The position numbers were made by a program, and so were the translations under genes. The notes beneath the pieces are model-generated. The model did no database searches. It was not told where the DNA came from and saw nothing but the letters and a program-made list of their open reading frames with translations. Shown piece after piece: positions 1-64,000 of a DNA stretch of 64,000 nucleotides (positions within the stretch are counted from its first letter, which is position 1; each line of letters begins with the position of its first letter). The DNA comes from a virus. The stretch lies in IMG/VR virus record IMGVR_UViG_3300033148_003376, positions 39,594 through 103,593 of that record; one strand, written 5' to 3'.

Positions 1-520
1 TATCTTCGTCCTCGATGGATCCGATGATAGTCTCCTCTAGCGAGTTTATGACACCGTGTACTTCCTCGTCGTCGAAGATAATACCTACGATCTCCTCGAT
101 GTCTTCTTCACGAGCAATGCCGATAACCGATTCATCGTCGACAATGCCTATAACGTTTTCAGAACAAAGCGAGATGAACGACGACGACTGTGCTTTCAGC
201 TTTTCGATCTCTTCGAGAATATGTGACGAAGCCGTATCATATCGATAAATATCTTCCCCGGCATTGTATGTGATATCTCGTTCCGTATACCCGGCGTCAC
301 GAAAGATCTCATAAACAGCTCTGATCTCAAAGACGTCCGGAGGGAAAACAAGAGCTGACTCATGGAAATATGAATAAGTCCCATCTCCGTTTCCAGCCAT
401 GGGAATAGGATCTGGTTTCCAAAGGGATCCGTCCGGTGCTTTGAGACGTGCTCGAACAAACCTATTGGTTTCGAGATGGCCAAGAACGAGATGTAAAACG
501 ATTGGATCCCCGGCTTGCAT
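1..520 (-). CDS. Structural or fibre protein, N-terminal part (runs off window)
   Basis: The ATG at 520 directly follows the TAG of the upstream gene (521-523), and the frame stays open to base 1, giving 173 visible residues. The first ~110 residues, with motifs such as RFVRARLKAPDGSLW and FRDAGYTERDITYNAGE, look like a beta-sandwich domain that recurs in phage tail and adhesin proteins. After that comes a very acidic stretch rich in Glu, Asp and Ile (EEDIEEIVGIIFDDEE). It is the last visible gene of the fibre block. The C-terminus lies outside the window and the exact role is unknown. Confidence 0.7.
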   Translation of the reverse strand, partial: MQAGDPIVLHLVLGHLETNRFVRARLKAPDGSLWKPDPIPMAGNGDGTYSYFHESALVFPPDVFEIRAVYEIFRDAGYTERDITYNAGEDIYRYDTASSHILEEIEKLKAQSSSFISLCSENVIGIVDDESVIGIAREEDIEEIVGIIFDDEEVHGVINSLEETIIGSIEDED

Positions 521-1216
521 CTAGTTTTCCTCATGCCCTATCGTTCTCGCCTTTACTCGACAATTGTCATCTCCAACTGATCCGCTGACATTCAAACGGA
601 TTGTCGGATCTATTCCATCTCCAGCGTCCGTGTCGATATGTCCTTGATAGCTGCAGCATTCGTGGAATGGTTCCACTCCTACGGCATAGACACCACCGAT
701 TGCCTTCCATTCATCGTTTAATTTTATCTCAATTTCAGCGCAGAGATTCTTGCCAGGTTCATTGATGTATCCATATAGGATGATATCCGTGATGTCTACG
801 TGCTTACCATCTGCCGGTGTCCATATATCCTTGATTTCTGCCTTATCGGTATTAGCTCCTTTAATCTCTGAATAATCCTTCCGGATATGAATGTTCGCGT
901 ACTTATTGGAGTCATGTGTAGGATTGTTAAAATTTCCAGGATTGTTCTTGTCTTCATAAAGTGGTTTACTTTCACGAACAATATTTCCTTTTAACCACTT
1001 GTCTCCCTCTGCAGGATCTGTCAAATCTTCGGTTCCATCGGTAATCAGTATCTTTGCCGGATTTGACCAAAGATGTTGATTCACCTTCGAGTTATTAGCG
1101 AATGCTTCGCGTTCGAATTCCGTTTGGATCGTATAGTATTCACCAGGCTGAATAACATGGGTTAAATAGTCGTCTTCTATCTCTTGTATATTTTTAACTT
1201 TGACCGTATCGTTCAT
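521..1216 (-). CDS. Putative virion or fibre-associated protein, unknown function
   Basis: A 231-residue protein that starts at an ATG 3 nt after the previous stop. It has no transmembrane segment or enzymatic motif. Its last ~70 residues (DAGDGIDPTIRLNVSG followed by a basic end) resemble the end of the neighbouring 1220-2044 protein (DAGDGLGCRITYKSG), so the two may share a terminal beta-rich domain. Its position inside the fibre block suggests a tail-fibre or adhesin component; this is inference. Confidence 0.65.
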   Translation of the reverse strand: MNDTVKVKNIQEIEDDYLTHVIQPGEYYTIQTEFEREAFANNSKVNQHLWSNPAKILITDGTEDLTDPAEGDKWLKGNIVRESKPLYEDKNNPGNFNNPTHDSNKYANIHIRKDYSEIKGANTDKAEIKDIWTPADGKHVDITDIILYGYINEPGKNLCAEIEIKLNDEWKAIGGVYAVGVEPFHECCSYQGHIDTDAGDGIDPTIRLNVSGSVGDDNCRVKARTIGHEEN

Positions 1217-1219
1217 CTG

Positions 1220-2044
1220 CTACCTTTTCGCTACAATTACTTTGATTTTCGTTTTAGCTGGTTTAAGTCCGCTTTTATATGTGATTCTACAACCTAAACC
1301 ATCACCTGCATCAAGGCTGATATTGAGTTCTTTATTGAGATATCCACGATCCCCACTGATTACATCAGGAGCTGAATCACTGTCGTATATTAGAGTGATA
1401 GTATCATCCATTTTAGCTTTATATATTCTAACTCTGAAAATTCCGGTTTTATGTCCAATGCTATTTGACCAGGCAAATCGTCTGAAGTATATGTCATAAG
1501 CTGTTGGCTCGTATACATCGTTAGATGCTACATTGAAAAAAGACTGTAAATAATCGTCCTGGATGTTATTGGACTGAGTACCGAATTCAAATGAATCGGT
1601 ATCATTTTCAATGGCACCGGACTTGGCATACTCAATAGCATGTTGTGCGGTATTTGCTGGTAGTGGCCAACCAAGGTATGTGTTTTCAAAACCGATGATC
1701 TGGGTACCAGCCCGGTAGTAGATCTCACCGTTACCACTGGTCGCATCGAGTATGGCTTCTTTGACTTTTAATATGAACCACGATTGGCCAGAACCGACGA
1801 CTTCGTCAATCGTGTAAACCCCGGTAGCCACTCCAGTTGTGATTTTCAACCAATCCCATTCAGCGACTTGGGGAAGCTTGAAATCGACACTTGTAACGAA
1901 CGTGACAGTCTTCGTCGCTGCTACAACAGATACTATGGTCAGTGATGGCTGAAATGGAGAATGAGCGAACCCTTGAGACCAGAGTTCGTCCTCGTCGACC
2001 ATAGAAAGATCGGCCATGTCTTGTTTGTTGAGACGATTGACCAT
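1220..2044 (-). CDS. Putative fibre/baseplate protein
   Basis: A 274-residue protein whose ATG overlaps the stop of the upstream gene (TAATG). It is beta-rich, with aromatic and Thr/Ser-rich segments and a C-terminal module (DAGDGLGCRITYKSG, then a Lys-rich end) shared with the next gene. No signal peptide or catalytic motif is visible. The overlap with 2044-2451 suggests translational coupling. It is probably a receptor-binding or accessory fibre protein by position; the family is not recognised. Confidence 0.65.
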   Translation of the reverse strand: MVNRLNKQDMADLSMVDEDELWSQGFAHSPFQPSLTIVSVVAATKTVTFVTSVDFKLPQVAEWDWLKITTGVATGVYTIDEVVGSGQSWFILKVKEAILDATSGNGEIYYRAGTQIIGFENTYLGWPLPANTAQHAIEYAKSGAIENDTDSFEFGTQSNNIQDDYLQSFFNVASNDVYEPTAYDIYFRRFAWSNSIGHKTGIFRVRIYKAKMDDTITLIYDSDSAPDVISGDRGYLNKELNISLDAGDGLGCRITYKSGLKPAKTKIKVIVAKR

Positions 2045-2451
2045 TACTTCTTGGTGGTCCTTTTACACGGAGTGACCTTCTTCTTGGTCACCGGTTTCTT
2101 CGTCGGTGCTTTCTTCTGTGCTGTCAGACGATTCTTCTCAGCCTCGTACTTTTTCCGATCATCGCGCTCTTTGAGTTCCTTGTCGATGAAATTCTGAACA
2201 GCTCTTTGAACTTCGAGAGCTTGTGCGATGTAGACTTCACCTTTGGCAATGTTGAGTGCAAGTTGACGATTGGTATTTTCGAGTTTCACCGCAAAGGATC
2301 TGGCATAACTTTCGAACACACAAATCGAACCGACATCGAGAACACCCAAATCCTTTGCTTTTTCGAGCGTCCGTTTGAGCGTTCCTATGTTCGCATTGAA
2401 CTTGTACAGGTCAAAACTCGGAACCGCTTGTGGTTGTCTTCCATCTGCCAT
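2044..2451 (-). CDS. Small structural-region protein with Lys-rich tail
   Basis: I chose the ATG at 2451 (MADGRQPQAVPS) because a GGGAG site lies 9 nt upstream; the upstream GTG lies inside a terminator hairpin. The 135 residues are largely helical (LKRTLEKAKDLGVL, LEVQRAVQNFIDKEL) and end in a repeated Lys/Thr/Pro tail. Such basic tails also occur on other small proteins here (12062, 36941). It is probably a structural or assembly accessory. The function is unknown. Confidence 0.65.
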   Translation of the reverse strand: MADGRQPQAVPSFDLYKFNANIGTLKRTLEKAKDLGVLDVGSICVFESYARSFAVKLENTNRQLALNIAKGEVYIAQALEVQRAVQNFIDKELKERDDRKKYEAEKNRLTAQKKAPTKKPVTKKKVTPCKRTTKK

Positions 2452-2472
2452 GCCATTAATCTCCCATCCAGC

Positions 2473-2492
2473 GGGTGGACCGAAGTCCACCC
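2473..2492 (-). terminator. UUCG hairpin after the 628-aa structural gene
   Basis: On the minus strand, GGGTGGAC and GTCCACCC form a perfect 8-bp stem around a TTCG tetraloop, 12 nt past the stop of the 2504-4390 gene. No long U tract follows, so it may be a weak terminator or an RNA-stabilising end. Confidence 0.55.
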
Positions 2493-2503
2493 TATGTTAC
2501 TTA

Positions 2504-4390
2504 TCAAGTGTCATCGTAAATGCGAAGAACAACGACTTCACCAGGATTGACTTGAGTCCAGAAACGAATCTGGGTATTGGACACTTCTTCATACTGTTGG
2601 TCATCGAGTACCGCACTCGTATCGTGAACCAAATCGCGACCACGGAGATCGACACTCATATGGAGACCGCGATATCCAGTATCCATCTTGTAGGTCGAGA
2701 CGGACGGATCAGAACCAGTGGCAAATGGAATCGTCCAGGCTGTTCCTTTGGGGATTGGAGTTCCTACCGGTACCACGTAGATGATCTTGGTCATGACCAT
2801 TCCACCAGACGCTCGCTTGTCGAGTTCGTTGATGGAAGACGTGACTGTTTCACCATCGGTGACGACGTTGTTCTCGTCATACGTCAGATTTCCGATGATA
2901 TCATTTAGGGCATTGAAAGCGTCTTCGGCTGTGTCAGGATCGTCCTTGAATGCGTAGAAATCGGTGGTATTGTTCCAATCCCAATCACCAGCGACTTCAC
3001 CGTCTGCAACACCGAGCATCGACCACAGATGTTGCATCTCCTCGTGGGATTCGGCGTCACCCAAGACGCTTCCGATCCACTGACGACGACCATCGGCTTC
3101 GTCTCTCTCGATCCATTTGATTCGTTTTGGCAGAAGGAAGAAGATCGACGTCGGATCTGGATCGTCGCCGGTCATATCGAGAGTATAAGCGCCAGACGCG
3201 TCAAACAACTTGACTTGAACGTCGGTACCTTCACCGAGAGCGGTATAGGTATAGACGATGCCTTCGACAACTCCGAAAAGCTGGAGAGTAGCATCGTTAC
3301 CGGATGGAACCTGGAGTTCGACCTCGCTTGCTCCCGTGATGACTAGCTGTCCAGAAACATCGACTGCAGGTGTACCAGCGAGAGCCGCATTGATATTAGA
3401 AATCACGGTAGCAAGGGAATATGACCCACCGACACCAAGATCTCCCGTTACGTCGACCTCGACTGCGCCAGCGTCGTCGACATCTACCTTGATATTGTAA
3501 TTGCTCGTATCGAGAGCGGCGAGGTTCAAACCCTTGCCATAGACAGCCGCGTAGGTCGAATCGGCACCGTCGATAAGCTTGCCAAAGACTACCGACCCGT
3601 TGGAACCGAGAAATTCTTCTTTGGAAACCATGTCGATGACATCGACTTTGACGTACTTATCAGCCGCGCCTTCATCGTGATAGGTATTTCCAGCCGATTC
3701 GAAGATGAGTAGACCGCGACGATCGGCCGCGTCCGCGTATCCAAGATCGCTTTTGACCTGGACAGTGCCATCTCCCTGTTTGACTGGGTAAGACGCTCCG
3801 TCGTTATCGTAGATGACCGGCTGAAGATCGGTTTGGGTTCCGAGCCAGTTATCAGCCAGAACCTTGAGAGACAGCTTCTCGTTCTTGACTGAACCTGCGT
3901 CGGTATCAGCGGCGTCAAAACCACGCGGCATTGGTTGTGCCCAGATAGGAGACCCGTGAGTCGGATCAATGATCTCAGCAAGCTGGGTCATGACCAGATT
4001 TTCTTGGTCTTCCATGTTGGGTTCGTTATGGATTTTCCACGCGAGACCCGATTCACTTGCAGCGAGATCCGGAGAAATCGATACATTTGATGCATCAATC
4101 CAGCCGGTGATCTTGTAGAATCCGGCATTTCCGACACCTGACGTCGGGATGTAGATCCATTTTTGAACATGTGCTCGGGTGAATCCAGCCAGTGTAGTAT
4201 CCCGGAATTTACCGAGATCCGCACCGTCAGAACCGTTAGCGCCTGTCAGGATCGAAATCCCGACTTTTTCCGCGATGATAGCTTTTTCAGCTTCGGTGAT
4301 ATCATCCTTGTAATTGACGTTCGAAGAAACGTCTTCCCGCGGATTCACTCTGTTCGCAAGTTCTTCGGTGTGTACTCCTGAAAAAGCCAT
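2504..4390 (-). CDS. Large structural protein, probable tail fibre/baseplate appendage
   Basis: A 628-residue protein with ATG at 4390 (MAFSGVHTEELANRVN). The central part is rich in Val, Asp and Gly with beta-repeat character (VEVDVTGDLGVGGSYSLATV and VDVSGQLVITGASEVELQVP), typical of phage fibre or adhesin domains. The N-terminal 60 residues are polar and could be the virion anchor. It has no signal peptide and no enzymatic motif. It sits between membrane-protein genes and the terminal fibre genes. Assignment rests on composition, size and position. Confidence 0.6.
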   Translation of the reverse strand: MAFSGVHTEELANRVNPREDVSSNVNYKDDITEAEKAIIAEKVGISILTGANGSDGADLGKFRDTTLAGFTRAHVQKWIYIPTSGVGNAGFYKITGWIDASNVSISPDLAASESGLAWKIHNEPNMEDQENLVMTQLAEIIDPTHGSPIWAQPMPRGFDAADTDAGSVKNEKLSLKVLADNWLGTQTDLQPVIYDNDGASYPVKQGDGTVQVKSDLGYADAADRRGLLIFESAGNTYHDEGAADKYVKVDVIDMVSKEEFLGSNGSVVFGKLIDGADSTYAAVYGKGLNLAALDTSNYNIKVDVDDAGAVEVDVTGDLGVGGSYSLATVISNINAALAGTPAVDVSGQLVITGASEVELQVPSGNDATLQLFGVVEGIVYTYTALGEGTDVQVKLFDASGAYTLDMTGDDPDPTSIFFLLPKRIKWIERDEADGRRQWIGSVLGDAESHEEMQHLWSMLGVADGEVAGDWDWNNTTDFYAFKDDPDTAEDAFNALNDIIGNLTYDENNVVTDGETVTSSINELDKRASGGMVMTKIIYVVPVGTPIPKGTAWTIPFATGSDPSVSTYKMDTGYRGLHMSVDLRGRDLVHDTSAVLDDQQYEEVSNTQIRFWTQVNPGEVVVLRIYDDT

Positions 4391-4412
4391 GACGATCCCC
4401 CGTCGAAGTGAT

Positions 4413-4691
4413 TTATACTCGTGTAAAGTTATTCATCCACAGAAAATCCTGTGGATATGGTGGTCTGTAGAAGTCTATCGCAGTGCCAGTTTTATCCGTA
4501 TGGATTACATCGAAATCGATACCATCATACATCTCTCGACCGTTTCGTATGATCATAGGACGAACATACTCAGCCGGATCGTAATAAAATGAAAATGGTG
4601 GCGTGAACAGCGTGTTCGTTTCGTCCTTGTCCCCACTCAGTGGAACGTTGTTTAGGAGTGCGAACGCGCCAATTTTCTGTGCAACAGCCAA
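4413..4691 (-). CDS. Hypothetical protein, 92 aa
   Basis: A 92-residue ORF (MAVAQKIGAFALLNN) between the membrane protein at 4695-5009 and the large structural protein. It contains aromatic/proline-rich segments such as FTPPFSFYYDPAEYV and FYRPPYPQDFLWMNN, suggesting a small beta-rich folded domain. It has no transmembrane helix and no recognisable family. Tight spacing on both sides supports it as a real gene. Confidence 0.55.
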   Translation of the reverse strand: MAVAQKIGAFALLNNVPLSGDKDETNTLFTPPFSFYYDPAEYVRPMIIRNGREMYDGIDFDVIHTDKTGTAIDFYRPPYPQDFLWMNNFTRV

Positions 4692-4694
4692 TGG

Positions 4695-5009
4695 TCATAA
4701 GCCTTTTGGTCTTTTCTTTTTGTTTTTGGAATTCTTTCGGATCTCGTCTATCTCGGAGACAGCTTCGTCGTGTCTGTCTTGGATCTCTTCGTTTGTTGTG
4801 ACAGTCGACGACTGGTCTTCTATCTTTTTTTCGTCGGTTTGTTTTTTGATGTAAGCTTTGTTTTGCTTGTATTTCAGGTATCCGAATACGAGGAAAAATA
4901 AACCTACGATCCCAGCAATAACAACGCCTGACCATCCAGACGAAAATGTGTCTGACAATTTCCCGAGTACAGTTTCGAAATCTGTTCCATTCACAGTGCC
5001 CACTCCCAT
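4695..5009 (-). CDS. Single-pass membrane protein (holin-like or spanin-like candidate)
   Basis: 104 residues: a short N-terminal segment, one clear transmembrane helix at ~29-50 (VVIAGIVGLFFLVFGYL), then a highly charged predicted coiled-coil tail rich in Lys and Glu. The start overlaps the end of the lipoprotein-like gene (4991-5920) by 19 nt. One transmembrane helix plus a charged coiled-coil tail, next to an outer-membrane-type lipoprotein candidate, is reminiscent of two-component spanins or holins. No endolysin is visible nearby, so a lysis role is only a hypothesis. Confidence 0.6.
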   Translation of the reverse strand: MGVGTVNGTDFETVLGKLSDTFSSGWSGVVIAGIVGLFFLVFGYLKYKQNKAYIKKQTDEKKIEDQSSTVTTNEEIQDRHDEAVSEIDEIRKNSKNKKKRPKGL

Positions 5010-5920
5010 GTACCTCGATCGTACGTACCGATGACGAGTCGTCCTTTGATAGTGATAAGTCGTAGTGTGTATTTTTCGTCTACTTTGAACTTTTTGAACG
5101 TCACCGAGTTCGTGATCGCGTAACGGCGATTGAGAACAACAATCGAAACAGCTTCATCACCGTAAACGGACAGACTGTCGTTTTCTATTTTTATATCTGG
5201 AATTGGGAGAGGGATGTAATCCTTATTGTACTTTGCGACCAATACAGTAAAGAGATGGTCGGCGTACACCGGAGAAATGACGACGCCTTCAAGAATACAC
5301 GGCGTCATTACTGTCTGAGAAACGACATCATTGATATCGACTTCAACGAAGCCTTCTTCAAGAGGATACTTTTCATTGTATGACTTCCCACATCCTCGGA
5401 AGTAAACATCTACCTCTCCATCACCACCGATTTTCATTTTAAGGAGTTTAGACAAGGTTCCGGGAGTCTTGAAAATGTCTCCGGTCCAATCGTCTCCTTC
5501 GTCAACTGCTTTGATGGTGATATGACCTTGCATCGAGCGAACGATGAGTTTACTCTTATGCTGCTTAGGCAACACTGGAGTCATCGTCACTGTGATAGTA
5601 CAGCTTTTGTTGGCCTTGCCTTGCAATGGGATCTTGATGTACTGGGATCTTCGATAGTTCTTGAGAAAATCGACACTACAGGCTTTTGAGTAGGCTCTTA
5701 GTGTGCCCTTGTAATAGGCATAGACTGAGATCTTTACCTTTGAAAGATCCGATCCCGTCTCGACCTTGCATAAGGCAAGACCGTTTGAGATCTTGCCACA
5801 TGCAGAGATTTCGAGAGTAGGAAAATTCGCGTCAATGGATGAGATGACAGGATCGTCACTGAGACGTGCCAGACATCCATTGAACACGAGAAAAATGAGA
5901 ACGGTCGTGAGTATTCTCAC
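4991..5920 (-). CDS. Putative exported lipoprotein-like protein, beta-rich
   Basis: I chose a GTG start at 5920 because GGAGGAG lies 5 nt upstream and the GTG overlaps the TGA of the preceding gene (GTGA). The protein then begins with a short hydrophobic signal (RILTTVLIFLVFNGC), whose Cys could be a lipidation site. The lipobox is imperfect (F-N-G-C). The mature ~290 residues are beta-rich with several Cys and no catalytic motif. It belongs to a run of three envelope-directed genes (4991-8380) inside the fibre block. Candidate roles are surface modification, superinfection exclusion or lysis; none is proven. Confidence 0.6.
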   Translation of the reverse strand: MRILTTVLIFLVFNGCLARLSDDPVISSIDANFPTLEISACGKISNGLALCKVETGSDLSKVKISVYAYYKGTLRAYSKACSVDFLKNYRRSQYIKIPLQGKANKSCTITVTMTPVLPKQHKSKLIVRSMQGHITIKAVDEGDDWTGDIFKTPGTLSKLLKMKIGGDGEVDVYFRGCGKSYNEKYPLEEGFVEVDINDVVSQTVMTPCILEGVVISPVYADHLFTVLVAKYNKDYIPLPIPDIKIENDSLSVYGDEAVSIVVLNRRYAITNSVTFKKFKVDEKYTLRLITIKGRLVIGTYDRGTWEWAL

Positions 5921-6390
5921 TTCGTCTCCTCCGGTTTTTTGAGCCATTTACCAACCCAGTCGAGAAATCCGCCTACTTTCGGACCCACACCCGGGATCTC
6001 TTTGACGGCCTTGAAAAGCTGGTGAAGAGCCATGGCACCTACACCGGTTGTCATCGTAAGAATGACTGCATTTGCGGACCAGTCTGTGACACCGAGAAGC
6101 ACAACAGCGAGTGAGAGTAATGCTGGGACTAGGAACTTGATGTACTTCGGGAATTTGTCCCAAAGGTATTTCCGAAAGAGACTGTTTTTGATGAGTCCGA
6201 TGAAAACGACGATGACTGCCGAGAGACCCGCTTGCCATCCGAGACTTTGCCAGGTATAGACAGCCTGGATAGATCCATCGAGAATCTCGTCGACAGGAAA
6301 ACCCTGTTCTACTGTCTGTGCCAGAATTGTAATGGGTGTAAGGATTGCGACTATCACCAGAGTGAGAAGAGAGAAGAGTCTTGTTTTCAT
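5917..6390 (-). CDS. Multi-pass membrane protein (holin-like candidate)
   Basis: The ATG at 6390 has AGGAGG 6 nt upstream, better than the ATG 27 nt further up. The 157 residues begin with a signal-like hydrophobic helix (LLTLVIVAILTPITILAQ), then a periplasm-like loop, then about three more hydrophobic segments (GLSAVIVVFIGLI, FLVPALLSLAVVLLGV, AVILTMTTGVGAMAL) and a basic C-terminus. The topology would suit a holin or a membrane anchor for a surface protein. The 142-nt gap upstream is AT-rich with a weak 6-bp hairpin and a possible promoter. Confidence 0.6.
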   Translation of the reverse strand: MKTRLFSLLTLVIVAILTPITILAQTVEQGFPVDEILDGSIQAVYTWQSLGWQAGLSAVIVVFIGLIKNSLFRKYLWDKFPKYIKFLVPALLSLAVVLLGVTDWSANAVILTMTTGVGAMALHQLFKAVKEIPGVGPKVGGFLDWVGKWLKKPEETK

Positions 6391-6532
6391 GTATGTCCTC
6401 CTGGATAATGTTTTCAAATTAACAATAAAACATAAAAATTTATTCTATGGTACGTCACCGAGTACCAGCCAAGACGTGAAGATGAATCCGATACCTGGTA
6501 ATGTCGAAAAGTGTTATTTTTTTTTGTTTCTG

Positions 6533-8380
6533 CTAATCAGCCCACGCCATTTTGCCGGTTGCTTCACAATCCCCATATACCATGAACGATGTCAACGAGC
6601 CCCCAGAGAATCGTACAAATATTGTGCCCGCGCCATTATCGCAACGTGCCCTAACGAAAGCGTCGATATTAGTTGTGTTTTGCCCCGCAGTTACTGCCTG
6701 TCCGCCTTCATATCCACTAGCAAAAGTCGTTCCCGACATTACTAGTGTGAAGGTAGAAGTTGCTGTTAGTGTAAAACCTATTTGAAATTTGACCCACCAA
6801 ATATCGCCAACTTTTTTATATGGTGTGAAAGTGCCTTTTGTAAGAGTAAACCCTGCATCATCAGAACACACTTCAAGCGTGGAATCATCAGATGGGCAAT
6901 TTGCAGCAGCCCCACCATCAACAGCAATATAATCTTTTCTACCAAGCTCCGTATCCCTTGGATGGGAATTACCAATGAAACTGGGCAAAGCCATCGCATC
7001 AGGCCCTGGTCCAACCACGATATCAGCAAAATCAGAAGCATCAAAAGCACCTGCTCCCCAGTCTACACAAATTGTATCTGAGTCCAGCTTGACAATTGCT
7101 TTGTCTAGGAAGGCATCGGCAGCGGTCAATACCCCAATAAGAATACCTAAAGAATTATCCCAATATTCTATTCGGATTCCGGCAAAAGTAGGATCGATCG
7201 TTGTTGTAACGTCTGAGTAGCCTGCTTCGCAATCAGTCGTTCCACCTGCGCTTGTGACTCTGATCGTCTCGCTATTGGTTCCGGTTGCTACGCCGCTTGT
7301 GTTGCTTGTCCATCCTGTAATTGGGACGGTTGCCCAGCATTCTATAAAGTCAGTATTAGCCCATGTGAATGGTACTGTGGCACTTAAAAGCGTCGCTTTT
7401 TCATATGTCGTCTGATCTTCGAGGATCGTTACCCATAGACTGTTTGAATCGGCGTATTTGGTCTGCCCTATATAAGATGCTGTCCCAGTATCGCTAAGGT
7501 GACATTGACCCTCTACGACTGTCGGAGTACCGGAGTATTTGGATGTGTCTATCGTATAGCCCGATGGTAAATCAAAAGTTAGTGCAGTGTCATCGGGGGC
7601 ACCGCTTAGAGACACTCTGATTCTCAACTTCATCTCTTCGCCTACTCGATTCCAATATCCATCTACAGTTGTGTTTGCCGACCAAGTTGCTCCCGGTGTA
7701 TAATTCGTCCAGTCCGAAGCATTGAAGGTCTTCACATTCGCCCACGACACGCTGTCTTCCGGCCTTTCGTCATACATGACAGACCAATTCGTAGTACCCA
7801 CGGCAGTCCTGACAATACCTATCTTGACGTACCTCTCAGGATTCGGATTTCCCGATGTATTGAGCCATGCCACAAAATTGGTATCTTCGATTTGGTAACA
7901 CGTTCGTTCAGAATCAGTCGTAGTGGTTTCCGTCAATCCGTGTGTATCGAAACCGAATCCATATCTGGAGTCTACAGCCAATGCGTCCAAAAACGTCACA
8001 TCTCCTTGAGTAACACTTACATCGGTAGCAATATGTGCTTCAGTCGTACAAGGAGATGCATCGCAGGTGCAGAACAAGGTACCATTGTGGCGTTTCGTTC
8101 CACTTTTGACATTGACCACTGTGAGACTACCATACATTGGTTTGAACGATGAGTCGCCTGACGCGCCCCAAGAGGGAATCCCATATCCATCCGTGATGAG
8201 ACATTGGCCAGCTTCTCCACCTTCGCTCGACGATCCCAAGGATATCTTGCCAAGTTTAAACAGTCCTTTTCCCCGCATGTTGATACTTCGTTTCATAGGA
8301 GCTGCAGTATTCGGAACAGCAACAGCCCCAGTCAGAAACGGTAGAAACATAAAAAGAATCAGAAATTTCATGTATTGCAT
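6533..8380 (-). CDS. Fibre-like protein with an N-terminal signal peptide
   Basis: 615 residues; the ATG at 8380 has GGAGGT 5 nt upstream. Residues 1-21 form a clear Sec-type signal (FLILFMFLPFLTGAVA, predicted cleavage after AVA). The rest resembles phage tail-fibre tips: Gly/Thr/Ser/Trp-rich beta segments, WNRVGEEMKLRIRVSLSG, and several Cys including a CTCDASPC motif. Virion fibres normally have no signal peptide, so this protein may be exported to the cell envelope during infection. It lies directly upstream of two other envelope genes. Export is an inference. Confidence 0.65.
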   Translation of the reverse strand: MQYMKFLILFMFLPFLTGAVAVPNTAAPMKRSINMRGKGLFKLGKISLGSSSEGGEAGQCLITDGYGIPSWGASGDSSFKPMYGSLTVVNVKSGTKRHNGTLFCTCDASPCTTEAHIATDVSVTQGDVTFLDALAVDSRYGFGFDTHGLTETTTTDSERTCYQIEDTNFVAWLNTSGNPNPERYVKIGIVRTAVGTTNWSVMYDERPEDSVSWANVKTFNASDWTNYTPGATWSANTTVDGYWNRVGEEMKLRIRVSLSGAPDDTALTFDLPSGYTIDTSKYSGTPTVVEGQCHLSDTGTASYIGQTKYADSNSLWVTILEDQTTYEKATLLSATVPFTWANTDFIECWATVPITGWTSNTSGVATGTNSETIRVTSAGGTTDCEAGYSDVTTTIDPTFAGIRIEYWDNSLGILIGVLTAADAFLDKAIVKLDSDTICVDWGAGAFDASDFADIVVGPGPDAMALPSFIGNSHPRDTELGRKDYIAVDGGAAANCPSDDSTLEVCSDDAGFTLTKGTFTPYKKVGDIWWVKFQIGFTLTATSTFTLVMSGTTFASGYEGGQAVTAGQNTTNIDAFVRARCDNGAGTIFVRFSGGSLTSFMVYGDCEATGKMAWAD

Positions 8381-8437
8381 TTATGACCTCCAAAAGATTT
8401 GTATATAAATACCAAAAGAGACTCGGCTAAAGACTCT

Positions 8438-9499
8438 CTATTCTACCTCTTTTACCAATACACGGAAATTACCGTCTTCATTAACTTCTGTGTTGAGTCT
8501 AACAGTATTCGCATCTGGCGCAGTTCTTCTGAATGTCTCCGTGACATCTTCGTAGTTGCCGTCTTTGTCGAGAATCCTGACAACCGACTTCTCAGCATTC
8601 AGATTTTTCTCGCTCGTGTCAATGTCTTTTTGAGACTGATTTGTAAACGTCACATCCCAATACCCCGACGCTTCACCAGCTTGAACTTCGAAAACCAAAA
8701 CCCGAAGATTCAGGGTTTCTGCATCTTCGGTCGCGAGTCTTACAGTATTCGCATCTGGTGCAGTCCGTTTGAATGTCTCCGTGATGTCTTCATAATTGTT
8801 ATCGACGTCAAGAATGTGAGCAATACACTTCTGAGCGTTGATATTGTGTGCGCCAACGTTGACATCTTTTTGTGATTCAGCGGTGAACGTGACGAGATAA
8901 GAGTTCGAGAATACTCCCCCACCTCCACCCGCGCCACCGAATGGCAATACTTCGAGGTTGGCTTTCAACGGTGTCTCAAAATTCCATGTACCTGGGGTAC
9001 CATCGTTTTCGAGTCCAATAACAACACGTGTTATCGCTCCAGTAGAGAACAAAGGATCTCCCGCCAATGCGAGTGTATCTCCTTCAGTACCCCAAACGAC
9101 ATACCATTTTCCTCGTGGTGAGTCGCTTCGAAGTTCAAGACCCATCTTGACCCATTTCGACGCAGATATGGATTCTCCGAGTTCGGGATCTGCCGAGAAA
9201 TCCTCGGTCGTATCTCCGTCTGCAATGTCGATCGTACTCTCTACAGGGTCGACATCGGTATTGGAGATCTGTGGCAAACGTAATTTTCTACGAGTCTGTG
9301 TACCACCGGATCCATTTGTTTCGAGTATCGAAACCGTTCCTGGACCTATTGTAATGACAGTATCCGAGAGTGATACCTGGATCGGTTCTCTGAATCTCGC
9401 GTTGAGAAGAGTGGTTTGATTGTCGAGGAGTTCATCCTCTCCTGATCCGATCTCATCACGTACTGCGTCGTCGTGTATTTGATTCAATTGGACTGTCAT
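8438..9499 (-). CDS. Fibre/adhesin protein with two C-terminal tandem repeats
   Basis: 353 residues. The N-terminal ~150 residues resemble phage proteins that bind or support fibre tips. The C-terminal ~145 residues are two tandem copies of a ~72-residue module, each with a QSQKD or ESQKD motif and the shared string RTAPDANTVRL. The copies are also similar at the DNA level (about 8441-8660 and 8680-8900), indicating recent duplication. A Gly-rich linker separates the halves. It is probably a host-binding structural protein. Confidence 0.65.
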   Translation of the reverse strand: MTVQLNQIHDDAVRDEIGSGEDELLDNQTTLLNARFREPIQVSLSDTVITIGPGTVSILETNGSGGTQTRRKLRLPQISNTDVDPVESTIDIADGDTTEDFSADPELGESISASKWVKMGLELRSDSPRGKWYVVWGTEGDTLALAGDPLFSTGAITRVVIGLENDGTPGTWNFETPLKANLEVLPFGGAGGGGGVFSNSYLVTFTAESQKDVNVGAHNINAQKCIAHILDVDNNYEDITETFKRTAPDANTVRLATEDAETLNLRVLVFEVQAGEASGYWDVTFTNQSQKDIDTSEKNLNAEKSVVRILDKDGNYEDVTETFRRTAPDANTVRLNTEVNEDGNFRVLVKEVE

Positions 9500-9684
9500 T
9501 TAGTCACCTTCTTTTTGGATCGTTTATGGTCACAATCCTTCGCGTTCAGAAAATATGCATGAAAGATCTCACAGAAATAGACTTTCTTTTTATTTTCGAT
9601 GACGAATGATAGAAACTTGCAGTCATCGCAGTTTTTGAGTTTTTTCTTATACTTACGTGGAGCTGTAGTGATAGTAATAGACAT
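9496..9684 (-). CDS. Small Cys-rich basic protein, possible zinc binder
   Basis: 62 residues from the ATG at 9684 (MSITITTAPRKYKKK); a TTG further up is less likely. It contains a CDDC pair, a later single Cys, then C-D-H, with many Lys residues, suggesting a small zinc-stabilised fold. Its stop overlaps the start of the downstream fibre gene by 4 nt, which supports co-translation. Function unknown. Confidence 0.55.
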   Translation of the reverse strand: MSITITTAPRKYKKKLKNCDDCKFLSFVIENKKKVYFCEIFHAYFLNAKDCDHKRSKKKVTK

Positions 9685-9711
9685 GTAAATTCTCGTGTGC
9701 AAGAAGTGAAT

Positions 9712-10032
9712 TTAGCTCTTCTTGATAAACCTGATTCGTCCATCTTTCGGTACTGCATTTGCAGCCTTGAATATAATTGTAGTCGCCGTTGCTGATACTT
9801 CATAGTCGAACTCAACGCCATCGTGTTGACCAGCCCCGTTGTATTCAACCTGGAGTTCATCTGTCGACGAATCATACGTTTCACCATTCGGGAGTGTAAA
9901 CGTAAGGTGATCAGCCGAATATCCGGAACCAGATACACCAATTGCCGTCGTGACAAGAATGGTCTTGTCATAGTGGGTAATAGTGGTGAGAACCGCTGTA
10001 GGTATTCCATTGACTGTCTGTGTTACTTTCAT
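9712..10032 (-). CDS. Small beta-rich structural-region protein
   Basis: 106 residues (MKVTQTVNGIPTAV). It alternates Thr/Val strands with Asp/Gly turns, compatible with an Ig-like or fibre-accessory domain, and has no signal peptide. It lies just after a perfect 13-bp hairpin that separates it from the 511-residue fibre gene. The family is not recognised. Confidence 0.6.
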   Translation of the reverse strand: MKVTQTVNGIPTAVLTTITHYDKTILVTTAIGVSGSGYSADHLTFTLPNGETYDSSTDELQVEYNGAGQHDGVEFDYEVSATATTIIFKAANAVPKDGRIRFIKKS

Positions 10033-10051
10033 GAAAATACCCTATTTACAT

Positions 10052-10087
10052 CCCGTCGGATCCCAGTTGTAATAGGGATCCGACGGG
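10052..10087 (-). terminator. 13-bp perfect hairpin between fibre genes
   Basis: CCCGTCGGATCCC (10052-10064) is exactly complementary to 10075-10087 with a 10-nt loop. It follows the stop of the 511-residue gene by ~30 nt and precedes the next start. No U tract follows, so it may act as a factor-dependent terminator, RNA end or processing site. Confidence 0.5.
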
Positions 10088-10119
10088 AACAATTGCAGTC
10101 AGAAAACGTCTACGGAAGA

Positions 10120-11655
10120 TTACGCTGCAGCGTTGATTTCGACCAATTGCGGTTGCAAGATGACCTTGTCAAGAGCCGATGCGATCCCGAGCAGGTAGAT
10201 AACCGAACTCGCGGTAGTGGGAGCGGTCTTCGTTGCTTCACCAGTAGTCTCGGACACGTAAACCCTTTTCCCGAGATCGAAGTTTGCCGTTTTCGAAGGA
10301 GTGACTTCACCAGCAATCTGAACCAGACCGGATGCCTCGTCGGCAATGTTGGCTTTCACAACTCCGACGATACCTTCGCAGGTAGCGATCCCCGATGCAT
10401 CACCCGCGATGATCTCGCCAGCTACCGTGATCGACAGTGCCACGACTGTATTTGCGTCCAGTTGACCACCCGTGTTGTTTGTGAAAGATACGGCTGCGGC
10501 TGCGTAGTTGTCTACATATGCTTTGACCGATTGCTGAGTCGGAACATGAGCATTGCTGTCGGAAGACATGTCGTCTTCGTCAATACCGGGAAGATGTTCG
10601 TTGGAAACAAATCCAGTCAGACCGTCATGGGTCAATGCATCGACGTATGCCTTGACTGATTGCTGAGTCGGTACTTTGACGGCACTGTCGTCGTCCATAC
10701 CGTCTTGATCTACAGCGGGAAGATGCTCATTGCCGACAAACCCGGTGAGACCGTCATGGGTCAGTGCATCAACGTATGCTTTGACCGATTGTTGAGACGG
10801 TGCTTTCGAGTCGTCATTGTCGTCCATGGCATCTTGGTCGAGGAGCGTGAAATGCTTTGTGCCATCGCCGAGATGGGTATCGATCTGACTGTGGGTGTTG
10901 TCTCCTTTATTTGCCAGGTCGACGTGGTCGGTGACCGATACTGGGCGAAGTTCCCATGCAGGAGTGTCATCAACGTACAGAGCGTCCTTGTTGTCTGCGT
11001 CACTGTATGCGACGTAACCTTCTACCGGTGTAACTGCTACCCAGGTGTCTGTTACGAATTCGACGATATCGCCAGCGCTGGCACCATCGTAATTCGCATG
11101 AGGTTCGCCACCATCTACGGACAGAATGTAACGATACCCATTGGTCTCATAACCAGCACCACCAGGTTCAGCCGTGTTGTCAGCGACGATGGCTCTGACT
11201 GCCGTTCTTCGACTGTAGCCGGTCGAAAGAGCGTTCAATTGAGTTTGGACCGCCGATGTTACACCATCCAAGTATCCCAGTTCGGTGTCGGTAACAGCCG
11301 TGGCAACCGGGATACCATTGGCGTCAGACGCCAGCGCACGGTTTGCCGTGATAGCAGCCGCTTCGACAGTCGCACCACCACTTGATTTCATGACGCGGTT
11401 GTTGTTGAGTGCCGTTGACGAGTTTGTACCACCGTTGGCAACCGGCAAAACACCGGTAACTTCCGACGTCAACCCGATATCGCCCGATGTGAATTTCTTG
11501 TCAGCATCGACCTTCAACGGCTTCGACGCAGTTACGCCAGCCGCGCCGATCTGGAAATTGTCAGCCTTGAGAAAATTCCCGGTTGCACTCAGGTCGACGG
11601 TTGACGGAATACCACTTGCTGGTATTACCCTTACTTTGGTAATCGTTTCTGCCAT
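10120..11655 (-). CDS. Tail fibre with three tandem QQSVKAYVD repeats
   Basis: 511 residues. The N-terminus (ITKVRVIPASGIPSTVDLSA) and the DANGIPVATAVTDTELGYLD segment match a style common in phage tail fibres. The middle holds three tandem ~43-residue repeats, each with P-T/S-QQSVKAYVD, the first two also with ALTHDGLTGF, encoded at ~10510-10840. The C-terminal ~110 residues look like a small beta domain found on fibre ends. It is probably a trimeric fibre. The repeat number is a natural site for length variation. Confidence 0.75.
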   Translation of the reverse strand: MAETITKVRVIPASGIPSTVDLSATGNFLKADNFQIGAAGVTASKPLKVDADKKFTSGDIGLTSEVTGVLPVANGGTNSSTALNNNRVMKSSGGATVEAAAITANRALASDANGIPVATAVTDTELGYLDGVTSAVQTQLNALSTGYSRRTAVRAIVADNTAEPGGAGYETNGYRYILSVDGGEPHANYDGASAGDIVEFVTDTWVAVTPVEGYVAYSDADNKDALYVDDTPAWELRPVSVTDHVDLANKGDNTHSQIDTHLGDGTKHFTLLDQDAMDDNDDSKAPSQQSVKAYVDALTHDGLTGFVGNEHLPAVDQDGMDDDSAVKVPTQQSVKAYVDALTHDGLTGFVSNEHLPGIDEDDMSSDSNAHVPTQQSVKAYVDNYAAAAVSFTNNTGGQLDANTVVALSITVAGEIIAGDASGIATCEGIVGVVKANIADEASGLVQIAGEVTPSKTANFDLGKRVYVSETTGEATKTAPTTASSVIYLLGIASALDKVILQPQLVEINAAA

Positions 11656-11717
11656 GACTTAATTCCCCTTGTTCAATGTTGTTATTTGGTGGTAACTAAC
11701 CTATATAAACAGATATT

Positions 11718-12062
11718 TCAGTCTGTGTTTTTGAAATGTCTGATGATGTGGTACGTCACAGATCCACCCAAGACCTTGTTGATGTCTTTCGAGACTTTTG
11801 TGAAATACTTGTCAGATCGCTTGAGGATCGCTTGAATCTTCTCCTCGTCTTCCTTGGTGTGTATCCAAAGTGTATTATTGACGACTGTAGCTTTCTTTCC
11901 GTTTTTGGCACGTTCGACTAAAATCTTTTCTAGATCATCCTTGTTCGAAATTCCGTCGATCTTGCCCTTAGTCGGAACAGACTTTGCCACACGCATTTTC
12001 GATTGTGGTTTTTTGACAACTCGTTTTTTCGGTGTTTGTTTTTTGGATACACGTTTTGCCAT
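11718..12062 (-). CDS. Basic small protein, unknown
   Basis: 114 residues from the ATG at 12062. The first ~35 residues are extremely basic (MAKRVSKKQTPKKRVVKK), followed by a compact alpha/beta domain (KDDLEKILVERAKNGKKATV). A basic extension could bind nucleic acid or anchor the protein in the virion. It is encoded between two large fibre genes. Confidence 0.55.
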   Translation of the reverse strand: MAKRVSKKQTPKKRVVKKPQSKMRVAKSVPTKGKIDGISNKDDLEKILVERAKNGKKATVVNNTLWIHTKEDEEKIQAILKRSDKYFTKVSKDINKVLGGSVTYHIIRHFKNTD

Positions 12063-12063
12063 G

Positions 12064-14652
12064 TTATGCAATTCCCCATGGTGAAATGTTCATGTTGAGA
12101 CCGCCATTTTCCCAGAACCCAGCGAACATTTGCCAGAATCCTGAACCACCACTTGGTGGTGAAATTGTCAATTTTCCAAGTTCAGCTCCGAGGTAAACCC
12201 ACGTGTTATCCGAAGGAACAGACCCTTCGATGAAATCGTCATCTTCAATGACACCCGCTGGAACAAATCCATTTGTCTGAAATGGAGTAAGCACTCCATG
12301 TTCTTTTGTTTCTCTGATAATACCTATGACACTGGCCTTGATTTGGGTTGTCCAGTCAGCATATGAAATTGCGGTACCAGAGATCTTTCTGATGAGACGT
12401 CCCTTTTTCATCTCACCACCGGAACCGTTCAATAGACGTCGATACGGTGAAATCCTGATAGCAGAATCTGGAGCATCTGCAGTCGTGTAATTCATCTCTC
12501 CATCATCAGATATCCAGATACCGTCTTTACCTGCAGTGATAGGATTCGACGATTGACGCGACATGATGACACCAGTCGGATCGAGAAGACCCGCGATCTC
12601 AAAGTCTCCATTGATCTTCATCAACTTCTCACCACCAGGACCATTGATCTCGATCGGTTCGCCAGATGCTATCGTAATGACTCTACCACCATCATACGCA
12701 CTCTGAAGAGATCCTATAGAGCCACCAGGACCAACACCGGCTACCTGTTTGATCGAAGGAGCGATGACGAACTTGAGAATGGCACCAACCGGAACTATTT
12801 TCCGTGTCCGAATCTTGTTGACGTAGTCGTTCTCAGCACCGTCTTCTTCGAAATCCTGGTCAACAACGTTACCGTCTCCAGATATATCGAGATCAACACC
12901 AGGAGTAAGTCCAGTCGCAATCAGGAAGCCTTTGGAACCAGGTGTATTGCTCACACCACCGATGATATAGTGCTTCTCGTCTGATGCATCCTTATAGGTA
13001 TACGTAGCTCTGACTTCTGATAAATTAGCTCCGTCGAGAAATGAAAGAAGACCGGTACCGGTGCTATATCCAGAAGGTGTGAACGCTCCTGCAATTGGGA
13101 TCTCTGCTCGTTCAGCTTCGACACCGTTTTTCAAAACTTGGAGTTCAGCTCGACCATTTCGATAATTCTTGAGAGCGTCTGAATTTCGACTATCAAGAGG
13201 GATCGTGATCAAATCACCTGGGTTGTACGGACTTGTTACTCTCTTTGGTTCTTCGTAGACCCACGTCCGCGTTATTTCCCTTCCATCAAACAGATAGACA
13301 GACTGTGCGGCGACAACACCGACGATATAGATTCTACCGTCAAGATGTCCAGCGGTATCAGGTTTGAGTGGAGCGGTATTTATTTTACCTTTCACGAGAG
13401 CCGAATTGGTTCTCATGACCCAGGCACCTTTGATCGTACTGAAAGCCGATAGATCAATAACAGAACCAAGACCGTCATCGACCGTAATCCTACCTTCGTA
13501 CCCCTCGGATAAAACTGACGGTGTAACGTTGACAAGAACGGCAGTTTTCTTGAGCGTGTTTTCCGAGATCGTCAAGAGAGAAACGTTTGTCTTTTGGTTC
13601 ACACCTTTGAATTCAATCGTGAACCCGCTCGTGAAATTACCAGATACATCAACAAGATCAATCGTTGTGAGATCTTCGAGTCGAGATTTCAGAGCATTGG
13701 CTGTAATGTTGTACGTGAGAAGACCGGTCTCAGCTCCGAGAAAAGATACTTTCCAAGTACCCTCGTCTGGAACAGCGTCAAATGAGATCTTCTGTGTTTC
13801 ATTTCCACCGGCAGAAGGAGCACCATACACCCTACCAGCTATTTTCACGGAATCCTGATCGCCGATGATCAAATAATCATCGTTCGAGAAATCTGTGACA
13901 TCGTCGAGCTTGACGATCCCTGTTCCATCACCATCGGCTATGAATCTATGCGAAGTATAAATATAGGAATAGAGGATGTCATCTTCGACGAGAGATCCGA
14001 TAGAACCGGCTGGAAGTGTCGTTTTTCCGTAGAACGGAAGTAGGATCTCAAAGTCATTCGACCAGTCAAGTGTCGAATTGAGGTAATCAACAACCCCACC
14101 ACCTTTGAGTCGTATTCCTAGTCTTTGCTTCAAGTAGTCATCGAAGTCGACAAGATCATCGAGTCGTCTTCTGAACTCAGGATGTGCAACCGGATCCAAA
14201 TTGTGTGCTGAGATCTCACCAGCCTGTGTGTATTTCCAATCGAACAGTTCTTCGAGGACTACGTTAGTAATGGCTATTTGGTATCTGAGTGATACAGATC
14301 CGTCTGGATTGTATTGAACCGAGTCGACATCCGGATGGTAAATCGCGAGCAGAAACTCTACATTCAAAGAGTCTCGTGCGTAAATACAGACTTCTTCAAT
14401 CTTCTTGACATCGACTGATTGTCCAGAGGGAATACGACAGATCATCTCTTGGGTGTGTTCGTCGATAGATGATTTGCCTGAGATCGGAGCCTTGAACCAC
14501 TGGTCCACGTTTGGTGCCGTTCGGGTCGGATCAAACGCACCTTTCGTGGTCGATACCCCGAAATCGGTTGGGAAGATCTTCCAACCTTCATTGGATTGAG
14601 CATCTTGGCACTTTAACAATCCTAGATTGGTCAATGTACCTATTGTGGCCAT
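12064..14652 (-). CDS. Large virion protein, probable baseplate/fibre component
   Basis: 862 residues. Residues ~281-374 contain one copy of a beta module that is present four times in the gp6-like protein at 15465-19118 (GTWKVSFLGAETGLLTYN). A C-terminal ~200-residue segment is Gly-rich (GVGPGGSIGSLQSAYDGG, ISPYRRLLNGSGGEMKKG) as in fibres attached to baseplates. No signal peptide. Placement directly after tail protein I and the wedge suggests the long-fibre attachment protein or a proximal fibre. The exact equivalent is not established. Confidence 0.65.
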   Translation of the reverse strand: MATIGTLTNLGLLKCQDAQSNEGWKIFPTDFGVSTTKGAFDPTRTAPNVDQWFKAPISGKSSIDEHTQEMICRIPSGQSVDVKKIEEVCIYARDSLNVEFLLAIYHPDVDSVQYNPDGSVSLRYQIAITNVVLEELFDWKYTQAGEISAHNLDPVAHPEFRRRLDDLVDFDDYLKQRLGIRLKGGGVVDYLNSTLDWSNDFEILLPFYGKTTLPAGSIGSLVEDDILYSYIYTSHRFIADGDGTGIVKLDDVTDFSNDDYLIIGDQDSVKIAGRVYGAPSAGGNETQKISFDAVPDEGTWKVSFLGAETGLLTYNITANALKSRLEDLTTIDLVDVSGNFTSGFTIEFKGVNQKTNVSLLTISENTLKKTAVLVNVTPSVLSEGYEGRITVDDGLGSVIDLSAFSTIKGAWVMRTNSALVKGKINTAPLKPDTAGHLDGRIYIVGVVAAQSVYLFDGREITRTWVYEEPKRVTSPYNPGDLITIPLDSRNSDALKNYRNGRAELQVLKNGVEAERAEIPIAGAFTPSGYSTGTGLLSFLDGANLSEVRATYTYKDASDEKHYIIGGVSNTPGSKGFLIATGLTPGVDLDISGDGNVVDQDFEEDGAENDYVNKIRTRKIVPVGAILKFVIAPSIKQVAGVGPGGSIGSLQSAYDGGRVITIASGEPIEINGPGGEKLMKINGDFEIAGLLDPTGVIMSRQSSNPITAGKDGIWISDDGEMNYTTADAPDSAIRISPYRRLLNGSGGEMKKGRLIRKISGTAISYADWTTQIKASVIGIIRETKEHGVLTPFQTNGFVPAGVIEDDDFIEGSVPSDNTWVYLGAELGKLTISPPSGGSGFWQMFAGFWENGGLNMNISPWGIA

Positions 14653-14664
14653 CGTCTCACCATC

Positions 14665-15465
14665 CTACAACGTACCAACCGCGATGCCACCGCTAAACGA
14701 ATAATCGGTGAATCCGGCTGCAATGATGTTCGTTTCAAAACTCGCCTCATATTGTAAATCGAGAGCATCGAGTCTCGGGAAGATATAGTGTTTGATAAAA
14801 ATCTGGAGTTTAGTCAGAGTCTCGATCGGATTGGGAACAAGAGATTCATTCATATTAATTTCCATATCGAATGTCTGAAGCTCTGCCTCGTTCCCTCCGG
14901 ACAGTCTCACCGACGCGATCGACGATACAAGACTGTCATCCCCAGCGTCGTGAACCACTCTTAGATATGGATTTGCTGTATTCCAATCATCCACAATCTG
15001 TGCGATGGTCTTGATCCCGTCGAAATCAAGTACGATCGAATCTCCGATTCCCCCAACATCGACAGCTTCGTATGTCACACCCTCGTGGGTCGCACGAGAT
15101 TTTTGGTCAATCGACTCCCACCATTCGGTGATATTGAACTCGAACCCGAGGATTTTCAAAACCAGCTCAAGACCGTCTCGATGACTTTTGAGAAAATGCA
15201 CAAGGTTCAAGATCGAGTGCATGATGTCATATTCAACGTTCGTCAGAGTATCGATTACATTTTTGATGTATCCATAACCCGACTCGATGATGACTTCATC
15301 AATAACACGAGTTCTAACGAACTCAGGACCATGGTATTTGTATTTTACATCCTTGAGTTCTTCCTCTGACTTGTCGATCACATAGTCGAGCATCTCAGCC
15401 AGCTTTATGTAAAGCGACCGTTCTCTCAGCTTTTCAGGAATGAGTTCAAGGGAGTTGAAACCCAC
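14665..15465 (-). CDS. Tail protein I-like baseplate protein
   Basis: 266 residues. The N-terminal ~120 residues are helical with the pattern of P2 gpI-type proteins (LIPEKLRERSLYIKLAEMLD, then a HSILNLVHFLKSHRDGLELV segment and FEFNITEWWES). The C-terminal half is beta-rich. Its ATG overlaps the TAG of the gp6-like wedge gene (stop/start in 1 nt), as gpJ and gpI genes usually adjoin. Assignment is from these patterns and gene order. Confidence 0.6.
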   Translation of the reverse strand: MGFNSLELIPEKLRERSLYIKLAEMLDYVIDKSEEELKDVKYKYHGPEFVRTRVIDEVIIESGYGYIKNVIDTLTNVEYDIMHSILNLVHFLKSHRDGLELVLKILGFEFNITEWWESIDQKSRATHEGVTYEAVDVGGIGDSIVLDFDGIKTIAQIVDDWNTANPYLRVVHDAGDDSLVSSIASVRLSGGNEAELQTFDMEINMNESLVPNPIETLTKLQIFIKHYIFPRLDALDLQYEASFETNIIAAGFTDYSFSGGIAVGTL

Positions 15466-18400
15466 TATGTCTCCACGGAAATATTCTGTTCAATATTATA
15501 GTATTCGTTGAATCCCAGTCTATCAGGAGATTTCTCCGGGTCTTTCGCGGCCCATTCTACATTTCCGTCTCTCACGGTGTCGTTCTCGACAGACGGCCAT
15601 GTTGGTTCACTGTCTGATATGTTCCCGAGAAAATTCATACACTGAAACATGAGAGTCTCTGTCCCAGACTCTACCGGATCTGTAGCAAGAACGTATTCAG
15701 ACAGTCTATACCGTGTCCCAGGTTGCCACGCGGCCGGATCACCACTCTTTTCGACAGCAATCCAAACGATATCTTTGTCGTAGACAGTCTCGTCTTCGGT
15801 CGTTGGCCATATAGGTTCTGGATCTATGGCGTCTTGGGTTGTCGAGGGTGTAATCGTAACATCGCCCACGCCGATGTCTTTGAGATTGGATGCCAGTGGT
15901 TCACCTTTGGTTTCTTCAGTAATCGTAAGAGTAATAGGAGCAGAACTTGCAGCAAGTGTACTGGCAGATACAGTCATCTCAGGTACGTTCGCGAGAGCAA
16001 GAGCACTTTGGAATGCAAACGTAAACCCAGCCGAATAGTCTCCACTTACCACTATATCACCAGCACCGACACCAGTGAGAGCTTCAAGAGCTGATTGTAC
16101 CGCTGCAGCATTGTCGTTGAATGCGATATCAGCAGTTTCTTCACTGTCGAATGTGAGTCTCCAAACACCGCTGTCTGGAACATAATCGAATTCGACTTTT
16201 TGCTCTTCATCCTGTCCTGCGTCAACCGGACGTCCGTCCGTGTCTGTCGTGATGACAATCGCAACCTGTTGACCATCAGGAAGCCATTGACCCGGGTTGA
16301 GAGGATCTGGGATCTTTTGATCGTAGAGACTATTGTAAGCAACGGTCATCTGAGGTACATCGATAAGCGCAAGCGCTCCTTGAAATGTGACCTCGAAACC
16401 CGACGCCTGACCAATCGTGCCTGTTACGACAACGTTTCCTGCGCCTATGTTCGGGAGAGCTTCGAGTGCAGCTTGTACCTGTGCAAACGTCGCATCATAT
16501 CCAAGAAGGACTGTTGTCTTCGTGTCGTATGTGACACTCCATTGACCAATGACAGGATCGAGGGAAAACCCGATATCCTGAACTTCATTTGCACCAGCGT
16601 CCGCTGCACGTCCTTCGGTCGTTGTACTCGGTGTTGCTGTTACGGGAGTCGCAGAAACGAGAGTATTGGCCGAGTCAATTAGGAGTACAACATCCAGTTT
16701 AATGTTCACGCCTTTGAACGTGATCGTGAAATCTGGCCACGCGCCAGTGACTTCGATCTCATCGATATTCGAAAGAGCTTCGAGAGCAATCTTGAGATCG
16801 TCTGCAAGGATGTTGAACGCGAGTGTCCCGGTTTCCTGTCCATCGAAAGTCAGCTTCCAGTTACCTGCGTCAGGAGTAAGATCTGCAGATATGGATTGGA
16901 TCTCGTTGATACCTTCATCTGTGAATTCCATTTCCGGTTGGGTCTTGTTCGCATCGTCTCCTTCAAACTCGACGAGAAACCCAATCTCAGGACCAGGTAA
17001 AACACTCACAACAACATCCGAAAGAGTATTGAGAGATCTCAATGCACTTTGGACGTCTGCGTCTGTAGCATCCCATGCAAGGTTCGAAGTCTTCTCATCA
17101 CCGAAATGAATTCTCCACGTACCACTCGCGGGTAAAACGTCAAAAACAATCTTCTGGATCTCAAGAGATGTGTTGGAATAGAGTTTTTGATCGATCATCC
17201 GGTACATGAATCGATTGTCCACCGATGGCATGGCGAGATCATTGAGAGCATAGTCAGTATCAGCAACCCATGCACCCGGGAACGGTAAAGCCTTCTTTTC
17301 ACAACGCCATACCACGTTGTTGTCTTCGATAATCTCACCGACTTGGAGTGGCCATGTAGGTTCAACGAGACCTGATTTTCTGAACACTCTTGTAAGTCTG
17401 AACACGAAATCAGACGATATCGTCTTGGGTACGACATAGGATCCTTGTTCCTTCCAGATCTCTTCTTCCCATCTGTCTCCATGGATCTGGATTCGAGTTG
17501 TCTTGATATACGCAAGAGCCTCTATTGCTGTTTCTAAATCTGTGAGATCGATCGTCTTTTCAAGGGTAAGCTCAAACGGATCGAGATCGATTGTCTTTTC
17601 GATATCAACGCTATCCGTGCCTTCAGAAATAATAGACTCGATGTCGTTTTCAGGATTACCACCAGCCTGGAGAAGCTTGATCGCGATGTCGAGTGTAACT
17701 GGGTTTCTAATGGGATGTGTTATCGTCGGAGGAGCAAGACCCATCGTCCGTCTTGAGAGCAGATCATTCAATATCGAATCTATTTCGTTTCCGAGAGTCG
17801 CAACCCTGACGGTAAAACCAGTGTTGATATCCTCAGACGTACCAGCACCGACTCCGAATTCCGTGTCGTAAACAGTAACGATCTTGCCACTGATGTAGAC
17901 ATCAAAATCTCCAACTGTGTCGAGCTTCGTCTTGACCGCTGCAGCAACCGTTTCCGCGACGTCATCTTTCGAGATCGTAACTTCGAGACCAATCTTTCCA
18001 GAAATGTTGGGGTCCGATCCTGTTCCATCTACATTGATCCAAAGGTAATAGTTGTTGAGTGTTGAATAAAGGTATAGGTATTTGTTTTGTAAACTCTCGT
18101 TGTCGTCGTGCTTTGACGTAATCTCGATTACTTGGAGAGTCTCACCGAACAGAGCCATATCCTCTCTAGAATACGTCAATTCGATGACTGCAGGAGAGAT
18201 GTCTCTCCAGTTTGTGTCGGCGATAATAGTCCGAAGGAATTTGAAGACCTTGGCGTAGTCTTCACGCGCTTCGACCAATTTTTGAGTCTCATGGAAAAGA
18301 GGAGCATTGACCTTGATCTCTTTGATAGTCTCGGGACGAGTATATGCATTGTCCACTTCATATGTGTTCAGTGTGCCATAGATGAAGTTGATGTCAGACT

Positions 18401-19118
18401 GGGAATACTCGATGTCTTTGAGTTCGAGGTATTCGATCTTGAGAACATCTCCGACTGCATATCGGACCTTGGCATCGGAGTCATTCATATAGATGACATC
18501 GACCGCTCCATTTACATTCGAAACAACTGCGAATTTATCCTCATTCAAATCTCTGATACGATCGGATATCTCGACTTCGACATCGTTCAAAAGAACTCTG
18601 ACGTCATTCGAGACCTTGTCTTGAGTGTAACGAAAGATGTCCGGATCTTCTGTATCGACTGTTTTCTCTTCGCTTCTCAGATCCCCCGCAGCCGCGAGAA
18701 TTGTTGTCTGAACACCCGCGTTGACAGTCGTGTCTTCGAGAGCAATAAGATCTTTGTCTTTGAGAACACCGATGATCGAGTATCGTGTGATGGTACCCGT
18801 GATGTTTGGTGTAATAGTGAGTCTGAGATGAACATTGCTACCTCGGAAGACAGAATAACCGAGAAATTGTCCACCCGCAGTCACCGAGCTTCGCGCACGT
18901 GCGTAGGTCCAAAATGCTTCACGACGACTGATAATATTGTTGTAAGACAACAATGCTGAAAGACCGGCGACAATTTCGATTTTGGTCTGTCCGGTAGACG
19001 ACGCAAAGAAATCGGCCCATCTCGCAAAATCAGGTTTGGACTGAACGAACCCGGTCACATCAGATTTAGCACCCGACTGTGATACGGTCGTTGGATCTAT
19101 TATGAATGTTTCAGTCAT
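15465..19118 (-). CDS. Baseplate wedge protein, gp6/gpJ-like, with adhesin repeats
   Basis: 1217 residues. The N-terminal ~530 residues fit the baseplate J / T4 gp6 family, including the segment RRTMGLAPPTITHPIRNPVT and a following helix-rich dimerisation region. Residues ~651-1071 are four copies of a ~90-residue beta module, each with the pattern G-x-W-x-L/V-T/S-F/Y and later ALEAL and GF-x-V/F-x-F. Flanking carbohydrate-binding-like segments carry EPxWP and W-x-A motifs. The family is normally ~500-660 residues, so the repeats are an extension. It lies directly downstream of the gp25-like gene, as expected for a wedge. Confidence 0.75.
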   Translation of the reverse strand: MTETFIIDPTTVSQSGAKSDVTGFVQSKPDFARWADFFASSTGQTKIEIVAGLSALLSYNNIISRREAFWTYARARSSVTAGGQFLGYSVFRGSNVHLRLTITPNITGTITRYSIIGVLKDKDLIALEDTTVNAGVQTTILAAAGDLRSEEKTVDTEDPDIFRYTQDKVSNDVRVLLNDVEVEISDRIRDLNEDKFAVVSNVNGAVDVIYMNDSDAKVRYAVGDVLKIEYLELKDIEYSQSDINFIYGTLNTYEVDNAYTRPETIKEIKVNAPLFHETQKLVEAREDYAKVFKFLRTIIADTNWRDISPAVIELTYSREDMALFGETLQVIEITSKHDDNESLQNKYLYLYSTLNNYYLWINVDGTGSDPNISGKIGLEVTISKDDVAETVAAAVKTKLDTVGDFDVYISGKIVTVYDTEFGVGAGTSEDINTGFTVRVATLGNEIDSILNDLLSRRTMGLAPPTITHPIRNPVTLDIAIKLLQAGGNPENDIESIISEGTDSVDIEKTIDLDPFELTLEKTIDLTDLETAIEALAYIKTTRIQIHGDRWEEEIWKEQGSYVVPKTISSDFVFRLTRVFRKSGLVEPTWPLQVGEIIEDNNVVWRCEKKALPFPGAWVADTDYALNDLAMPSVDNRFMYRMIDQKLYSNTSLEIQKIVFDVLPASGTWRIHFGDEKTSNLAWDATDADVQSALRSLNTLSDVVVSVLPGPEIGFLVEFEGDDANKTQPEMEFTDEGINEIQSISADLTPDAGNWKLTFDGQETGTLAFNILADDLKIALEALSNIDEIEVTGAWPDFTITFKGVNIKLDVVLLIDSANTLVSATPVTATPSTTTEGRAADAGANEVQDIGFSLDPVIGQWSVTYDTKTTVLLGYDATFAQVQAALEALPNIGAGNVVVTGTIGQASGFEVTFQGALALIDVPQMTVAYNSLYDQKIPDPLNPGQWLPDGQQVAIVITTDTDGRPVDAGQDEEQKVEFDYVPDSGVWRLTFDSEETADIAFNDNAAAVQSALEALTGVGAGDIVVSGDYSAGFTFAFQSALALANVPEMTVSASTLAASSAPITLTITEETKGEPLASNLKDIGVGDVTITPSTTQDAIDPEPIWPTTEDETVYDKDIVWIAVEKSGDPAAWQPGTRYRLSEYVLATDPVESGTETLMFQCMNFLGNISDSEPTWPSVENDTVRDGNVEWAAKDPEKSPDRLGFNEYYNIEQNISVET

Positions 19119-19124
19119 AAGATA

Positions 19125-19493
19125 TCACTTTGTTATTGACGTCCTGTATTCAAACTTCTGATCTTCAACACCCTGTATTTCGAAGACAAGATAGAGATCA
19201 AATTCATGATCGTCCAGGTTTGGTGTTATGACCGTGAGTCTGTCATCGATTATGACTCGTCTTTCCCATCTCTCTACCATCGCAGTTACCGCTCTGAAAA
19301 CAGACAGCGCGGAATCCTCACTCATCATTTCAAAGATTTCGTCTTCGAGGAAATTTCCGAAATTGACATTGAAAAGACGCTCACCTACAAGTGTCTCGAA
19401 AATATTATCAAGAGACTGATACACAGCCTCTACCTTTGTAAGTAGAGCCTTGTCTTCTGGTGTGTACGAGTTGACATCACTGTAGATAGTCAT
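19125..19493 (-). CDS. Baseplate wedge protein, gp25-like
   Basis: 122 residues, the usual size for T4 gp25 relatives. The family signature is visible: helix LLTKVEAVYQSLDNIFETL, then VGERLFNVNFG (the EPR-type core, here ERL) and an RVIIDDRLTVIT strand. It nucleates sheath assembly at the baseplate in T4. Its stop is followed 6 nt later by the gp6-like start, a classic neighbour pair. Confidence 0.82.
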   Translation of the reverse strand: MTIYSDVNSYTPEDKALLTKVEAVYQSLDNIFETLVGERLFNVNFGNFLEDEIFEMMSEDSALSVFRAVTAMVERWERRVIIDDRLTVITPNLDDHEFDLYLVFEIQGVEDQKFEYRTSITK

Positions 19494-20783
19494 ACAAAAA
19501 ATGCCTTAAATGCTCGTAACGCGTTCATCGCATACTCTTCTACTTCGACTCGTGCAGTTAACGTCGCTCGCCATCTGTCTTCGGCGTCTTGTCTGGCTTG
19601 TTCGTTGTCGTAGCTTTCTCCCGCCAAAATCTCCTCTATGGCGTCTTCGATACCCGCTGTACCAAGTGTACCAGCCACGAAGAGGATCATCGCAGTGTAC
19701 TTATTATCAACGAGATCCGACATTGCATCATCTCTAAGAGACTCCTTGATATACTCAGTACCACCTGTAGATTCGGGGATATCCAGAACATAAATACCAG
19801 TCGCGTTGAGTGCAGCTTTGAACTGGTCCACGAGTTCTTGGAAATCTTTGACTATATCGTTGAGTGCTTCGACTTTCTTTTCGATGATTTCGATAAGTGC
19901 AATGACCGGATCTTCAGCTTGTAAAAATCCTTTCAACATGGCGAGCACTTTTAATAACAGCTTTCTGGTGTCGTCGATAAGTGGAATCGATTTGAGTGTG
20001 AATCCTATCCAATCTGGATTGGTTGATATGGGTCGAAGAGACCCACCGGTCTCCAGGTTTGCCATCCTCAATAATCTATTGAGAAGGTCTAAAAACTCTT
20101 GGTATCCAAAAACACTCGTAAGACCTTCAAGAATAGTCGCAAATGGTCCAACGCCCGGAGCCGTTACCATGATACCGAATCCAGTCACATTCGACGAACT
20201 CGTAAACACTGGTCTATTGAGATCTCCACTATCTCCGAAAGAATCGATCGCCTTGTTGATCGTCTCACCTGGTGTCAGAGTCGGAATTCCGAACTCGTCA
20301 TATTGTATTGGAGCACCTGTAAACGCTGCAGCACTCAGGTTGTAAATGTCGTCCATGTTTTCAGCGTCGAAAAGAGAGATGTCTCCGGTACTGGCAACGT
20401 TGGGTTGTAGGTTGAACGGTTGAACTACGATAGCGTGAACACCCGTACTGAAAAGATCGATAATAAGCTTTTCAAGCTCATCAATCAACGCACCAAGAAG
20501 CGCTTTAAACGGGTCAGTCGCTCCCTTGTACAAAGCTTTGGCTATCCCTAGAGCTGTCGAGACGATGTCGAGAGCCGTCGAAACTTTGCCAGCAAATGTA
20601 CTAACTCCGGTCAGAAATTGATTGATCTCGTCCGGTACCTTGGGTATGAGATCTGTCTTCGTCCAGGACAAACTTGATAGTCCTCGCTTTGTGTTCGAGC
20701 ATGACAACCTCTCGTTCCAAAACGCGTGTGAGATTGTTCATGATATTGTCCAAATTCTTGAACGTGGGTTTTTGCCATGGCAT
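19490..20783 (-). CDS. Structural protein requiring a +1 frameshift (two frames)
   Basis: The ATG at 20783 overlaps the previous stop (TAATG), and its frame runs 60 codons to 20601 (MPWQKPTFKNLDNIMNNL). The long 404-codon body ending at 19490 is in the +1 frame and has no good start: only a TTG at 20707 touching GAGAGG with no spacing. Protein-like sequence switches from the first frame (HKARTIKFVLDE) to the second (DLIPKVPDEINQFLTGV) near 20650. So the product may come from a programmed +1 shift, or the sequence may carry an indel. The body is helical with a coiled-coil-like region; the role is probably baseplate-associated. Confidence 0.55.
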
Positions 20784-21379
20784 TACGATACAGTTCCTTG
20801 GCCTTTGCCGGTAGCTGGTGCAGGTGGTTGAATCGGTGTTCCCGCGATGACAACATTTCCGGATGCTTTTCTGAATGCTTGACCTACTCCTTGTGCCATC
20901 GCGTTCGAAAGCTTCGGGAGGTTTTCACCGACAAGAGTCTTTGAAACACCTTGCGATGTGATGTTTCCCTCAATTTCTATCGGTGTGACTGGAATTGATC
21001 CCACGTCTATGACACCAGCTCCTACAGCTACCAGTGGATGTGATGATGTAAGAGTCACTTGTGCAAGTTCCAATTCAAGTGCATCGGCATATGCCGAGAT
21101 GATCTTTGGGGTATTTTCACCGACAAGTCCTTTGAGTACCGCATTGGCCAAGATGGTCGTTTTCAGCTCTGCTGCAGTGATGCCTATGATTCCAAGTCCA
21201 GTACCGACTCCAGGTCCACCACTACCACTATCTGTCGTCGTAAATGGTTTCCCCACGATGCTCATGATTGTTCCGGTAGAACATGCTCCGGTGAGCTTCG
21301 GCATATCGGGACCGACGATCGCCTTTGATGTAAGATTGGCGATCATGACCTGATTCATTCGGAAATCGAGGATCGGCAT
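20783..21379 (-). CDS. Three-repeat structural protein next to baseplate genes
   Basis: 198 residues made of three diverged ~60-residue repeats. Each contains a line such as SKAIVGPDMPKL, LKGLVGENTPKI or SKTLVGENLPKL, followed by an A-rich helix and a GxxxVxG-x-P strand. The C-terminus is Pro-rich. The regular repeats suggest a pseudo-threefold or fibrous assembly. The start is ATG at 21379. The role is inferred from position between spike/hub and wedge genes. Confidence 0.6.
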   Translation of the reverse strand: MPILDFRMNQVMIANLTSKAIVGPDMPKLTGACSTGTIMSIVGKPFTTTDSGSGGPGVGTGLGIIGITAAELKTTILANAVLKGLVGENTPKIISAYADALELELAQVTLTSSHPLVAVGAGVIDVGSIPVTPIEIEGNITSQGVSKTLVGENLPKLSNAMAQGVGQAFRKASGNVVIAGTPIQPPAPATGKGQGTVS

Positions 21380-21388
21380 GACTCGTCA

Positions 21389-21598
21389 TTACAGTGAGTT
21401 GTAAAATTTTGTCGCAGCATCATCCAATGTTTTGAACAAGGAATCTGCCTTTTTCTGTTTGTCTTTTGACGCTTTCTTGATCATGGCTTTTGCCAACTTG
21501 GTGAACTCGTCCCATGCGGCTGATAGTTCGTCAAACGAATTGTCTTCCGCCTCATTCAATTTCTTGACTCTTTCCAGAAAATCTTTTGCTTTACTCAT
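21389..21598 (-). CDS. Small tagged cargo protein (putative head-targeted)
   Basis: 69 residues. The ATG at 21598 is chosen because it overlaps the upstream stop and gives the shared N-terminal tag MSKAKDFLERVKKLNEAE. Its N-E-A sequence fits the inferred protease site (L-N-E then A). The remainder is one or two amphipathic helices rich in Lys and Asp. It is encoded among baseplate genes, away from the main cargo cluster. Confidence 0.65.
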   Translation of the reverse strand: MSKAKDFLERVKKLNEAEDNSFDELSAAWDEFTKLAKAMIKKASKDKQKKADSLFKTLDDAATKFYNSL

Positions 21599-21981
21599 CG
21601 CTCTGACTCCTTGTTGAATGCTTCCATGACCGTGAAAAGATGTTCTGCAGGACCCTCGATATAATCTGTATAACACTTCGTACAGTATGCTCTTGTAATA
21701 GACTCGATTCCTATATCGAGGTTCACTATGATTGCAGGTTCTTCCGAATACTTCTTGAGATCCGTTGGAATGTGATTGATCTTGCCGTCAAACGGTGATT
21801 GCTGTCTCACCGTCATAATGTGAACGATCTCGTACGGCACATCGACGAACTCACGAGGATCAATATCAGGATCGAAATCCGGGTTCGGAACCCTCTTCAT
21901 CTTCGTCTCGGTGACAGGTTCACCGGGAGGATAGAGCTTCAGAATCTTCTTACATGCTGCACATTTTCGAGGTGTTGCCAC
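21595..21981 (-). CDS. Zinc-ribbon-like protein, unknown role
   Basis: 128 residues with two Cys pairs, CAAC near residue 8 and CTKC near residue 100, a spacing that could form one split zinc site. The region between is beta-rich. It lacks the N-terminal tag. Overlapping stop and start codons link it to the tagged gene downstream and it lies close to the kinase-like gene upstream, so the three are probably co-translated. Confidence 0.55.
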   Translation of the reverse strand: MATPRKCAACKKILKLYPPGEPVTETKMKRVPNPDFDPDIDPREFVDVPYEIVHIMTVRQQSPFDGKINHIPTDLKKYSEEPAIIVNLDIGIESITRAYCTKCYTDYIEGPAEHLFTVMEAFNKESER

Positions 21982-21993
21982 GGGTCCTCACAC

Positions 21994-22722
21994 TCAGGTA
22001 CGTTTTCGTTTTTCCAGTTCGGATTTGATCCATTTTTTCGCAATCGGATTGGTGGTCGATTTCCTGGCAAACTTGGCGACTTCTTTCCAGACCATGGCAA
22101 GAACTTTGTCATCGCTCGTCTTTGGATCACTGTTATCCACGACGATGAAGTTCTTGCCAAAGAGATTCTGAAACTTACCAATGTTGTTTTGAACATCGTT
22201 CCATGCTTTGGTTATTGCTTCCACACGGACTGTTCTTCCACCTCTTTCACCTCTTTGTTTATTCCGTTCAATTGCAACATCCAGTGACGTATTTACGAAG
22301 ATCATGAACGCATCATAGCCAAGTTCCTCGAAGTTCAATTTCTGACCCTTGATCTTGTTGTAATCTTTGGCAGTTCCATCAATGAGTAGACCCAAGCGAC
22401 CGTTGAGATACTGTTTCAGTTTTGACCCAGTCAATGTCTTGGCTTTTTTTCTAATCTCTTGTGATTTTTCGAACTCCTCTTTAGAAAGCTTTGTGAAGTC
22501 GAGAGAAAGACCAGCCCGGGTCAAAAATAATTCAACCAAATCATCGGAATTCACCGCTCTAAAGCCGTGTCCACCTGTTGTATGTTTGCCGACGAAACCT
22601 TTACCGGATCCCCCGCCCCCAGCCATGAACACGGCTTTGAAGATAGAAGGATCATACACACCCTCATTGATAAGGACTGCCTGTCGCACTCGTTCTAAAA
22701 CCTGTGCCGCTCTTGATGTCAT
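21994..22722 (-). CDS. Tagged P-loop kinase / zeta-toxin-like protein
   Basis: 242 residues. After a tag-like N-terminus (MTSRAAQVLERVRQAV, then LINE-G) comes a Walker A motif GGGGSGKG at 35-42, then VNSDDLVELFL, LGLLIDGTAKD and an IERNKQRGERGGR segment typical of zeta-toxin or polynucleotide-kinase folds. It would phosphorylate a small substrate such as a nucleotide, sugar nucleotide or nucleic-acid end; the substrate cannot be read from sequence. The tag suggests packaging in the head. It sits among baseplate genes, unlike most enzymes. Confidence 0.7.
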   Translation of the reverse strand: MTSRAAQVLERVRQAVLINEGVYDPSIFKAVFMAGGGGSGKGFVGKHTTGGHGFRAVNSDDLVELFLTRAGLSLDFTKLSKEEFEKSQEIRKKAKTLTGSKLKQYLNGRLGLLIDGTAKDYNKIKGQKLNFEELGYDAFMIFVNTSLDVAIERNKQRGERGGRTVRVEAITKAWNDVQNNIGKFQNLFGKNFIVVDNSDPKTSDDKVLAMVWKEVAKFARKSTTNPIAKKWIKSELEKRKRT

Positions 22723-22769
22723 GGAAATATCCTCGTGGTAAATTTTGTATTTGAACGTAATGAATTATC

Positions 22770-23042
22770 TCAGGTTTCTATGTGCTTCTTGCCATCGATT
22801 GTGACACGGACATCCCCTTCATCCGTAAGATCGTTGAAGGCGTCTACAACCTTCTTGATTATCTTGTCGTCGACTGGTTTTCCAACGTCGTACGTACTAT
22901 ACGAAATCCATTTATTATTCATAGCTATGAAGACTTCGATTTTACTTCCAGGCTTCACAGTCTTCTTGATGGATGTGGCCAGATCTTCTTTTGCTTCATT
23001 TGCCTTCTTGATCACGTCCAAAAATTCTTTTGCGATACCCAT
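22770..23042 (-). CDS. Tagged cargo protein, 90 aa
   Basis: A standard tag MGIAKEFLDVIKKANEAK is followed by a small beta/alpha domain (KIEVFIAMNNKWISYSTYDV) with several Lys/Asp. A GGAGA ribosome site precedes the ATG. The function is unknown. Its position between the kinase-like gene and the spike gene shows that cargo genes are scattered in the tail region. Confidence 0.65.
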   Translation of the reverse strand: MGIAKEFLDVIKKANEAKEDLATSIKKTVKPGSKIEVFIAMNNKWISYSTYDVGKPVDDKIIKKVVDAFNDLTDEGDVRVTIDGKKHIET

Positions 23043-23087
23043 GAGATTCTCTCCTTAAAATAAACATCTGTTTACATGTTATTCGTC

Positions 23088-24044
23088 TTATCCTATTTGT
23101 ACCGTTGGAACACCAATCTTAGGTTTTCCCGATGTCAAATCTTCGATCGGATCGCTAAACGTTGAGATACCAAATCCACCCAAAACCTTATTGAGACTCA
23201 CAATAAGACCCCTGATATCGTACGGTCCAACAAGAGCCGTTTTCTCTACCGGTCCAGTTATCACAGTCTGTGTGAGTCCAAGACCAATCGTTTCAGTTTT
23301 TTTCAACGCCACAAGACTGGTCTTCTGTCCACCTACTGACTCGCCCCGGTTTCCCGTCGTCGATTCTGATAGACTTCCACCCGTAGATCTTTGCACTCCA
23401 CCAAGAACCTCTTCCAAAAGACCACCTGATACCTCGGTCGTCTTGTTACCGACAGTCTCGATAAGCTCATCGACAGTCACTCGTTTGATATCTCCGGTGT
23501 CTTCCTGTTCTCCAGCTTGGTTGGTGGTTATTTTTCCCGTCTCGAAATCCAGGATGAGTGAAGTCTTTCCGTCCGCCGACTGGAAATTGAGTTTACGAGG
23601 TCCTTTAATGGTAACAGACCCATCAGACTCAACCTGAAAACCAAATCCACTTGGGTGAAGATACTCGCTGATCTTCTTGGCCTTGTTCGTAGTGAATTGT
23701 TGTCCTTGTTCGTCTCTTGATCCATACGTGTTCGGATAATCCTCGTTCACGGGACCTGTCTGAGTAAGAGTCGATTCCCACGAACCAATGTAGAACCCGC
23801 TGTAAATGTCTCCGTATGGAAAGATGATCTCAATTTCACTTCCGAGACTTGGGATCTTTACATCATTCGAAGTACGTCGAGGATAGATCCACGGGAGTTT
23901 GTCAATAGTACCTGCGAGTCTGCCAGCGATCACAGCTTTGACACGACGAAGTCTATCGGGATCGTCGTTGTTCATCACGACACCACGATGAGGTTTGGAC
24001 AGACCTTCGGAAGGTTTCAAAAAATCATTTGCTTTGATAAGCAT
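23088..24044 (-). CDS. Baseplate central spike protein (gp5/VgrG-type)
   Basis: 318 residues. The N-terminal ~140 residues fit an OB-fold spike domain (IKVPSLGSEIEIIFPYGD, IYSGFYIGSW, YPNTYGSRDEQGQQF), followed by SDGSVTIKGPRKLNFQSADG and then long beta-helical repeats of the VGNKTTEVSGG type. It lacks the T4 gp5 lysozyme domain. The start overlaps the hub gene stop by 1 nt. It forms the membrane-piercing needle in this family. The spike-tip protein is not identified with confidence. Confidence 0.75.
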   Translation of the reverse strand: MLIKANDFLKPSEGLSKPHRGVVMNNDDPDRLRRVKAVIAGRLAGTIDKLPWIYPRRTSNDVKIPSLGSEIEIIFPYGDIYSGFYIGSWESTLTQTGPVNEDYPNTYGSRDEQGQQFTTNKAKKISEYLHPSGFGFQVESDGSVTIKGPRKLNFQSADGKTSLILDFETGKITTNQAGEQEDTGDIKRVTVDELIETVGNKTTEVSGGLLEEVLGGVQRSTGGSLSESTTGNRGESVGGQKTSLVALKKTETIGLGLTQTVITGPVEKTALVGPYDIRGLIVSLNKVLGGFGISTFSDPIEDLTSGKPKIGVPTVQIG

Positions 24045-25207
24045 CAGATGTGTTGTCCCCTTACCTCGTTGAGTGATTCCCTACACATCTCAACAACCGT
24101 AGCAACCTGGTTCTTTTGGGTCGTCCGCGCTACTTTCGTTACATAGTAGAGACCCGTTGCAAACTCTGAAGAAGCTGTCGTATTTCCAAGTCCAGGATCC
24201 TTGAACATCACAAGATCGAGTATCTTTACCGGTTTGAATACACCTTGGAAACTCGTTGTTACCTTCAAAGCACCGAAACTTATGAGCCTCGTGAGATTAT
24301 TATAAAACGCGTTCCAGTAGTTCTCATGGAGATTCTCGTTCCTAGTATTGATACCAAGGAAATGGTTACCCATTTCACTTCGCTTGGCTATCTTCGACGC
24401 CAGTGCGAGAAGAGTCTTGTTCTCTCCCCTAATGATCTCCGTTAGTCCACTCTCTATGTCATATACTGCTCTTTCTTTCGTGTATCCGACGAGGTTGTTG
24501 ATGAACCCTGAGTTCGACTGGATGACTGGATCCGGATCAATCAGGATTTCTTTTTCATCGTCCTCTGGGTTGACCGTGAACTTCCAGGCATATGCCTTGT
24601 TTCTTACAGGATCCTTACCGGCGTCTTTGATGTCTTTCAGGATGTCCTTTAGAATAAATGTGCCGTCAGATGCAATTCCGACAGCCGGGAACGAATCAGG
24701 TAGATGAGAATGCATCCAAAGATCATTAACGAATTTTCTATCTGTGAAGTTGGGTTGTATCCAAATTTGCTTATCTTCTGATACATCTATATTCGATTCG
24801 AAGTGGGGGAAATGTTTCGCTGTAATCTCTTTGATGACTTCGACGCCAGATTTTTCGTCGCTCAAAAAGACGTTCGACGGTGTGATGTAATCGATCGCAG
24901 AATAGAATCCGTTAGCCGAAATAGATCGTTTCGCATGTCCCCCCGGTGTAGCTACAAACCTTGCCGTATACAATTTGGTATCGAGGAGATCCTTGTTTGA
25001 TCGTCCGAACGACAGTTCGATGTCATTTGTCTCGTTCAAAAGACCCATGATCTTGTCGTTTCTTGTCGTGAATCCTATCTCGAATGTAGGGAGAACATTT
25101 CCGACTTCCTCGACAAGAGTCAAAGTCTCGAAATCATCCCGATTAAGGAAGTCTTTCTCGTCCCCAACATCGAATTTGAGAAGGTATTCACCATCGACGC
25201 CTATCAC
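24044..25207 (-). CDS. Baseplate hub protein (gp27/gpD-like)
   Basis: 387 residues with the look of hub proteins that hold the spike: an early beta domain (EYLLKFDVGDEKDFLN), the ITAKHFPHFESNIDV region and a C-terminal FKPVKILDLVMFKD segment followed by YVTKVARTTQKNQVATVVEM. Its size and its place directly upstream of the spike agree. The assignment is made from pattern and gene order rather than a precise match. Confidence 0.68.
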   Translation of the reverse strand: MIGVDGEYLLKFDVGDEKDFLNRDDFETLTLVEEVGNVLPTFEIGFTTRNDKIMGLLNETNDIELSFGRSNKDLLDTKLYTARFVATPGGHAKRSISANGFYSAIDYITPSNVFLSDEKSGVEVIKEITAKHFPHFESNIDVSEDKQIWIQPNFTDRKFVNDLWMHSHLPDSFPAVGIASDGTFILKDILKDIKDAGKDPVRNKAYAWKFTVNPEDDEKEILIDPDPVIQSNSGFINNLVGYTKERAVYDIESGLTEIIRGENKTLLALASKIAKRSEMGNHFLGINTRNENLHENYWNAFYNNLTRLISFGALKVTTSFQGVFKPVKILDLVMFKDPGLGNTTASSEFATGLYYVTKVARTTQKNQVATVVEMCRESLNEVRGQHI

Positions 25208-25560
25208 TATACCACCGCTGTTTGTCGTGATTTTAATGAAAAGAATAGATCTTCGACGTCTTCGAGACTCGGATACTTGATCTGGAGACCTGGGACGAGA
25301 CTTCGATAATCGAATATGTCATTGTAGATCAACAGGATCCACCAGTATTGCATGTCGGTGTAGATATTACTCGAAAGTAAATCCGGTCGACCTTCTTCGG
25401 CTTGTATTTCGTAGATTCCAAATACAGTCAGATCTCTCAAGTCTCCGAAGAACGCACTCGTCAAAGGATCGTAGCCACCATCTTCAATCAACTCCATGAA
25501 CTTCGCCATGTCGTAGCGTTCTTCAGAGATGATATCGAGATTGATGAAGTGTCTAGACAT
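25207..25560 (-). CDS. gp53-like baseplate wedge protein
   Basis: 117 residues. The string YTDMQYWWILLIYNDIFDY followed by LVPGLQIKYPSLEDV matches the style of gp53-like wedge proteins, with aromatic YWW then a G-x-x-I/L-x-x-PS segment. It overlaps the hub start by 1 nt and lies 3 nt after the upstream stop, forming part of a tightly coupled baseplate set. Confidence 0.62.
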   Translation of the reverse strand: MSRHFINLDIISEERYDMAKFMELIEDGGYDPLTSAFFGDLRDLTVFGIYEIQAEEGRPDLLSSNIYTDMQYWWILLIYNDIFDYRSLVPGLQIKYPSLEDVEDLFFSLKSRQTAVV

Positions 25561-25563
25561 AGG

Positions 25564-26295
25564 TTACTGTTCACCTCCTGTAGGAGTAGCGCCACCAGCA
25601 ACCCCTACACTCGGAGCAGTGAATTGAAAAAAGTATCTTCTGAAATCCGAGAACGTAATATCCCGAAACGGAGTAAACGATATTATTCCACTTGCATACA
25701 ACGGTGAACCATTCGTTACGATTATCTTGGAGATATTGAAGTTCACATCTTTCATAAGTAGATTTCGTGCTCTGAACCATTGTCCCAATGACACTGCAAT
25801 CGTTGTGTCTATTTCCGGTGTGTCCTCTGTGGTCACGGATGGTTGATACCCAAGTGGAGCAGACATAATACCTGCTTTGAGACCAAGAATTTCTGTATCA
25901 AGTGCCATAATAGTTTCATATGCTTTTTCAACTTCTTCGAGCACGTTATCACTGTCTCGGATAACTGTGAAGATGAGTGGTAAACTAAAAATCGGTCTCG
26001 CTGTACCAGTCCAGACAGATGTCGTTTGAACCTTAGACTTCAATATCACCTGTGGTACCTGTATCTTGACCATACTCGCAAGCGCGGATACACCCGCCAT
26101 CATACTAGATAGACTCTCTTGTCTGGCAGATACAAACGGTTCGTTATATTGAGCTGTCATATTTATAGGAAAATCATCGGTCATAAACCCGACAATCTGC
26201 TTTTCCTTTTTGTCGATCTTCGACCGGTATGCAACGACGATACGTGCATCGAGATTCGAAGTAATTTTGTCGATATCCAGGTATGCATCAGCCAC
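25564..26295 (-). CDS. Tail-tube/baseplate junction protein (gp48/gp54-type)
   Basis: 243 residues, beta-rich N- and C-terminal halves around a helical central segment (LSSMMAGVSALASMVKI). The C-terminal FTPFRDITFSDFRRYFFQF motif resembles tube-initiator or tube-cap proteins. It overlaps the tape-measure gene by 8 nt and precedes the gp53-like gene, as expected for the baseplate-tube junction. Which of gp48 or gp54 it corresponds to is not resolved. Confidence 0.58.
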   Translation of the reverse strand: MADAYLDIDKITSNLDARIVVAYRSKIDKKEKQIVGFMTDDFPINMTAQYNEPFVSARQESLSSMMAGVSALASMVKIQVPQVILKSKVQTTSVWTGTARPIFSLPLIFTVIRDSDNVLEEVEKAYETIMALDTEILGLKAGIMSAPLGYQPSVTTEDTPEIDTTIAVSLGQWFRARNLLMKDVNFNISKIIVTNGSPLYASGIISFTPFRDITFSDFRRYFFQFTAPSVGVAGGATPTGGEQ

Positions 26296-28711
26296 CGGTT
26301 ACCCCTGTCAAACCCTGATTCATAATGGATAACTGAATATCGTCAATCTGCGTCTTCCTTGTAACGGTCTGCGGAGGTTGTTCCATATTGACATTGATAG
26401 ACTGTTTCCCCTGTCCCGCGACCAGCTTTTTCATCTCATTCAGAAGAGCTTGCATGATACCTGGGTCCTCAGACGCCGCCTTCGTAATCATATCGATGGC
26501 TTTTTCAGGACTCATCATCTCGGGTTTCGATTCCCGGGTTACTTCTTCAGGCTTGGTTGGAGTAATGAAGCTCTCGATGAACTCTTTGGCCCCTTCTGGT
26601 AAAAGCCAGCTAGGTATATTATCGAGAGCCTTTTTGAGAAATCCTTTGGCTTTTCCCATCACACCGGTATCGCCAAAAATTAGATCGACACCACCGCTTA
26701 TGTATTCGCCCACCTTGTCAATATCGACGACCGATGCTACGACGGTCTTGATCTTGTCGAACACTTTCCCGGCTTTGGCGAGGAGACCCTCTTTACCATC
26801 GAACAGCCATGTAATACCTTTTTCAATACTATCGAGGTTGTTAACCACGAATCCAATCGGAGTCATATCGAAGACGGTTTTGAAAAAGGCACCTACCTTT
26901 GGAAGCAATCCTTTACCCTTTTCAAATAGCCATGACATACCGTCTTCGATCCACTCGATACTCGTGTTGATTCCTTCTCCAATGGTACTCATGACACTCG
27001 ACAAGAATTCGCCCGTTTTAATGAGAAGACCTGTGGTCTTACCATACAGCCAACCCATACCTTCTTTGATCTCATCCCAATAATGAATGATCGCACCGAG
27101 TGGTGGAAAACTCCATGCCAAGAGTTTGAGGTAGTGAGCTGTCTTGGCCAAGATTCCTTCTTTTTCACCGAAGAGGAATTTCGTTCCCTTGTCGATCCAT
27201 TTGAACACGTCTTCGGATTCAGCTAAACCAAACGTCAATCCTGATATCGCACTTGCAAGACCGGCTTGAACTTTGGTTCCGAATTTTACCTTCTGACCCG
27301 GTTTGATTCCCGCGATCTCGGCTGCATTGGTGAATCCTTCGGAAAAATCCCAAAGAGCCATACCGACCGCGAGAGCTGTCCCGAGACCAGGAATAGCTTT
27401 CGCCGCACCTATGCCGATTCGACCAACTTTCCCAAGAACTTTGAGTCCTCCTTTGAGTCCGAACTTTCCAGCTTTACCAGCTTTGGCTAAAAGACCTGGT
27501 TTTCCAGGTACCGAAGGTTTAGGTGTTGGTACTCTACTCGGCGCAGCAGGAGCTTCTTCTCCACCACCAAAAAGACCGCCAAGACCAATCGCGCCCGCAG
27601 CTAATCCTCCGAGACCGGCTACCTTTCCAATAAGACCGCCACGTCGACCGAGGAATCTACCTGCTCGTCCTAAAACTCCTGGTCCACCTCTTCCACGACG
27701 AAACGCACCAGTCGCTCTACGACTTGTAAGGATCTCCGGTTCTCGTCTGAAAAACCCACGTGCTCGACCTACGGCACCCCTACCACCTCGACCGATTGCT
27801 CTTGCACCGCGAAGTCCACCACGACCCAATCCCATCGCTCCACGTCCAGCGAGCATCATTGGATCGATTCCAAGTTGATTCAGTATAGGGGAAAGTCCAC
27901 CAAGACCAGTCTGAGCTAAGAGTAGATCTGTGAGACCACCACCGATCGCTCTTCCACCTGATACAAGACCGGCATTCTTCTCGAAGAAATCTTTCAGACT
28001 GTCGCCACTCTTGGTCTGTTGTGTCATCGCGTCTTCGAGTTTCTCGTTAGTGAGAAGAAGTCCCTCGACACCGTCATCGATCTCGGTGAGTTTTCCTACA
28101 ATCTTGTCGTCGCTAATATCCTCTTTCATACGAGTGAGCATCTCGCGGGTCATCTTGGTATCGTCGAGATTCGTTCGTTTGAGTTCCTTGAGGTCTTTTG
28201 AGGATACGCCATTGCTTTGAAGAATCCCGGTAAGATTTTTCAGCATTCCCTTCCGGGTCTTCTGGTCGATATCCTGATTGGTGAGAAGTTCATCGAACCG
28301 ATCGATCATAGTCGAAAGATTCGTTTCGAACGTCAAACCAGCACTATCCATGGCCAGTGTGATTTCAGACATACCTTCGTTCAGTTTTTTTGCTTCCTCG
28401 TTAGAAACCTTCTCGCGTTTGAGAATTTTCTGTACGATATCTTCTAGTGCTCCACTCTCCACTTCCTGAACCACACTTGCAAGTCCAGGTTGTTCCACGA
28501 CCAGTGTTTTTATCTTCTCGATCTCTTTGACAAGGATGGTCTTCGTAAATAGAAAACTCTGACCGACGCTCGCGATCTCGTTATGTGTCTTCTCCTCTTC
28601 AGAGACAAAGACATTCTGTGCTTTGTTGATAAGACTGGTCATCGCCGCATAACCCTTCTTCACGGGTTCGAGCGTTTCCTTGACCAGTTTGAATCCCTTG
28701 TCTTCAGGCAT
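26288..28711 (-). CDS. Tape measure protein
   Basis: 807 residues. The N-terminal ~250 residues are helical coiled coil; the middle is an extremely Gly/Arg-rich hydrophobic stretch (GRGGLRGARAIGRGGRG, then IGKVAGLGGLAAGAIGLGG). The C-terminal part has four related copies of a W-L-F/Y-x-K-x-G-L-L-x-K-x-G module, for example SWLFEKGKGLLPKVGAFF and TWLFDGKEGLLAKAGKVF. It lies between tail chaperones and baseplate genes. Length sets tail length in this family. The hydrophobic middle may insert in the host membrane. Confidence 0.8.
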   Translation of the reverse strand: MPEDKGFKLVKETLEPVKKGYAAMTSLINKAQNVFVSEEEKTHNEIASVGQSFLFTKTILVKEIEKIKTLVVEQPGLASVVQEVESGALEDIVQKILKREKVSNEEAKKLNEGMSEITLAMDSAGLTFETNLSTMIDRFDELLTNQDIDQKTRKGMLKNLTGILQSNGVSSKDLKELKRTNLDDTKMTREMLTRMKEDISDDKIVGKLTEIDDGVEGLLLTNEKLEDAMTQQTKSGDSLKDFFEKNAGLVSGGRAIGGGLTDLLLAQTGLGGLSPILNQLGIDPMMLAGRGAMGLGRGGLRGARAIGRGGRGAVGRARGFFRREPEILTSRRATGAFRRGRGGPGVLGRAGRFLGRRGGLIGKVAGLGGLAAGAIGLGGLFGGGEEAPAAPSRVPTPKPSVPGKPGLLAKAGKAGKFGLKGGLKVLGKVGRIGIGAAKAIPGLGTALAVGMALWDFSEGFTNAAEIAGIKPGQKVKFGTKVQAGLASAISGLTFGLAESEDVFKWIDKGTKFLFGEKEGILAKTAHYLKLLAWSFPPLGAIIHYWDEIKEGMGWLYGKTTGLLIKTGEFLSSVMSTIGEGINTSIEWIEDGMSWLFEKGKGLLPKVGAFFKTVFDMTPIGFVVNNLDSIEKGITWLFDGKEGLLAKAGKVFDKIKTVVASVVDIDKVGEYISGGVDLIFGDTGVMGKAKGFLKKALDNIPSWLLPEGAKEFIESFITPTKPEEVTRESKPEMMSPEKAIDMITKAASEDPGIMQALLNEMKKLVAGQGKQSINVNMEQPPQTVTRKTQIDDIQLSIMNQGLTGVTGG

Positions 28712-28879
28712 CTAAGTTCTGAGTCCTTTCAAAATCTTATCGTAGTGTCTTCGTACCGTAGCATAGTCCATGAACTTGATGTGATACGCGTTAACCACAT
28801 TTCTTGTTGCCAAAACGTATTCGATCGCGTTTAGGACTTTTGGACTCACGAAACGGTAATAGGAGAGCTTGACCTCCAT
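28712..28879 (-). CDS. Overlapping small ORF after gp26-like gene (possible frameshift product)
   Basis: The 55-codon ORF from the ATG at 28879 (MEVKLSYYRFVSPKVLN) lies in the +1 frame relative to the 28791-29789 gene and overlaps its last 89 nt. Codons are natural well beyond the overlap (YATVRRHYDKILKGL). There is no good ribosome site at the ATG. Production could be by +1 (or -2) frameshifting, as tail-chaperone pairs located just before tape-measure genes often do, or by coupling. The ORF ends 1 nt before the tape-measure start. Confidence 0.5.
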   Translation of the reverse strand: MEVKLSYYRFVSPKVLNAIEYVLATRNVVNAYHIKFMDYATVRRHYDKILKGLRT

Positions 28880-29789
28880 CAAGCTCGACAGGATACCTAT
28901 AATCACAGAGTTTTTCCTTAGAACCCTCTTCAGAGTCTTCTTCAGAAATCTTGACGGTACATTTGATTTCAAATGGCTTCAAACCATGGTGTAAAAAGTC
29001 ATTCACCTTTTCAAGGTATTGTCCGTCCTCGATATTAGCACGATAAAATTTGTCATATACATCATCAAAATCTTCATAGATCTCATCCCGGTTCACACAT
29101 TGCATAACATGCATTGCAATTTCATCGTTTTCTTTGCCCATTTCGATGAGATCCAAGTAATCGCCGACTGTGACAGGCATGAAAACATGATCTATCCCAC
29201 CGAACAAATCAACTACAATAGGTAGCTCTGGTTTCTCGGACGGATCGATATCGTCGAACAAATCGTTATAATCGAAAGACTCCGTTTCTATGGGGTACTT
29301 GTCCCGTCCCTTGCATTTAGGACACGCACACACCGCAATGAATTTTTCACTTCCGAGTCCAGAAATCTGTCGTAACAATGCTATATAAAGGAAGTCCGAC
29401 AATGTGATATCACGTTTGTTGAAATTCGTCTCAATGCCTCTGAGAACAAATTTTATTTTTTGTTCCTCGGACATCTTGGAGTCAGAAGATTTCAACACCT
29501 CGCCATAACTGTACATCCTATATGTAATAGACGGCGAAGGCATTTTACTTCGGTAAGACAAACCCTTGGAAGGTAGCTGATCAAGATCGAGAGACACGGT
29601 TGAAAGATCAGTATTACCTTCCAGCTCTCCACCAGATCTGTCTTCGATAGGTTCGACGTTGCTCGCGTTGTCTGGAGCTGGAGATATTTGTTCTGGAGCT
29701 GGAGATGTTTGTTCTGGAGCTGGAGATGTTTGTTCTGGAATTCGATTGAACTGTCTTACCTGTCCCCGATTTTTTCTCTTTACTTTCAT
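28791..29789 (-). CDS. gp26-like baseplate-hub assembly protein / tail chaperone
   Basis: 332 residues. Near the N-terminus there is a tandem PEQTSPA-type repeat (three copies, the third PEQISPA). The central region contains a CACPKCKG zinc-binding-like pair and the segment SKGLSYRSKMPSPSITYRMY, similar to T4 gp26-like hub assembly proteins. It overlaps the upstream tube-type gene by 4 nt and the downstream small ORF by 89 nt. Position before the tape measure agrees with an assembly chaperone. The repeat is likely an expanded linker. Confidence 0.6.
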   Translation of the reverse strand: MKVKRKNRGQVRQFNRIPEQTSPAPEQTSPAPEQISPAPDNASNVEPIEDRSGGELEGNTDLSTVSLDLDQLPSKGLSYRSKMPSPSITYRMYSYGEVLKSSDSKMSEEQKIKFVLRGIETNFNKRDITLSDFLYIALLRQISGLGSEKFIAVCACPKCKGRDKYPIETESFDYNDLFDDIDPSEKPELPIVVDLFGGIDHVFMPVTVGDYLDLIEMGKENDEIAMHVMQCVNRDEIYEDFDDVYDKFYRANIEDGQYLEKVNDFLHHGLKPFEIKCTVKISEEDSEEGSKEKLCDYRYPVELDGGQALLLPFRESKSPKRDRIRFGNKKCG

Positions 29790-30280
29790 GCGACCTTTCC
29801 AGCAACGACTAATGTCGCCGGTGTAACAATTATGTCACCCGAGCCAGTTCCCAACCTGGAAAATGATCCTTTCGGGAACACCCAGTATGACCTGTTGTCG
29901 ATATCGTTTTTCGCGCTGTCGAGGGTTTGAATCTGGATTTGTTTCACACATCTGGCCAACGGAGCAACACGACGAGTCGTATTGAGATTCAAAATCTCCT
30001 CGTTGATCCACGTTTCAAACCACTTCGCAAGAACCTTTTTCTCGTTATCCATGAATGTCATTGTAACTTCATGTAACGACGTGTGAGATGGGATCTCATA
30101 GGAGGTATTGTAGAGAGTGAACGCATACGTTTCGAGCTTGGCAATCTCTTCACCAATGTCAATCGCGGGAAACCACTTATCAAACGGGGAAGGAGCGTCA
30201 GGAAAGCGAACGTCCCACTGATACTCCTTACCCCATTGGATGGATCTGACCTGATCTTGATTCTCGAGAAAGGAAGCCAA
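29786..30280 (-). CDS. Second tail-tube-type protein (gp19/gp54-like)
   Basis: 164 residues with a tube-like pattern: WDVRFPDAPSPFDKWFP at the front, a SLHEVTMTFMDNEKKVL strand-turn and a helical WFETWINEEIL segment. T4 has tube-fold proteins both in the tube (gp19) and at its base (gp54). With a better tube candidate upstream (30644-31174), this may be the tube initiator or a tip-proximal tube protein. Confidence 0.58.
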   Translation of the reverse strand: MASFLENQDQVRSIQWGKEYQWDVRFPDAPSPFDKWFPAIDIGEEIAKLETYAFTLYNTSYEIPSHTSLHEVTMTFMDNEKKVLAKWFETWINEEILNLNTTRRVAPLARCVKQIQIQTLDSAKNDIDNRSYWVFPKGSFSRLGTGSGDIIVTPATLVVAGKVA

Positions 30281-30283
30281 AGG

Positions 30284-30565
30284 TTACTTCCCCTTTCGTA
30301 AGGCATATAGAGGATTAAACACATTTTTTATCATACTGTTTTGTAGGTCCGTTTCGACTTTCATCATGAGTCGATTCAAAGCATAGATGTCAGCACCACC
30401 TGGGGCACTATTGGTGAGCATCCCCATCGCATCTCTGACTTTCGACATACCTCTGCTAATTTCTTTACTGGTAGTTTCGGGATCTGGAAAATCTTTGATA
30501 TCCAGTTGTATTTTCTTCTCGTTGAGTCGAACCTTATCCAAAAAGTCCTTTGCTCTTGTGGTCAT
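30284..30565 (-). CDS. Tagged cargo protein between tube genes
   Basis: 93 residues with the tag-like start MTTRAKDFLDKVRLNEKK, then a polar region (KDFPDPETTSKEISRGMSK) and a helical, Asn/Lys-rich C-terminus. Its inferred site is L-N-E. It separates the two tube-type genes, so it was probably inserted into an older tail order. No known family. Confidence 0.6.
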   Translation of the reverse strand: MTTRAKDFLDKVRLNEKKIQLDIKDFPDPETTSKEISRGMSKVRDAMGMLTNSAPGGADIYALNRLMMKVETDLQNSMIKNVFNPLYALRKGK

Positions 30566-30643
30566 CGTGTCCTCCTAGACTACTTACCTCTAAAACGAGC
30601 GTGTATCACGACACATCAGACAAAGTACCATTCAGATACCTGT

Positions 30644-31174
30644 CTAAGAAGCTTCTCCGTCGGTGAAGTAATTGTAACTCACGGTTACCGTGGGTTTCAC
30701 TGTGTCGCTACCTTCGCCGACAAGTTGAGCACTGGCTTCATCGTCTGACCAAAACGCTCCATGAAGCTTGAAAAACCATATACGATTGTTGTCTCGATCG
30801 AGCTGGTAAAGTGTGATCTCACCCTCGATTTCATTCTGTGGTTTCTTCTTCCCGGTATTGGGATCCCAACACGCATCGCGCCACGCCTTGAGGAACTTGC
30901 GAATAGTGTTCTTGGTGTCTTCGAGGAATGTCAACGTGATCGAGTCGGAATAGGTCGGAACACCACTTTGCCGAATCTTGTGACCACGGACATTTCCTTC
31001 GACTACAGCATCGGTCAGTTTCGGAACATCGGCTGATTCGCACCTGACGTTGAGAGCTGCACTGGTAAACTGTCCAGCAATCGCAGGGGGTGGAACTGTG
31101 AATTCGAAATCCCAGCTAATAAGTAGTGCGAGATCTCCGATCTGTCTTACCTGTTCATGTGTAGGTCGTCCCAT
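30644..31174 (-). CDS. Tail tube protein
   Basis: The start at ATG 31174 (MGRPTHEQVRQIGD) is preferred: an AAAGGA site lies 9 nt upstream and the further-up TTG lacks one. 176 residues with a central ITLTFLEDTKNTIRKFLKAW helix-strand and ITLYQLDRDNNRIWFFKLHG, the hallmark of myovirus tube monomers. It directly follows the sheath gene and would form the inner tube rings. Confidence 0.75.
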   Translation of the reverse strand: MGRPTHEQVRQIGDLALLISWDFEFTVPPPAIAGQFTSAALNVRCESADVPKLTDAVVEGNVRGHKIRQSGVPTYSDSITLTFLEDTKNTIRKFLKAWRDACWDPNTGKKKPQNEIEGEITLYQLDRDNNRIWFFKLHGAFWSDDEASAQLVGEGSDTVKPTVTVSYNYFTDGEAS

Positions 31175-31208
31175 TTTCTTAGTCCTTTCTCGGATCAAAG
31201 ATCAAATC

Positions 31209-31233
31209 CTGGTGGACCACAAGGATCCACCAG
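31209..31233 (-). terminator. Hairpin between sheath and tube genes
   Basis: An 8-bp perfect stem CTGGTGGA/TCCACCAG with a 9-nt loop lies 10 nt after the sheath stop. A U tract is weak. It may shape mRNA levels between these highly expressed genes. Confidence 0.45.
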
Positions 31234-31242
31234 AATACAAAA

Positions 31243-33222
31243 TCAAACGAGTTCTTCTGCCAAAGTGAAATCGAGTCCGGTCGACGTTATGATGGTCTTG
31301 AACGGAACGTACTCGATGTCTTGTGCAGGTTTGACAAACAGCCAGAGGTTCATCCGGTGTGCGTCGACGTCTTCTGAGTCGTTGTTGTCACTACTGCAGA
31401 CAACCCTGAACGCATAGACACCGGTACGACCTTGGATGTTCCCCATGTACGTGGTCACGAGACCCGTAGCACGTCCTTGTTCTGCCGGGTCGTTCAGCTC
31501 GAAAAGGAAGTCTTCGAGAGCTTCAGCGACTGCAGGTTTGATGACAATGAGGAGCATACGGACATGTATCCGGTCAAGAGCGGAGGGTGTCGTCCAAAGG
31601 GTCTTTTGACCCCAGATGGCAAACCCTTTACCTTGTTTGTACCGGAACGGATTGATTCCATTATCGTAGAGGAGATCCATCTCTCCTTGGTCGTACTCTC
31701 GACGAAGACCCTTGATCGTGAGTCGTCCGCGTTTCCAACCTGCGGCTGGGAACCAGAGTTCTTCAGTCGCTGCAGTCTCACAGATCGCCGCAGCCGCGAA
31801 CCCATCCGGAGAGATATAAATATCTCTGTCGTTGAAACGATCGTAGACCAGAGAGCTACCGGCGTAGATTCCCGCGTACGACGAGTTCAGAGCGAGTGTG
31901 GTCTTCCGGTAATTCACCACCTCGGTCATGTAGTCTGCTGCGTCTTCAGCGGAAAACGGAGTCGACAAGACTGCGAAGGAATCATCACGGTTCTCCGCAA
32001 GAGTCGCGAGATGTTGTTGGTAGTTGACCGTTGCCCAGCCACCATCCATGATGACCGTGAGCAGTGTCGAATCAGGATTTTTGAGAGCGTCAACAGCTAC
32101 GATCATCTCTGCGTCAGTAACAGCAGAACCGTTGTCTCCACCATTCAAGGCAAGAACGGTCGCCTGGTCTTTCGGAAGAACCGTGTTGGCAATCAAGATG
32201 TTGTCGATCGCCCTGATGTATTTCGAGGAGAGCAATCTGTCCTCTACATACATGTTTCGACCGTACCCATCCTTTAGACCTTGTACTCTCGAAAGGGTAA
32301 ACGATTCGACCGGAGTCGCAACGTTGTCTCTGTAGTACACGTCAATGACAAATGCTCCAGCTACTTTGACGTAGTCGGGATTTGTCGTATAGGTCGTCAC
32401 CTTGATCTTGATGTCATCGTTCCAGATACCCTGGTTGGTACCGTAGATGAGGATCGCTTCGTCAACGACGTCAACCTCGTCCACACCTTGTGTCGTAACT
32501 GAGAATGTTACACCGGCGTTAACATCGACCGCATCTGACACATCGCCTTTGTCAGCTTTTGTGAGAACAAATGCCGCTGTCGTCGGAACCGGTGCTGAAT
32601 ACTCAGTCAAAGCAGCCAAAGCAGCCGCAGTTTTTACAGCAACCTGAATTGCCGTATCAGCCGCAACCACATCAACTTTCACAGCGGTTCCGGTGAGACC
32701 GGGATCAGTCTGGGTATTCGCTCCATCTGTTACATCATACCAGATGTAGTGTAGATCGCCCGGTGCTTGCCATGCCCTACCAACACCATTGAAATCAAGA
32801 GTTGAAGCTACAGGACATGTCACTTCCGTCACTTCTGCAACGCCTTCGACATCCGGATTGTCATCGAAGACATACGCAGACGGGTCCACGAGACCGGCTG
32901 GAAGTGCAAAGTTGTCCGTACTCGACGAGATCGTCTTGAGCGACAGACCTCCGTAGAGTGCGTCTTTCGCCGCTCTTACCGTCCACATCTTGTTGGTTTT
33001 TTGGAGAGCGGTAAGAGCCGAAAAAAACGAAAGGTCGTGTCCGACTTCGATCTTCCCGTTGGGTGTGAAATCGTTCAAGAGCTTCGTGTCACTCGTGACT
33101 AGAACCTTCGAGTTGACAGGACCTCTTGGTGCTGGAATCGCTATACCGCAGTATGGACCAGGAAAACTCGGTACACGTGCGCTGAGATCCAACTCTGAGC
33201 GTTGAACTGCTGGTGCTCCCAT
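31243..33222 (-). CDS. Contractile tail sheath protein
   Basis: 659 residues, the usual size. Typical sheath elements are visible: an N-terminal PGPYCGIAIPAPRGP entry, a mid-region DRDIYISPDGFAAAAIC segment, and a C-terminal half with WKRGRLTIKGLRREYDQGEM and LWTTPSALDRIHVRMLLIVI. A GGAGGAG site lies 6 nt before the ATG. It is followed by the tube gene, as usual. It would contract to drive the tube into the host. Confidence 0.9.
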   Translation of the reverse strand: MGAPAVQRSELDLSARVPSFPGPYCGIAIPAPRGPVNSKVLVTSDTKLLNDFTPNGKIEVGHDLSFFSALTALQKTNKMWTVRAAKDALYGGLSLKTISSSTDNFALPAGLVDPSAYVFDDNPDVEGVAEVTEVTCPVASTLDFNGVGRAWQAPGDLHYIWYDVTDGANTQTDPGLTGTAVKVDVVAADTAIQVAVKTAAALAALTEYSAPVPTTAAFVLTKADKGDVSDAVDVNAGVTFSVTTQGVDEVDVVDEAILIYGTNQGIWNDDIKIKVTTYTTNPDYVKVAGAFVIDVYYRDNVATPVESFTLSRVQGLKDGYGRNMYVEDRLLSSKYIRAIDNILIANTVLPKDQATVLALNGGDNGSAVTDAEMIVAVDALKNPDSTLLTVIMDGGWATVNYQQHLATLAENRDDSFAVLSTPFSAEDAADYMTEVVNYRKTTLALNSSYAGIYAGSSLVYDRFNDRDIYISPDGFAAAAICETAATEELWFPAAGWKRGRLTIKGLRREYDQGEMDLLYDNGINPFRYKQGKGFAIWGQKTLWTTPSALDRIHVRMLLIVIKPAVAEALEDFLFELNDPAEQGRATGLVTTYMGNIQGRTGVYAFRVVCSSDNNDSEDVDAHRMNLWLFVKPAQDIEYVPFKTIITSTGLDFTLAEELV

Positions 33223-33243
33223 GGGACTCCTCCTTCCTACTTG

Positions 33244-33501
33244 TTACAGTTTGGTTGCGAAGATTCCCGTGGGGAGCTTCTCTAGTTTTTCGATATCCGG
33301 AACGATGAACGGGTCTTTGGGATTAGCTCCCGCTCGCGCTGGAACGACAATGTTTGTCTTGTCATATTTCAGAGGAACGGCATGTCTCAGTCTCGAAAAG
33401 AGTTTTCGAGCGTTCGGACCATACTCGTTCTTCTTCCACTGCGCCTTCTTTTTGGATTTTGGTGAAGCACCAGGTGGTGTTACACTCGTGTTTTTTGCCA
33501 T
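33244..33501 (-). CDS. Small basic protein upstream of sheath
   Basis: 85 residues from the ATG at 33501 (MAKNTSVTPPGASPK). The first 35 residues are basic and Pro/Lys-rich; the rest (LFSRLRHAVPLKYDK, then VVPARAGANPKDPFI) is a small folded domain. It lies 21 nt before the sheath ATG. Possibly a neck or sheath-terminator accessory; the family is unknown. Confidence 0.55.
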   Translation of the reverse strand: MAKNTSVTPPGASPKSKKKAQWKKNEYGPNARKLFSRLRHAVPLKYDKTNIVVPARAGANPKDPFIVPDIEKLEKLPTGIFATKL

Positions 33502-33511
33502 TGCCTCTCCC

Positions 33512-34183
33512 CTATGAACTTGGTTCAACTTTGAATTCGCGAACTGTTTTATATTCGGTGCGATATTTGGATACGTCTAAGAAGGTATTGATCTGTGCAT
33601 TGATCTCCAAGATGATCTTTCCAGTGCCTTTGAACACCGGAAACCCTCCGCGTACGATAGCCGATGACGTGTAGAGTTTGTAATCAATACCCTCGTAATT
33701 GACAGTCAGATCATCGAGAGCATTGTAAATGACACTATACTCGTACACTCCACCAATACCAGGTAACGTGACATCGATATTCTTGATGCTCGCGATGTTC
33801 TCTTCGACGAGGTATTCTACCTCGAAATTCTCCATGTCATGCATCTCGTCATGACAATAAAAGAACTGGATCTCCATTTCCCCGTTGAGCACACTGAAAA
33901 GTTCTACTGTACCGTCGAAGATCTCGCCTTTGGTTTTCAATTTGTGAAGACGACGACCGGAACCTAATCCTGACCATCTGAGAGGAGTTCGTTTGAATGC
34001 GATAAGAGGAAAAGCGTCTTTTACAATGTCGAATGTTTCGTTGTCAGCTCTTAGCTTCGTGATTGCAGTTTCAAATGAGAGTTGCTCGTCATAGACAAAC
34101 TTCAGACCCGGATTCAACGCCGTACACTTTTGCATGAATCGATCGAGCACGAGAACTGGTGTTGATATGACATTGATGGTCAA
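33512..34183 (-). CDS. Neck/tail-completion protein candidate
   Basis: 223 residues; a TTG start at 34183 is supported by GAGAGGA about 8 nt upstream. It is beta-rich with a long EMEIQFFYCHDEMHDMENFEV segment. Its place between the head genes and the sheath gene is where gp15-type tail terminators and neck proteins lie. No specific homology is asserted. Confidence 0.55.
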   Translation of the reverse strand: MTINVISTPVLVLDRFMQKCTALNPGLKFVYDEQLSFETAITKLRADNETFDIVKDAFPLIAFKRTPLRWSGLGSGRRLHKLKTKGEIFDGTVELFSVLNGEMEIQFFYCHDEMHDMENFEVEYLVEENIASIKNIDVTLPGIGGVYEYSVIYNALDDLTVNYEGIDYKLYTSSAIVRGGFPVFKGTGKIILEINAQINTFLDVSKYRTEYKTVREFKVEPSS

Positions 34184-34227
34184 GAATATATCCTCTCACC
34201 CAGCCTTGAACAAAATCTGACAAATCG

Positions 34228-34518
34228 TCATGTCAACCCGTCCATGGCTTTGATCTTCTCGATCAAAAATGGAATATCCTTGCTCAGTGTCACAGGTACA
34301 CCGTTGATCTGGATGTCGAACAGGATGTTCCCGAGTGCGGTAAAGAAGTCGGAAAGCTCGTAGAGCTTCTTCTTTTCAACTTCGTCGTGGGTCTTCTCAA
34401 CGAGTTTCCCGAATTTCCGGATCGCGGCGATCGTGTCCTTGCGCTTGGCAAAGTCAATTTTCTCGGAGATATTTGCTTTGTCGATACGATCGATTAATTC
34501 TTTTGCAGGACTATTCAT
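34228..34518 (-). CDS. Tagged cargo protein in the neck region
   Basis: 96 residues starting MNSPAKELIDRIDKANISEK, a variant of the tag with an R-I-D-K-A-N end. The rest is helical and Lys/Glu-rich, with a TALGNILFDIQINGVP strand. An AAAGGA site precedes the ATG. It lies between two neck-type genes. Confidence 0.6.
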   Translation of the reverse strand: MNSPAKELIDRIDKANISEKIDFAKRKDTIAAIRKFGKLVEKTHDEVEKKKLYELSDFFTALGNILFDIQINGVPVTLSKDIPFLIEKIKAMDGLT

Positions 34519-34531
34519 GATGATATCCTTT

Positions 34532-34933
34532 CTAATCGCCTAACGATGCGAGTTTGAACCACGAAAAGATCTCCAAGAAATATCCCTTGCCTTCTGGGAC
34601 TTGAAGACTGAACCGTCGTGTCCTTCCATCGAGAGTCTTATAAGAGATACGTCCTCCTGATTTTGGGATGTCAGATTTCGTCAGAAGAAATGTCTCATTC
34701 AGCGTTCCCGAGGAAAACGGTCCAAATACACCAAGTTCATCGGTAAGTATGATTCCGGTGAACTTGACCGGTTCGTCTGCAACGCTTCCAGATGCTTTCC
34801 CGTAGACCTTTGTGTAGACATTCTTCACCATCTCATAGTAATCGAATTCAATTCCGATCTTCGGTTCAAGAGCCTCGTACGCCATAGCGTATTTTGTTTG
34901 GAGGATCTCCTCCACACGCTTGATATACGTCAA
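34532..34933 (-). CDS. Head-tail connector candidate
   Basis: 133 residues (MTYIKRVEEILQTKYAM; TTG start) with helix, then a SGSVADEPVKFTGIILTDEL strand region and FSLQVPEGKGYFLEIFSWF. It lies 4 nt after the intein-bearing gene. Position fits a head-closure or neck protein; the family is not established. Confidence 0.5.
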   Translation of the reverse strand: MTYIKRVEEILQTKYAMAYEALEPKIGIEFDYYEMVKNVYTKVYGKASGSVADEPVKFTGIILTDELGVFGPFSSGTLNETFLLTKSDIPKSGGRISYKTLDGRTRRFSLQVPEGKGYFLEIFSWFKLASLGD

Positions 34934-34937
34934 TTCG

Positions 34938-36941
34938 TTATCCTAGTGCGGGTCGTCGTTTCGGTGTTTTAAAACCTGGTGTTCGCTTTGGAGTTTTGAG
35001 TCCAGGTGTCGGTTTTCGTTTGAACGTCGCCGATTTCTTCACAACTGGTTTTTTCTTCACAGTCTTTTTCTTGGGACGAATTCCCTTGATACCTGTTACT
35101 TTTCCTTGCACGAGTCCTGCTCCGATCAATACTCTTATGAGAGCTGAAATGTGTTTGCAAAACCCGAGGATGTTCTTTGGGTTTCTCTCCGGTCGATCTT
35201 TGGTCTTGCGGATATATCGACGCCAATTTCCGATGAGCGACTTTTTGTCGTGGAGTGGCTTCTCCCAACCAAAGCGGAAATCGGGACAATTATGTACAAA
35301 TACACCACTTGAACAATCGGTATTACCATCTATATCTACTGCGAAATTCCCATACTTTTCTACGGTAAAACAATAAACATCTTCACATCCGTCTTCTTTG
35401 ACCGAGACCACTTTATGGTTAAAGTTAGGATCTTCTTTCACAAGATCATACATCCCCACTGACCGCTTCATTATCTGAATGGGAAGATCCAGTGCTGACA
35501 CATGTCTTCTAATCGCATCGAGGAAGTGATGAAATTGTGAATAACCAAATTTAGTCTGATAAGAAGATGTCAAACGAAATGAACCATTGGATAAAGATAT
35601 GAGCCAGTTCCTAAGAACGTTAGCTTTTTTGAAATTTTTACTTTTCAATAATGACCATGACCCATCCTTTTGAGCGTCTATCATCTGCTTTCTAACACGT
35701 TCACGATGTTCGTCTGTTTGAAAGTGATGACGTCCTTCTGTGACAGCTTTCCTATTTACTTCCGTCGCCTTCGCTAAACCATGACTAGTGTCGATAGACC
35801 CGTCTGCGAGTTTCCTTTTCCGGGTATCAGATTGTCTCTTCCTTACTTCTAGTGTATTACCAGCGACCCTGCATTTCTTGACAAAGTCGTCTATTTGTCC
35901 TCTTTGTCTTCGTGTCTCTACAGCTTTCATTGAAATTTCAGATCTCTTCCCCGGAGACATCGCAAGCCAGCGTTCGAGTACCTTTCCATGGAGACCTAGT
36001 CGTCCCTGAGTCTCACGCATCTTCTTCACAGTCTCCGGATTCTTCATCGGATTCTTGTCACCAGCCATCCTTTCATGGTGGAGCTTGTTATGCTCATACC
36101 ATGACATTCTCTGAATGTTGGATGGTGTATTATCTCTCTTGTTAAAATTTCTATGGTGTCGTATCGTTCCGGCTGATTTATCATAAACGTCGGTTTCTAT
36201 ATTGTAAGAATCCGACAAAGAATGTGTTGTTTCCCATTTGTCGGACCCTTGGTATACTTCCTCGTATCCTTCCATGAATGTTTTGTCAGAAAGCTTTCTA
36301 TAAAGTGGTTCAATCGAATCACCAGATGTCAATTGGTCAGCTCGTAAATAATGACCGTTTTTCAAAAGGAATTCATGATCGGGTGTACATCTAATAGAAT
36401 TTCCATTATCGAATGTGATTTTCAACAGTTTAGCATTTTCTTCTTTGACCTCACATGTATGGGCTCTACCAACCACTACCTTTTCACAATCAACATCATA
36501 CGAAAATACGAAGAACTCATTTCTCCCGATCAAATCTCGTATTGGAATGGATGTCCCATCGGCAAGTGGTATAAGAGTATCTCCAGTGAAGCAAGAGCAC
36601 TTTATTTTCACCGGATTTTTACTCAAACGAGGTGGCTCATAATACATGAGCTTCGTAGCGACCTTCACCGGTATCCAGTTTTCTTTTTCTTTCTTATCGG
36701 AAAACTTCACGTCCCCGAACTGAGCATATGTCGTGTACCGTGCAACCTTTTTTGGTATCCCTTTCTTACCGGTAACTTCTACAGCACCCGCAGGATCACC
36801 TTCGACTGTACCCTTGTAAAGAATCATCTTCACACCGACCATAGGCACAGTCACGATCTCGATGACATCCCGGCGTTCATACTTCGTGTAGTCCCGGAAA
36901 GGCTTCATCTGTTTTGCAATTTGGGTAAACGACATAGCCAT
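34938..36941 (-). CDS. SWIM zinc-finger virion protein interrupted by an intein
   Basis: The ORF has 667 codons. Residues 1-116 and 552-667 are the host protein; 117-551 are a class 1 intein with a homing endonuclease. Joining the parts gives a CxC motif (KCS-CPDF) followed ~40 residues later by CKH, i.e. a SWIM-type C-x-C...C-x-H zinc site, then a Lys/Pro-rich tail with TPGLKTPKRTPGFKTPKR repeats. The spliced product would be 232 residues. It lies in the neck/head-completion gene group, and SWIM proteins can bind DNA or protein. Splicing is required to restore the zinc site. Confidence 0.8.
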   Translation of the reverse strand: MAMSFTQIAKQMKPFRDYTKYERRDVIEIVTVPMVGVKMILYKGTVEGDPAGAVEVTGKKGIPKKVARYTTYAQFGDVKFSDKKEKENWIPVKVATKLMYYEPPRLSKNPVKIKCSCFTGDTLIPLADGTSIPIRDLIGRNEFFVFSYDVDCEKVVVGRAHTCEVKEENAKLLKITFDNGNSIRCTPDHEFLLKNGHYLRADQLTSGDSIEPLYRKLSDKTFMEGYEEVYQGSDKWETTHSLSDSYNIETDVYDKSAGTIRHHRNFNKRDNTPSNIQRMSWYEHNKLHHERMAGDKNPMKNPETVKKMRETQGRLGLHGKVLERWLAMSPGKRSEISMKAVETRRQRGQIDDFVKKCRVAGNTLEVRKRQSDTRKRKLADGSIDTSHGLAKATEVNRKAVTEGRHHFQTDEHRERVRKQMIDAQKDGSWSLLKSKNFKKANVLRNWLISLSNGSFRLTSSYQTKFGYSQFHHFLDAIRRHVSALDLPIQIMKRSVGMYDLVKEDPNFNHKVVSVKEDGCEDVYCFTVEKYGNFAVDIDGNTDCSSGVFVHNCPDFRFGWEKPLHDKKSLIGNWRRYIRKTKDRPERNPKNILGFCKHISALIRVLIGAGLVQGKVTGIKGIRPKKKTVKKKPVVKKSATFKRKPTPGLKTPKRTPGFKTPKRRPALG
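35289..36593 (-). mobile_element. Intein with HNH homing endonuclease (435 aa)
   Basis: Block A starts with CFTGDTLIPLADG (catalytic Cys1). Block B is CTPDHEFLL with the T-x-x-H motif. The C-terminal block G is GVFVHN followed by extein Cys. Between them lies an HNH-type nuclease: HHRNFNKRDNTPSNIQ, then YEHNKLHH, followed by NUMOD3-like modules (GDKNPMKNPETVKKM) and long basic DNA-binding segments. The insertion is in frame at the second Cys of the SWIM CxC motif, a conserved spot favoured by inteins. All splicing residues are present, so it should be active. Confidence 0.88.
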
Positions 36942-36952
36942 GAAATTGCGTC

Positions 36953-37303
36953 CTAGACGAGGTTTCCGTCGATCTTCTTGATGCCTTCGAGAATCGAAAT
37001 CATCTCGTCGAGTTCTTCCTTCATCTTCGTAGCTTCGGACATGGGAAGACGAGCATATTTGTCCACGGTAATATTGACGAAGAATCCCTTGGTGTCCGCC
37101 CCAAGAGATGCATACCTGTTTTCGACGTATATTCCATTGAATCCGTATTCTGTTGAATACGCCGCAGCGCTGAGACCTTTGCTTTTCAAAAGATTGACAA
37201 TCTTCTCAGCTTTTGCGAGATCGATCTCAAGCTTTCCTTCACTGACAGCGAGAACAGATTCATTGAGATTCTCGAGAAATTTTCCGGCGATTGACTTAGA
37301 CAT
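36953..37303 (-). CDS. Tagged cargo protein, 116 aa
   Basis: The start MSKSIAGKFLENLNESVLAV carries the tag with an L-N-E then S site. The body is a small alpha/beta domain (EIDLAKAEKIVNLLKSKGL, GIYVENRYASLG, GFFVNITVDKYARL) resembling adaptor-like folds. Unknown function. Its stop is 12 nt before the ATG of the intein-bearing gene and its own start follows the 37306-37944 gene closely. Confidence 0.62.
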   Translation of the reverse strand: MSKSIAGKFLENLNESVLAVSEGKLEIDLAKAEKIVNLLKSKGLSAAAYSTEYGFNGIYVENRYASLGADTKGFFVNITVDKYARLPMSEATKMKEELDEMISILEGIKKIDGNLV

Positions 37304-37305
37304 CG

Positions 37306-37944
37306 TTATCCTCCGTAAGATAGATAGAAATCCCCGAACTCTTCAGTCAGTTCTTCCTTCGCTTCGTCTTCCATTTCTTTGCCTTCGGAGACGAGTTCAG
37401 AAGCATCATCTGTAATAGGGAAGTCTTCGACTGTGAATGCTCGGCGGGATCTGCCGACGATCTGAAGAAATCGTCCGGTAAGAAGCTTGAAAAAGACATC
37501 TGCGCCATCATCGATCGTGCTGAGATTGTACGAATCTAGATCCGACGTGTTACCGTCTTTGACAACAGCGTGTTTGTATACTGCAACGATGTCATAGATA
37601 CCAGGGGATGGTAGATAGAGGATCGGGTTACGATACTCCCATGGAGCCTCAACTTTTTTGAATTTATATGCGAACGAATCCATGAGTTGCCAAAGAGGTA
37701 CCCCGGCAATACGCACCGGTACCACGTTGGATATCCAATCTGGAATATCGCCAGTAAATGTGTAGGTACGAACCGACGCGTTTATATTGAACTTACGCGA
37801 CTCTGGTGCATATCGGCTGTACTTACCAAGGACAGAGCGAACCAAGACGACAAATTTGTCGATCTTGACTTCAAGGTTTTCGGCTCTGACGATGAACTGA
37901 CTGGATTCCAACAGGACTCGATCAAAAATTTCCTGAAGGGTCAT
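37306..37944 (-). CDS. Head-completion/neck protein candidate
   Basis: 212 residues with a beta-rich centre (YTFTGDIPDWISNVVPVRIA, LYLPSPGIYDIVAVYKH) and a helical acidic C-terminus. Size and location after the capsid genes fit T4 gp13-like neck proteins. Its N-terminus (MTLQEIFDRVLLESS) also resembles the cargo tag, with L-L-E then S, so it could itself be trimmed. I treat that similarity as uncertain. Confidence 0.5.
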   Translation of the reverse strand: MTLQEIFDRVLLESSQFIVRAENLEVKIDKFVVLVRSVLGKYSRYAPESRKFNINASVRTYTFTGDIPDWISNVVPVRIAGVPLWQLMDSFAYKFKKVEAPWEYRNPILYLPSPGIYDIVAVYKHAVVKDGNTSDLDSYNLSTIDDGADVFFKLLTGRFLQIVGRSRRAFTVEDFPITDDASELVSEGKEMEDEAKEELTEEFGDFYLSYGG

Positions 37945-37963
37945 ATATCAGCCTCGTCGGATG

Positions 37964-38257
37964 TTACTTACCGCGTCCCTTTGGTTTCGGATCTGTCTTC
38001 GGGGGATTCTTCGGATCGGAGTTCGGTTCGAGTTTCGGAGGATTCTTGGATTCGGTCTTGATTGCCGCGTCGTATGTGATCTCGACGGTTTTCATAGCTT
38101 CGAGAGATTCAGCGTCGTGTTTGTATGGAGCGTACTCTTCCTCGGTTTTGAAAAGGTGTGAGTCGTCCTTACTGAGCGTGATTGTTTTGATGGCTGGATT
38201 CCCGGCACCAAGTAGCGACTGACCTTTGAGAATGTTCTTGACTATTATCTTCATCAA
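37964..38257 (-). CDS. Small protein downstream of major capsid
   Basis: 97 residues. The N-terminal ~60 residues look like a small beta domain (KTITLSKDDSHLFKTEEEY), and the last ~30 are Pro/Lys/Asn-rich with repeated NPPK motifs. It follows the capsid gene after a strong terminator, so it is expressed at a different level. Possibly a head decoration or head-associated protein; unproven. Confidence 0.55.
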   Translation of the reverse strand: MMKIIVKNILKGQSLLGAGNPAIKTITLSKDDSHLFKTEEEYAPYKHDAESLEAMKTVEITYDAAIKTESKNPPKLEPNSDPKNPPKTDPKPKGRGK

Positions 38258-38281
38258 ATGTCTCCCAGGATTTATGAAAGT

Positions 38282-38312
38282 AAAAACCGGGGAACCCCGA
38301 AGGATTCCCCAG
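38282..38312 (-). terminator. Rho-independent terminator after the major capsid gene
   Basis: An ~11-bp stem (CTGGGGAATCC paired with GGGTTCCCCGG, with G-U pairs) closes a TTCG loop and is followed by TTTTTA. It lies 44 nt past the capsid stop. This is the clearest intrinsic terminator in the window. Confidence 0.85.
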
Positions 38313-38355
38313 TGAATGTATGACTAATTGTCACAAGTGGCCTATACCACAAGGG

Positions 38356-40110
38356 TTACGTGATGGTCAACTTGGTAATGTACTGTGCCACAAGCGTTTC
38401 CGCCGCGCCCCAGGCTGCACCCGCTCGCATTGAGCCCAGAGGGTTAGGTGCCTCGGGGATCGTTCCCGTGATGAGGAGTGGCATAAAAGGGGCCCAGATC
38501 GCGGGCGCTTCGAAAATCGTGCCACCATTCCATACACACAGGATTTCAGCCAGCGGTAAGATTGCTGCTTCGAGTACACGAACCACGGTTACGCCATTCA
38601 ACGTTCCGTACACGTGTGCGCCGAGAGCTTTTCCATCGGCCAATTTCTCGAATCCAGGCATGACAGAGATCGTCGTGCAAGCGTCTTTTCCGGCGATGAG
38701 AAGAGAGATGATTCCACGGCCACAGTTTCCAGTGAGTACGCCTTCGGCTTGTGCGACCGCTTTTTTGAAAGACAGCCAGTGTTCGTAATCGGAAATGTTC
38801 GTCGGAGGAGCTTCCTGCCAGTTGGTATTTCCGATGGCACTAGCGTTCATGCTACGAATCAGGTCACCTGCGATCTCACGGTTGATCTCGGTCGTGAGTC
38901 GAGTTGCGAGTTCGTCTTCCGCAACCATGCCGAAACGCTTCATGAGAGCGAATTCTTGCATGAGTCCGATGCGTCCCTTGAGAGCGTACATGTGACTCAT
39001 GACAGTCTTGCTGTCCATGAAATCTTCGATGATCGGAAGATCGGTCGAGAGTTCGTAGTTGGCCTGACCAGATGCGTAGATCTTCTTGGCGTCGAGACCG
39101 ACGTCGTCGGTGACTTTCAGAATCACCGCACCGGTAACGTGGTTGATGGTACCGGAAAGTCCGATCCCGTAGAGTACACCCAATCCAGTCGCGGAGTCAG
39201 TTTCAACATCTTTGGCGACAGCGACACTCTCTGCAATGCCTTCGATCGTGATCTTGAGGGTCTGAGACCTGATGGGAAACATCGCTGCAGGAAGAGTGAA
39301 ACCGTATCCTTCGGTACCCGATGTGATGGTAGCGCCTGTGTCCAGGGGACCGAGCAGGTTCGATGCGTATCCCACTGGAGTCACGATACCGGTACGTGGG
39401 TTGACGACTACGTCACCAGCGGCTTGGGAACCTTTGGTTGTCGCTGAACGCACGTTCTGAAAGTAGACTGTTCCCTTCTCGTCGTCGATCATTTGTGTTC
39501 ACTACGAGTCGTTAATCCGTAGCCGGGACGAAACCCAGCTCATGCTTTCACATGAGATCAGACTATATCTTCATCCTTCTCTTTGCAGAGGTAGGATGTC
39601 CCCCATTTCCACCCACTTGGGTGTACGCTCGTCAAGAGCTAGTCGTTGAACCTTCTCAATTTTCATTGAGCTTGGCTGCTGATTGTCATATCTATTATTC
39701 ATAGACTTAGAGTTTCCAGCAATTAAAGGGATTATCACATGACGTCTCCGTCATGCGGCCCGTCGAAGTTCAGGCTGAATCGTCGCGATGATGGGAATCA
39801 CACTGGAACCCATCACGGCAGTAATCACATCCCATGCGACGTTCGGAATGAGACCGAGTGCATTCGTGTTGCTCTCGCTGATCATGCCTCGGTGTCTCAT
39901 CAGAGCCATGTATATTTCGTACTGGTCCAGTTGTTTTCCGAGTGCATAGTAGTCTTGTACTCCGGGGGAACCGCCACGGTGTTTCGCCAGGGGGGAACCT
40001 TCCAGAGCTTCCATCTGAGGTTTGTACGCTTTGAAGTAACGATCGATCGATTCCTCGATCTTGACCATTTCCTCGTCCAGATTGATGTTGCCTTGCATTG
40101 GAGCACCCAT
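38356..40110 (-). CDS. Major capsid protein (gp23-like), split by a group I intron
   Basis: Exon 1 is 40110-39772 (113 codons, MGAPMQGNINLDEE to IIATIQP) and exon 2 is 39489-38356 (377 codons, IDDEKGTVYFQNVRSATTKG onwards). Joining them gives ATIQP-IDDEKGTVYF, the normal T4-family capsid junction, in frame and 490 residues long (gp23 is 521). Read without splicing, exon 1 ends after six extra residues. The N-terminus holds Glu-rich sites such as IEES that a prohead protease could cut. It builds the capsid shell. Its 5' neighbour is the protease/scaffold gene. Confidence 0.92.
39490..39771 (-). ncRNA. Group I self-splicing intron in the capsid gene, 282 nt
   Basis: All core elements appear in order on the minus strand: P-like AATTGCTGGAAACTC (39725-39710), Q-like AATCAGCAGCCAAGC (39684-39668), R-like GTTCAACGACTAG (39651-39639) and S-like AAGATATAGTC (39571-39561). 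GACTA in R pairs exactly with TAGTC in S to make P7. The 5' exon ends in U (CAGCCU), which can pair with GGGCCG to form P1, and the last intron base is G. There is no room for an endonuclease ORF. Splicing restores a full capsid protein. Confidence 0.92.
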
Positions 40111-40183
40111 GAATATTTCTCCTATTGGTAGTTGTTCGTGTCAATTTCGGCACCGAGAAGTGTCGGCTACCAAAGGAATTCGC

Positions 40184-41065
40184 TTACTTGTTCATGACCG
40201 GCTTGACTCCGCTTCTGAGACCGCTCAGGTTTGCCATGATTCTCGCGGCTCTCGAACCTGAAGCTTTGTAGCTCTCGCGGATCGGCTCGGGTTTGGGATC
40301 TCCGTTGTCATCCCTTTTCTTGTACTGAACCAGATTCGCGTTTTTTTCTTTCAGGTCTTCGAGGAAAGTCCGTACCTCTTGCATTCCCTCTTCGACTGTT
40401 TTGGTTTCGCCTTTGCCCATCTTCGTATAGGTATTGAAAACGGTCGACTCGTCGAACCCGAGTTCTTCGCCGAGTTCCTTACAGTCTACTTTTGCCTTGT
40501 CGTCTTCCATGGACTCAGCCATGCTGTCTGCTTCGTCGATGCATGTTTTGACTTCTTCGACGGAACCGCTTTCGAGGTACCCATCGATCGTCTCTTTGGC
40601 TTTGCTGAGAGTTTCACGGACTTGCTCGGGAGTTGATTCCAGATCGTTCCAGCGCGACAAGAGAGCCATGCCTTCAGTGATGGATTTTTGGACTTCTTCG
40701 AGAGGACCAAGTTCCTGGAAGGCTTTCAGCTTTTCGAGGATCTCTTCACCCTTCCTGATAGACTCGCGGACCTCGTCGACTTCGCCGATTTCCCGGTAGG
40801 CTTTCAGATCGGTTTCGAGACGATCGAGTGCTTCGTTGATCTTACCGGGTTCACCGAGTTCCTGGTACTTTTTGAGAACGTCTCCGTCTTCGTTGAGAGT
40901 CTGAAGGTTCTCTTTCAGATTGTTGTTTTCGTCGGTGAGAACGGCATTCACGCCCTTGGTCTCTTCCAGTGTACCGAGAGCCCTTTCGAGGTCGAGCTTC
41001 AGCTTCGCGCTTTCGTTACTCAGGTTTTCGATCAGGGTGTCTTTGGGATCTACTGCTTGTGGCAT
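40184..41065 (-). CDS. Internal start giving free scaffold protein (293 aa)
   Basis: An in-frame ATG at 41065 (MPQAVDPKDTLIENL) is preceded by AGAGAGGA 7 nt upstream, a full ribosome site inside the protease reading frame. The product would be exactly the coiled-coil scaffold part without protease. Lambda C/Nu3 and other phages make scaffold this way, so the use of this start is likely. It has not been shown here. Confidence 0.65.
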   Translation of the reverse strand: MPQAVDPKDTLIENLSNESAKLKLDLERALGTLEETKGVNAVLTDENNNLKENLQTLNEDGDVLKKYQELGEPGKINEALDRLETDLKAYREIGEVDEVRESIRKGEEILEKLKAFQELGPLEEVQKSITEGMALLSRWNDLESTPEQVRETLSKAKETIDGYLESGSVEEVKTCIDEADSMAESMEDDKAKVDCKELGEELGFDESTVFNTYTKMGKGETKTVEEGMQEVRTFLEDLKEKNANLVQYKKRDDNGDPKPEPIRESYKASGSRAARIMANLSGLRSGVKPVMNK

Positions 41066-41839
41066 ATCGTCATCCTCTCTTGATGTTTGTGTGTTTTCGT
41101 TCGTGGGTATGGGAGCGTCGTTTTTACCTTTATGGTAATTGTTCACCACGACACTCGACACGTTGCCTTGGATGCTGACTGTCTTGTCTCCTTCGATATC
41201 TGTCGATGGGTCTTCTGTCGACTCACCGAAAACCTCATTGAGGGATTCAGCTATCTGTGGGTTGGCTTCCAAAAATCCAGGTTCCATTACAAAATCAAAC
41301 CCTTCGAGGAAGAAATTGTCAGGATCCACGCAGGGCATTCCGTCCTTTTTGCCCTTGTATTTGCCTTTGGCACGTGATGATGAAAACAATTCGCAACCTG
41401 CTCGTTTGACAGTGTTCAAAATCTGACCCGCGGGAGTGTTGAGAATCCACGCCTCGCCATATCCTTTGATCCCGTTGTGGTTTTCCTTGAGGTCTACCAC
41501 TACATGAGAGATCTTGCCGTCCAGAAGAGCCTGGTCGTTGATTTCCTGCTCGTGTCCGATCGTCCCGAACATCCTCTTGCCTTTGAGCTTCTCTAGGATA
41601 GTCTTCTTGACGAGTTGTTTGAGCCAAACAAGAGCCTCGTAGAAGCGTCCGTTCCTGGACTTACCGTCGAGAACGAAGAAAGGTCCCTTGATCTTGCCAA
41701 GAATGGCCGGTCCTTGACCACTCGTCTTCGCTCCAGATTCGGTCAAGATCTGTTCAGCATCGGCTTGAGACTGATCGTCCGCGTCCTCATAGACAAAGTC
41801 AGACGCAGGTGTGAAATCATCACGCAGGATTTCCATCAT
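40184..41839 (-). CDS. Prohead protease fused to scaffold
   Basis: The start at 41839 is chosen for GGAGG 6 nt upstream. 551 residues. Residues ~1-200 are a T4 gp21-like prohead protease: KSRNGRFYEALVWLKQ, GTIGHEQEIND (catalytic His) and CELFSSSRA (catalytic Ser). Residues ~255 to the end are a long, highly charged Glu/Lys coiled coil, the scaffold. A segment LTESGAK near residue 33 could be a self-cleavage site. In T4 the protease and core are separate genes, so this is a fusion. It would process the capsid and cut the inferred cargo tags. Confidence 0.85.
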   Translation of the reverse strand: MMEILRDDFTPASDFVYEDADDQSQADAEQILTESGAKTSGQGPAILGKIKGPFFVLDGKSRNGRFYEALVWLKQLVKKTILEKLKGKRMFGTIGHEQEINDQALLDGKISHVVVDLKENHNGIKGYGEAWILNTPAGQILNTVKRAGCELFSSSRAKGKYKGKKDGMPCVDPDNFFLEGFDFVMEPGFLEANPQIAESLNEVFGESTEDPSTDIEGDKTVSIQGNVSSVVVNNYHKGKNDAPIPTNENTQTSREDDDMPQAVDPKDTLIENLSNESAKLKLDLERALGTLEETKGVNAVLTDENNNLKENLQTLNEDGDVLKKYQELGEPGKINEALDRLETDLKAYREIGEVDEVRESIRKGEEILEKLKAFQELGPLEEVQKSITEGMALLSRWNDLESTPEQVRETLSKAKETIDGYLESGSVEEVKTCIDEADSMAESMEDDKAKVDCKELGEELGFDESTVFNTYTKMGKGETKTVEEGMQEVRTFLEDLKEKNANLVQYKKRDDNGDPKPEPIRESYKASGSRAARIMANLSGLRSGVKPVMNK

Positions 41840-42238
41840 AAGATGCCTCCGTTTTATGTTCAAAACTCATAGCTGTCATGAAGTGATGATCAAGAAATGA
41901 GATGTAGACGAACGTAGAAGGTTTTCGTAGGGAAAACGAATCTCGGGTTGGTTTACTATATAGCCTATTCAATAGTTAAAGCATTCTAAGGACTCCTTTA
42001 CAATTTTGTATTTTGATAAACATCGACACTTTGCCAGGTGTATTCATGAAGATATTGGGATGAGTTCAATTAGGAACGATGTTCGTTTAGATGGGTAGGG
42101 TCAGTCTTTTTTCTAAGACATTTCAACGTCTCTCGACCAGGAAGCAGTCATAATAGAAGTTTGAACGTTTGGTAGACTCAGATAGATTTCGTCCTTAGAC
42201 GTGTCTAAGTATCATCAAACTTCTTTTCCAAGACATGT
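41840..42238 (-). promoter_or_regulatory. 399-nt intergenic leader of the capsid operon
   Basis: The longest gene-free stretch of the window. It holds a structured element (42155-42224), further short inverted repeats and an AT-rich zone (TTGAATAGGCTATATAGT on the minus strand) that may contain a late promoter. No coding frame longer than ~15 codons with natural codon use is seen on either strand. An AAGGAG site followed by ATG-CTT-TAA near 41985-41980 is a possible two-codon leader ORF. The promoter assignment is weak. Confidence 0.5.
42155..42224 (-). ncRNA. Structured RNA-like element with 10-bp closing stem
   Basis: AGAAGTTTGA (42224-42215, minus) is a perfect complement of TCAAACTTCT (42164-42155). 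Inside lies a second hairpin CTTAGAC/GTCTAAG (42209-42194) with a 2-nt loop in the DNA. The multi-helix plan looks like an RNA structure rather than a simple terminator and is not a tRNA (no T-arm pairing). Function unknown. Confidence 0.45.
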
Positions 42239-42937
42239 TTATCCTACGATCATTTTTACTGCGTCAACGTAACAAGGCTCATCTTCATTTCGCTTTGCCA
42301 AGATCTCCTCGAACTGTCTGAGTACGTTTTCAAACTTCCTCGACTTCGCATCGGCGATCTCGGATATGAGATATTTCCGTTCCACCATTCTCGTGAGTAA
42401 TTCAACATCGTCTTTGTCGATGTTCTCATCAAAGGCGTAGACCTTCTGTTCGATACTACTCAATGCAGCATAGGCGTCTTCGTAAAAAATGAAATAGTCC
42501 ACGTACACGTCCACCGACATATAGAAATGAGACTCGATCAACAGATGTGTCTTTGCAGACGCGATAGCCTTGAGGGTATCGAGAACGATATCAACGGATT
42601 CGTTCTTATTGCCGACTAAGCTATCGCTCCTATAAAATTGTCGAGTCGCGATGAATCGAGCCAGACTTCGATGGAACCGTTTTCCAGCGGTCGACCGATG
42701 AAAGCGTTTGATTCCTTTCATGATTTTATATCGAAATTTACGCCACTCTGCTTTCGTGACTTGAGATCTTCGGAAGTCGACGAGCTTGGGTATGAACAGG
42801 CGACGTTTCCGGATGACCATCTCGACAAGCTCTGCAGTCGGTTTGAAATCCTTACCAGCAGAGATCTCAGACATGAGATCCATCCTCTCGGCTTCGACCA
42901 AGAACATCATAATATCGTCTTTCGAAGCAAACTTCAC
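42239..42937 (-). CDS. Helical protein upstream of capsid operon
   Basis: 232 residues. I chose the GTG at 42937, which has GGAG 6 nt upstream and overlaps the previous TGA (GTGA), instead of a GTG 72 nt earlier. Predicted to be almost all helix, basic in the centre (KRFHRSTAGKRFHRSLARF), acidic at the end. No tag. It could be a core or scaffold-associated protein by position; unknown. Confidence 0.6.
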   Translation of the reverse strand: MKFASKDDIMMFLVEAERMDLMSEISAGKDFKPTAELVEMVIRKRRLFIPKLVDFRRSQVTKAEWRKFRYKIMKGIKRFHRSTAGKRFHRSLARFIATRQFYRSDSLVGNKNESVDIVLDTLKAIASAKTHLLIESHFYMSVDVYVDYFIFYEDAYAALSSIEQKVYAFDENIDKDDVELLTRMVERKYLISEIADAKSRKFENVLRQFEEILAKRNEDEPCYVDAVKMIVG

Positions 42938-43236
42938 ACCGATCTCCTTGATAGCATAGACTTTTTCCCACACGCTATGATAAAATTGTCCACCTTGGTT
43001 ATGAGACACTTCACTGAGTTTTTCTCCATGTACTTGACGCTTTTCAACATCGTCAACATGTTATTGATGTCATGGACCTTCGATGGATATCTCCGCACGA
43101 CGGACTCAAGTGCTTTGATCCTCTTCTCGATCTCACTGTCATGTCCATTTCTCTCGATGATATCAAGAAATTGTCTAGCGAGACTTTTACCCTTTGGAGA
43201 TGATCCGACTGGTGCTGTTAAACAGGCGTCGTGCAT
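42934..43236 (-). CDS. Tagged cargo-type protein, overlaps upstream gene
   Basis: 100 residues. The ATG at 43236 has GGAGG 9 nt upstream. The tag-like helix SLARQFLDIIERNG starts at about residue 17 rather than 1. The remainder (RIKALESVVRRYPSKVHDIN and a C-terminal helix) resembles the C-terminal half of the 58255-58743 cargo. It overlaps the 43187-43402 gene by 50 nt in another frame. Confidence 0.5.
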   Translation of the reverse strand: MHDACLTAPVGSSPKGKSLARQFLDIIERNGHDSEIEKRIKALESVVRRYPSKVHDINNMLTMLKSVKYMEKNSVKCLITKVDNFIIACGKKSMLSRRSV

Positions 43237-43402
43237 ATTGCTCATCCTCCGTCGTGTACGCTGTGTTCAGTATAGCAATCGCAGTCTGGATGTCACGTCT
43301 AGCAGACCCGTCGGATTCCTTGGCGTACCTCGATGAAAGCTTGTGGGTACGTCTCAGGATCTGAGTGTAGATCTGCGCGGATTTGGGATTCTTCTTGGCC
43401 AA
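43187..43402 (-). CDS. Small helical protein, 71 aa
   Basis: 71 residues (MAKKNPKSAQIYTQILRRTH), basic and predicted all-helical. No tag. It overlaps the next gene. Unknown function; the start lies 14 nt after the upstream stop. Confidence 0.5.
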   Translation of the reverse strand: MAKKNPKSAQIYTQILRRTHKLSSRYAKESDGSARRDIQTAIAILNTAYTTEDEQYARRLFNSTSRIISKG

Positions 43403-43415
43403 AGCTATGCCTTCG

Positions 43416-43886
43416 TCAATGTTCCAGGTTCACTGACCCGTCGTCCTTGATCTTGAAATCGAAACCAGAGAGTTCTTTCTTGACGTTCTTCCTCATCATC
43501 CTGAGATACGACACGATGGCCTTCATGACAGATGAAATGAACTTCGTCCTGTCGGGTTCAGGTGTATTGAGAAATCCCATCTCTACGCTCGATACTACCT
43601 TGGAAATCGTCTGTTCATCCTTCGACCCAGTCCTGAACTTCGACGGTACCGCCATGTAGAAATTATTCAGCTCGTACCCGTCGCCGGTCTTACCAATATC
43701 GAGAACGATGTTCAAGTCGGTCTTGCCTTCGTAGTAAGCATAGTCGTCTTCGACGTCGACGAATCGGTCTCGCTTGGCCTTGATACCGAACTTGGACAGG
43801 ATCTCTGTGATGATCTTGACAAACTCGTTGTCTTCGACGCCTTCGGCTAGACGACACGTGGATAGAACATCATGAACAATAGACAT
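43416..43886 (-). CDS. Tagged cargo-type protein, 156 aa
   Basis: Starts MSIVHDVLSTCRLAEGVED, a tag variant with L-A-E then G. The body is beta/alpha (YAYYEGKTDLNIVLDIGKTG, FYMAVPSKFRTGSKDEQTIS) and ends in a helical and basic segment. Unknown family. Tightly spaced with its neighbours. Confidence 0.58.
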   Translation of the reverse strand: MSIVHDVLSTCRLAEGVEDNEFVKIITEILSKFGIKAKRDRFVDVEDDYAYYEGKTDLNIVLDIGKTGDGYELNNFYMAVPSKFRTGSKDEQTISKVVSSVEMGFLNTPEPDRTKFISSVMKAIVSYLRMMRKNVKKELSGFDFKIKDDGSVNLEH

Positions 43887-43900
43887 GCGTGACCTCGTAT

Positions 43901-44674
43901 TTATGCACCCGTTACCTTGTAACCCTTCGGCGTTTTCTGCTTACCCAGTTTGGATCCCTTCCTGACCTTGAGTGATTTTTTCAATGCACGAGAGATCTGA
44001 GATTTCTTGCTCTTCCTTTTCGCGACTCCCTTGCGAATCCCAGCTTTTTGTTTCGCTGTTAGATGACGTCGTTTTTTCCTTTTTACCAAAGTGAGCTTGA
44101 CCTTTTTCCCACCTCTTACCACTGTCTTGAAGCGTTCGTCAATCTCATAGACATCGTCGCCGAATTTGATCTTGTCGGTACCGCTCTCGATGAAGACTAT
44201 CTCGTCGTCGAAGACTGCGACATAACACTCCTCGATTTCACCGGTCTCCGAGTCGGGTATTCCGTCGATATCACCAGCCTGAAGAATCGTAGACAGTGTC
44301 GACTTGTTCATCCATGTCAGATCGGCGAGTTCGATTGTCTCGACGAAACCGTCTCTGTTGATGGTCGGTTCCACCGTACCGAGATCGACAATAATGTGTT
44401 CTTCGTCCATCTCGTCGCCGACGATCATAGCAAACGGTCCCTCGACTGGATCCATTCCGAATAAGACAGAAGAAACGTCTCCTTCGTAATCCTCGAACGT
44501 AACAACGATGTCTCCGTCCCCAAGAGGATCAACTCCTTTGACCACGACGCCATCGAAATCGAACTCGGCTAGTTTGCCCGCGAAAGCATCCTTGACCGCT
44601 TGTATACTTCGCACACCGAGATTGGGAAAACCGAGATTGTGCATTTTCTTCAGAACATCTCCAGCTCGTGACAT
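43901..44674 (-). CDS. Tagged cargo protein with basic C-terminus, 257 aa
   Basis: The tag MSRAGDVLKKMHNLG is followed by an acidic beta-rich domain (GDIVVTFEDYEGDVSSVLF, EGPFAMIVGDEMDEEH). The last 60 residues are extremely basic (RRHLTAKQKAGIRKGVAKRK), a pattern that could bind DNA in the head. AGGAGG precedes the ATG. No enzymatic motif is evident. Confidence 0.6.
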   Translation of the reverse strand: MSRAGDVLKKMHNLGFPNLGVRSIQAVKDAFAGKLAEFDFDGVVVKGVDPLGDGDIVVTFEDYEGDVSSVLFGMDPVEGPFAMIVGDEMDEEHIIVDLGTVEPTINRDGFVETIELADLTWMNKSTLSTILQAGDIDGIPDSETGEIEECYVAVFDDEIVFIESGTDKIKFGDDVYEIDERFKTVVRGGKKVKLTLVKRKKRRHLTAKQKAGIRKGVAKRKSKKSQISRALKKSLKVRKGSKLGKQKTPKGYKVTGA

Positions 44675-44713
44675 ATCGTCCTCCTATTGACATGCGATTG
44701 ATTTCATGTTAAA

Positions 44714-44739
44714 TTTCGCAGAATTTTAATTCTACGAAA
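44714..44739 (-). repeat. Recurrent hairpin, copy 1
   Basis: TTTCGTAGAATT pairs with AATTCTGCGAAA (11 of 12 Watson-Crick, one G-U) around AA, right after the stop of the 44742-45770 gene; followed by TTT. One of four similar hairpins after cargo genes. Confidence 0.7.
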
Positions 44740-44741
44740 AA

Positions 44742-45770
44742 TCAATTTTCAAACATCTCCAAGTCACCACCGTCAATCCTCGGACCAAGACTATCAGCCA
44801 CAATCTCCAGCTCGGGTGATGCAATTGGTATTGGTGGCGATGTCGGCGTTGCAGGTTTCTGCTTATCAGCCAGTTTCTGATTGAACTTTCGGATCTCCTT
44901 GACGATATGTGTCGAGTAGAACGTGATCGCTTCTGTCGCCAGCTTATTGAGCGATCTCACTTCACTCTTGTCCATACCAAAGAGTTTCACCATGTTGTCT
45001 ACCCACCAGGAAATCGGCATACCGAACATGGCCAACTGCCATCCAAACGGTGTCCATGGGTCAAGGTGGTCAGCAATCGCTTTCGTGATCAGAGCTGAGA
45101 TAGCCTGTGGTGTATTGAGAAGCTTTTCATCGTGCAACACACGGTTCGCTGCTTTGACATCGGCTGTCAGCATACCCTTGTTCGGTCCCCTCATGATCGG
45201 TCGGACAAACTTCTTGTCTTTCATATCCGCAAGAAGAATCTCGACATTCGGTTCCGTTGGGTTCTTCAGAAAATTCAAGACCTGGTCCTTGAGATCACTA
45301 GGAACGATGCCAGCTTGTTTTGTTACGAACTTTTCCTTCTCGGTAATTTCCTTCTCGGCTGCATTGAAGATCTGGTTCATCTGCTTTTTGTACTTCTCGT
45401 ACTGGAGCTTGAGGTACTCGCGGAACTTCTCGGTCCTGTCTTCGGGAGGTATCTTCTTGACCCTGGCAAATCCGACACCAAACATTTTCTCGGCGTCACG
45501 TTTCGAGAGAAACACCGATTTGACGAGTATTGGTTTGAGACTCCGTATGTTTTTCAAATCCCTATCAAGATCTTGGTATATCTTGACGACCACCTCGGGA
45601 ACACTCAACCCGGCATTGTCGAAGAACCCCATGGTAAGAAGAGCAGTAAACGGTTCGCGTTCAAACACATAGAGTCTACCGGTTTTAGTCTTGTAGATCT
45701 TTGACGGTTCCATAGCACCGCGCTTTTTTGCGGCTTCGATGAGGAGTAGTAGATTCTGTACGAGATTCAT
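44742..45770 (-). CDS. Large tagged cargo protein, 342 aa
   Basis: The tag MNLVQNLLLLIEAAKKRG is followed by beta/alpha regions (TGRLYVFEREPFTALLTMGF, VPEVVVKIYQDLDRDLK), a long charged coiled-coil stretch (~115-160), and a Trp-rich hydrophobic patch (HLDPWTPFGWQLAMFGMPIS). It ends with a Pro-rich linker. The Trp/Phe-rich patch could be a membrane or partner interface. AAGGAG precedes the ATG. No family recognised. Confidence 0.6.
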   Translation of the reverse strand: MNLVQNLLLLIEAAKKRGAMEPSKIYKTKTGRLYVFEREPFTALLTMGFFDNAGLSVPEVVVKIYQDLDRDLKNIRSLKPILVKSVFLSKRDAEKMFGVGFARVKKIPPEDRTEKFREYLKLQYEKYKKQMNQIFNAAEKEITEKEKFVTKQAGIVPSDLKDQVLNFLKNPTEPNVEILLADMKDKKFVRPIMRGPNKGMLTADVKAANRVLHDEKLLNTPQAISALITKAIADHLDPWTPFGWQLAMFGMPISWWVDNMVKLFGMDKSEVRSLNKLATEAITFYSTHIVKEIRKFNQKLADKQKPATPTSPPIPIASPELEIVADSLGPRIDGGDLEMFEN

Positions 45771-45780
45771 TTGATTCTCC

Positions 45781-46881
45781 TTACAACGCGTTCATCTTTT
45801 CCAGGAAATCACTTGCGACTGAGCCATACTCTACATGACTTTCCCAGATCGCATTCTTATTGTATTCCTTCAACTCGGCAGTCATGTAGTCTATCATCTT
45901 GGATTCTGATGAGATCTTTTTCGATTCTTTCATGAGTCTCACAAAGAACTCGATGGTCGCCAGTGATTCAGGAAGCGAAACAGCCGCAATCGGAGAGATC
46001 CGCTTGTTTTTACCGTAGAGACCGTTGATGTGCCAAGCAGCGACCTTGAGCATTGTCGTACGGAAGATCATGAGTCTGAGTTCATCCTTGATCGGAATGA
46101 CCCATGTGTCTTTACTGTGGTACTTCGCGCCGATTCGATCGTTGAGTCCGGTCTCGAAATCCCGTCGCTTGAACTTGCGTTTCTTCTTCCCGGCGAAGAT
46201 GTCGGTGAGTTTCTTGACCGGGAATAGCTTTGATGGAGTCGCGAGATCTCTCGTGTTCTTCTTCGAGTCCCAGGTACGTTTTCCCATCTTCTGTTTGAGT
46301 CCATCATGATAGAGATGGAGATCCACGTAGAATGGGAATGTTGCGCCTTCCTCGCCGCCACCGAGAGATGTTTCGAGTCTCACCTTGTATAGTGAAACAT
46401 CGATCTGAATATAAAACACCAGAGTTCGATCCGGTGTGAAAAATTCGTATTCAAGAAGTACGAGATCGCCATATAGACCAGTCGGTATTTTCTCGACCTC
46501 GCTATATTTGAGAGTCTTCCCTGAGTACTTCTCGAAATACTTCAGGTAGACATCCGGTTTGAACATGTCTTTGAGGAGCTTGAGAACGATCGTGGACTTT
46601 CGTCTCTTCTCTTCGGCGTCCGCTTCCCGTTCGGCTTGTCGACTGGATATTGATGTACCTTTACCGGTACCGTGTTTTTGTAGATACTCGTATGCCGCGT
46701 TGACCTTTTGTTGCATCTCGGTCGTACCACCTCGATCCGGATGGTGTTTGAGACTGGCCTTTCTGTAGACTACCTTGAGATCGTAGTCCTGGGTCGGATC
46801 GATCTCAAGAACTTCCATGGCCATCTCTGAGGTCATGTTGAATTCGAGAATAAGGTCGAGGAAGTCGGATGCGATAGTCAT
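45781..46881 (-). CDS. Tagged J-domain (DnaJ-like) protein
   Basis: 366 residues. The tag MTIASDFLDLILEFN is followed directly by a J-domain: AMEVLEIDPTQDYDLKVVYR, then KASLKHHPDRGG with the HPD motif at 47-49 and AYEYLQKHG. HPD is the site that activates Hsp70 ATPase. The remaining ~270 residues (VEKIPTGLYGDLVLLEYEFF, DVSLYKVRLETSLGGGEEG) are not a known J-protein module. If packaged, it could bias the host DnaK system at injection. Alternatively it aids capsid assembly. Confidence 0.78.
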   Translation of the reverse strand: MTIASDFLDLILEFNMTSEMAMEVLEIDPTQDYDLKVVYRKASLKHHPDRGGTTEMQQKVNAAYEYLQKHGTGKGTSISSRQAEREADAEEKRRKSTIVLKLLKDMFKPDVYLKYFEKYSGKTLKYSEVEKIPTGLYGDLVLLEYEFFTPDRTLVFYIQIDVSLYKVRLETSLGGGEEGATFPFYVDLHLYHDGLKQKMGKRTWDSKKNTRDLATPSKLFPVKKLTDIFAGKKKRKFKRRDFETGLNDRIGAKYHSKDTWVIPIKDELRLMIFRTTMLKVAAWHINGLYGKNKRISPIAAVSLPESLATIEFFVRLMKESKKISSESKMIDYMTAELKEYNKNAIWESHVEYGSVASDFLEKMNAL

Positions 46882-46888
46882 GATTTCC

Positions 46889-47092
46889 TCACTTGATTCC
46901 GAGTCTCGAATAGAGAAGCCTGATATCGTTCGCAGTGCTACTCAGGGCACCGATCGCACCAGCGAGTTCTCGCTTGACTCTCTTGTTGTCTGTCGCTTTC
47001 GATTCGGTATTCATCGCCTGGGTACCCGAATCGATCGCATCGAGAATATCTTTCTTGTCTTTGATGAGTGTCTTTTCATCTCCGAATGGCAT
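46889..47092 (-). CDS. Small helical protein, 67 aa
   Basis: 67 residues (MPFGDEKTLIKDKKDILDAI), predicted helical with a KKDILDAIDSG segment that partly recalls the tag. It lies 13 nt after a tagged gene and has AAAGGA before its ATG. Unknown. Confidence 0.5.
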   Translation of the reverse strand: MPFGDEKTLIKDKKDILDAIDSGTQAMNTESKATDNKRVKRELAGAIGALSSTANDIRLLYSRLGIK

Positions 47093-47105
47093 GATGATAT
47101 CCTTT

Positions 47106-47366
47106 CTACCGAATTTTGAGCTTCTTGTATTGTGACATGATGTAGCTTCTCTTTGACTTCAGTTCATTGATCGCGTAGTCGATCACCCTCGCGAGTTTTT
47201 GATCCGTTAACACGATCTCCGACCTCTCCATCTGGAGATTCGACACGGCTTTATCGATAGAGTCCATGACTGCGATTTCACTCTTTCTCAGAGCCTTGAC
47301 ATCGGAGTATTCCGGCTTCGCAATGGCTTCTTCGATGGTGTCGTTAAGATCTTGTACAAGGCTCAT
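47106..47366 (-). CDS. Tagged cargo protein, 86 aa
   Basis: Starts MSLVQDLNDTIEEAIAKPE, the tag with I-E-E then A. The rest is one long helical hairpin of Lys/Glu/Asp (SEIAVMDSIDKAVSNLQMER). No known family. Its ATG lies 72 nt after the upstream gene that ends in hairpin copy 2. Confidence 0.62.
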   Translation of the reverse strand: MSLVQDLNDTIEEAIAKPEYSDVKALRKSEIAVMDSIDKAVSNLQMERSEIVLTDQKLARVIDYAINELKSKRSYIMSQYKKLKIR

Positions 47367-47404
47367 GATTCACCTCTTGACTTCAGTTTCACTTTATGGC
47401 AAAA

Positions 47405-47437
47405 TTCGCGGAATTTCGTTTACGTAATCCCACGAAA
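47405..47437 (-). repeat. Recurrent hairpin, copy 2
   Basis: TTCGTGGGATT pairs with AATTCCGCGAA (two G-U pairs) around a 10-nt loop, beginning 2 nt after the stop codon of the 47439-47663 gene and followed by TTTT. Confidence 0.65.
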
Positions 47438-47438
47438 C

Positions 47439-47663
47439 TTACTCGAACTTCCAACCTGAGTGTTTACCATCAAGAATAAGTTCGATTTGCTCCTTAGCTG
47501 CTTTCTCGCTGGCGGCATTCGTACTGATTTGATAAACGTTCGTCGGTCCTCCTTCATCATCGTTCAGGTCAATTTTGACATTGAAACTAAACTTGAGAAG
47601 CTTGGCCTTAGACTCGTTACATGCTTTCTTGATGTCATCCAGAAATTTCTTCGCAATTCCCAT
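47439..47663 (-). CDS. Tagged cargo protein, 74 aa
   Basis: ATG at 47663 with the tag MGIAKKFLDDIKKACNESK (C-N-E then S). It is followed by a small mixed domain (FSFNVKIDLNDDEGG, EKAAKEQIELILDGKH). An AAGGAG site precedes the ATG, better placed than the upstream ATG at 47684. Unknown family. Confidence 0.62.
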   Translation of the reverse strand: MGIAKKFLDDIKKACNESKAKLLKFSFNVKIDLNDDEGGPTNVYQISTNAASEKAAKEQIELILDGKHSGWKFE

Positions 47664-47674
47664 GACTATCTCCT

Positions 47675-48652
47675 TTACGAACACATATTCAAAAGACGAT
47701 CTGCTTTCGACTCCGCTGGCTTGCCTTCGAAGTTCTCGACGAGTCTTGGCATCTTCCTACCAAGCTTATTGAACTTGGACTCCGGTGCAATGGTCAGATC
47801 CGGTGACGCGACCGACGACAGTCTTTTCAAAGCGTCTTCCAGTTTGTGATCGAGTAGATAATGGGAGATGATCAACTCTCGCAGATGTGCAAATGAGAAC
47901 CCGTCGGTGCGCTCAGAGAGTGCCTTGATCTGATCCGGCTTCTCGATTCCCTTGAGCTTGTGCTTGAGGTAGATCAGACGACCTTCTATCGGAGGATGTC
48001 CCACGTGAATGGTGTAATCGAATCTACCGGGACTCTTGACCCGTTCCGGGATCCGATTCAGATAGTTCGTGGTCGCGATGTAACAGACTCCGTCTACTGA
48101 CATGTTCCCATCGAGAAGCTGAAGGATCTCGTGTTCTCCATATTGCACCAGCTTGTCGAGATCTTCCATGATGCAAAGAAGCTTACGATCCGGTTCGACT
48201 TCCTTGAACATGCGAATCGCGTTGATTGTGATCCCGAGAGACTGGGTATAGAAAACGACGTCGTCCTTGGCGAGTGTGTCCTCGACGAGAATCTTGATCG
48301 CCGACGATTTACCGGATCGATGAGGTCCTTCGAGGAGCATTCCACGGTTATGCAGATACCCGATGTCGTGATACTTCTTTCCCTTCTTCCAGAACTTTTC
48401 GATCTGTGTGAGGATTTCGACATGTTCTTTCATGGGAAACCGGAGAAGCTCATCGCTCTTCAGATCCATTTCCTGGAAATAGACTCCCGCTTGATTACGA
48501 GATGGAACGTAGACACCGGGTTTCAATCTCTTGATGATCTCGATGTCCTCGGGAGCAGGTTTGCTCATACTCCCCTGTTGAATGTATTGTACGAGTTCAC
48601 GCTTTTTCTCTACAGCTTCGCACATACTGAGGAGTCTATCCGCTTTACCCAT
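47675..48652 (-). CDS. Tagged AAA+ ATPase with a second C-terminal tag copy
   Basis: 325 residues from the ATG at 48652 (AAAGGA 8 nt upstream). The N-terminus is MGKADRLLSMCEAVEKK. A central AAA domain has Walker A GPHRSGKSS (109-117), Walker B LLCIMEDLD (158-166), sensor 1 ATTN (193-196) and SPGRFD with a likely arginine finger (R210). The C-terminus is SKADRLLNMCS, almost a repeat of the N-terminal helix. The domain style is that of classical AAA unfoldases such as FtsH or BCS1. A packaging or remodelling role is inferred. Confidence 0.85.
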   Translation of the reverse strand: MGKADRLLSMCEAVEKKRELVQYIQQGSMSKPAPEDIEIIKRLKPGVYVPSRNQAGVYFQEMDLKSDELLRFPMKEHVEILTQIEKFWKKGKKYHDIGYLHNRGMLLEGPHRSGKSSAIKILVEDTLAKDDVVFYTQSLGITINAIRMFKEVEPDRKLLCIMEDLDKLVQYGEHEILQLLDGNMSVDGVCYIATTNYLNRIPERVKSPGRFDYTIHVGHPPIEGRLIYLKHKLKGIEKPDQIKALSERTDGFSFAHLRELIISHYLLDHKLEDALKRLSSVASPDLTIAPESKFNKLGRKMPRLVENFEGKPAESKADRLLNMCS

Positions 48653-48696
48653 GAGAGATATCCTTTCAAACCAAGATGATATTTTGGGCATACCTT

Positions 48697-49080
48697 TTAC
48701 GATATACTTGATTGGTTTCCGTCGTTGATCACGTACAATGTCAGTTTTCCTGGTCCAACGGCTGCGCCGTAATACTGTGCAGCGATCTTGGCCAAGTTTT
48801 CCTTCGGGAAACCTGAGATCTCGACCCTATAGAGACCGCTCACGGTAAACTTATAGTTCGGTAGAAGAGTCACGATACCAGTCGTCTCGTCTCTCACAGA
48901 CGGATCATATTCGTTGGTGTCATCGTCGACGATCATCTTCTTGAGCTTGATCTCAAGACCCGTTTCGTCACCCTTCGTGTATTCAACGTAGAGTGCCATT
49001 TTCTGGGTGTTGAGTGTGTTGAACTCTCCCTCGTTGCCAGCGAACGCGCTTGTGAGTAGTACGTCGTCGAAGATCTTCAC
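48697..49080 (-). CDS. Beta-rich protein of unknown function
   Basis: 127 residues; a GTG start at 49080 with GAGGAG 6 nt upstream is better than the TTG 24 nt earlier. It has strands such as ALYVEYTKGDETGLEIKL and GLYRVEISGFPKENLAKIAA, and no tag. It may be a virion structural protein. Confidence 0.55.
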   Translation of the reverse strand: MKIFDDVLLTSAFAGNEGEFNTLNTQKMALYVEYTKGDETGLEIKLKKMIVDDDTNEYDPSVRDETTGIVTLLPNYKFTVSGLYRVEISGFPKENLAKIAAQYYGAAVGPGKLTLYVINDGNQSSIS

Positions 49081-49160
49081 GGTTCTCTCCTCAATGTTTC
49101 CCAAGCCACTTCATCAGTTGATTGAGCGCCTTAGACATCTGTGGTGCAATGGTATCGGTG

Positions 49161-49412
49161 TCATTTTCCGAGCTTCGTCATGACAGCGTTCTTGTTTGCG
49201 TCCCACTCATCCACGAACCACTTGACCAGCTCGGGATCCTGATCGTAGTTTTTGGAGACGTACTCGACGATGGAGTCCTTATTTTCGATGTCGATGCCTT
49301 TGCCTTTCGCGTGTTCGATCGCCGCGAGAACGACAGAGAGGAAACTTTCGTCCATCTCGTAGAGTTTGGATTCGTTGACTACGCTCTGAAGGTCTTTTGC
49401 GGTTGCTGTCAT
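49161..49412 (-). CDS. Tagged cargo-type protein, 83 aa
   Basis: Starts MTATAKDLQSVVNESKLYE, a tag variant with V-N-E then S. Helical and acidic thereafter (AAIEHAKGKGIDIENKDSIV). Upstream lies a 165-nt gap (49413-49577) in which I see no convincing gene, only a 24-codon ORF and AT-rich sequence. Confidence 0.58.
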   Translation of the reverse strand: MTATAKDLQSVVNESKLYEMDESFLSVVLAAIEHAKGKGIDIENKDSIVEYVSKNYDQDPELVKWFVDEWDANKNAVMTKLGK

Positions 49413-49577
49413 GATTACGCTCCTTTACATTTATTGATCAAAAAGCCTTGACTTCTACTTCATCATTCTATTACATACCGTCTGCACCAACGACAGACGA
49501 CGCAAATTCTTCAAAGCCCCACCACACATCTTCCTAGATTCACATCACGTTCCTCTTCGTCGTCGTCGTGTGTAATC

Positions 49578-49868
49578 TTACTTGTTCTCAAGTCGAAAGA
49601 TGAGATCCCTGCTTTGGATCGTCCCGACCGAAATGATATCCATGGACTGAAGATTTTTCAAAGCAGTCGCATCTACTCTGAATGCTTTCTTACCTACGAT
49701 CTCCAGCATGAGTGTCGGTCCACTCTTCAAGACACGGTAGTATTGTTTCTTACCCCAGAAGTTTTGAAGGTCTCTGATGTTCTTGTCGTTGATACCTTCG
49801 ATGTCTTCTGCTTTGACCATGTCGTTGGATTCTTGAATTGAATTCAAAAGATCTTTCGCGATACCCAT
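49578..49868 (-). CDS. Tagged cargo protein, 96 aa
   Basis: A clear tag MGIAKDLLNSIQESNDMVK (I-Q-E then S), followed by a compact alpha/beta domain (LQNFWGKKQYYRVLKSGP, MLEIVGKKAFRVDATALK). Unknown family. Its ATG is 11 nt after the previous stop. Confidence 0.65.
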   Translation of the reverse strand: MGIAKDLLNSIQESNDMVKAEDIEGINDKNIRDLQNFWGKKQYYRVLKSGPTLMLEIVGKKAFRVDATALKNLQSMDIISVGTIQSRDLIFRLENK

Positions 49869-49879
49869 GACAGTCTCCC

Positions 49880-50161
49880 TTACTGTGATTTTTCTGGATA
49901 ATGTCTATCCACGAAAAGCCATGCCGCTTTGACATTCTTCCCGGTGAGACTCTCGATTCTCACTAACTCCTGCCATGCCTTGATCTTGTCGTCTTTATAT
50001 TCGAGAGAGAATTTCAAAGACGAATTCCATCTTTCTCTGGTCTGACTCGGAAGACGGCCGAGTAGGTCCATGAGATCGTGTTTGTCTTGTATGGACAGAA
50101 CCGGTGTTTTCACTTTCTTTGCTTCTCCGATGGCATCGAGTAAGTCTTTCATGATACTCAT
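49880..50161 (-). CDS. Tagged cargo protein, 93 aa
   Basis: ATG at 50161 with AAAGGA upstream; tag MSIMKDLLDAIGEAKKVK (I-G-E then A). The body has a helical segment (KHDLMDLLGRLPSQTRERW) and a C-terminal helix. It follows the portal gene directly. Unknown. Confidence 0.63.
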   Translation of the reverse strand: MSIMKDLLDAIGEAKKVKTPVLSIQDKHDLMDLLGRLPSQTRERWNSSLKFSLEYKDDKIKAWQELVRIESLTGKNVKAAWLFVDRHYPEKSQ

Positions 50162-50172
50162 GATGATTCCTT

Positions 50173-51777
50173 TCACGACTCCATTTCGTTTGTTTCGTCT
50201 TCTACCTTGATCACTCCAGTCAAGCCGATCATGTTGAGCTGTTGACCGAGGAATTTGGCGAATGCTTCCATGTCGACTTTCTCGGCAAGGGGAGATTCTT
50301 CGTCTTCGGTGAGGTTGTTCAGGAAGTCATTGATATTACTCAACATATTCACGGACGTGTCTAAAAACTCGAGTTTGTCGATATTGTCTATCTCGATGAG
50401 CTTGTTCCTGAAGTCAACGACAATATCATCATCTTTCGCGCCTATGCCTTTATTCGCCAAATGAATCTGACAAACACGTCTGACACCATCCCGAATAGCT
50501 CTTTGGATATTTTTTAGACGACGAAGATACCTGGCATAGCGTCTGAGGATCTCGCCTTTATCCATGCCTTCCGAAAGGAAGATGACCTCATAGAGTACAC
50601 CGATAGAAGAGCAACACACCTTTCTGAGATCTTCTATAGACGCGAGTAAATCGTCGGGTTCGTCGGATTTGTAATCCATCTTGTTCACGGTACCCTTATC
50701 ACCAAAGATAGGAATACACTTGAACTTGCCAGCGGTACCCAGAACGTTTTCGAGTGTCATCTGACCTTGGCTGACATCGATAGCGATCTTCTCGTTGATG
50801 ATGCCTTCGAGCCGACGACAGACTCGTGTGGCTTTGTCGAGATCATACCCAGGAGGAACCTGGATACTGAGGATCGTTCCGCTAGTCATCTTCTGAAGCT
50901 TCGTCGCTGGGACAAGCTGTTCCATCAATTCCAGCTCTTTGAACTTATTGATCACTGGATATATGACACCTTTACCCACACGAACGAATCTCGGGATATT
51001 AGCGAAGCATGTCTCAGGGTCTTTGACACCATAATGCTTCTGGATATCGATTCTGATCTTCTTACCCGGGAGTGTGAATATCGCGTAGTCTGAACTATCT
51101 TTCAACTTGAGTGTGTACCCGTGTCGACCAGCCGCAAGTTCGATGTACCCGTCGATCTTCCTACCTTTCGAAACCGCGAGTACGGTACCCTGTTCAACAC
51201 AGTCGATAAGTTCTTCGAGACCACCTTTATTCGAGACCTTCGGCTTGAGGATGTATTCGCCGTAGCGGAGCACGTCCGGTAGGATATCGAGAATAAGCGT
51301 ATCGAATCCAATCCGCTCGTCGAGGATCTTCAGCTCTTTGTTTATATGTTTGTTTTCTGAAGATACCGACAGGACTTCCCCGCTTGAGACTTCCGGAGTA
51401 AGCGCGTCTTCCACCATCTGATCGATGATGACATCGACGAGGTAGAAATCAGAGATCCTGTCGATCTCCTTGATGATGTTTTTTCGGAGACGAGATACTC
51501 TGGTGTACGCGGCAACCATTGACGTGGACGCGAACTTGTTCTTCATGAGACTGCGAATGTCCGCGAGACTTTCAGCGAGAGATCCATAGTCGCTGACATT
51601 GAGAGTCGTTTTCAGGATATCCAGTTGTGATTCGTTGAGACTACTCAAAGACTCGATGACCGAGTTGACCGGACTAGAGAGATCCTCGTCTCCAACGACA
51701 TCTGTTACCGCTGCAGTCATAGCACGAGTTCTCGTATCAACTGGTGTCTTGGATTTCTTTTTACGTATAAATGGCAT
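50173..51777 (-). CDS. Portal protein (gp20-like)
   Basis: 534 residues, the expected size. Portal features include LRYGEYILKPKV, the PGKKIRIDIQKHYG clip region, FVRVGKGVIYPVINKFKELE, and KGEILRRYARYLRRLKNIQ followed by an acidic C-terminus. It forms the ring at the unique vertex that admits DNA and binds terminase. Start ATG at 51777. Confidence 0.88.
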   Translation of the reverse strand: MPFIRKKKSKTPVDTRTRAMTAAVTDVVGDEDLSSPVNSVIESLSSLNESQLDILKTTLNVSDYGSLAESLADIRSLMKNKFASTSMVAAYTRVSRLRKNIIKEIDRISDFYLVDVIIDQMVEDALTPEVSSGEVLSVSSENKHINKELKILDERIGFDTLILDILPDVLRYGEYILKPKVSNKGGLEELIDCVEQGTVLAVSKGRKIDGYIELAAGRHGYTLKLKDSSDYAIFTLPGKKIRIDIQKHYGVKDPETCFANIPRFVRVGKGVIYPVINKFKELELMEQLVPATKLQKMTSGTILSIQVPPGYDLDKATRVCRRLEGIINEKIAIDVSQGQMTLENVLGTAGKFKCIPIFGDKGTVNKMDYKSDEPDDLLASIEDLRKVCCSSIGVLYEVIFLSEGMDKGEILRRYARYLRRLKNIQRAIRDGVRRVCQIHLANKGIGAKDDDIVVDFRNKLIEIDNIDKLEFLDTSVNMLSNINDFLNNLTEDEESPLAEKVDMEAFAKFLGQQLNMIGLTGVIKVEDETNEMES

Positions 51778-51790
51778 TAGACGTCCTTGT

Positions 51791-52144
51791 TCAATTTGGA
51801 ATTATCGTCGTGACAAACGTAGTCGGGAAAACGTGTCCGTCTACAATCTTCGATTTGAATTCACCCGTCATCTTGTAACCGATCATGTCGACAAGTTTCT
51901 TGAGTCTCCTGGTGTACGCCTTCTTGTCTTTTTCGATGTACTGTTCCAGGGTCTTGTACTCAACAGTGATTTCTTTTTCTTTCTCAGTGGTGTTGAGAAG
52001 TCTCGCTGCTTTCACCGCTGTGTATCCAGACCCAAAACTCAGATCACGATCTTTGTTCAGGATCTCGATATTCCTGTGAAGAATGATGTGACCTGGAATC
52101 ATACTTCTCTCGACGAGATCCAGGAATTCTCTTGCGATACCCAT
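51791..52144 (-). CDS. Tagged cargo protein, 117 aa
   Basis: Tag MGIAREFLDLVERSMIPG (V-E-R then S, lacking the terminal Glu). The rest has a Lys/Glu helix (TTEKEKEITVEYKTLEQYI) and a beta C-terminus. The missing Glu at the cut site may weaken processing. Unknown family. Confidence 0.6.
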   Translation of the reverse strand: MGIAREFLDLVERSMIPGHIILHRNIEILNKDRDLSFGSGYTAVKAARLLNTTEKEKEITVEYKTLEQYIEKDKKAYTRRLKKLVDMIGYKMTGEFKSKIVDGHVFPTTFVTTIIPN

Positions 52145-52161
52145 GATTCATCTACCTTCGT

Positions 52162-52662
52162 TTACTTTGCCTTGTCGACGATCTGAACAGCAGTCTTGAG
52201 CTGTTTCGAGAATTTCTCTGGGATCTTCCTTCCGGACCTGACGAGGGAATCGAACAACGTCTTCGCGATATGTAGATCTCCTTCGATACCGTCAGAGTTT
52301 TCGTCGAGGACTTCGAGAATCTTCTCATCGTCTATTCCGAGATGGTTCGAGACTGTCTTGAATTTCTGCTCAACACCTGTGATGTGATTGCCGATGTCTT
52401 CAGCGTCGTCGAATTCCGTCTTGATCTCGGTAAGTGCAGTGTCAAGAGCTTTGGCTACATCTTGACACTCATTGCTCACGAACGACTCGATCGTATCGAT
52501 GTAGGAGAACATCTCTTGAAGCAACCCGTCTTCTTTGGCTCTTGTTTCGAGATCGACCAGGTCTACCGTTGAAAGAGTGCGTCGAAAATCGAATGACTTG
52601 ATTCTACCGAGTTTAGTCTTGGCTTCATCGAATTGTTTGAGAATGTCGTCTGCTCTACCCAT
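52162..52662 (-). CDS. Tagged cargo protein, 166 aa
   Basis: Tag MGRADDILKQFDEAKTKLG (F-D-E then A). A long helical protein with acidic and Lys-rich stretches (DVAKALDTALTEIKTEFDD). It may be an elongated coiled-coil cargo. Unknown. Confidence 0.62.
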   Translation of the reverse strand: MGRADDILKQFDEAKTKLGRIKSFDFRRTLSTVDLVDLETRAKEDGLLQEMFSYIDTIESFVSNECQDVAKALDTALTEIKTEFDDAEDIGNHITGVEQKFKTVSNHLGIDDEKILEVLDENSDGIEGDLHIAKTLFDSLVRSGRKIPEKFSKQLKTAVQIVDKAK

Positions 52663-52704
52663 GATAGATTACCTCTTTGCTTTCGTTTCTATCGTCTCAA
52701 AAAT

Positions 52705-52731
52705 TATATACTATGCGTAGCATAGTATATA
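52705..52731 (-). promoter_or_regulatory. Perfect 12-bp palindromic hairpin in intergenic region
   Basis: TATATACTATGC and GCATAGTATATA around GTA, flanked by A/T tracts on both sides. As RNA in either direction it could be an AT-rich terminator (ATTTTTGAG follows on the minus strand). As DNA it overlaps TATACT, so an operator over a promoter is possible. Function unresolved. Confidence 0.5.
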
Positions 52732-52783
52732 AAAATCCTTTAGTCCAGTCTTTTCTTGACTAGGGTTTTGACGTATGATAGAA

Positions 52784-52808
52784 TTCGTGAAATTTTAAAT
52801 TCCACGAA
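52784..52808 (-). repeat. Recurrent hairpin, copy 3
   Basis: TTCGTGGAATTT pairs with AAATTTCACGAA (one G-U) around an A, starting 2 nt after the stop of the 52811-53125 gene. It matches the other copies in stem sequence. Confidence 0.68.
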
Positions 52809-52810
52809 AA

Positions 52811-53125
52811 CTACCTGATACCCAACGACATCTTCGCATGATCACCATGGTAATAAACATTTTTCTTGTTCGGATGTGGCTCGACCTTGTCGATGAGATC
52901 CATGGCTTCACCCTTGTTACCCGCGTCAATGAAAAACGCCACACCGTTCCCGGCATTGGCATTGACGACAGTCTGGTCCCAATTCAGTCCACCGACCTTG
53001 CCTGACATCTTGGCTTTCTTCTTAGCCTTTTCGAGATTTCCGACGTACTTCTCGTCTGCCCACATTATGATGGTTTTGCTCACGGCTTCGCGTACTTTCG
53101 TAAGGACATCTGATGCTCGACTCAT
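52811..53125 (-). CDS. Tagged cargo protein, 104 aa
   Basis: The start at ATG 53125 (GGAG 6 nt upstream, overlapping the preceding stop as ATGA) gives the tag MSRASDVLTKVREAVSK (V-R-E then A). The frame is also open up to an ATG at 53233, 36 codons earlier, so a longer form is possible. The body contains NAGNGVAFFIDAGNKGEAMD and ends in a basic segment. Unknown family. Confidence 0.55.
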   Translation of the reverse strand: MSRASDVLTKVREAVSKTIIMWADEKYVGNLEKAKKKAKMSGKVGGLNWDQTVVNANAGNGVAFFIDAGNKGEAMDLIDKVEPHPNKKNVYYHGDHAKMSLGIR

Positions 53126-53562
53126 TGGTATCTCCGTGAAAGCGTCTTCGTGATAAACAATCTTCTCTTCGACGACTCGTGATGATTCGTACAGAACTTT
53201 CTCGACATCAAACGTGGAGTATCCAGACAGCATCTACCGATCACCCTTGGTGGAATCTTTGAGAGGAGATTCACCTGAAGGAGTGAGATATCCCGGGAAA
53301 TGTACCGTCGCCATTCGCGAAGGTTGTGAAGCACTTTACCGGTTCCGTCAAGATGATGAATCATATGGATCGGAAATCCGGTCTCGCAGGTGAGTAACGG
53401 TGGAGACTCATACGTCTGTCCAATTGAGATTACTGACCAACCGGAACTGTCCACATCATCGCCGACGTAGTTGGTCGACCCGGGCCATGGAATATTCTGT
53501 ATGTCTGGCCAACGAAGATCCATGTTTCTGTAATATCGTGGATATAAAGACTCCGCTCCCAT
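53122..53562 (-). CDS. Hypothetical protein; overlapping frames
   Basis: ATG at 53562 with GAGGAG 8 nt upstream; 146 codons. The first ~90 residues (DLRWPDIQNIPWPGSTNY, FPIHMIHHLDGTGKVLH) look like a real folded domain. From about residue 90 a +2 frame also carries protein-like sequence (MATVHFPGYLTPSGESPLKD to a TAG at ~53234), directly followed by the in-frame ATG at 53233 of the next gene. Which frame is translated at the end is unclear. Confidence 0.4.
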   Translation of the reverse strand: MGAESLYPRYYRNMDLRWPDIQNIPWPGSTNYVGDDVDSSGWSVISIGQTYESPPLLTCETGFPIHMIHHLDGTGKVLHNLREWRRYISRDISLLQVNLLSKIPPRVIGRCCLDTPRLMSRKFCTNHHESSKRRLFITKTLSRRYQ

Positions 53563-53574
53563 TCGATCATCTCC

Positions 53575-54246
53575 TCACTGCCAGTTTCCGATGATCTTCT
53601 CTGCTTCGAGAAGCTTGTCGAGAAGGTTGTTCAATCCTTCGACGCTGTCTTTGATATGGAAACCCTTGCTACCGAGATCCATGTTGAAGTTCTCGCTACC
53701 CGTCGAGAAAGGAATCTCTCCGAAATAGTTGAACTTGATGACTCCTTCGCCGGTCTCGTCATCCACCGTTACCTTGATGAAATCCTTCTCTCGTTTCTGG
53801 AGCATTTCCAAGAATGACTTGGCACCGCTCTCGAAGTCTTTGAAGTCTGCCTTCTTGATCGGTTTCATCTTCTCATTGAGAGACTCGGTAAATTCAGTAG
53901 AAAGAGCCTTGATCTCGGCTGGTGTCATGATCGACGACATACCCGAAGGCCAACCGGTGACACCACCTTTGTTGCTCGGGTTCGCCCACCTGAAAAGAAC
54001 GGGTGCGCTGTTGAGACCAGTCCGACCGGTATTGTACACGGTGACATCAACGGCTTGTGCGTCTGGATACTTCTTCAAGATCGTACCAAGAACCTTCTTC
54101 GGGTTCTTGAACTTGTCAATATCCGAAAAGGGGAGATTCTCCGTCTTGTAACTACCCGGTGTATTCACTCCGATGGTTATGTGCGGACCATCGAATATTT
54201 TCTTAGCTTCCTTCATTCGCTTGAGGACTTCACTTGCTTTGGACAT
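53575..54246 (-). CDS. Tagged cargo protein, 223 aa
   Basis: Start at ATG 54246 giving MSKASEVLKRMKEAKKIF (M-K-E then A). The body has ITIGVNTPGSYKTENLPF, DAQAVDVTVYNTGRTGLNSA and MKPIKKADFKDFESGAKSF and is beta-rich, with a conserved look (APVLFRWANPSNKGGVTGW). It overlaps the membrane gene upstream by 17 nt. Unknown family. Confidence 0.6.
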   Translation of the reverse strand: MSKASEVLKRMKEAKKIFDGPHITIGVNTPGSYKTENLPFSDIDKFKNPKKVLGTILKKYPDAQAVDVTVYNTGRTGLNSAPVLFRWANPSNKGGVTGWPSGMSSIMTPAEIKALSTEFTESLNEKMKPIKKADFKDFESGAKSFLEMLQKREKDFIKVTVDDETGEGVIKFNYFGEIPFSTGSENFNMDLGSKGFHIKDSVEGLNNLLDKLLEAEKIIGNWQ

Positions 54247-54823
54247 CACTCTTCTCCTTCTTTGGTGGTATAACGATCTTGCATTCGACGAAGTCATACA
54301 ACGGTTGTCCCCATTTAGGAAGCACTGTTGTTTTCTTGATGTACCACTTACCCGATATATCCTTGTCCTTGATCATGATGAACTTCCCGGATTTGGTTGG
54401 TTTCTCCGAGAGGATATAGTACCGGTGGCGAGCCTTGCCAGTCATAGAGTCGAACGATGCGACGATGCTTTGAGCGAGTTGGTTCTTTGGAACACATTTC
54501 ACCTCGATCTCGTCGGCTTTGATCGGCTTACCCGATGCTAAGGCAATAACCACCGTTGGCATGGCAATACAGATTCGAAAGAGTCTCATCATATCAGTCT
54601 CCTTTCGTTCAATGACGACTGCGTAGAGTCCGGTCACCAGCGCAAGAATAAAATATGGAATACACGTGCCGAGTGCAACCATGAACGTGATTACTCCAAA
54701 GTCAATCGGATTCTGGGACATGTTCACAGCCGGGATAATGATCGCTGAAAAAGATCCAATTCCGAATCGTACGTACCATGAGAGGATCACATCCTTGGTG
54801 ATAATCGACGTCTTCTCTGTCAT
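54230..54823 (-). CDS. Membrane protein with internal start giving a secreted form
   Basis: 197 residues. Residues 11-32 and 42-71 are hydrophobic helices. At 78 there is a second start (ATG at 54592, 54590-54592) with AAAGGAG 6 nt upstream. From there the sequence MMRLFRICIAMPTVVIALAS is a signal peptide followed by a soluble domain of ~100 residues (VECKIVIPPKKEK near the end). So either a three-helix membrane protein or a shorter secreted protein can be made. Neighbours are cargo genes; role unknown. Confidence 0.6.
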   Translation of the reverse strand: MTEKTSIITKDVILSWYVRFGIGSFSAIIIPAVNMSQNPIDFGVITFMVALGTCIPYFILALVTGLYAVVIERKETDMMRLFRICIAMPTVVIALASGKPIKADEIEVKCVPKNQLAQSIVASFDSMTGKARHRYYILSEKPTKSGKFIMIKDKDISGKWYIKKTTVLPKWGQPLYDFVECKIVIPPKKEKSDVQSK

Positions 54824-55254
54824 GACTTCACCTTTCTCAGGGATCCCAGATTTACACGGTAGACCATCCCGTCTTCAGACGTAACAGACGCCTGTCCGTA
54901 TCGGGGAAGAATCCTGCTCACGGTATAGACATGATCCTTACCGTGCTTCGTTATCATGTCCCGCTCGATCTGGTTCGTCGGTTTCGAGAGTTTGACGGAG
55001 ACTCCCTTTTTGATCCCATTGTCGTTGGCTTCGTCTACGTGGTCATCGTCATCGGGTTTGTAACAACTACACTCTTTCACCGCTTTTGGCCAGATGTCCT
55101 TCCATGGACACTTGTCTCCCTCCTTGATCACGCCACGTTTTGTATTCTTACATCCTGGGACACAGACATCATCTTTGAAGTGAGCGCAGATAGTTCCCTG
55201 GTTTGCTTCGTTTGCTTTGTCGATTGTATCGAGGAGATTGTTGACGAGGGTCAT
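54820..55254 (-). CDS. Tagged Cys-rich cargo protein, 144 aa
   Basis: Tag MTLVNNLLDTIDKANEANQG (A-N-E then A). Residues ~23-65 have six Cys in close spacing (CAHFKDDVCVPGC, CPWKDIW, CSC), likely a metal-binding or disulfide-stabilised module. The C-terminus is beta-rich. It is a cargo with a candidate zinc or Fe-S site. Unknown function. Confidence 0.6.
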   Translation of the reverse strand: MTLVNNLLDTIDKANEANQGTICAHFKDDVCVPGCKNTKRGVIKEGDKCPWKDIWPKAVKECSCYKPDDDDHVDEANDNGIKKGVSVKLSKPTNQIERDMITKHGKDHVYTVSRILPRYGQASVTSEDGMVYRVNLGSLRKVKS

Positions 55255-55281
55255 TGGTGAAGTCCTTTCAAAGAAACAAAG

Positions 55282-55854
55282 TCATAGGAAAAAGATGTCT
55301 TCTATTTCCAATTCTTCCCATTCAATGTGATCGTCTTTGTGAAAATCAGGGGACACGACGAGTATAGATCCATCGTAATCACGTCGTGTATAAAGCGAAC
55401 TATTAAACCAGTCCCGTACTCGATCTTCGGAAGAAGGATTGTCCACTATGATATAGTCTGCAGATATTCCAGCGATAGCGCACCCAATAGCATCAAACCG
55501 ACAGAACCCTCCCTCTGCAGTCTCGATATTGAATCTTGTGGGACAATTCTGTTCTGTCAATTCTATGGAAAATTTGGACATGGTCTCACGAGCAAGATTC
55601 GCTGTCCATTTCGCAATTTTCATGTCCCTGGAGATTACGAGTATACGAGCTTTCGGACGGGTGTCCAGGATGTGCATCGGGAGTACAGCGGAGATCAACC
55701 CGTCGCCGTCGTAGTCATTCGACGTCTTGATCAGAAAATGAGATTCTTCTCGGTTCACAAATCTAGCAAGAAGATTCCACATTTCCATTATCCGCCGATC
55801 CATCTCTGGATTCTCTCTGTTCAAACAAGCGTCGAGTTCTTCAATAGATGACAT
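55282..55854 (-). CDS. Degenerate terminase-large-subunit paralog
   Basis: 190 residues. From about 45 to 180 it can be aligned by eye with the ATPase domain of the adjacent TerL: LISAVLPMHILDTRPKARIL to LVSRRLPAYIFGRNPNTSII, and DYIIVDNPSSEDRVRDWFNS to HYLLIDDFLKNMQEALSKTT, then YTRRDYDGSILVV to YTRAEKDAGILIT. The Walker A lysine is gone (NDYDGDG where TerL has PRHGKS), the C-terminal nuclease domain is missing and the protein is less than half length. It could be a regulator or accessory of packaging. Directly downstream of terL. Confidence 0.68.
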   Translation of the reverse strand: MSSIEELDACLNRENPEMDRRIMEMWNLLARFVNREESHFLIKTSNDYDGDGLISAVLPMHILDTRPKARILVISRDMKIAKWTANLARETMSKFSIELTEQNCPTRFNIETAEGGFCRFDAIGCAIAGISADYIIVDNPSSEDRVRDWFNSSLYTRRDYDGSILVVSPDFHKDDHIEWEELEIEDIFFL

Positions 55855-55869
55855 GAGCTTCCTTTGGTT

Positions 55870-57381
55870 TTAGAATTTATACCCGAATAGTCGTCGTACT
55901 TCTTCACCAACTGAATAACCTTGACCATCACTGCCCGCGAGAGCATCGAGCCAACTCGCCGAATGAAGCTTCAAAAGTGCTTGGCTCGACGAGTCCGTGC
56001 GATCGTTCGTCGCCGCATTGGGAAACGACACAAGCTCATCAATATAATCTTTGACCCATGGCGCATCGATAGTAGTAGGATCCGGTACCCAGATATTCCC
56101 TGCTTCAAATTGAGGAGAAACAGCACGTAAACGCGCTACCTTGGAATCTTGTCCTGGATTAAACCCAGTGACACCAGGAACGTGTTCACACATCGTCTCG
56201 ATAACTGCTGGACCATTGGCTTTATCCTCGACGGCGTGTTCTATTGACATCGGCCATTTCCCAGCCATGTCTTTCATCGCCGAAAGAGTCCCGATAAATC
56301 CCGTACGCTCGTGATACATATCGAGTAGATATCTCCGAGGACCAATCGTCCCCCAGACAGTCCCACAGACAAACGAGTTGTTATCACCGGCTTTGAAGTT
56401 ACAGTCCCACGATGTCATGATCACATCGAACTGTTCGATCGGTGGCATCTCTCGATATTTTCGGAACCATGTCCGCTCAATGATGTTTCCGGATTCAGGA
56501 GAAGGTCTTTGCTGATACAGTGCGTTCCAGACCTGGGTACCGAGAGATGCTTTGATCTTCGCGAGTCGTTCGAGGTTATATTTCCATTCCCAAAGAGGAT
56601 CTCCGATTTTACGTGGGTCGTCTGGGTTGCTATCATCCTCTTTTACCGCTGGAAAATTGACGAGTACCCATTGGTCTGCGTCTTCGTCTTCAGCCATGAA
56701 TTCAAGGAGAGAACCAATAAGGTCCGCTTCATGCCAACGTGTAGCGGTAATGAGAATTCCGGCGTCTTTTTCCGCTCTCGTATAGAATGTACTGCGATAC
56801 CAATCGAGGATAGTTTTTCTGGTCGTCTTCGATAACGCTTCTTGCATGTTTTTGAGAAAGTCGTCGATTAGAAGATAGTGTCCTCCAAGTCCTGTGATCC
56901 CGGCTCCAACTCCAGCCGAACGATATGCTCCTTCATAATTGACGATTTCGAAGAGATCTGAATTCCGAAGATATGATCCATGTGCTGTCGTACGGACGTT
57001 CTTAGACCAGAGTGTTGTATTTGGAAAGACCTGTTGATACTCGTTCGAATCGATGATCCGCTGAACATCGCGGTTCATTCTTGATGCAAGGTCGGATCCG
57101 TATGAACATGAGATGATCGACGTGTTGGGATTTCTGCCGAAAATATATGCTGGTAATCTCCTAGAAACTAGCTCGGATTTTCCATGGCGAGGTGGCATCG
57201 TAACGATGAGTCTTTTGATCTCACCTCTGATGAACTTGTCAAGGACTTCACAAAGAACGGCATGGTGCCAATTTACCTGATAGTCCTTCTTCGTGTACGT
57301 CGTGAAATCGAGCAGACTCCTCCGCGCGAATTCTGCGTCAATCGAATTTACAGTGACTGGGACTTGGATAGGTGCGTTCAC
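55870..57381 (-). CDS. terL: Terminase large subunit (packaging ATPase-nuclease)
   Basis: 503 residues, GTG start. The ATPase domain has Walker A MPPRHGKS (62-69), Walker B YLLIDD (169-174) and the coupling motif ATRWHEADL. The C-terminal RNase-H-like nuclease has acidic sites in TSWDCNFKAGD, IEHAVEDKANG and NDRTDSSSQ. It translocates DNA into the prohead and cuts concatemers. It is next to a pseudo-paralog and between cargo genes; no classic small terminase is recognised in the window. Confidence 0.96.
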   Translation of the reverse strand: MNAPIQVPVTVNSIDAEFARRSLLDFTTYTKKDYQVNWHHAVLCEVLDKFIRGEIKRLIVTMPPRHGKSELVSRRLPAYIFGRNPNTSIISCSYGSDLASRMNRDVQRIIDSNEYQQVFPNTTLWSKNVRTTAHGSYLRNSDLFEIVNYEGAYRSAGVGAGITGLGGHYLLIDDFLKNMQEALSKTTRKTILDWYRSTFYTRAEKDAGILITATRWHEADLIGSLLEFMAEDEDADQWVLVNFPAVKEDDSNPDDPRKIGDPLWEWKYNLERLAKIKASLGTQVWNALYQQRPSPESGNIIERTWFRKYREMPPIEQFDVIMTSWDCNFKAGDNNSFVCGTVWGTIGPRRYLLDMYHERTGFIGTLSAMKDMAGKWPMSIEHAVEDKANGPAVIETMCEHVPGVTGFNPGQDSKVARLRAVSPQFEAGNIWVPDPTTIDAPWVKDYIDELVSFPNAATNDRTDSSSQALLKLHSASWLDALAGSDGQGYSVGEEVRRLFGYKF

Positions 57382-57388
57382 GGGTGTA

Positions 57389-57571
57389 TCATTTACCCTG
57401 TCTTGGAGATGTGGAGAGCGATGTCCGTCGACCGTCTACCATGTATTCGTGTAGAAGACATGTGTACCACGGAGCTTGTACATACGGAGATGTAACGACT
57501 AGATATTGATCGCTACTGTGTTTGTTCAGTAGAACACGGTTATACCATTTCTCTATTGTAGGAGTGTTCAT
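57389..57571 (-). CDS. Small protein upstream of terL, 60 aa
   Basis: The ATG at 57571 overlaps the preceding stop (ATGA), and the frame ends 7 nt before the TerL GTG. Codon use looks natural: MNTPTIEKWYNRVLL, then YVQAPWYTCLLHEYMV. It has no tag. Translational coupling supports reality. It is too short for a typical small terminase but could be a truncated partner. Confidence 0.5.
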   Translation of the reverse strand: MNTPTIEKWYNRVLLNKHSSDQYLVVTSPYVQAPWYTCLLHEYMVDGRRTSLSTSPRQGK

Positions 57572-58242
57572 ACGTCGCCTTCTCCTCCGACTGTTTGAAT
57601 CTCGAACGAATACACTCCGTCTTTTTCTTTGACGCTGGTGTTCAAAACATATCTTGATCCTTTCGGCGCAAGACCATGGGTACTGTATTTATTGATCTTG
57701 TACTTTCTTAGGATCTTTCTGATCTTATCCATAGAGATTGTTCTTGAAGCATCTTCTACAGCAACTCCATCCGTGCCACTGATCATGATAGATCCGCCGA
57801 AATCTCCATCGGGTTTCGTAATCTCTGTCACTTTCAGGTTGAAGCTCTTTGCTACCTTGTTGACCATCGACGTAATAGTCTTCCAAAGACCTCCTTGTAT
57901 CTTCGTAATCTGTACAGTGATAATCTCGGGACTTCCACCCGAAAGACTGCCGATCACGAAGTCTTTCGGAACAATCGCTTTGAGTTGGTCTCTGATCTCT
58001 TCAGATCGACGTACGATTTCATCTCTGGACATCTCACCGGTGTCCTTGTAGTAATCAAACATGATGACAAGGGTATCTTTTCCGTGTTGACGAACCTTGT
58101 AACCAGATTGTATCTTGCGTTTCGTCCATATCGACGTTTTCAATCCAAGCTTTTTGAGATAAGGCAAAATGGCTGTAGGCTCAACAGCGAGCATACCCAT
58201 CGCTTCTTCAATGACGTCAAGAAGATCTCGTACGATTCCCAT
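57568..58242 (-). CDS. Tagged cargo protein, 224 aa
   Basis: Tag MGIVRDLLDVIEEAMGMLA (I-E-E then A). It contains alpha/beta segments (LGLKTSIWTKRKIQSGYKV, KDTLVIMFDYYKDTGEMS) and a C-terminal region (RKYKINKYSTHGLAPKGSRY, SFEIQTVGG) that resembles the end of the 60805-61161 cargo. The two are probably paralogs with one enlarged. No enzymatic motif. Confidence 0.62.
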   Translation of the reverse strand: MGIVRDLLDVIEEAMGMLAVEPTAILPYLKKLGLKTSIWTKRKIQSGYKVRQHGKDTLVIMFDYYKDTGEMSRDEIVRRSEEIRDQLKAIVPKDFVIGSLSGGSPEIITVQITKIQGGLWKTITSMVNKVAKSFNLKVTEITKPDGDFGGSIMISGTDGVAVEDASRTISMDKIRKILRKYKINKYSTHGLAPKGSRYVLNTSVKEKDGVYSFEIQTVGGEGDV

Positions 58243-58254
58243 TTTCTTCTCCTT

Positions 58255-58743
58255 TTACGCGGCTCTTGTGCCACCATGTGGAATTCTCTTTGCAAGACCT
58301 ATGATCAGCTCGTCTGCCTGACCCATGATCCTCTTTTGATCTTTCTCCGGGAAGCTATCTATGTTCTGCAGTTTGAATCTCATCTGGTCAATAGAGTGGA
58401 TATCCTTGGGGAACATCTTCTTGAGATTCTTGAGTGCTACGAGTTGTTGATTGACTCGACCACCTTGTGCCTTCTCGATGAGACTGAGAAGATCCTCGAC
58501 GAGGGATTCTTTCGGCGCGGGTCCGTATGTCTTTCCATATCGAGCACGGATCTCTTTTCTCTTCTCTATCGAGAGACTGTACCAGATGCTACCGATAGTC
58601 TGTCGGATCCGTTCGTCGTCGTAGGTGGGACTGGATTTCTTGATATCCTTTACCATCTTGTCCCACCATTCAGATGGTGCCTTGAGGCTAGGCGCAGTCT
58701 CCGCTTTTTCAACGAGACTGAGAAAGGATTGTACTAGGTTCAT
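58255..58743 (-). CDS. Tandem cargo with a second internal tag, 162 aa
   Basis: N-terminal tag MNLVQSFLSLVEKAETAP is followed by ~60 residues. At 80-92 a near-copy of the tag appears (SLVEDLLSLIEKA), then another helical domain (QLVALKNLKKMFPKDIHSID) similar to the 42934-43236 protein. This looks like a fusion of two cargo genes that kept both tags. If both sites are cut, it would release two peptides. Overlaps the next gene by 4 nt. Confidence 0.65.
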   Translation of the reverse strand: MNLVQSFLSLVEKAETAPSLKAPSEWWDKMVKDIKKSSPTYDDERIRQTIGSIWYSLSIEKRKEIRARYGKTYGPAPKESLVEDLLSLIEKAQGGRVNQQLVALKNLKKMFPKDIHSIDQMRFKLQNIDSFPEKDQKRIMGQADELIIGLAKRIPHGGTRAA

Positions 58744-58988
58744 GATACTTTCCCCAGTGAAAACTTGACTTCGTGTACATTGAATTCCAGACCATCAGAC
58801 GTACAATTCAAATTGGTAACATGGTTGGTCTTGACGACCACGTTAGTATCAGGGGCTTTGAAAGTAATCTTGTCCTGTGTGATTACATCGACTCTATAGA
58901 GACCACTTACAGATGTTCCAAGTGTAGTCATGGAAAGCCTGACTTTCTTTCCGAACAGGCTTATGAGATGGGTTTGTAAATTCATCAT
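58740..58988 (-). CDS. Small beta protein, tandem paralog A
   Basis: 82 residues (MMNLQTHLISLFGKKVRLS). It aligns closely with the next gene: SGLYRVDVITQDKITFKAPD, then NHVTNLNCTSDGLEFNVHEV. No tag. It arose by local duplication. The small all-beta pattern may be a sheet or clamp domain; unknown role. Confidence 0.58.
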   Translation of the reverse strand: MMNLQTHLISLFGKKVRLSMTTLGTSVSGLYRVDVITQDKITFKAPDTNVVVKTNHVTNLNCTSDGLEFNVHEVKFSLGKVS

Positions 58989-59221
58989 CTCAGATGAAAC
59001 TCTACGTTATTGACTGTGAAGGTGAATCCGTCAGTGGTGTACTTCAAACCCTTGATGTACTTCGTCTCGATAACAATCCTCGTACACGACTGAATGAGAA
59101 TGATTTTCTCGTCAGAAACATCGTCGATCTTATAGAGACCCGACACGGCAAGTCCGTGTGTCAACATGGTGACTTTGAGTCTATCAGGAATGGATGTCCT
59201 GAGATAATCTTGAAGTGTCAA
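58985..59221 (-). CDS. Small beta protein, tandem paralog B
   Basis: 78 residues from a TTG at 59221 (GAGGA 8 nt upstream), which makes the N-terminus (TLQDYLRTSIPDRLKV) match paralog A. The shared core is SGLYKIDDVSDEKIILIQ and then GLKYTTDGFTFTVNNVEF. Overlaps paralog A by 4 nt. Role unknown. Confidence 0.55.
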   Translation of the reverse strand: MTLQDYLRTSIPDRLKVTMLTHGLAVSGLYKIDDVSDEKIILIQSCTRIVIETKYIKGLKYTTDGFTFTVNNVEFHLR

Positions 59222-59235
59222 AAGATGTATCCTCT

Positions 59236-59562
59236 TCAACCTTGTGCGAGTTCCTTCGGTAGGATCGGAAGCTTTCGAATATGTTTCTCGATCGCAGCCT
59301 TGGTACTGCTCACGGTACCACCGGCTCTGAACGACGTCGCGATGAGGTATCCCTTCGGTAGCTTGTCGTCGTCATGGAAGACATCGACGACTCCGTATAC
59401 GTCCTTCTCCGGGTCGTTCGGTATGTAGACAAGACTCGCCTTTCCGCCTTTGACGCTCAGAAGATGATGAGCTTGTTTCGCAAGCGTCGTCGCAGTCTCC
59501 TCGACCCACTTCATTACCTTGCTCTCATTGATAACTTTGAGAAAATCTCTTGCCAGCGTCAT
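59236..59562 (-). CDS. Tagged cargo protein, 108 aa
   Basis: Tag MTLARDFLKVINESKVMKW (I-N-E then S). The body includes helix and beta segments (HHLLSVKGGKASLVYIPND, YGVVDVFHDDDKLPKGY) and ends in a helical segment. Unknown family. Confidence 0.62.
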   Translation of the reverse strand: MTLARDFLKVINESKVMKWVEETATTLAKQAHHLLSVKGGKASLVYIPNDPEKDVYGVVDVFHDDDKLPKGYLIATSFRAGGTVSSTKAAIEKHIRKLPILPKELAQG

Positions 59563-59566
59563 AATC

Positions 59567-59953
59567 TCACTCCCATGGTTCTTTGGACATTTTACCTTCT
59601 ATCGCTTTGATGAGTGCATCTCTTGTGTACGGTTTGTAAATAATGTAATCAAATAGTTTCTTGTTTTCAACAATGCCACCAGTCGACGCGACAATCCTTG
59701 GACATTTATTCAGTGTCTTTCTGAGCCAACGAGTGAAATCCTCGCCGTTTCCACCGTCTCCGTTCATCTTTATGTCACAAAGAATGACATTGATGTCTAT
59801 CGTCTTAATGATCTCCGCTGCAGACTTGAGCGTGGTAGCAGTAAGGATATAGTAAGACTGATCAGAGAGAAATCGTTTGATGACGTCGAAGACCCATGGT
59901 TCGTCTTCAATGATGAGGATCGTTTTCGTTTTCAGTCTCCTCTTGACAAACAA
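59567..59953 (-). CDS. Stand-alone response-regulator receiver domain
   Basis: 128 residues; start uncertain (a TTG at 59953, with AGAGGAG just after it). It has all key receiver residues: the acidic pair in IIEDEPW, phospho-acceptor Asp60 in LCDIKMNGDGG, Ser/Thr in ASTGG and Lys107 in YKPYT. It has no output domain and no tag. In bacteria such proteins work by binding kinases or partners. In a phage it could intercept host two-component signalling, or be recruited as a structural scaffold. Confidence 0.75.
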   Translation of the reverse strand: MFVKRRLKTKTILIIEDEPWVFDVIKRFLSDQSYYILTATTLKSAAEIIKTIDINVILCDIKMNGDGGNGEDFTRWLRKTLNKCPRIVASTGGIVENKKLFDYIIYKPYTRDALIKAIEGKMSKEPWE

Positions 59954-59971
59954 AGTGAAATTTGTTATACT
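59943..59971 (+). promoter_or_regulatory. Sigma70-type promoter for the plus-strand gene
   Basis: TTGACA (59943-59948), 17-nt spacer and TATACT (59966-59971), very close to consensus, 17 nt before the ATG at 59989. It overlaps the start of the divergent receiver gene, so firing here could interfere with that gene. It is the only strong consensus promoter seen. Confidence 0.85.
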
Positions 59972-59988
59972 AAAGATGGAGGTTAATT

Positions 59989-60237
59989 ATGACAAAAAAA
60001 CATCCATACGGATATGACCACACAACAGGCGAAGGTCAGAAACGTCTCATGTACGAATCAATTGGGTTCGACATTACCAAAAAACAAGAGACGCCATCCT
60101 ATTACGAAGATGGTGAAACAGGGTCTGATCCAATCCTCGACGACAATGGAAATCCAACAGGTAAAATCAAGATGTATCCTACCGGACGAATCGTCGACCG
60201 AACAACTCGTCTGAATGCGTATCAACCGAAGAAATAG
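59989..60237 (+). CDS. Plus-strand small protein, 82 aa
   Basis: ATG at 59989 with GGAGGT 5 nt upstream and a consensus promoter. Polar and Tyr/Thr/Gly-rich (HPYGYDHTTGEGQKRL, TGRIVDRTTRLNAY), no tag and no transmembrane region. Overlaps the 3' end of the minus-strand 60222-60455 gene by 16 nt. A strong host-type promoter suggests early expression. Function unknown. Confidence 0.75.
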   Translation: MTKKHPYGYDHTTGEGQKRLMYESIGFDITKKQETPSYYEDGETGSDPILDDNGNPTGKIKMYPTGRIVDRTTRLNAYQPKK

Positions 60238-60455
60238 TCATACCATTCTTCGTCCGTCGTACGAATGAGCATTCCAATCGTCTCACCTGGAAAGTCACTC
60301 GTGTGACCACCGGCATCTCCCTTTTCAAGAGCTTTGATAGCCTTGGGAATATTCTTCTGAACTCTCTTGAGCCATTCGATCGCCGCTTTGGTCATCTTGG
60401 CTTCATCGCCTTGACCCTCGTTACATGCTTTCAAGAAATCCTTCGCTATGGTCAT
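60222..60455 (-). CDS. Tagged cargo protein, 77 aa
   Basis: ATG at 60455 with AAAGGG upstream; tag MTIAKDFLKACNEGQGDE (C-N-E then G). Rest helical then Gly-rich (KAIKALEKGDAGGHTSDF). Its end converges with the plus-strand gene. Unknown. Confidence 0.6.
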   Translation of the reverse strand: MTIAKDFLKACNEGQGDEAKMTKAAIEWLKRVQKNIPKAIKALEKGDAGGHTSDFPGETIGMLIRTTDEEWYDYFFG

Positions 60456-60459
60456 TTGA

Positions 60460-60801
60460 TCATTCCCTTTCATCGATACAGTTGATTCGTCCCTTGTCGA
60501 TGGCTTCCTCGGTCTCTCCCTCGTCGAGGTCTTTCATCTCGACGGTAAGGTTTCTCTTATCATGCCAGCAATCACCACAGTACACGATCTTACCGTTCGT
60601 GATGTGAAAATGGCAGACTTGTCGAGCGGTCTTCGGTCCCATAGTGACCTTGATCGATGGCTTCACTGTGGGACAGTCAAAGTCTCCGTTGAAATCCCAG
60701 TTCGGTTCCGCTGGTTTGACCTGGAACGCGTGTATCGTCTTACATCCTGGACACCAGAAGTTGTACTGTGTAGATTCACCCCAGCGTTTGACTTTTGACA
60801 T
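60460..60801 (-). CDS. DUF6527-like zinc-binding protein
   Basis: 113 residues with CPGC, PTVKPSIKVT and later CHFHITNGKIVYCGDCWHD, matching the layout of phage proteins grouped as DUF6527 (CPGC at the front, P-S-x-x-x-x middle, C-H then CGDC). Probable zinc binding. Function unknown. No tag. It overlaps nothing but sits 4 nt from its neighbours. Confidence 0.6.
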   Translation of the reverse strand: MSKVKRWGESTQYNFWCPGCKTIHAFQVKPAEPNWDFNGDFDCPTVKPSIKVTMGPKTARQVCHFHITNGKIVYCGDCWHDKRNLTVEMKDLDEGETEEAIDKGRINCIDERE

Positions 60802-60804
60802 AGG

Positions 60805-61161
60805 TCACTGATCCGATGTTTGAACTTTGAAAAAGTACGACCCTTCATCTTCGATAACCTCTGACGCGTAAACAAAGAGCTTTCCGCTAGGTGCCTTTTC
60901 AAGAGTATCGAAGACTTTGATTCCGTGTTTCTTCCCTACTGAAACAAGTTCTTTCAATATCGAAGATCGTGCCTTTTTCGTTTTCGATTCGTCGTCGCCT
61001 TGTATCTCAATACCACCCTCATCTCCATCCGGGTCAAACAGATCATTCAGCTTGAATCCCTTGGCATTCTTCTTGACGACAGCCTCGACATCTTTCCAGA
61101 TCTTTCCAACCGCTTCATTGGCCTTCTCGACGGTCTCCAACACGTCCTTCACGATTCCCAT
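60805..61161 (-). CDS. Tagged cargo protein, 118 aa
   Basis: ATG at 61161; tag MGIVKDVLETVEKANEAVG (A-N-E then A). The body (NDLFDPDGDEGGIEIQGDD and KLFVYASEVIEDEGSYFFKV) resembles the C-terminal part of the 57568-58242 cargo. Paralogs. Unknown role. Confidence 0.62.
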   Translation of the reverse strand: MGIVKDVLETVEKANEAVGKIWKDVEAVVKKNAKGFKLNDLFDPDGDEGGIEIQGDDESKTKKARSSILKELVSVGKKHGIKVFDTLEKAPSGKLFVYASEVIEDEGSYFFKVQTSDQ

Positions 61162-61209
61162 GACAACTCTCCTCATGAATTTGATTCAACCATTTCATAA
61201 ACCGTTGCT

Positions 61210-61401
61210 TCATACTCCTTTTACGAACTCAACCCAATGTCTCGTCGACGCGGCTTTCATTCCCATCTTCACCTGACGCAGTTGAATGAAATTGACGATC
61301 TCGTCGACGGACTTCCCTTGTGCCTTGAGCCGTTGGATCATGTCTTCAACCGACTCTACTGACGCCTCGATCATGTCAAGAAATTTCTTCGCGATTCCCA
61401 T
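61210..61401 (-). CDS. Tagged cargo protein, 63 aa
   Basis: Tag MGIAKKFLDMIEASVESVED (I-E-A then S, or V-E-S). The remaining ~45 residues form a helix plus a basic end (LRQVKMGMKAASTRHWVEF). One of the shortest cargo genes, so the tag makes up about a quarter of it. Confidence 0.6.
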   Translation of the reverse strand: MGIAKKFLDMIEASVESVEDMIQRLKAQGKSVDEIVNFIQLRQVKMGMKAASTRHWVEFVKGV

Positions 61402-61405
61402 GACT

Positions 61406-61759
61406 CTACTCCTTCGTTAGTTCGTAGTAATCTTCAACTATTTTCAACCCCTTCCCACCAGGAAAAGGATCGTGTACAAGCTCACCGTCTTTCACGACGA
61501 CTGCATGAGAGACACCTTCATGTCTTGGAGATGGTCCACTCGCGATAGCATACCCAGGTGGTGGATCTTCCTCTGAGTATATATCCCAGTCCTTTGACCA
61601 GATAAAATCGACCAGTGCGATATGATAGTCTTCCTCGTCATGGAAATGCGGGACATCATTAATGTCTATCTCCATGATCGAAGCAATACACGCGGAGAGA
61701 CAGTTTCCCCTGGTACCGGCTTTCTTGTCATGGAAGATGGTTTGAAAAACTGGGATCAT
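61406..61759 (-). CDS. Predicted papain-like cysteine peptidase (no tag)
   Basis: 117 residues from the ATG at 61759 (MIPVFQTIFHDKKAGTRGNC). Catalytic candidates are Cys20 (GNCLSACIASIM), His85 in VSHAVVVKDG and Asp97 in LVHDPFPGG. The layout Asn-Cys then His-Ala-Val then His-Asp-Pro is common in a family of small phage proteins of this fold, often left as hypothetical. Substrate unknown. Confidence 0.6.
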   Translation of the reverse strand: MIPVFQTIFHDKKAGTRGNCLSACIASIMEIDINDVPHFHDEEDYHIALVDFIWSKDWDIYSEEDPPPGYAIASGPSPRHEGVSHAVVVKDGELVHDPFPGGKGLKIVEDYYELTKE

Positions 61760-61761
61760 GA

Positions 61762-62091
61762 TCAACCAATGATTGTCCACTCGACTTGCATCGTTGCATC
61801 TTGTCCCATCATCGTGTTGACGTCAATCCTGACTTCATGGCTCGTGCCGTCATCGAACTCGACCATAGGTGTATACCGAACGGCAAAATCTCGCGAAGGT
61901 TTATTGAGTCCAAGACCACTCATCATCTTGATCGGATTCGGCCAATCGATAGATTTGACGTCCTTTTTGAAGACCTTCTCGATCTTGGTCTTGAGGTCAA
62001 CCTTGGTAATCTTACCACCGGCTTGTGCTTCATTGACTTGGTTCGCTTCGTTGATCTTGTCGAGTAATTGCGCTGCAGGACTCTTGCTCAT
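61762..62091 (-). CDS. Tagged cargo protein, 109 aa
   Basis: ATG at 62091; tag MSKSPAAQLLDKINEANQVN (I-N-E then A). The body (TKVDLKTKIEKVFKKDVKSI, GLNKPSRDFAVRYTPMVEFD) is a small alpha/beta domain. Unknown family. It lies 3 nt upstream of the peptidase-like start. Confidence 0.62.
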   Translation of the reverse strand: MSKSPAAQLLDKINEANQVNEAQAGGKITKVDLKTKIEKVFKKDVKSIDWPNPIKMMSGLGLNKPSRDFAVRYTPMVEFDDGTSHEVRIDVNTMMGQDATMQVEWTIIG

Positions 62092-62128
62092 GACTCTTCT
62101 CCTTGACATGTGGAAATATTCGTGATAA

Positions 62129-62155
62129 TTTCCGTGGAATTTTATTCCACGGAAA
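62129..62155 (-). repeat. Recurrent hairpin, copy 4 (perfect)
   Basis: TTTCCGTGGAAT pairs exactly with ATTCCACGGAAA around AAA, starting ~9 nt after the stop of the 62165-62536 cargo gene. Best-matching copy of the family. Confidence 0.72.
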
Positions 62156-62164
62156 AGTTACTTC

Positions 62165-62536
62165 TTACTTCTTGATCCCCTGGTCCTTCAAGATATCGTC
62201 GAGTAGGTTCCGAAACTTCACGTCGTCGAGGGTTCCACCCGCTTTGGTGTACGCATCGTAAATATCAGAGCCCCTCGAATTCTTCTCGTCGTTGTAGCTC
62301 TTCACCAGGAGATTGATGTCTTTCAACTCTTTCTTCCCAAGCGGAGTTCGATCCGTCTGTCGTCGATACGACGAAAGGACACCGACTTCCGCGACTCCTC
62401 CGATGTCGTCGAGAGACTTGTACGGTTTCAGGTCGGGAAGCTTCTTCGGTCCACGGAGCTTGTCGAACTCTCCCCAGAGAAACATATCCCTCGACGCTTC
62501 TTCGATGGACTTGAGAAGATCTTTAACGATACCCAT
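62165..62536 (-). CDS. Tagged cargo protein, 123 aa
   Basis: ATG at 62536 with GAAAGGAT upstream; tag MGIVKDLLKSIEEASRDMF (I-E-E then A). Helical thereafter with SYRRQTDRTPLGKKELKDIN. Unknown. Confidence 0.62.
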   Translation of the reverse strand: MGIVKDLLKSIEEASRDMFLWGEFDKLRGPKKLPDLKPYKSLDDIGGVAEVGVLSSYRRQTDRTPLGKKELKDINLLVKSYNDEKNSRGSDIYDAYTKAGGTLDDVKFRNLLDDILKDQGIKK

Positions 62537-62571
62537 GATAAATCCTTTCCGAGCGATCAAATATGACCACG

Positions 62572-62904
62572 CTAGCGACTTCCGAAACGAATAGCATCGG
62601 CTATTTTACATGTATTCTTTTCTCTCTGCTCCACTGTCCCAGCTTGTTGTTTTCCACTCAGGTACCAGTCATAGAGATGGCCTATCTCATGATGAATCGC
62701 TTCACCGAACTCGATCGCGTTTAGACCTTTTGTCACAAGAATCTCATTTCCCTCATTCGGGTAATGAATTCTAGCAACGACGTCATCGGTGATCTTCTCT
62801 ACAATTCTCATTCTGACCGGTATATGGATTTCAACAACATCAGTCATTGTCTTTCGATCTCCGGTATTTTCCACGACCCATACATACAAACCATGATTCT
62901 TCAC
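62572..62904 (-). CDS. Predicted zinc metallopeptidase, HEIGH motif
   Basis: 110 residues from GTG at 62904 (GTGTGA overlap with the previous gene). Contains HHEIGHLYDWYLSG with HExxH at 72-76 and a downstream Glu-rich EQREKNTCKIAD, suggesting a small gluzincin. No tag, so it may act in the cytoplasm. Target unknown. Confidence 0.65.
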   Translation of the reverse strand: MKNHGLYVWVVENTGDRKTMTDVVEIHIPVRMRIVEKITDDVVARIHYPNEGNEILVTKGLNAIEFGEAIHHEIGHLYDWYLSGKQQAGTVEQREKNTCKIADAIRFGSR

Positions 62905-63284
62905 ACGGTGATATACGCGACGACTTCGTACTGGTTATCTTTTCCAGTGAGATCGTGCCAGGAGACGTTCAATCCGACATTACTCACCGACTGTGGTGAA
63001 TGTGGATCGTCGGTCTTGAATTCAAGGTTGAACAGATGGGTACCTTTTTCTTTCTCGCGAAAGATATCAGCAGAGACGACATCTGCGATCTGGATGTCAT
63101 GTTTGTCGAGTACACCGTGGATCTTGTTCACGGCGTCACCATGAGACTTGAATCGACCGTTCCCGTCGAACCCAGCTTTTCGTAGATCGTCGTTGATCTT
63201 CGAGCCGAGTTTCTTGTCTAGCTTCGCACCGATGGACTTCTTTGCTTCAGCGACTGTGTTAAGAAGGTCTTGTACGAGAGTCAT
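62901..63284 (-). CDS. Tagged cargo protein, 127 aa
   Basis: ATG at 63284; tag MTLVQDLLNTVAEAKKSIG (V-A-E then A). Helical and charged (GAKLDKKLGSKINDDLRKAG), ending with a beta segment (LFNLEFKTDD, YEVVAYITV). Unknown family. Confidence 0.62.
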   Translation of the reverse strand: MTLVQDLLNTVAEAKKSIGAKLDKKLGSKINDDLRKAGFDGNGRFKSHGDAVNKIHGVLDKHDIQIADVVSADIFREKEKGTHLFNLEFKTDDPHSPQSVSNVGLNVSWHDLTGKDNQYEVVAYITV

Positions 63285-63307
63285 GGTGATGGTCTCCATT
63301 AAAACGA

Positions 63308-63856
63308 TTAAACCGATATGATGTATTTATCCTTGAATCTCTTGTATTCATTCTTCGTCATGACCTGGTGTGCCATAACGATCCGTCGTCTATCTGGACC
63401 TTTACCCGAATAGTCCCATAGAACACCGTCAATCACAGACATGGAATGACCTGGTGTCCCTATGAGGAATTTCCCCTTTGGAAATGTCTTGATGAATTTA
63501 CTGATTGACATATTGGGTTTAAACTTGGCATAAAAAGATTTGACCAAAGTCTTCTCATTATATTTCCAAGACGTACCATCCTTGGATCGAAACGATGCCC
63601 TGAACGCAACAGAACCTGGAATGATACGTTCGATGTCAACGAGTTCGAATCCGGCGTCTCGAAGAACTTCAATATTTCCAGATGTGCCGAAGATACACTT
63701 GTCTGATGAAACGTCAAACGCTTCGAGAGAAAAATTAGTACACCGACCATGTCCTTTGAGGGAAACATACTTTACTGACTTGCCATCGAATATAGCACCG
63801 CTCGTTTGGATCTCGGCTTGTTCAATGACATTTAGAAGGTCTTGCACGAGAGTCAT
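63308..63856 (-). CDS. Tagged cargo with papain-like peptidase pattern
   Basis: 182 residues. Tag MTLVQDLLNVIEQAEIQTSG (I-E-Q then A). Further on, Cys39 in GHGRCTNFSLEAF, His137 in IGTPGHSMSVIDG, Asp149 in LWDYSGKG and then RRRIVMAHQV follow the Cys/His/Asp order of papain-like phage domains with a FPKGKFLIGTPGHS core. If packaged, it would be a protease cargo. Catalysis is not proven. AGAGGA precedes the ATG. Confidence 0.58.
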   Translation of the reverse strand: MTLVQDLLNVIEQAEIQTSGAIFDGKSVKYVSLKGHGRCTNFSLEAFDVSSDKCIFGTSGNIEVLRDAGFELVDIERIIPGSVAFRASFRSKDGTSWKYNEKTLVKSFYAKFKPNMSISKFIKTFPKGKFLIGTPGHSMSVIDGVLWDYSGKGPDRRRIVMAHQVMTKNEYKRFKDKYIISV

Positions 63857-63862
63857 GGTTGG

Positions 63863-64000
63863 TTATTTCCTCTTGATTACTTTCAAGACCAAATACTTGA
63901 CAGGTTTCGGTGGAGAAGTAACCAGATTGATTGCACCGATGGGTTCCCAAGGAAACCTATCATCATTCAGTCCTTTCCGAAACTCATCTACCCCAGACGA
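63863..64000 (-). CDS. C-terminal 45 residues of a gene entering from beyond the window
   Basis: The frame is open from base 64000 to the TAA at 63863-63865. Visible residues include DEFRKGLNDDRFPWEPIG and a basic end VKYLVLKVIKRK. It ends 6 nt before the start of the 63308-63856 gene. The product is unknown. Confidence 0.6.
   Translation of the reverse strand, partial: SSGVDEFRKGLNDDRFPWEPIGAINLVTSPPKPVKYLVLKVIKRK

Follow-up and report, generated by a model that had tools for sequence, protein, structure and literature searches.

A J-domain protein and an AAA ATPase encoded ~0.8 kb apart in a viral genome fragment share an N-terminal peptide whose anatomy, by sequence comparison, resembles the capsid-targeting sequence (CTS) of phage T4. 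By sequence, the J protein is a member of the Rki family, the AAA protein is YjoB/Bcs1-like, both genes are syntenic with head genes, and homologs of both proteins carry tags in other phages. We propose that the J protein is a late-made, head-packaged and injected Rki-type co-chaperone acting on host Hsp70, and that the AAA protein is likewise packaged; we give this combined model a probability of about 0.6. The sequence analysed (the window, 64,000 nucleotides) comprises bases 39594-103593 of a 103.6-kb viral contig, and positions are those of the window unless stated otherwise. The two proteins and their tags are encoded as follows:

45781..46881, minus strand: Rki-family J-domain protein, 366 aa (phrog_13942, E 1.4e-48)
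46843..46881, minus strand: CTS-like tag of the J protein, residues 1-13 (MTIASDFLDLILE, followed by F; predicted cleavage after ILE)
47675..48652, minus strand: YjoB/Bcs1-like AAA ATPase, 325 aa (Pfam AAA, E 2.7e-6, over the cut-off)
47675..47710, minus strand: C-terminal near-copy of the AAA tag core plus stop codon (SKADRLLNMCS; predicted helical)
48617..48652, minus strand: CTS-like tag of the AAA protein (MGKADRLLSMCE, followed by A; score 6.4)

Nearly the whole window is a single minus-strand array, and the outer contig holds mostly plus-strand genes. Judged by the gene content of the window, which includes a tail sheath gene (phrog_23 match), the source is a large T4-type myovirus of bacteria. 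The J and AAA genes lie between the protease and portal genes on the same strand, and the gap separating them holds three small genes, at least two of which are tagged:

38356..39492, minus strand: major capsid protein, T4-type (weak match, phrog_138, E 9e-4)
40184..41863, minus strand: prohead protease-scaffold fusion (phrog_207, E 4.7e-20; six [LI]xE[AGS] sites)
44742..45770, minus strand: 342-aa tagged protein (MNLVQNLLLLIEAA), directly downstream of the J gene (tag matrix)
46889..47092, minus strand: 67-aa gene between J and AAA, tag not clear (KDKKDILDAIDSG)
47106..47366, minus strand: 86-aa tagged protein (MSLVQDLNDTIEEA; tag matrix)
47439..47663, minus strand: 74-aa tagged protein (MGIAKKFLDDIKKACNES; tag matrix)
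49578..50161, minus strand: two more tagged genes, in the interval from AAA to portal (tag matrix)
50173..51777, minus strand: portal protein, T4 gp20-like (weak match, Portal_T4, E 5.8e-5, just under the cut-off)
55870..57381, minus strand: terminase large subunit (phrog_38, E 6.7e-102)
57568..63856, minus strand: upstream stretch of the tagged array, ~10 tagged genes (tag matrix)

From its place in the minus-strand head array, the J gene is expected to be expressed late. Few T4 late promoters (TATAAATA) occur in the window, and none was found upstream of the J or AAA genes. A Pfam search with ten other proteins of the tagged array returned no match. Outside the window, a plus-strand gene at approximately 28441-28785 of the contig (window -11152..-10808) bears a late-type tag (MGIANDVMESVKSAQKINES).

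About 31 proteins of the late minus-strand array, with unrelated bodies, begin with the common peptide M-[GTS]-[IL]-[VA]-K-D-[LF]-L-x-x-I-x-E-[AS]. We built a 14-position matrix on 18 clear cases, scored each gene leave-one-out, and used internal windows of the same proteins as the null (99%, 5.5; 99.9%, 8.6). The 99% level was exceeded by 28 of the 96 minus-strand genes as compared to 1 of the 65 plus-strand genes, and the 99.9% level by 20 minus-strand genes and no plus-strand gene. The sequence-only reading had placed a tag on both genes, and this holds: the J protein scores 12.6, above the 99.9% level, and the AAA protein, which was outside the training set, scores 6.4, above the 99% but below the 99.9% level. 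This only moderately strong AAA tag in the window was counted against our model. It represents a second subtype, which reads M-[GS]-[KR]-A-x-x-[VIL]-L together with the genes at 43901, 52162, 52811 and 53575, and M-[GSTN]-[KR]-A-x-x-[LI]-L when two other phage loci (L105 and L113) are considered.

With 16 residues removed, the bodies of the 31 tagged proteins gave a single BLAST cross-hit in 465 pairs. Identity within the tag is 0.74 at codon position 2 and 0.42 at position 3, as compared to 0.31 upstream; the agreement at second positions together with the low upstream identity places selection on the tag peptide, and these values rule out a DNA-level origin of the tag as a promoter or repeat. 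A cleavage-type motif, [ILVMC]xE, occurs within residues 7-22 of 25 of the 31 tagged proteins and of 18 of the 130 others; at the tag end it reads ILE before F in the J protein and MCE before A in the AAA protein. The protease-scaffold fusion itself has 1.07 [LI]xE[AGS] sites per 100 aa against a background of 0.29, an enrichment of ~3.6-fold. The T4 CTS brings proteins, foreign ones included, into the core of the prohead, and the internal proteins lose short N-terminal peptides through gp21 cleavage (PMC9958956, PMC3012670). As likeness to the CTS is weak evidence alone, we examined homologs of both proteins. Scans of viral contigs with the single proteins found no close relatives of J or AAA, and alignments were needed.

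The J protein comprises a J domain (residues ~16-70), a C-terminal domain (~80-330) and a C-terminal helix (326-365). The Pfam DnaJ match (E 4e-6, 27.3 bits) falls just under the curated cut-off of 27.8; nevertheless, the J domain is intact, as had been read from the sequence, with HPD at residues 47-49 and H47, P48, D49, R50, G51 and G52 invariant in 12 homologs. An earlier suggestion was to search the region outside the J domain; the phrog_13942 match spans residues 11-340 and so includes a homologous Rki-family C-terminal domain, and the protein aligns over its full length with KP15, CC2 and other homologs. Its predicted model (pLDDT 81) consists of a J domain and a separate alpha/beta C-terminal domain, and by fold it matches an Aeromonas phage 65.2 protein (E 4e-22); for the C-terminal domain, no PDB relative was found by sequence or by fold. 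In the predicted models of both J and AAA, the tag is a low-confidence helix.

The AAA gene starts at the ATG at 48652, with AAAGGA ahead. The description of its product as a classical AAA ATPase stands as far as Walker A (GPHRSGKS), Walker B (LLCIMED), a sensor (TTN) and SPGRFD are concerned, but needs amending at two points: firstly, Walker B reads ED rather than DE, with E163 and D164 invariant in 20 homologs; secondly, a serine takes the place of arginine three residues before the second arginine finger. The C-terminal SKADRLLNMCS matches the N-terminal GKADRLLSMCE (residues 2-12) at 8 of 11 positions, and at the DNA level this near-copy is not a simple repeat. In the predicted model (pLDDT 83), an AAA core follows a small beta domain at the N-terminus, and the best PDB fold matches of this model, ranks 1-14, are to YjoB and Bcs1 (E ~3e-14); YjoB was also found by sequence profile (2.9e-41). 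Only this short predicted domain precedes the AAA core, whereas Bcs1 proper has a membrane anchor and a middle domain, and the protein is classed here as Bcs1-like rather than as Bcs1.

Rki, the product of RB43 ORF057w, functions as a J-domain protein (Perrody et al. 2012, PMC3486835). It is expressed early, stabilises sigma32, and both binds E. coli DnaK and stimulates the DnaK ATPase; it is toxic through DnaK and is required for full RB43 growth (PMC3486835). We located RB43 rki at locus L034, where the protein starts MINEKMTH and the first codons are identical to the published primers (PMC3486835). Elsewhere in the family, tag-like starts are found: MKSFKEYISEA in Nitratidesulfovibrio phage SRB7757, MKSTKQFLMEIA in Vibrio phage vB_VmeM-32, MNRYESYLREV in Variovorax phage V45v66, MSKMFNELFES in Aeromonas phage CC2, and MRFKKYLMIINE, MKFKNYLVEA, MYSFKEFLLE, MKKFKDYLLES, MKSFHDWLMEA and MKSFKEWLEEA in other IMG/VR and GenBank phages. 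Some of these are, in sequence, nearly identical to the T4 tag, as T4 IPII and IPIII both start MKTYQEFIAEA. Tagged J homologs occur in isolates, namely vB_VmeM-32, SRB7757 and Emmerichvirinae phages such as CC2. In nearly every tagged homolog, helix I of the J domain follows closely on the acidic tag end, and a cleaved product would thus have the J domain at its N-terminus.

Neighbouring genes in these phages can carry the same start. At L029 the J gene lies within a series of ~9 genes starting MKTFNQYIAE, MKTFSQYITEA, MKTFKQYLDEA, MKTFNQFIAEAQ and similar, and at L024 it lies among genes starting MKFKQYLIE. We compared the first 10 residues of J or AAA with those of the neighbours, taking the mean of the top three (300 shuffles, p floor 0.003); an earlier, stricter statistic with 13 residues and a fixed threshold was significant at fewer loci. 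For J, p was 0.003 at L029 and L024, 0.013 at L052 and ~0.06 at L026 and L035, and the test was not significant for V45v66, SRB7757, L053, L038, L045 and Emmerichvirinae.

The untagged proteins of RB16 (close to RB43), KP15, POP12 and Mm5 form one clade with 100/100 support, and the Phynn J-family protein and Slopekvirus Rki are also untagged. All other sampled J branches are tag-like at the start, with one unclear (L045); the tree is unrooted, is compatible with either gain or loss of the tag, and does not decide between them. That RB43, Slopekvirus and relatives have an untagged Rki was counted against our model; with an untagged form that is early in RB43, the Rki family does not need packaging.

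Some neighbours of tagged J genes are themselves of interest. In SRB7757, a RelA/SpoT-like gene with a tag-like start (MIEFKQYVLMEN) adjoins the J gene, and a similar sequence neighbours J in V45v66 (loci L004 10860-11534 and L003 2716-4023); it possibly encodes a second packaged effector. At L029 (16054-19365), a tagged cytidylyltransferase-like protein and a tagged DUF5824 protein suggest other injected enzymes. A 'DnaJ-like protein' detected by MS in virions of Erwinia jumbo phages (PMC7760394) was rejected as a direct precedent; the sole PF00226 match in that genome is weak and falls in a 157-aa protein without HPD, and no Rki match was found in it.

The AAA family in phages comprises 351 loci, and the nearest relatives of the window protein carry local tags. 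The member at L105 has MTRAKDILNSLNE, that at L109 starts MSFREFIKEN, and that at L113 starts MSRAQKICEG amid eight genes such as MNKAQKLLNVLDEE; genes for a protease (phrog_207) and a capsid protein (phrog_138) lie near the L113 gene. In the neighbour test p was 0.003 at L105, L106 and L113, 0.01 at L109 and 0.04 at L103, and the test was not significant at L107, L117 and L151. In another phage group (L103, L106), a different tag of the IExAIDxM type is shared by the AAA and adjoining genes. About 1 kb from the tagged AAA at L109, positions 11820-12347 encode a short J-domain protein of another type. Many distant phages, huge phages among them, have an untagged AAA, and at L151 the AAA gene lies near a DNA polymerase gene. 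The untagged distant forms, together with fusions into larger proteins, suggest that the AAA protein can serve in other settings and that delivery in the head is confined to part of the family. One such fusion, gp14 of Xanthomonas phage phiXF1 (L005 4830-8846), has many hydrophobic-x-E-[ASG] sites and may be a polyprotein cut in the prohead.

These distributions bear on whether J and AAA form a working pair, like DnaJ/DnaK/ClpB, that refolds phage or host proteins at entry. The two genes are 0.8 kb apart with a common tag, and AAA rings and J proteins are known to co-operate in ClpB/Hsp70 systems, but the AAA protein here is YjoB/Bcs1-like and not ClpB-like. Moreover, among the mostly partial records searched, no full-length Rki-family protein was found in AAA-bearing phages and this AAA was not found in Rki-bearing phages, and the J-domain protein at L109 is of the different, short type. 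We regard such a pair as very improbable.

The common N-terminus might instead be a conserved translation leader or interaction helix on two cytosolic host-takeover factors. RB43 Rki does work from the cytosol (PMC3486835), and the many untagged distant AAA homologs fit this proposal as well. We nonetheless consider it improbable: selection acted on the tag peptide and not on the DNA, the tags fall almost wholly in the late array beside a gp21-type protease and a scaffold carrying the same motif, and homolog tags are nearly identical to a proven T4 CTS. Since unrelated phages put their own tags on both families, some being near-copies of the T4 tag, head targeting of both proteins is supported by other phages and not only by the window. 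The sequence-only reading of the two proteins as head cargo is partly supported, and packaging, cleavage and injection are inferred by analogy with established T4 biology.

In the model that we favour, J and AAA would be made late in infection, and the CTS-like N-terminal peptide would draw them into the prohead core. There the gp21-type prohead protease would cleave them behind the tag, and both would go into the head with the DNA and later be injected. The injected J protein would engage host DnaK through its HPD J domain and divert it through its C-terminal domain, so that it would do at entry what RB43 does by an early, untagged Rki. The AAA protein, as a remodelling ring resembling YjoB and Bcs1, would be delivered in the same way. 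That J could redirect host Hsp70 had been suggested before; membership of the Rki family, given the biochemistry of RB43 Rki (PMC3486835), strengthens the suggestion, and from this membership we infer that J acts on DnaK in the present host.

A tag that recruits both proteins to the prohead core could also serve late assembly chaperones, which would fold or remodel capsid or core proteins there and then be degraded or expelled. The genes do lie among portal, protease and capsid genes, T4 capsid assembly needs the chaperones gp31/GroEL (PMC3012670), and gp21 degrades several T4 core proteins. In T4, however, the proteins that bear the short CTS (IPII, IPIII) are retained and packaged and are not those of the degraded core; furthermore, DnaK would be unexpected inside a prohead, and the related Rki acts early on the host. 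We judge this alternative unlikely, though less so than a cytosolic role for both proteins.

A packaged Hsp70 co-chaperone, if real, would mean that a phage takes control of host proteostasis as soon as it enters. It would also give a reason for two forms of rki, one tagged and late, the other untagged and early. On a simple reading, packaging would provide Rki activity immediately and early transcription, as the alternative, would provide the same activity shortly afterwards. More tentatively, at a little under even chances, the arrangement may be widespread in T4-type phages: tagged Rki would reprogram the host heat-shock and proteostasis system before expression of any phage gene, packaging would be common and the early RB43 form the exception, and a protein-remodelling AAA ring would be injected in the same manner in this and other T4-type phages. 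The tag also offers a simple way to list the proteins that uncultured T4-type phages probably inject, with ~31 in this one genome fragment. To our knowledge, a packaged J-domain co-chaperone has not been reported, and text searches returned none, which is weak evidence as most subscription papers lay outside the search. The impression that a packaged J-domain is unfamiliar therefore applies to the packaging label on an Rki-family J protein, which is the new element; CTS-bearing internal proteins and phage J-domain proteins of the Rki family were already known.

Compared with T4 IPI, IPII, IPIII and Alt, the window shows three likenesses: firstly, a short N-terminal peptide on unrelated proteins; secondly, T4-type head genes with a gp21-type protease in the same genome; thirdly, a tag that ends in a hydrophobic-x-E cleavage motif. 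By contrast, the window tag is ~14 residues long with a sequence of its own (M-G-I-V-K-D-L-L type). Most internal head proteins of T4-type phages are orphans or inhibitors of restriction; the window differs in having ~31 carriers, two of them with chaperone-type domains. Like RB43 Rki, the window protein has an HPD J domain and a homologous C-terminal domain, but the RB43 form is untagged, early and 237 aa long, whereas the window form has 366 aa, a CTS-like start and a place in the late array. Bacillus subtilis YjoB and Bcs1 are the best fold matches of the predicted phage AAA structure, which differs from them in its short N-terminal domain, its tag and the serine at one arginine-finger position. 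Finally, the AAA domain of phiXF1 gp14 is 34% identical to the window AAA, but there it forms the C-terminal part of a 1338-aa protein.
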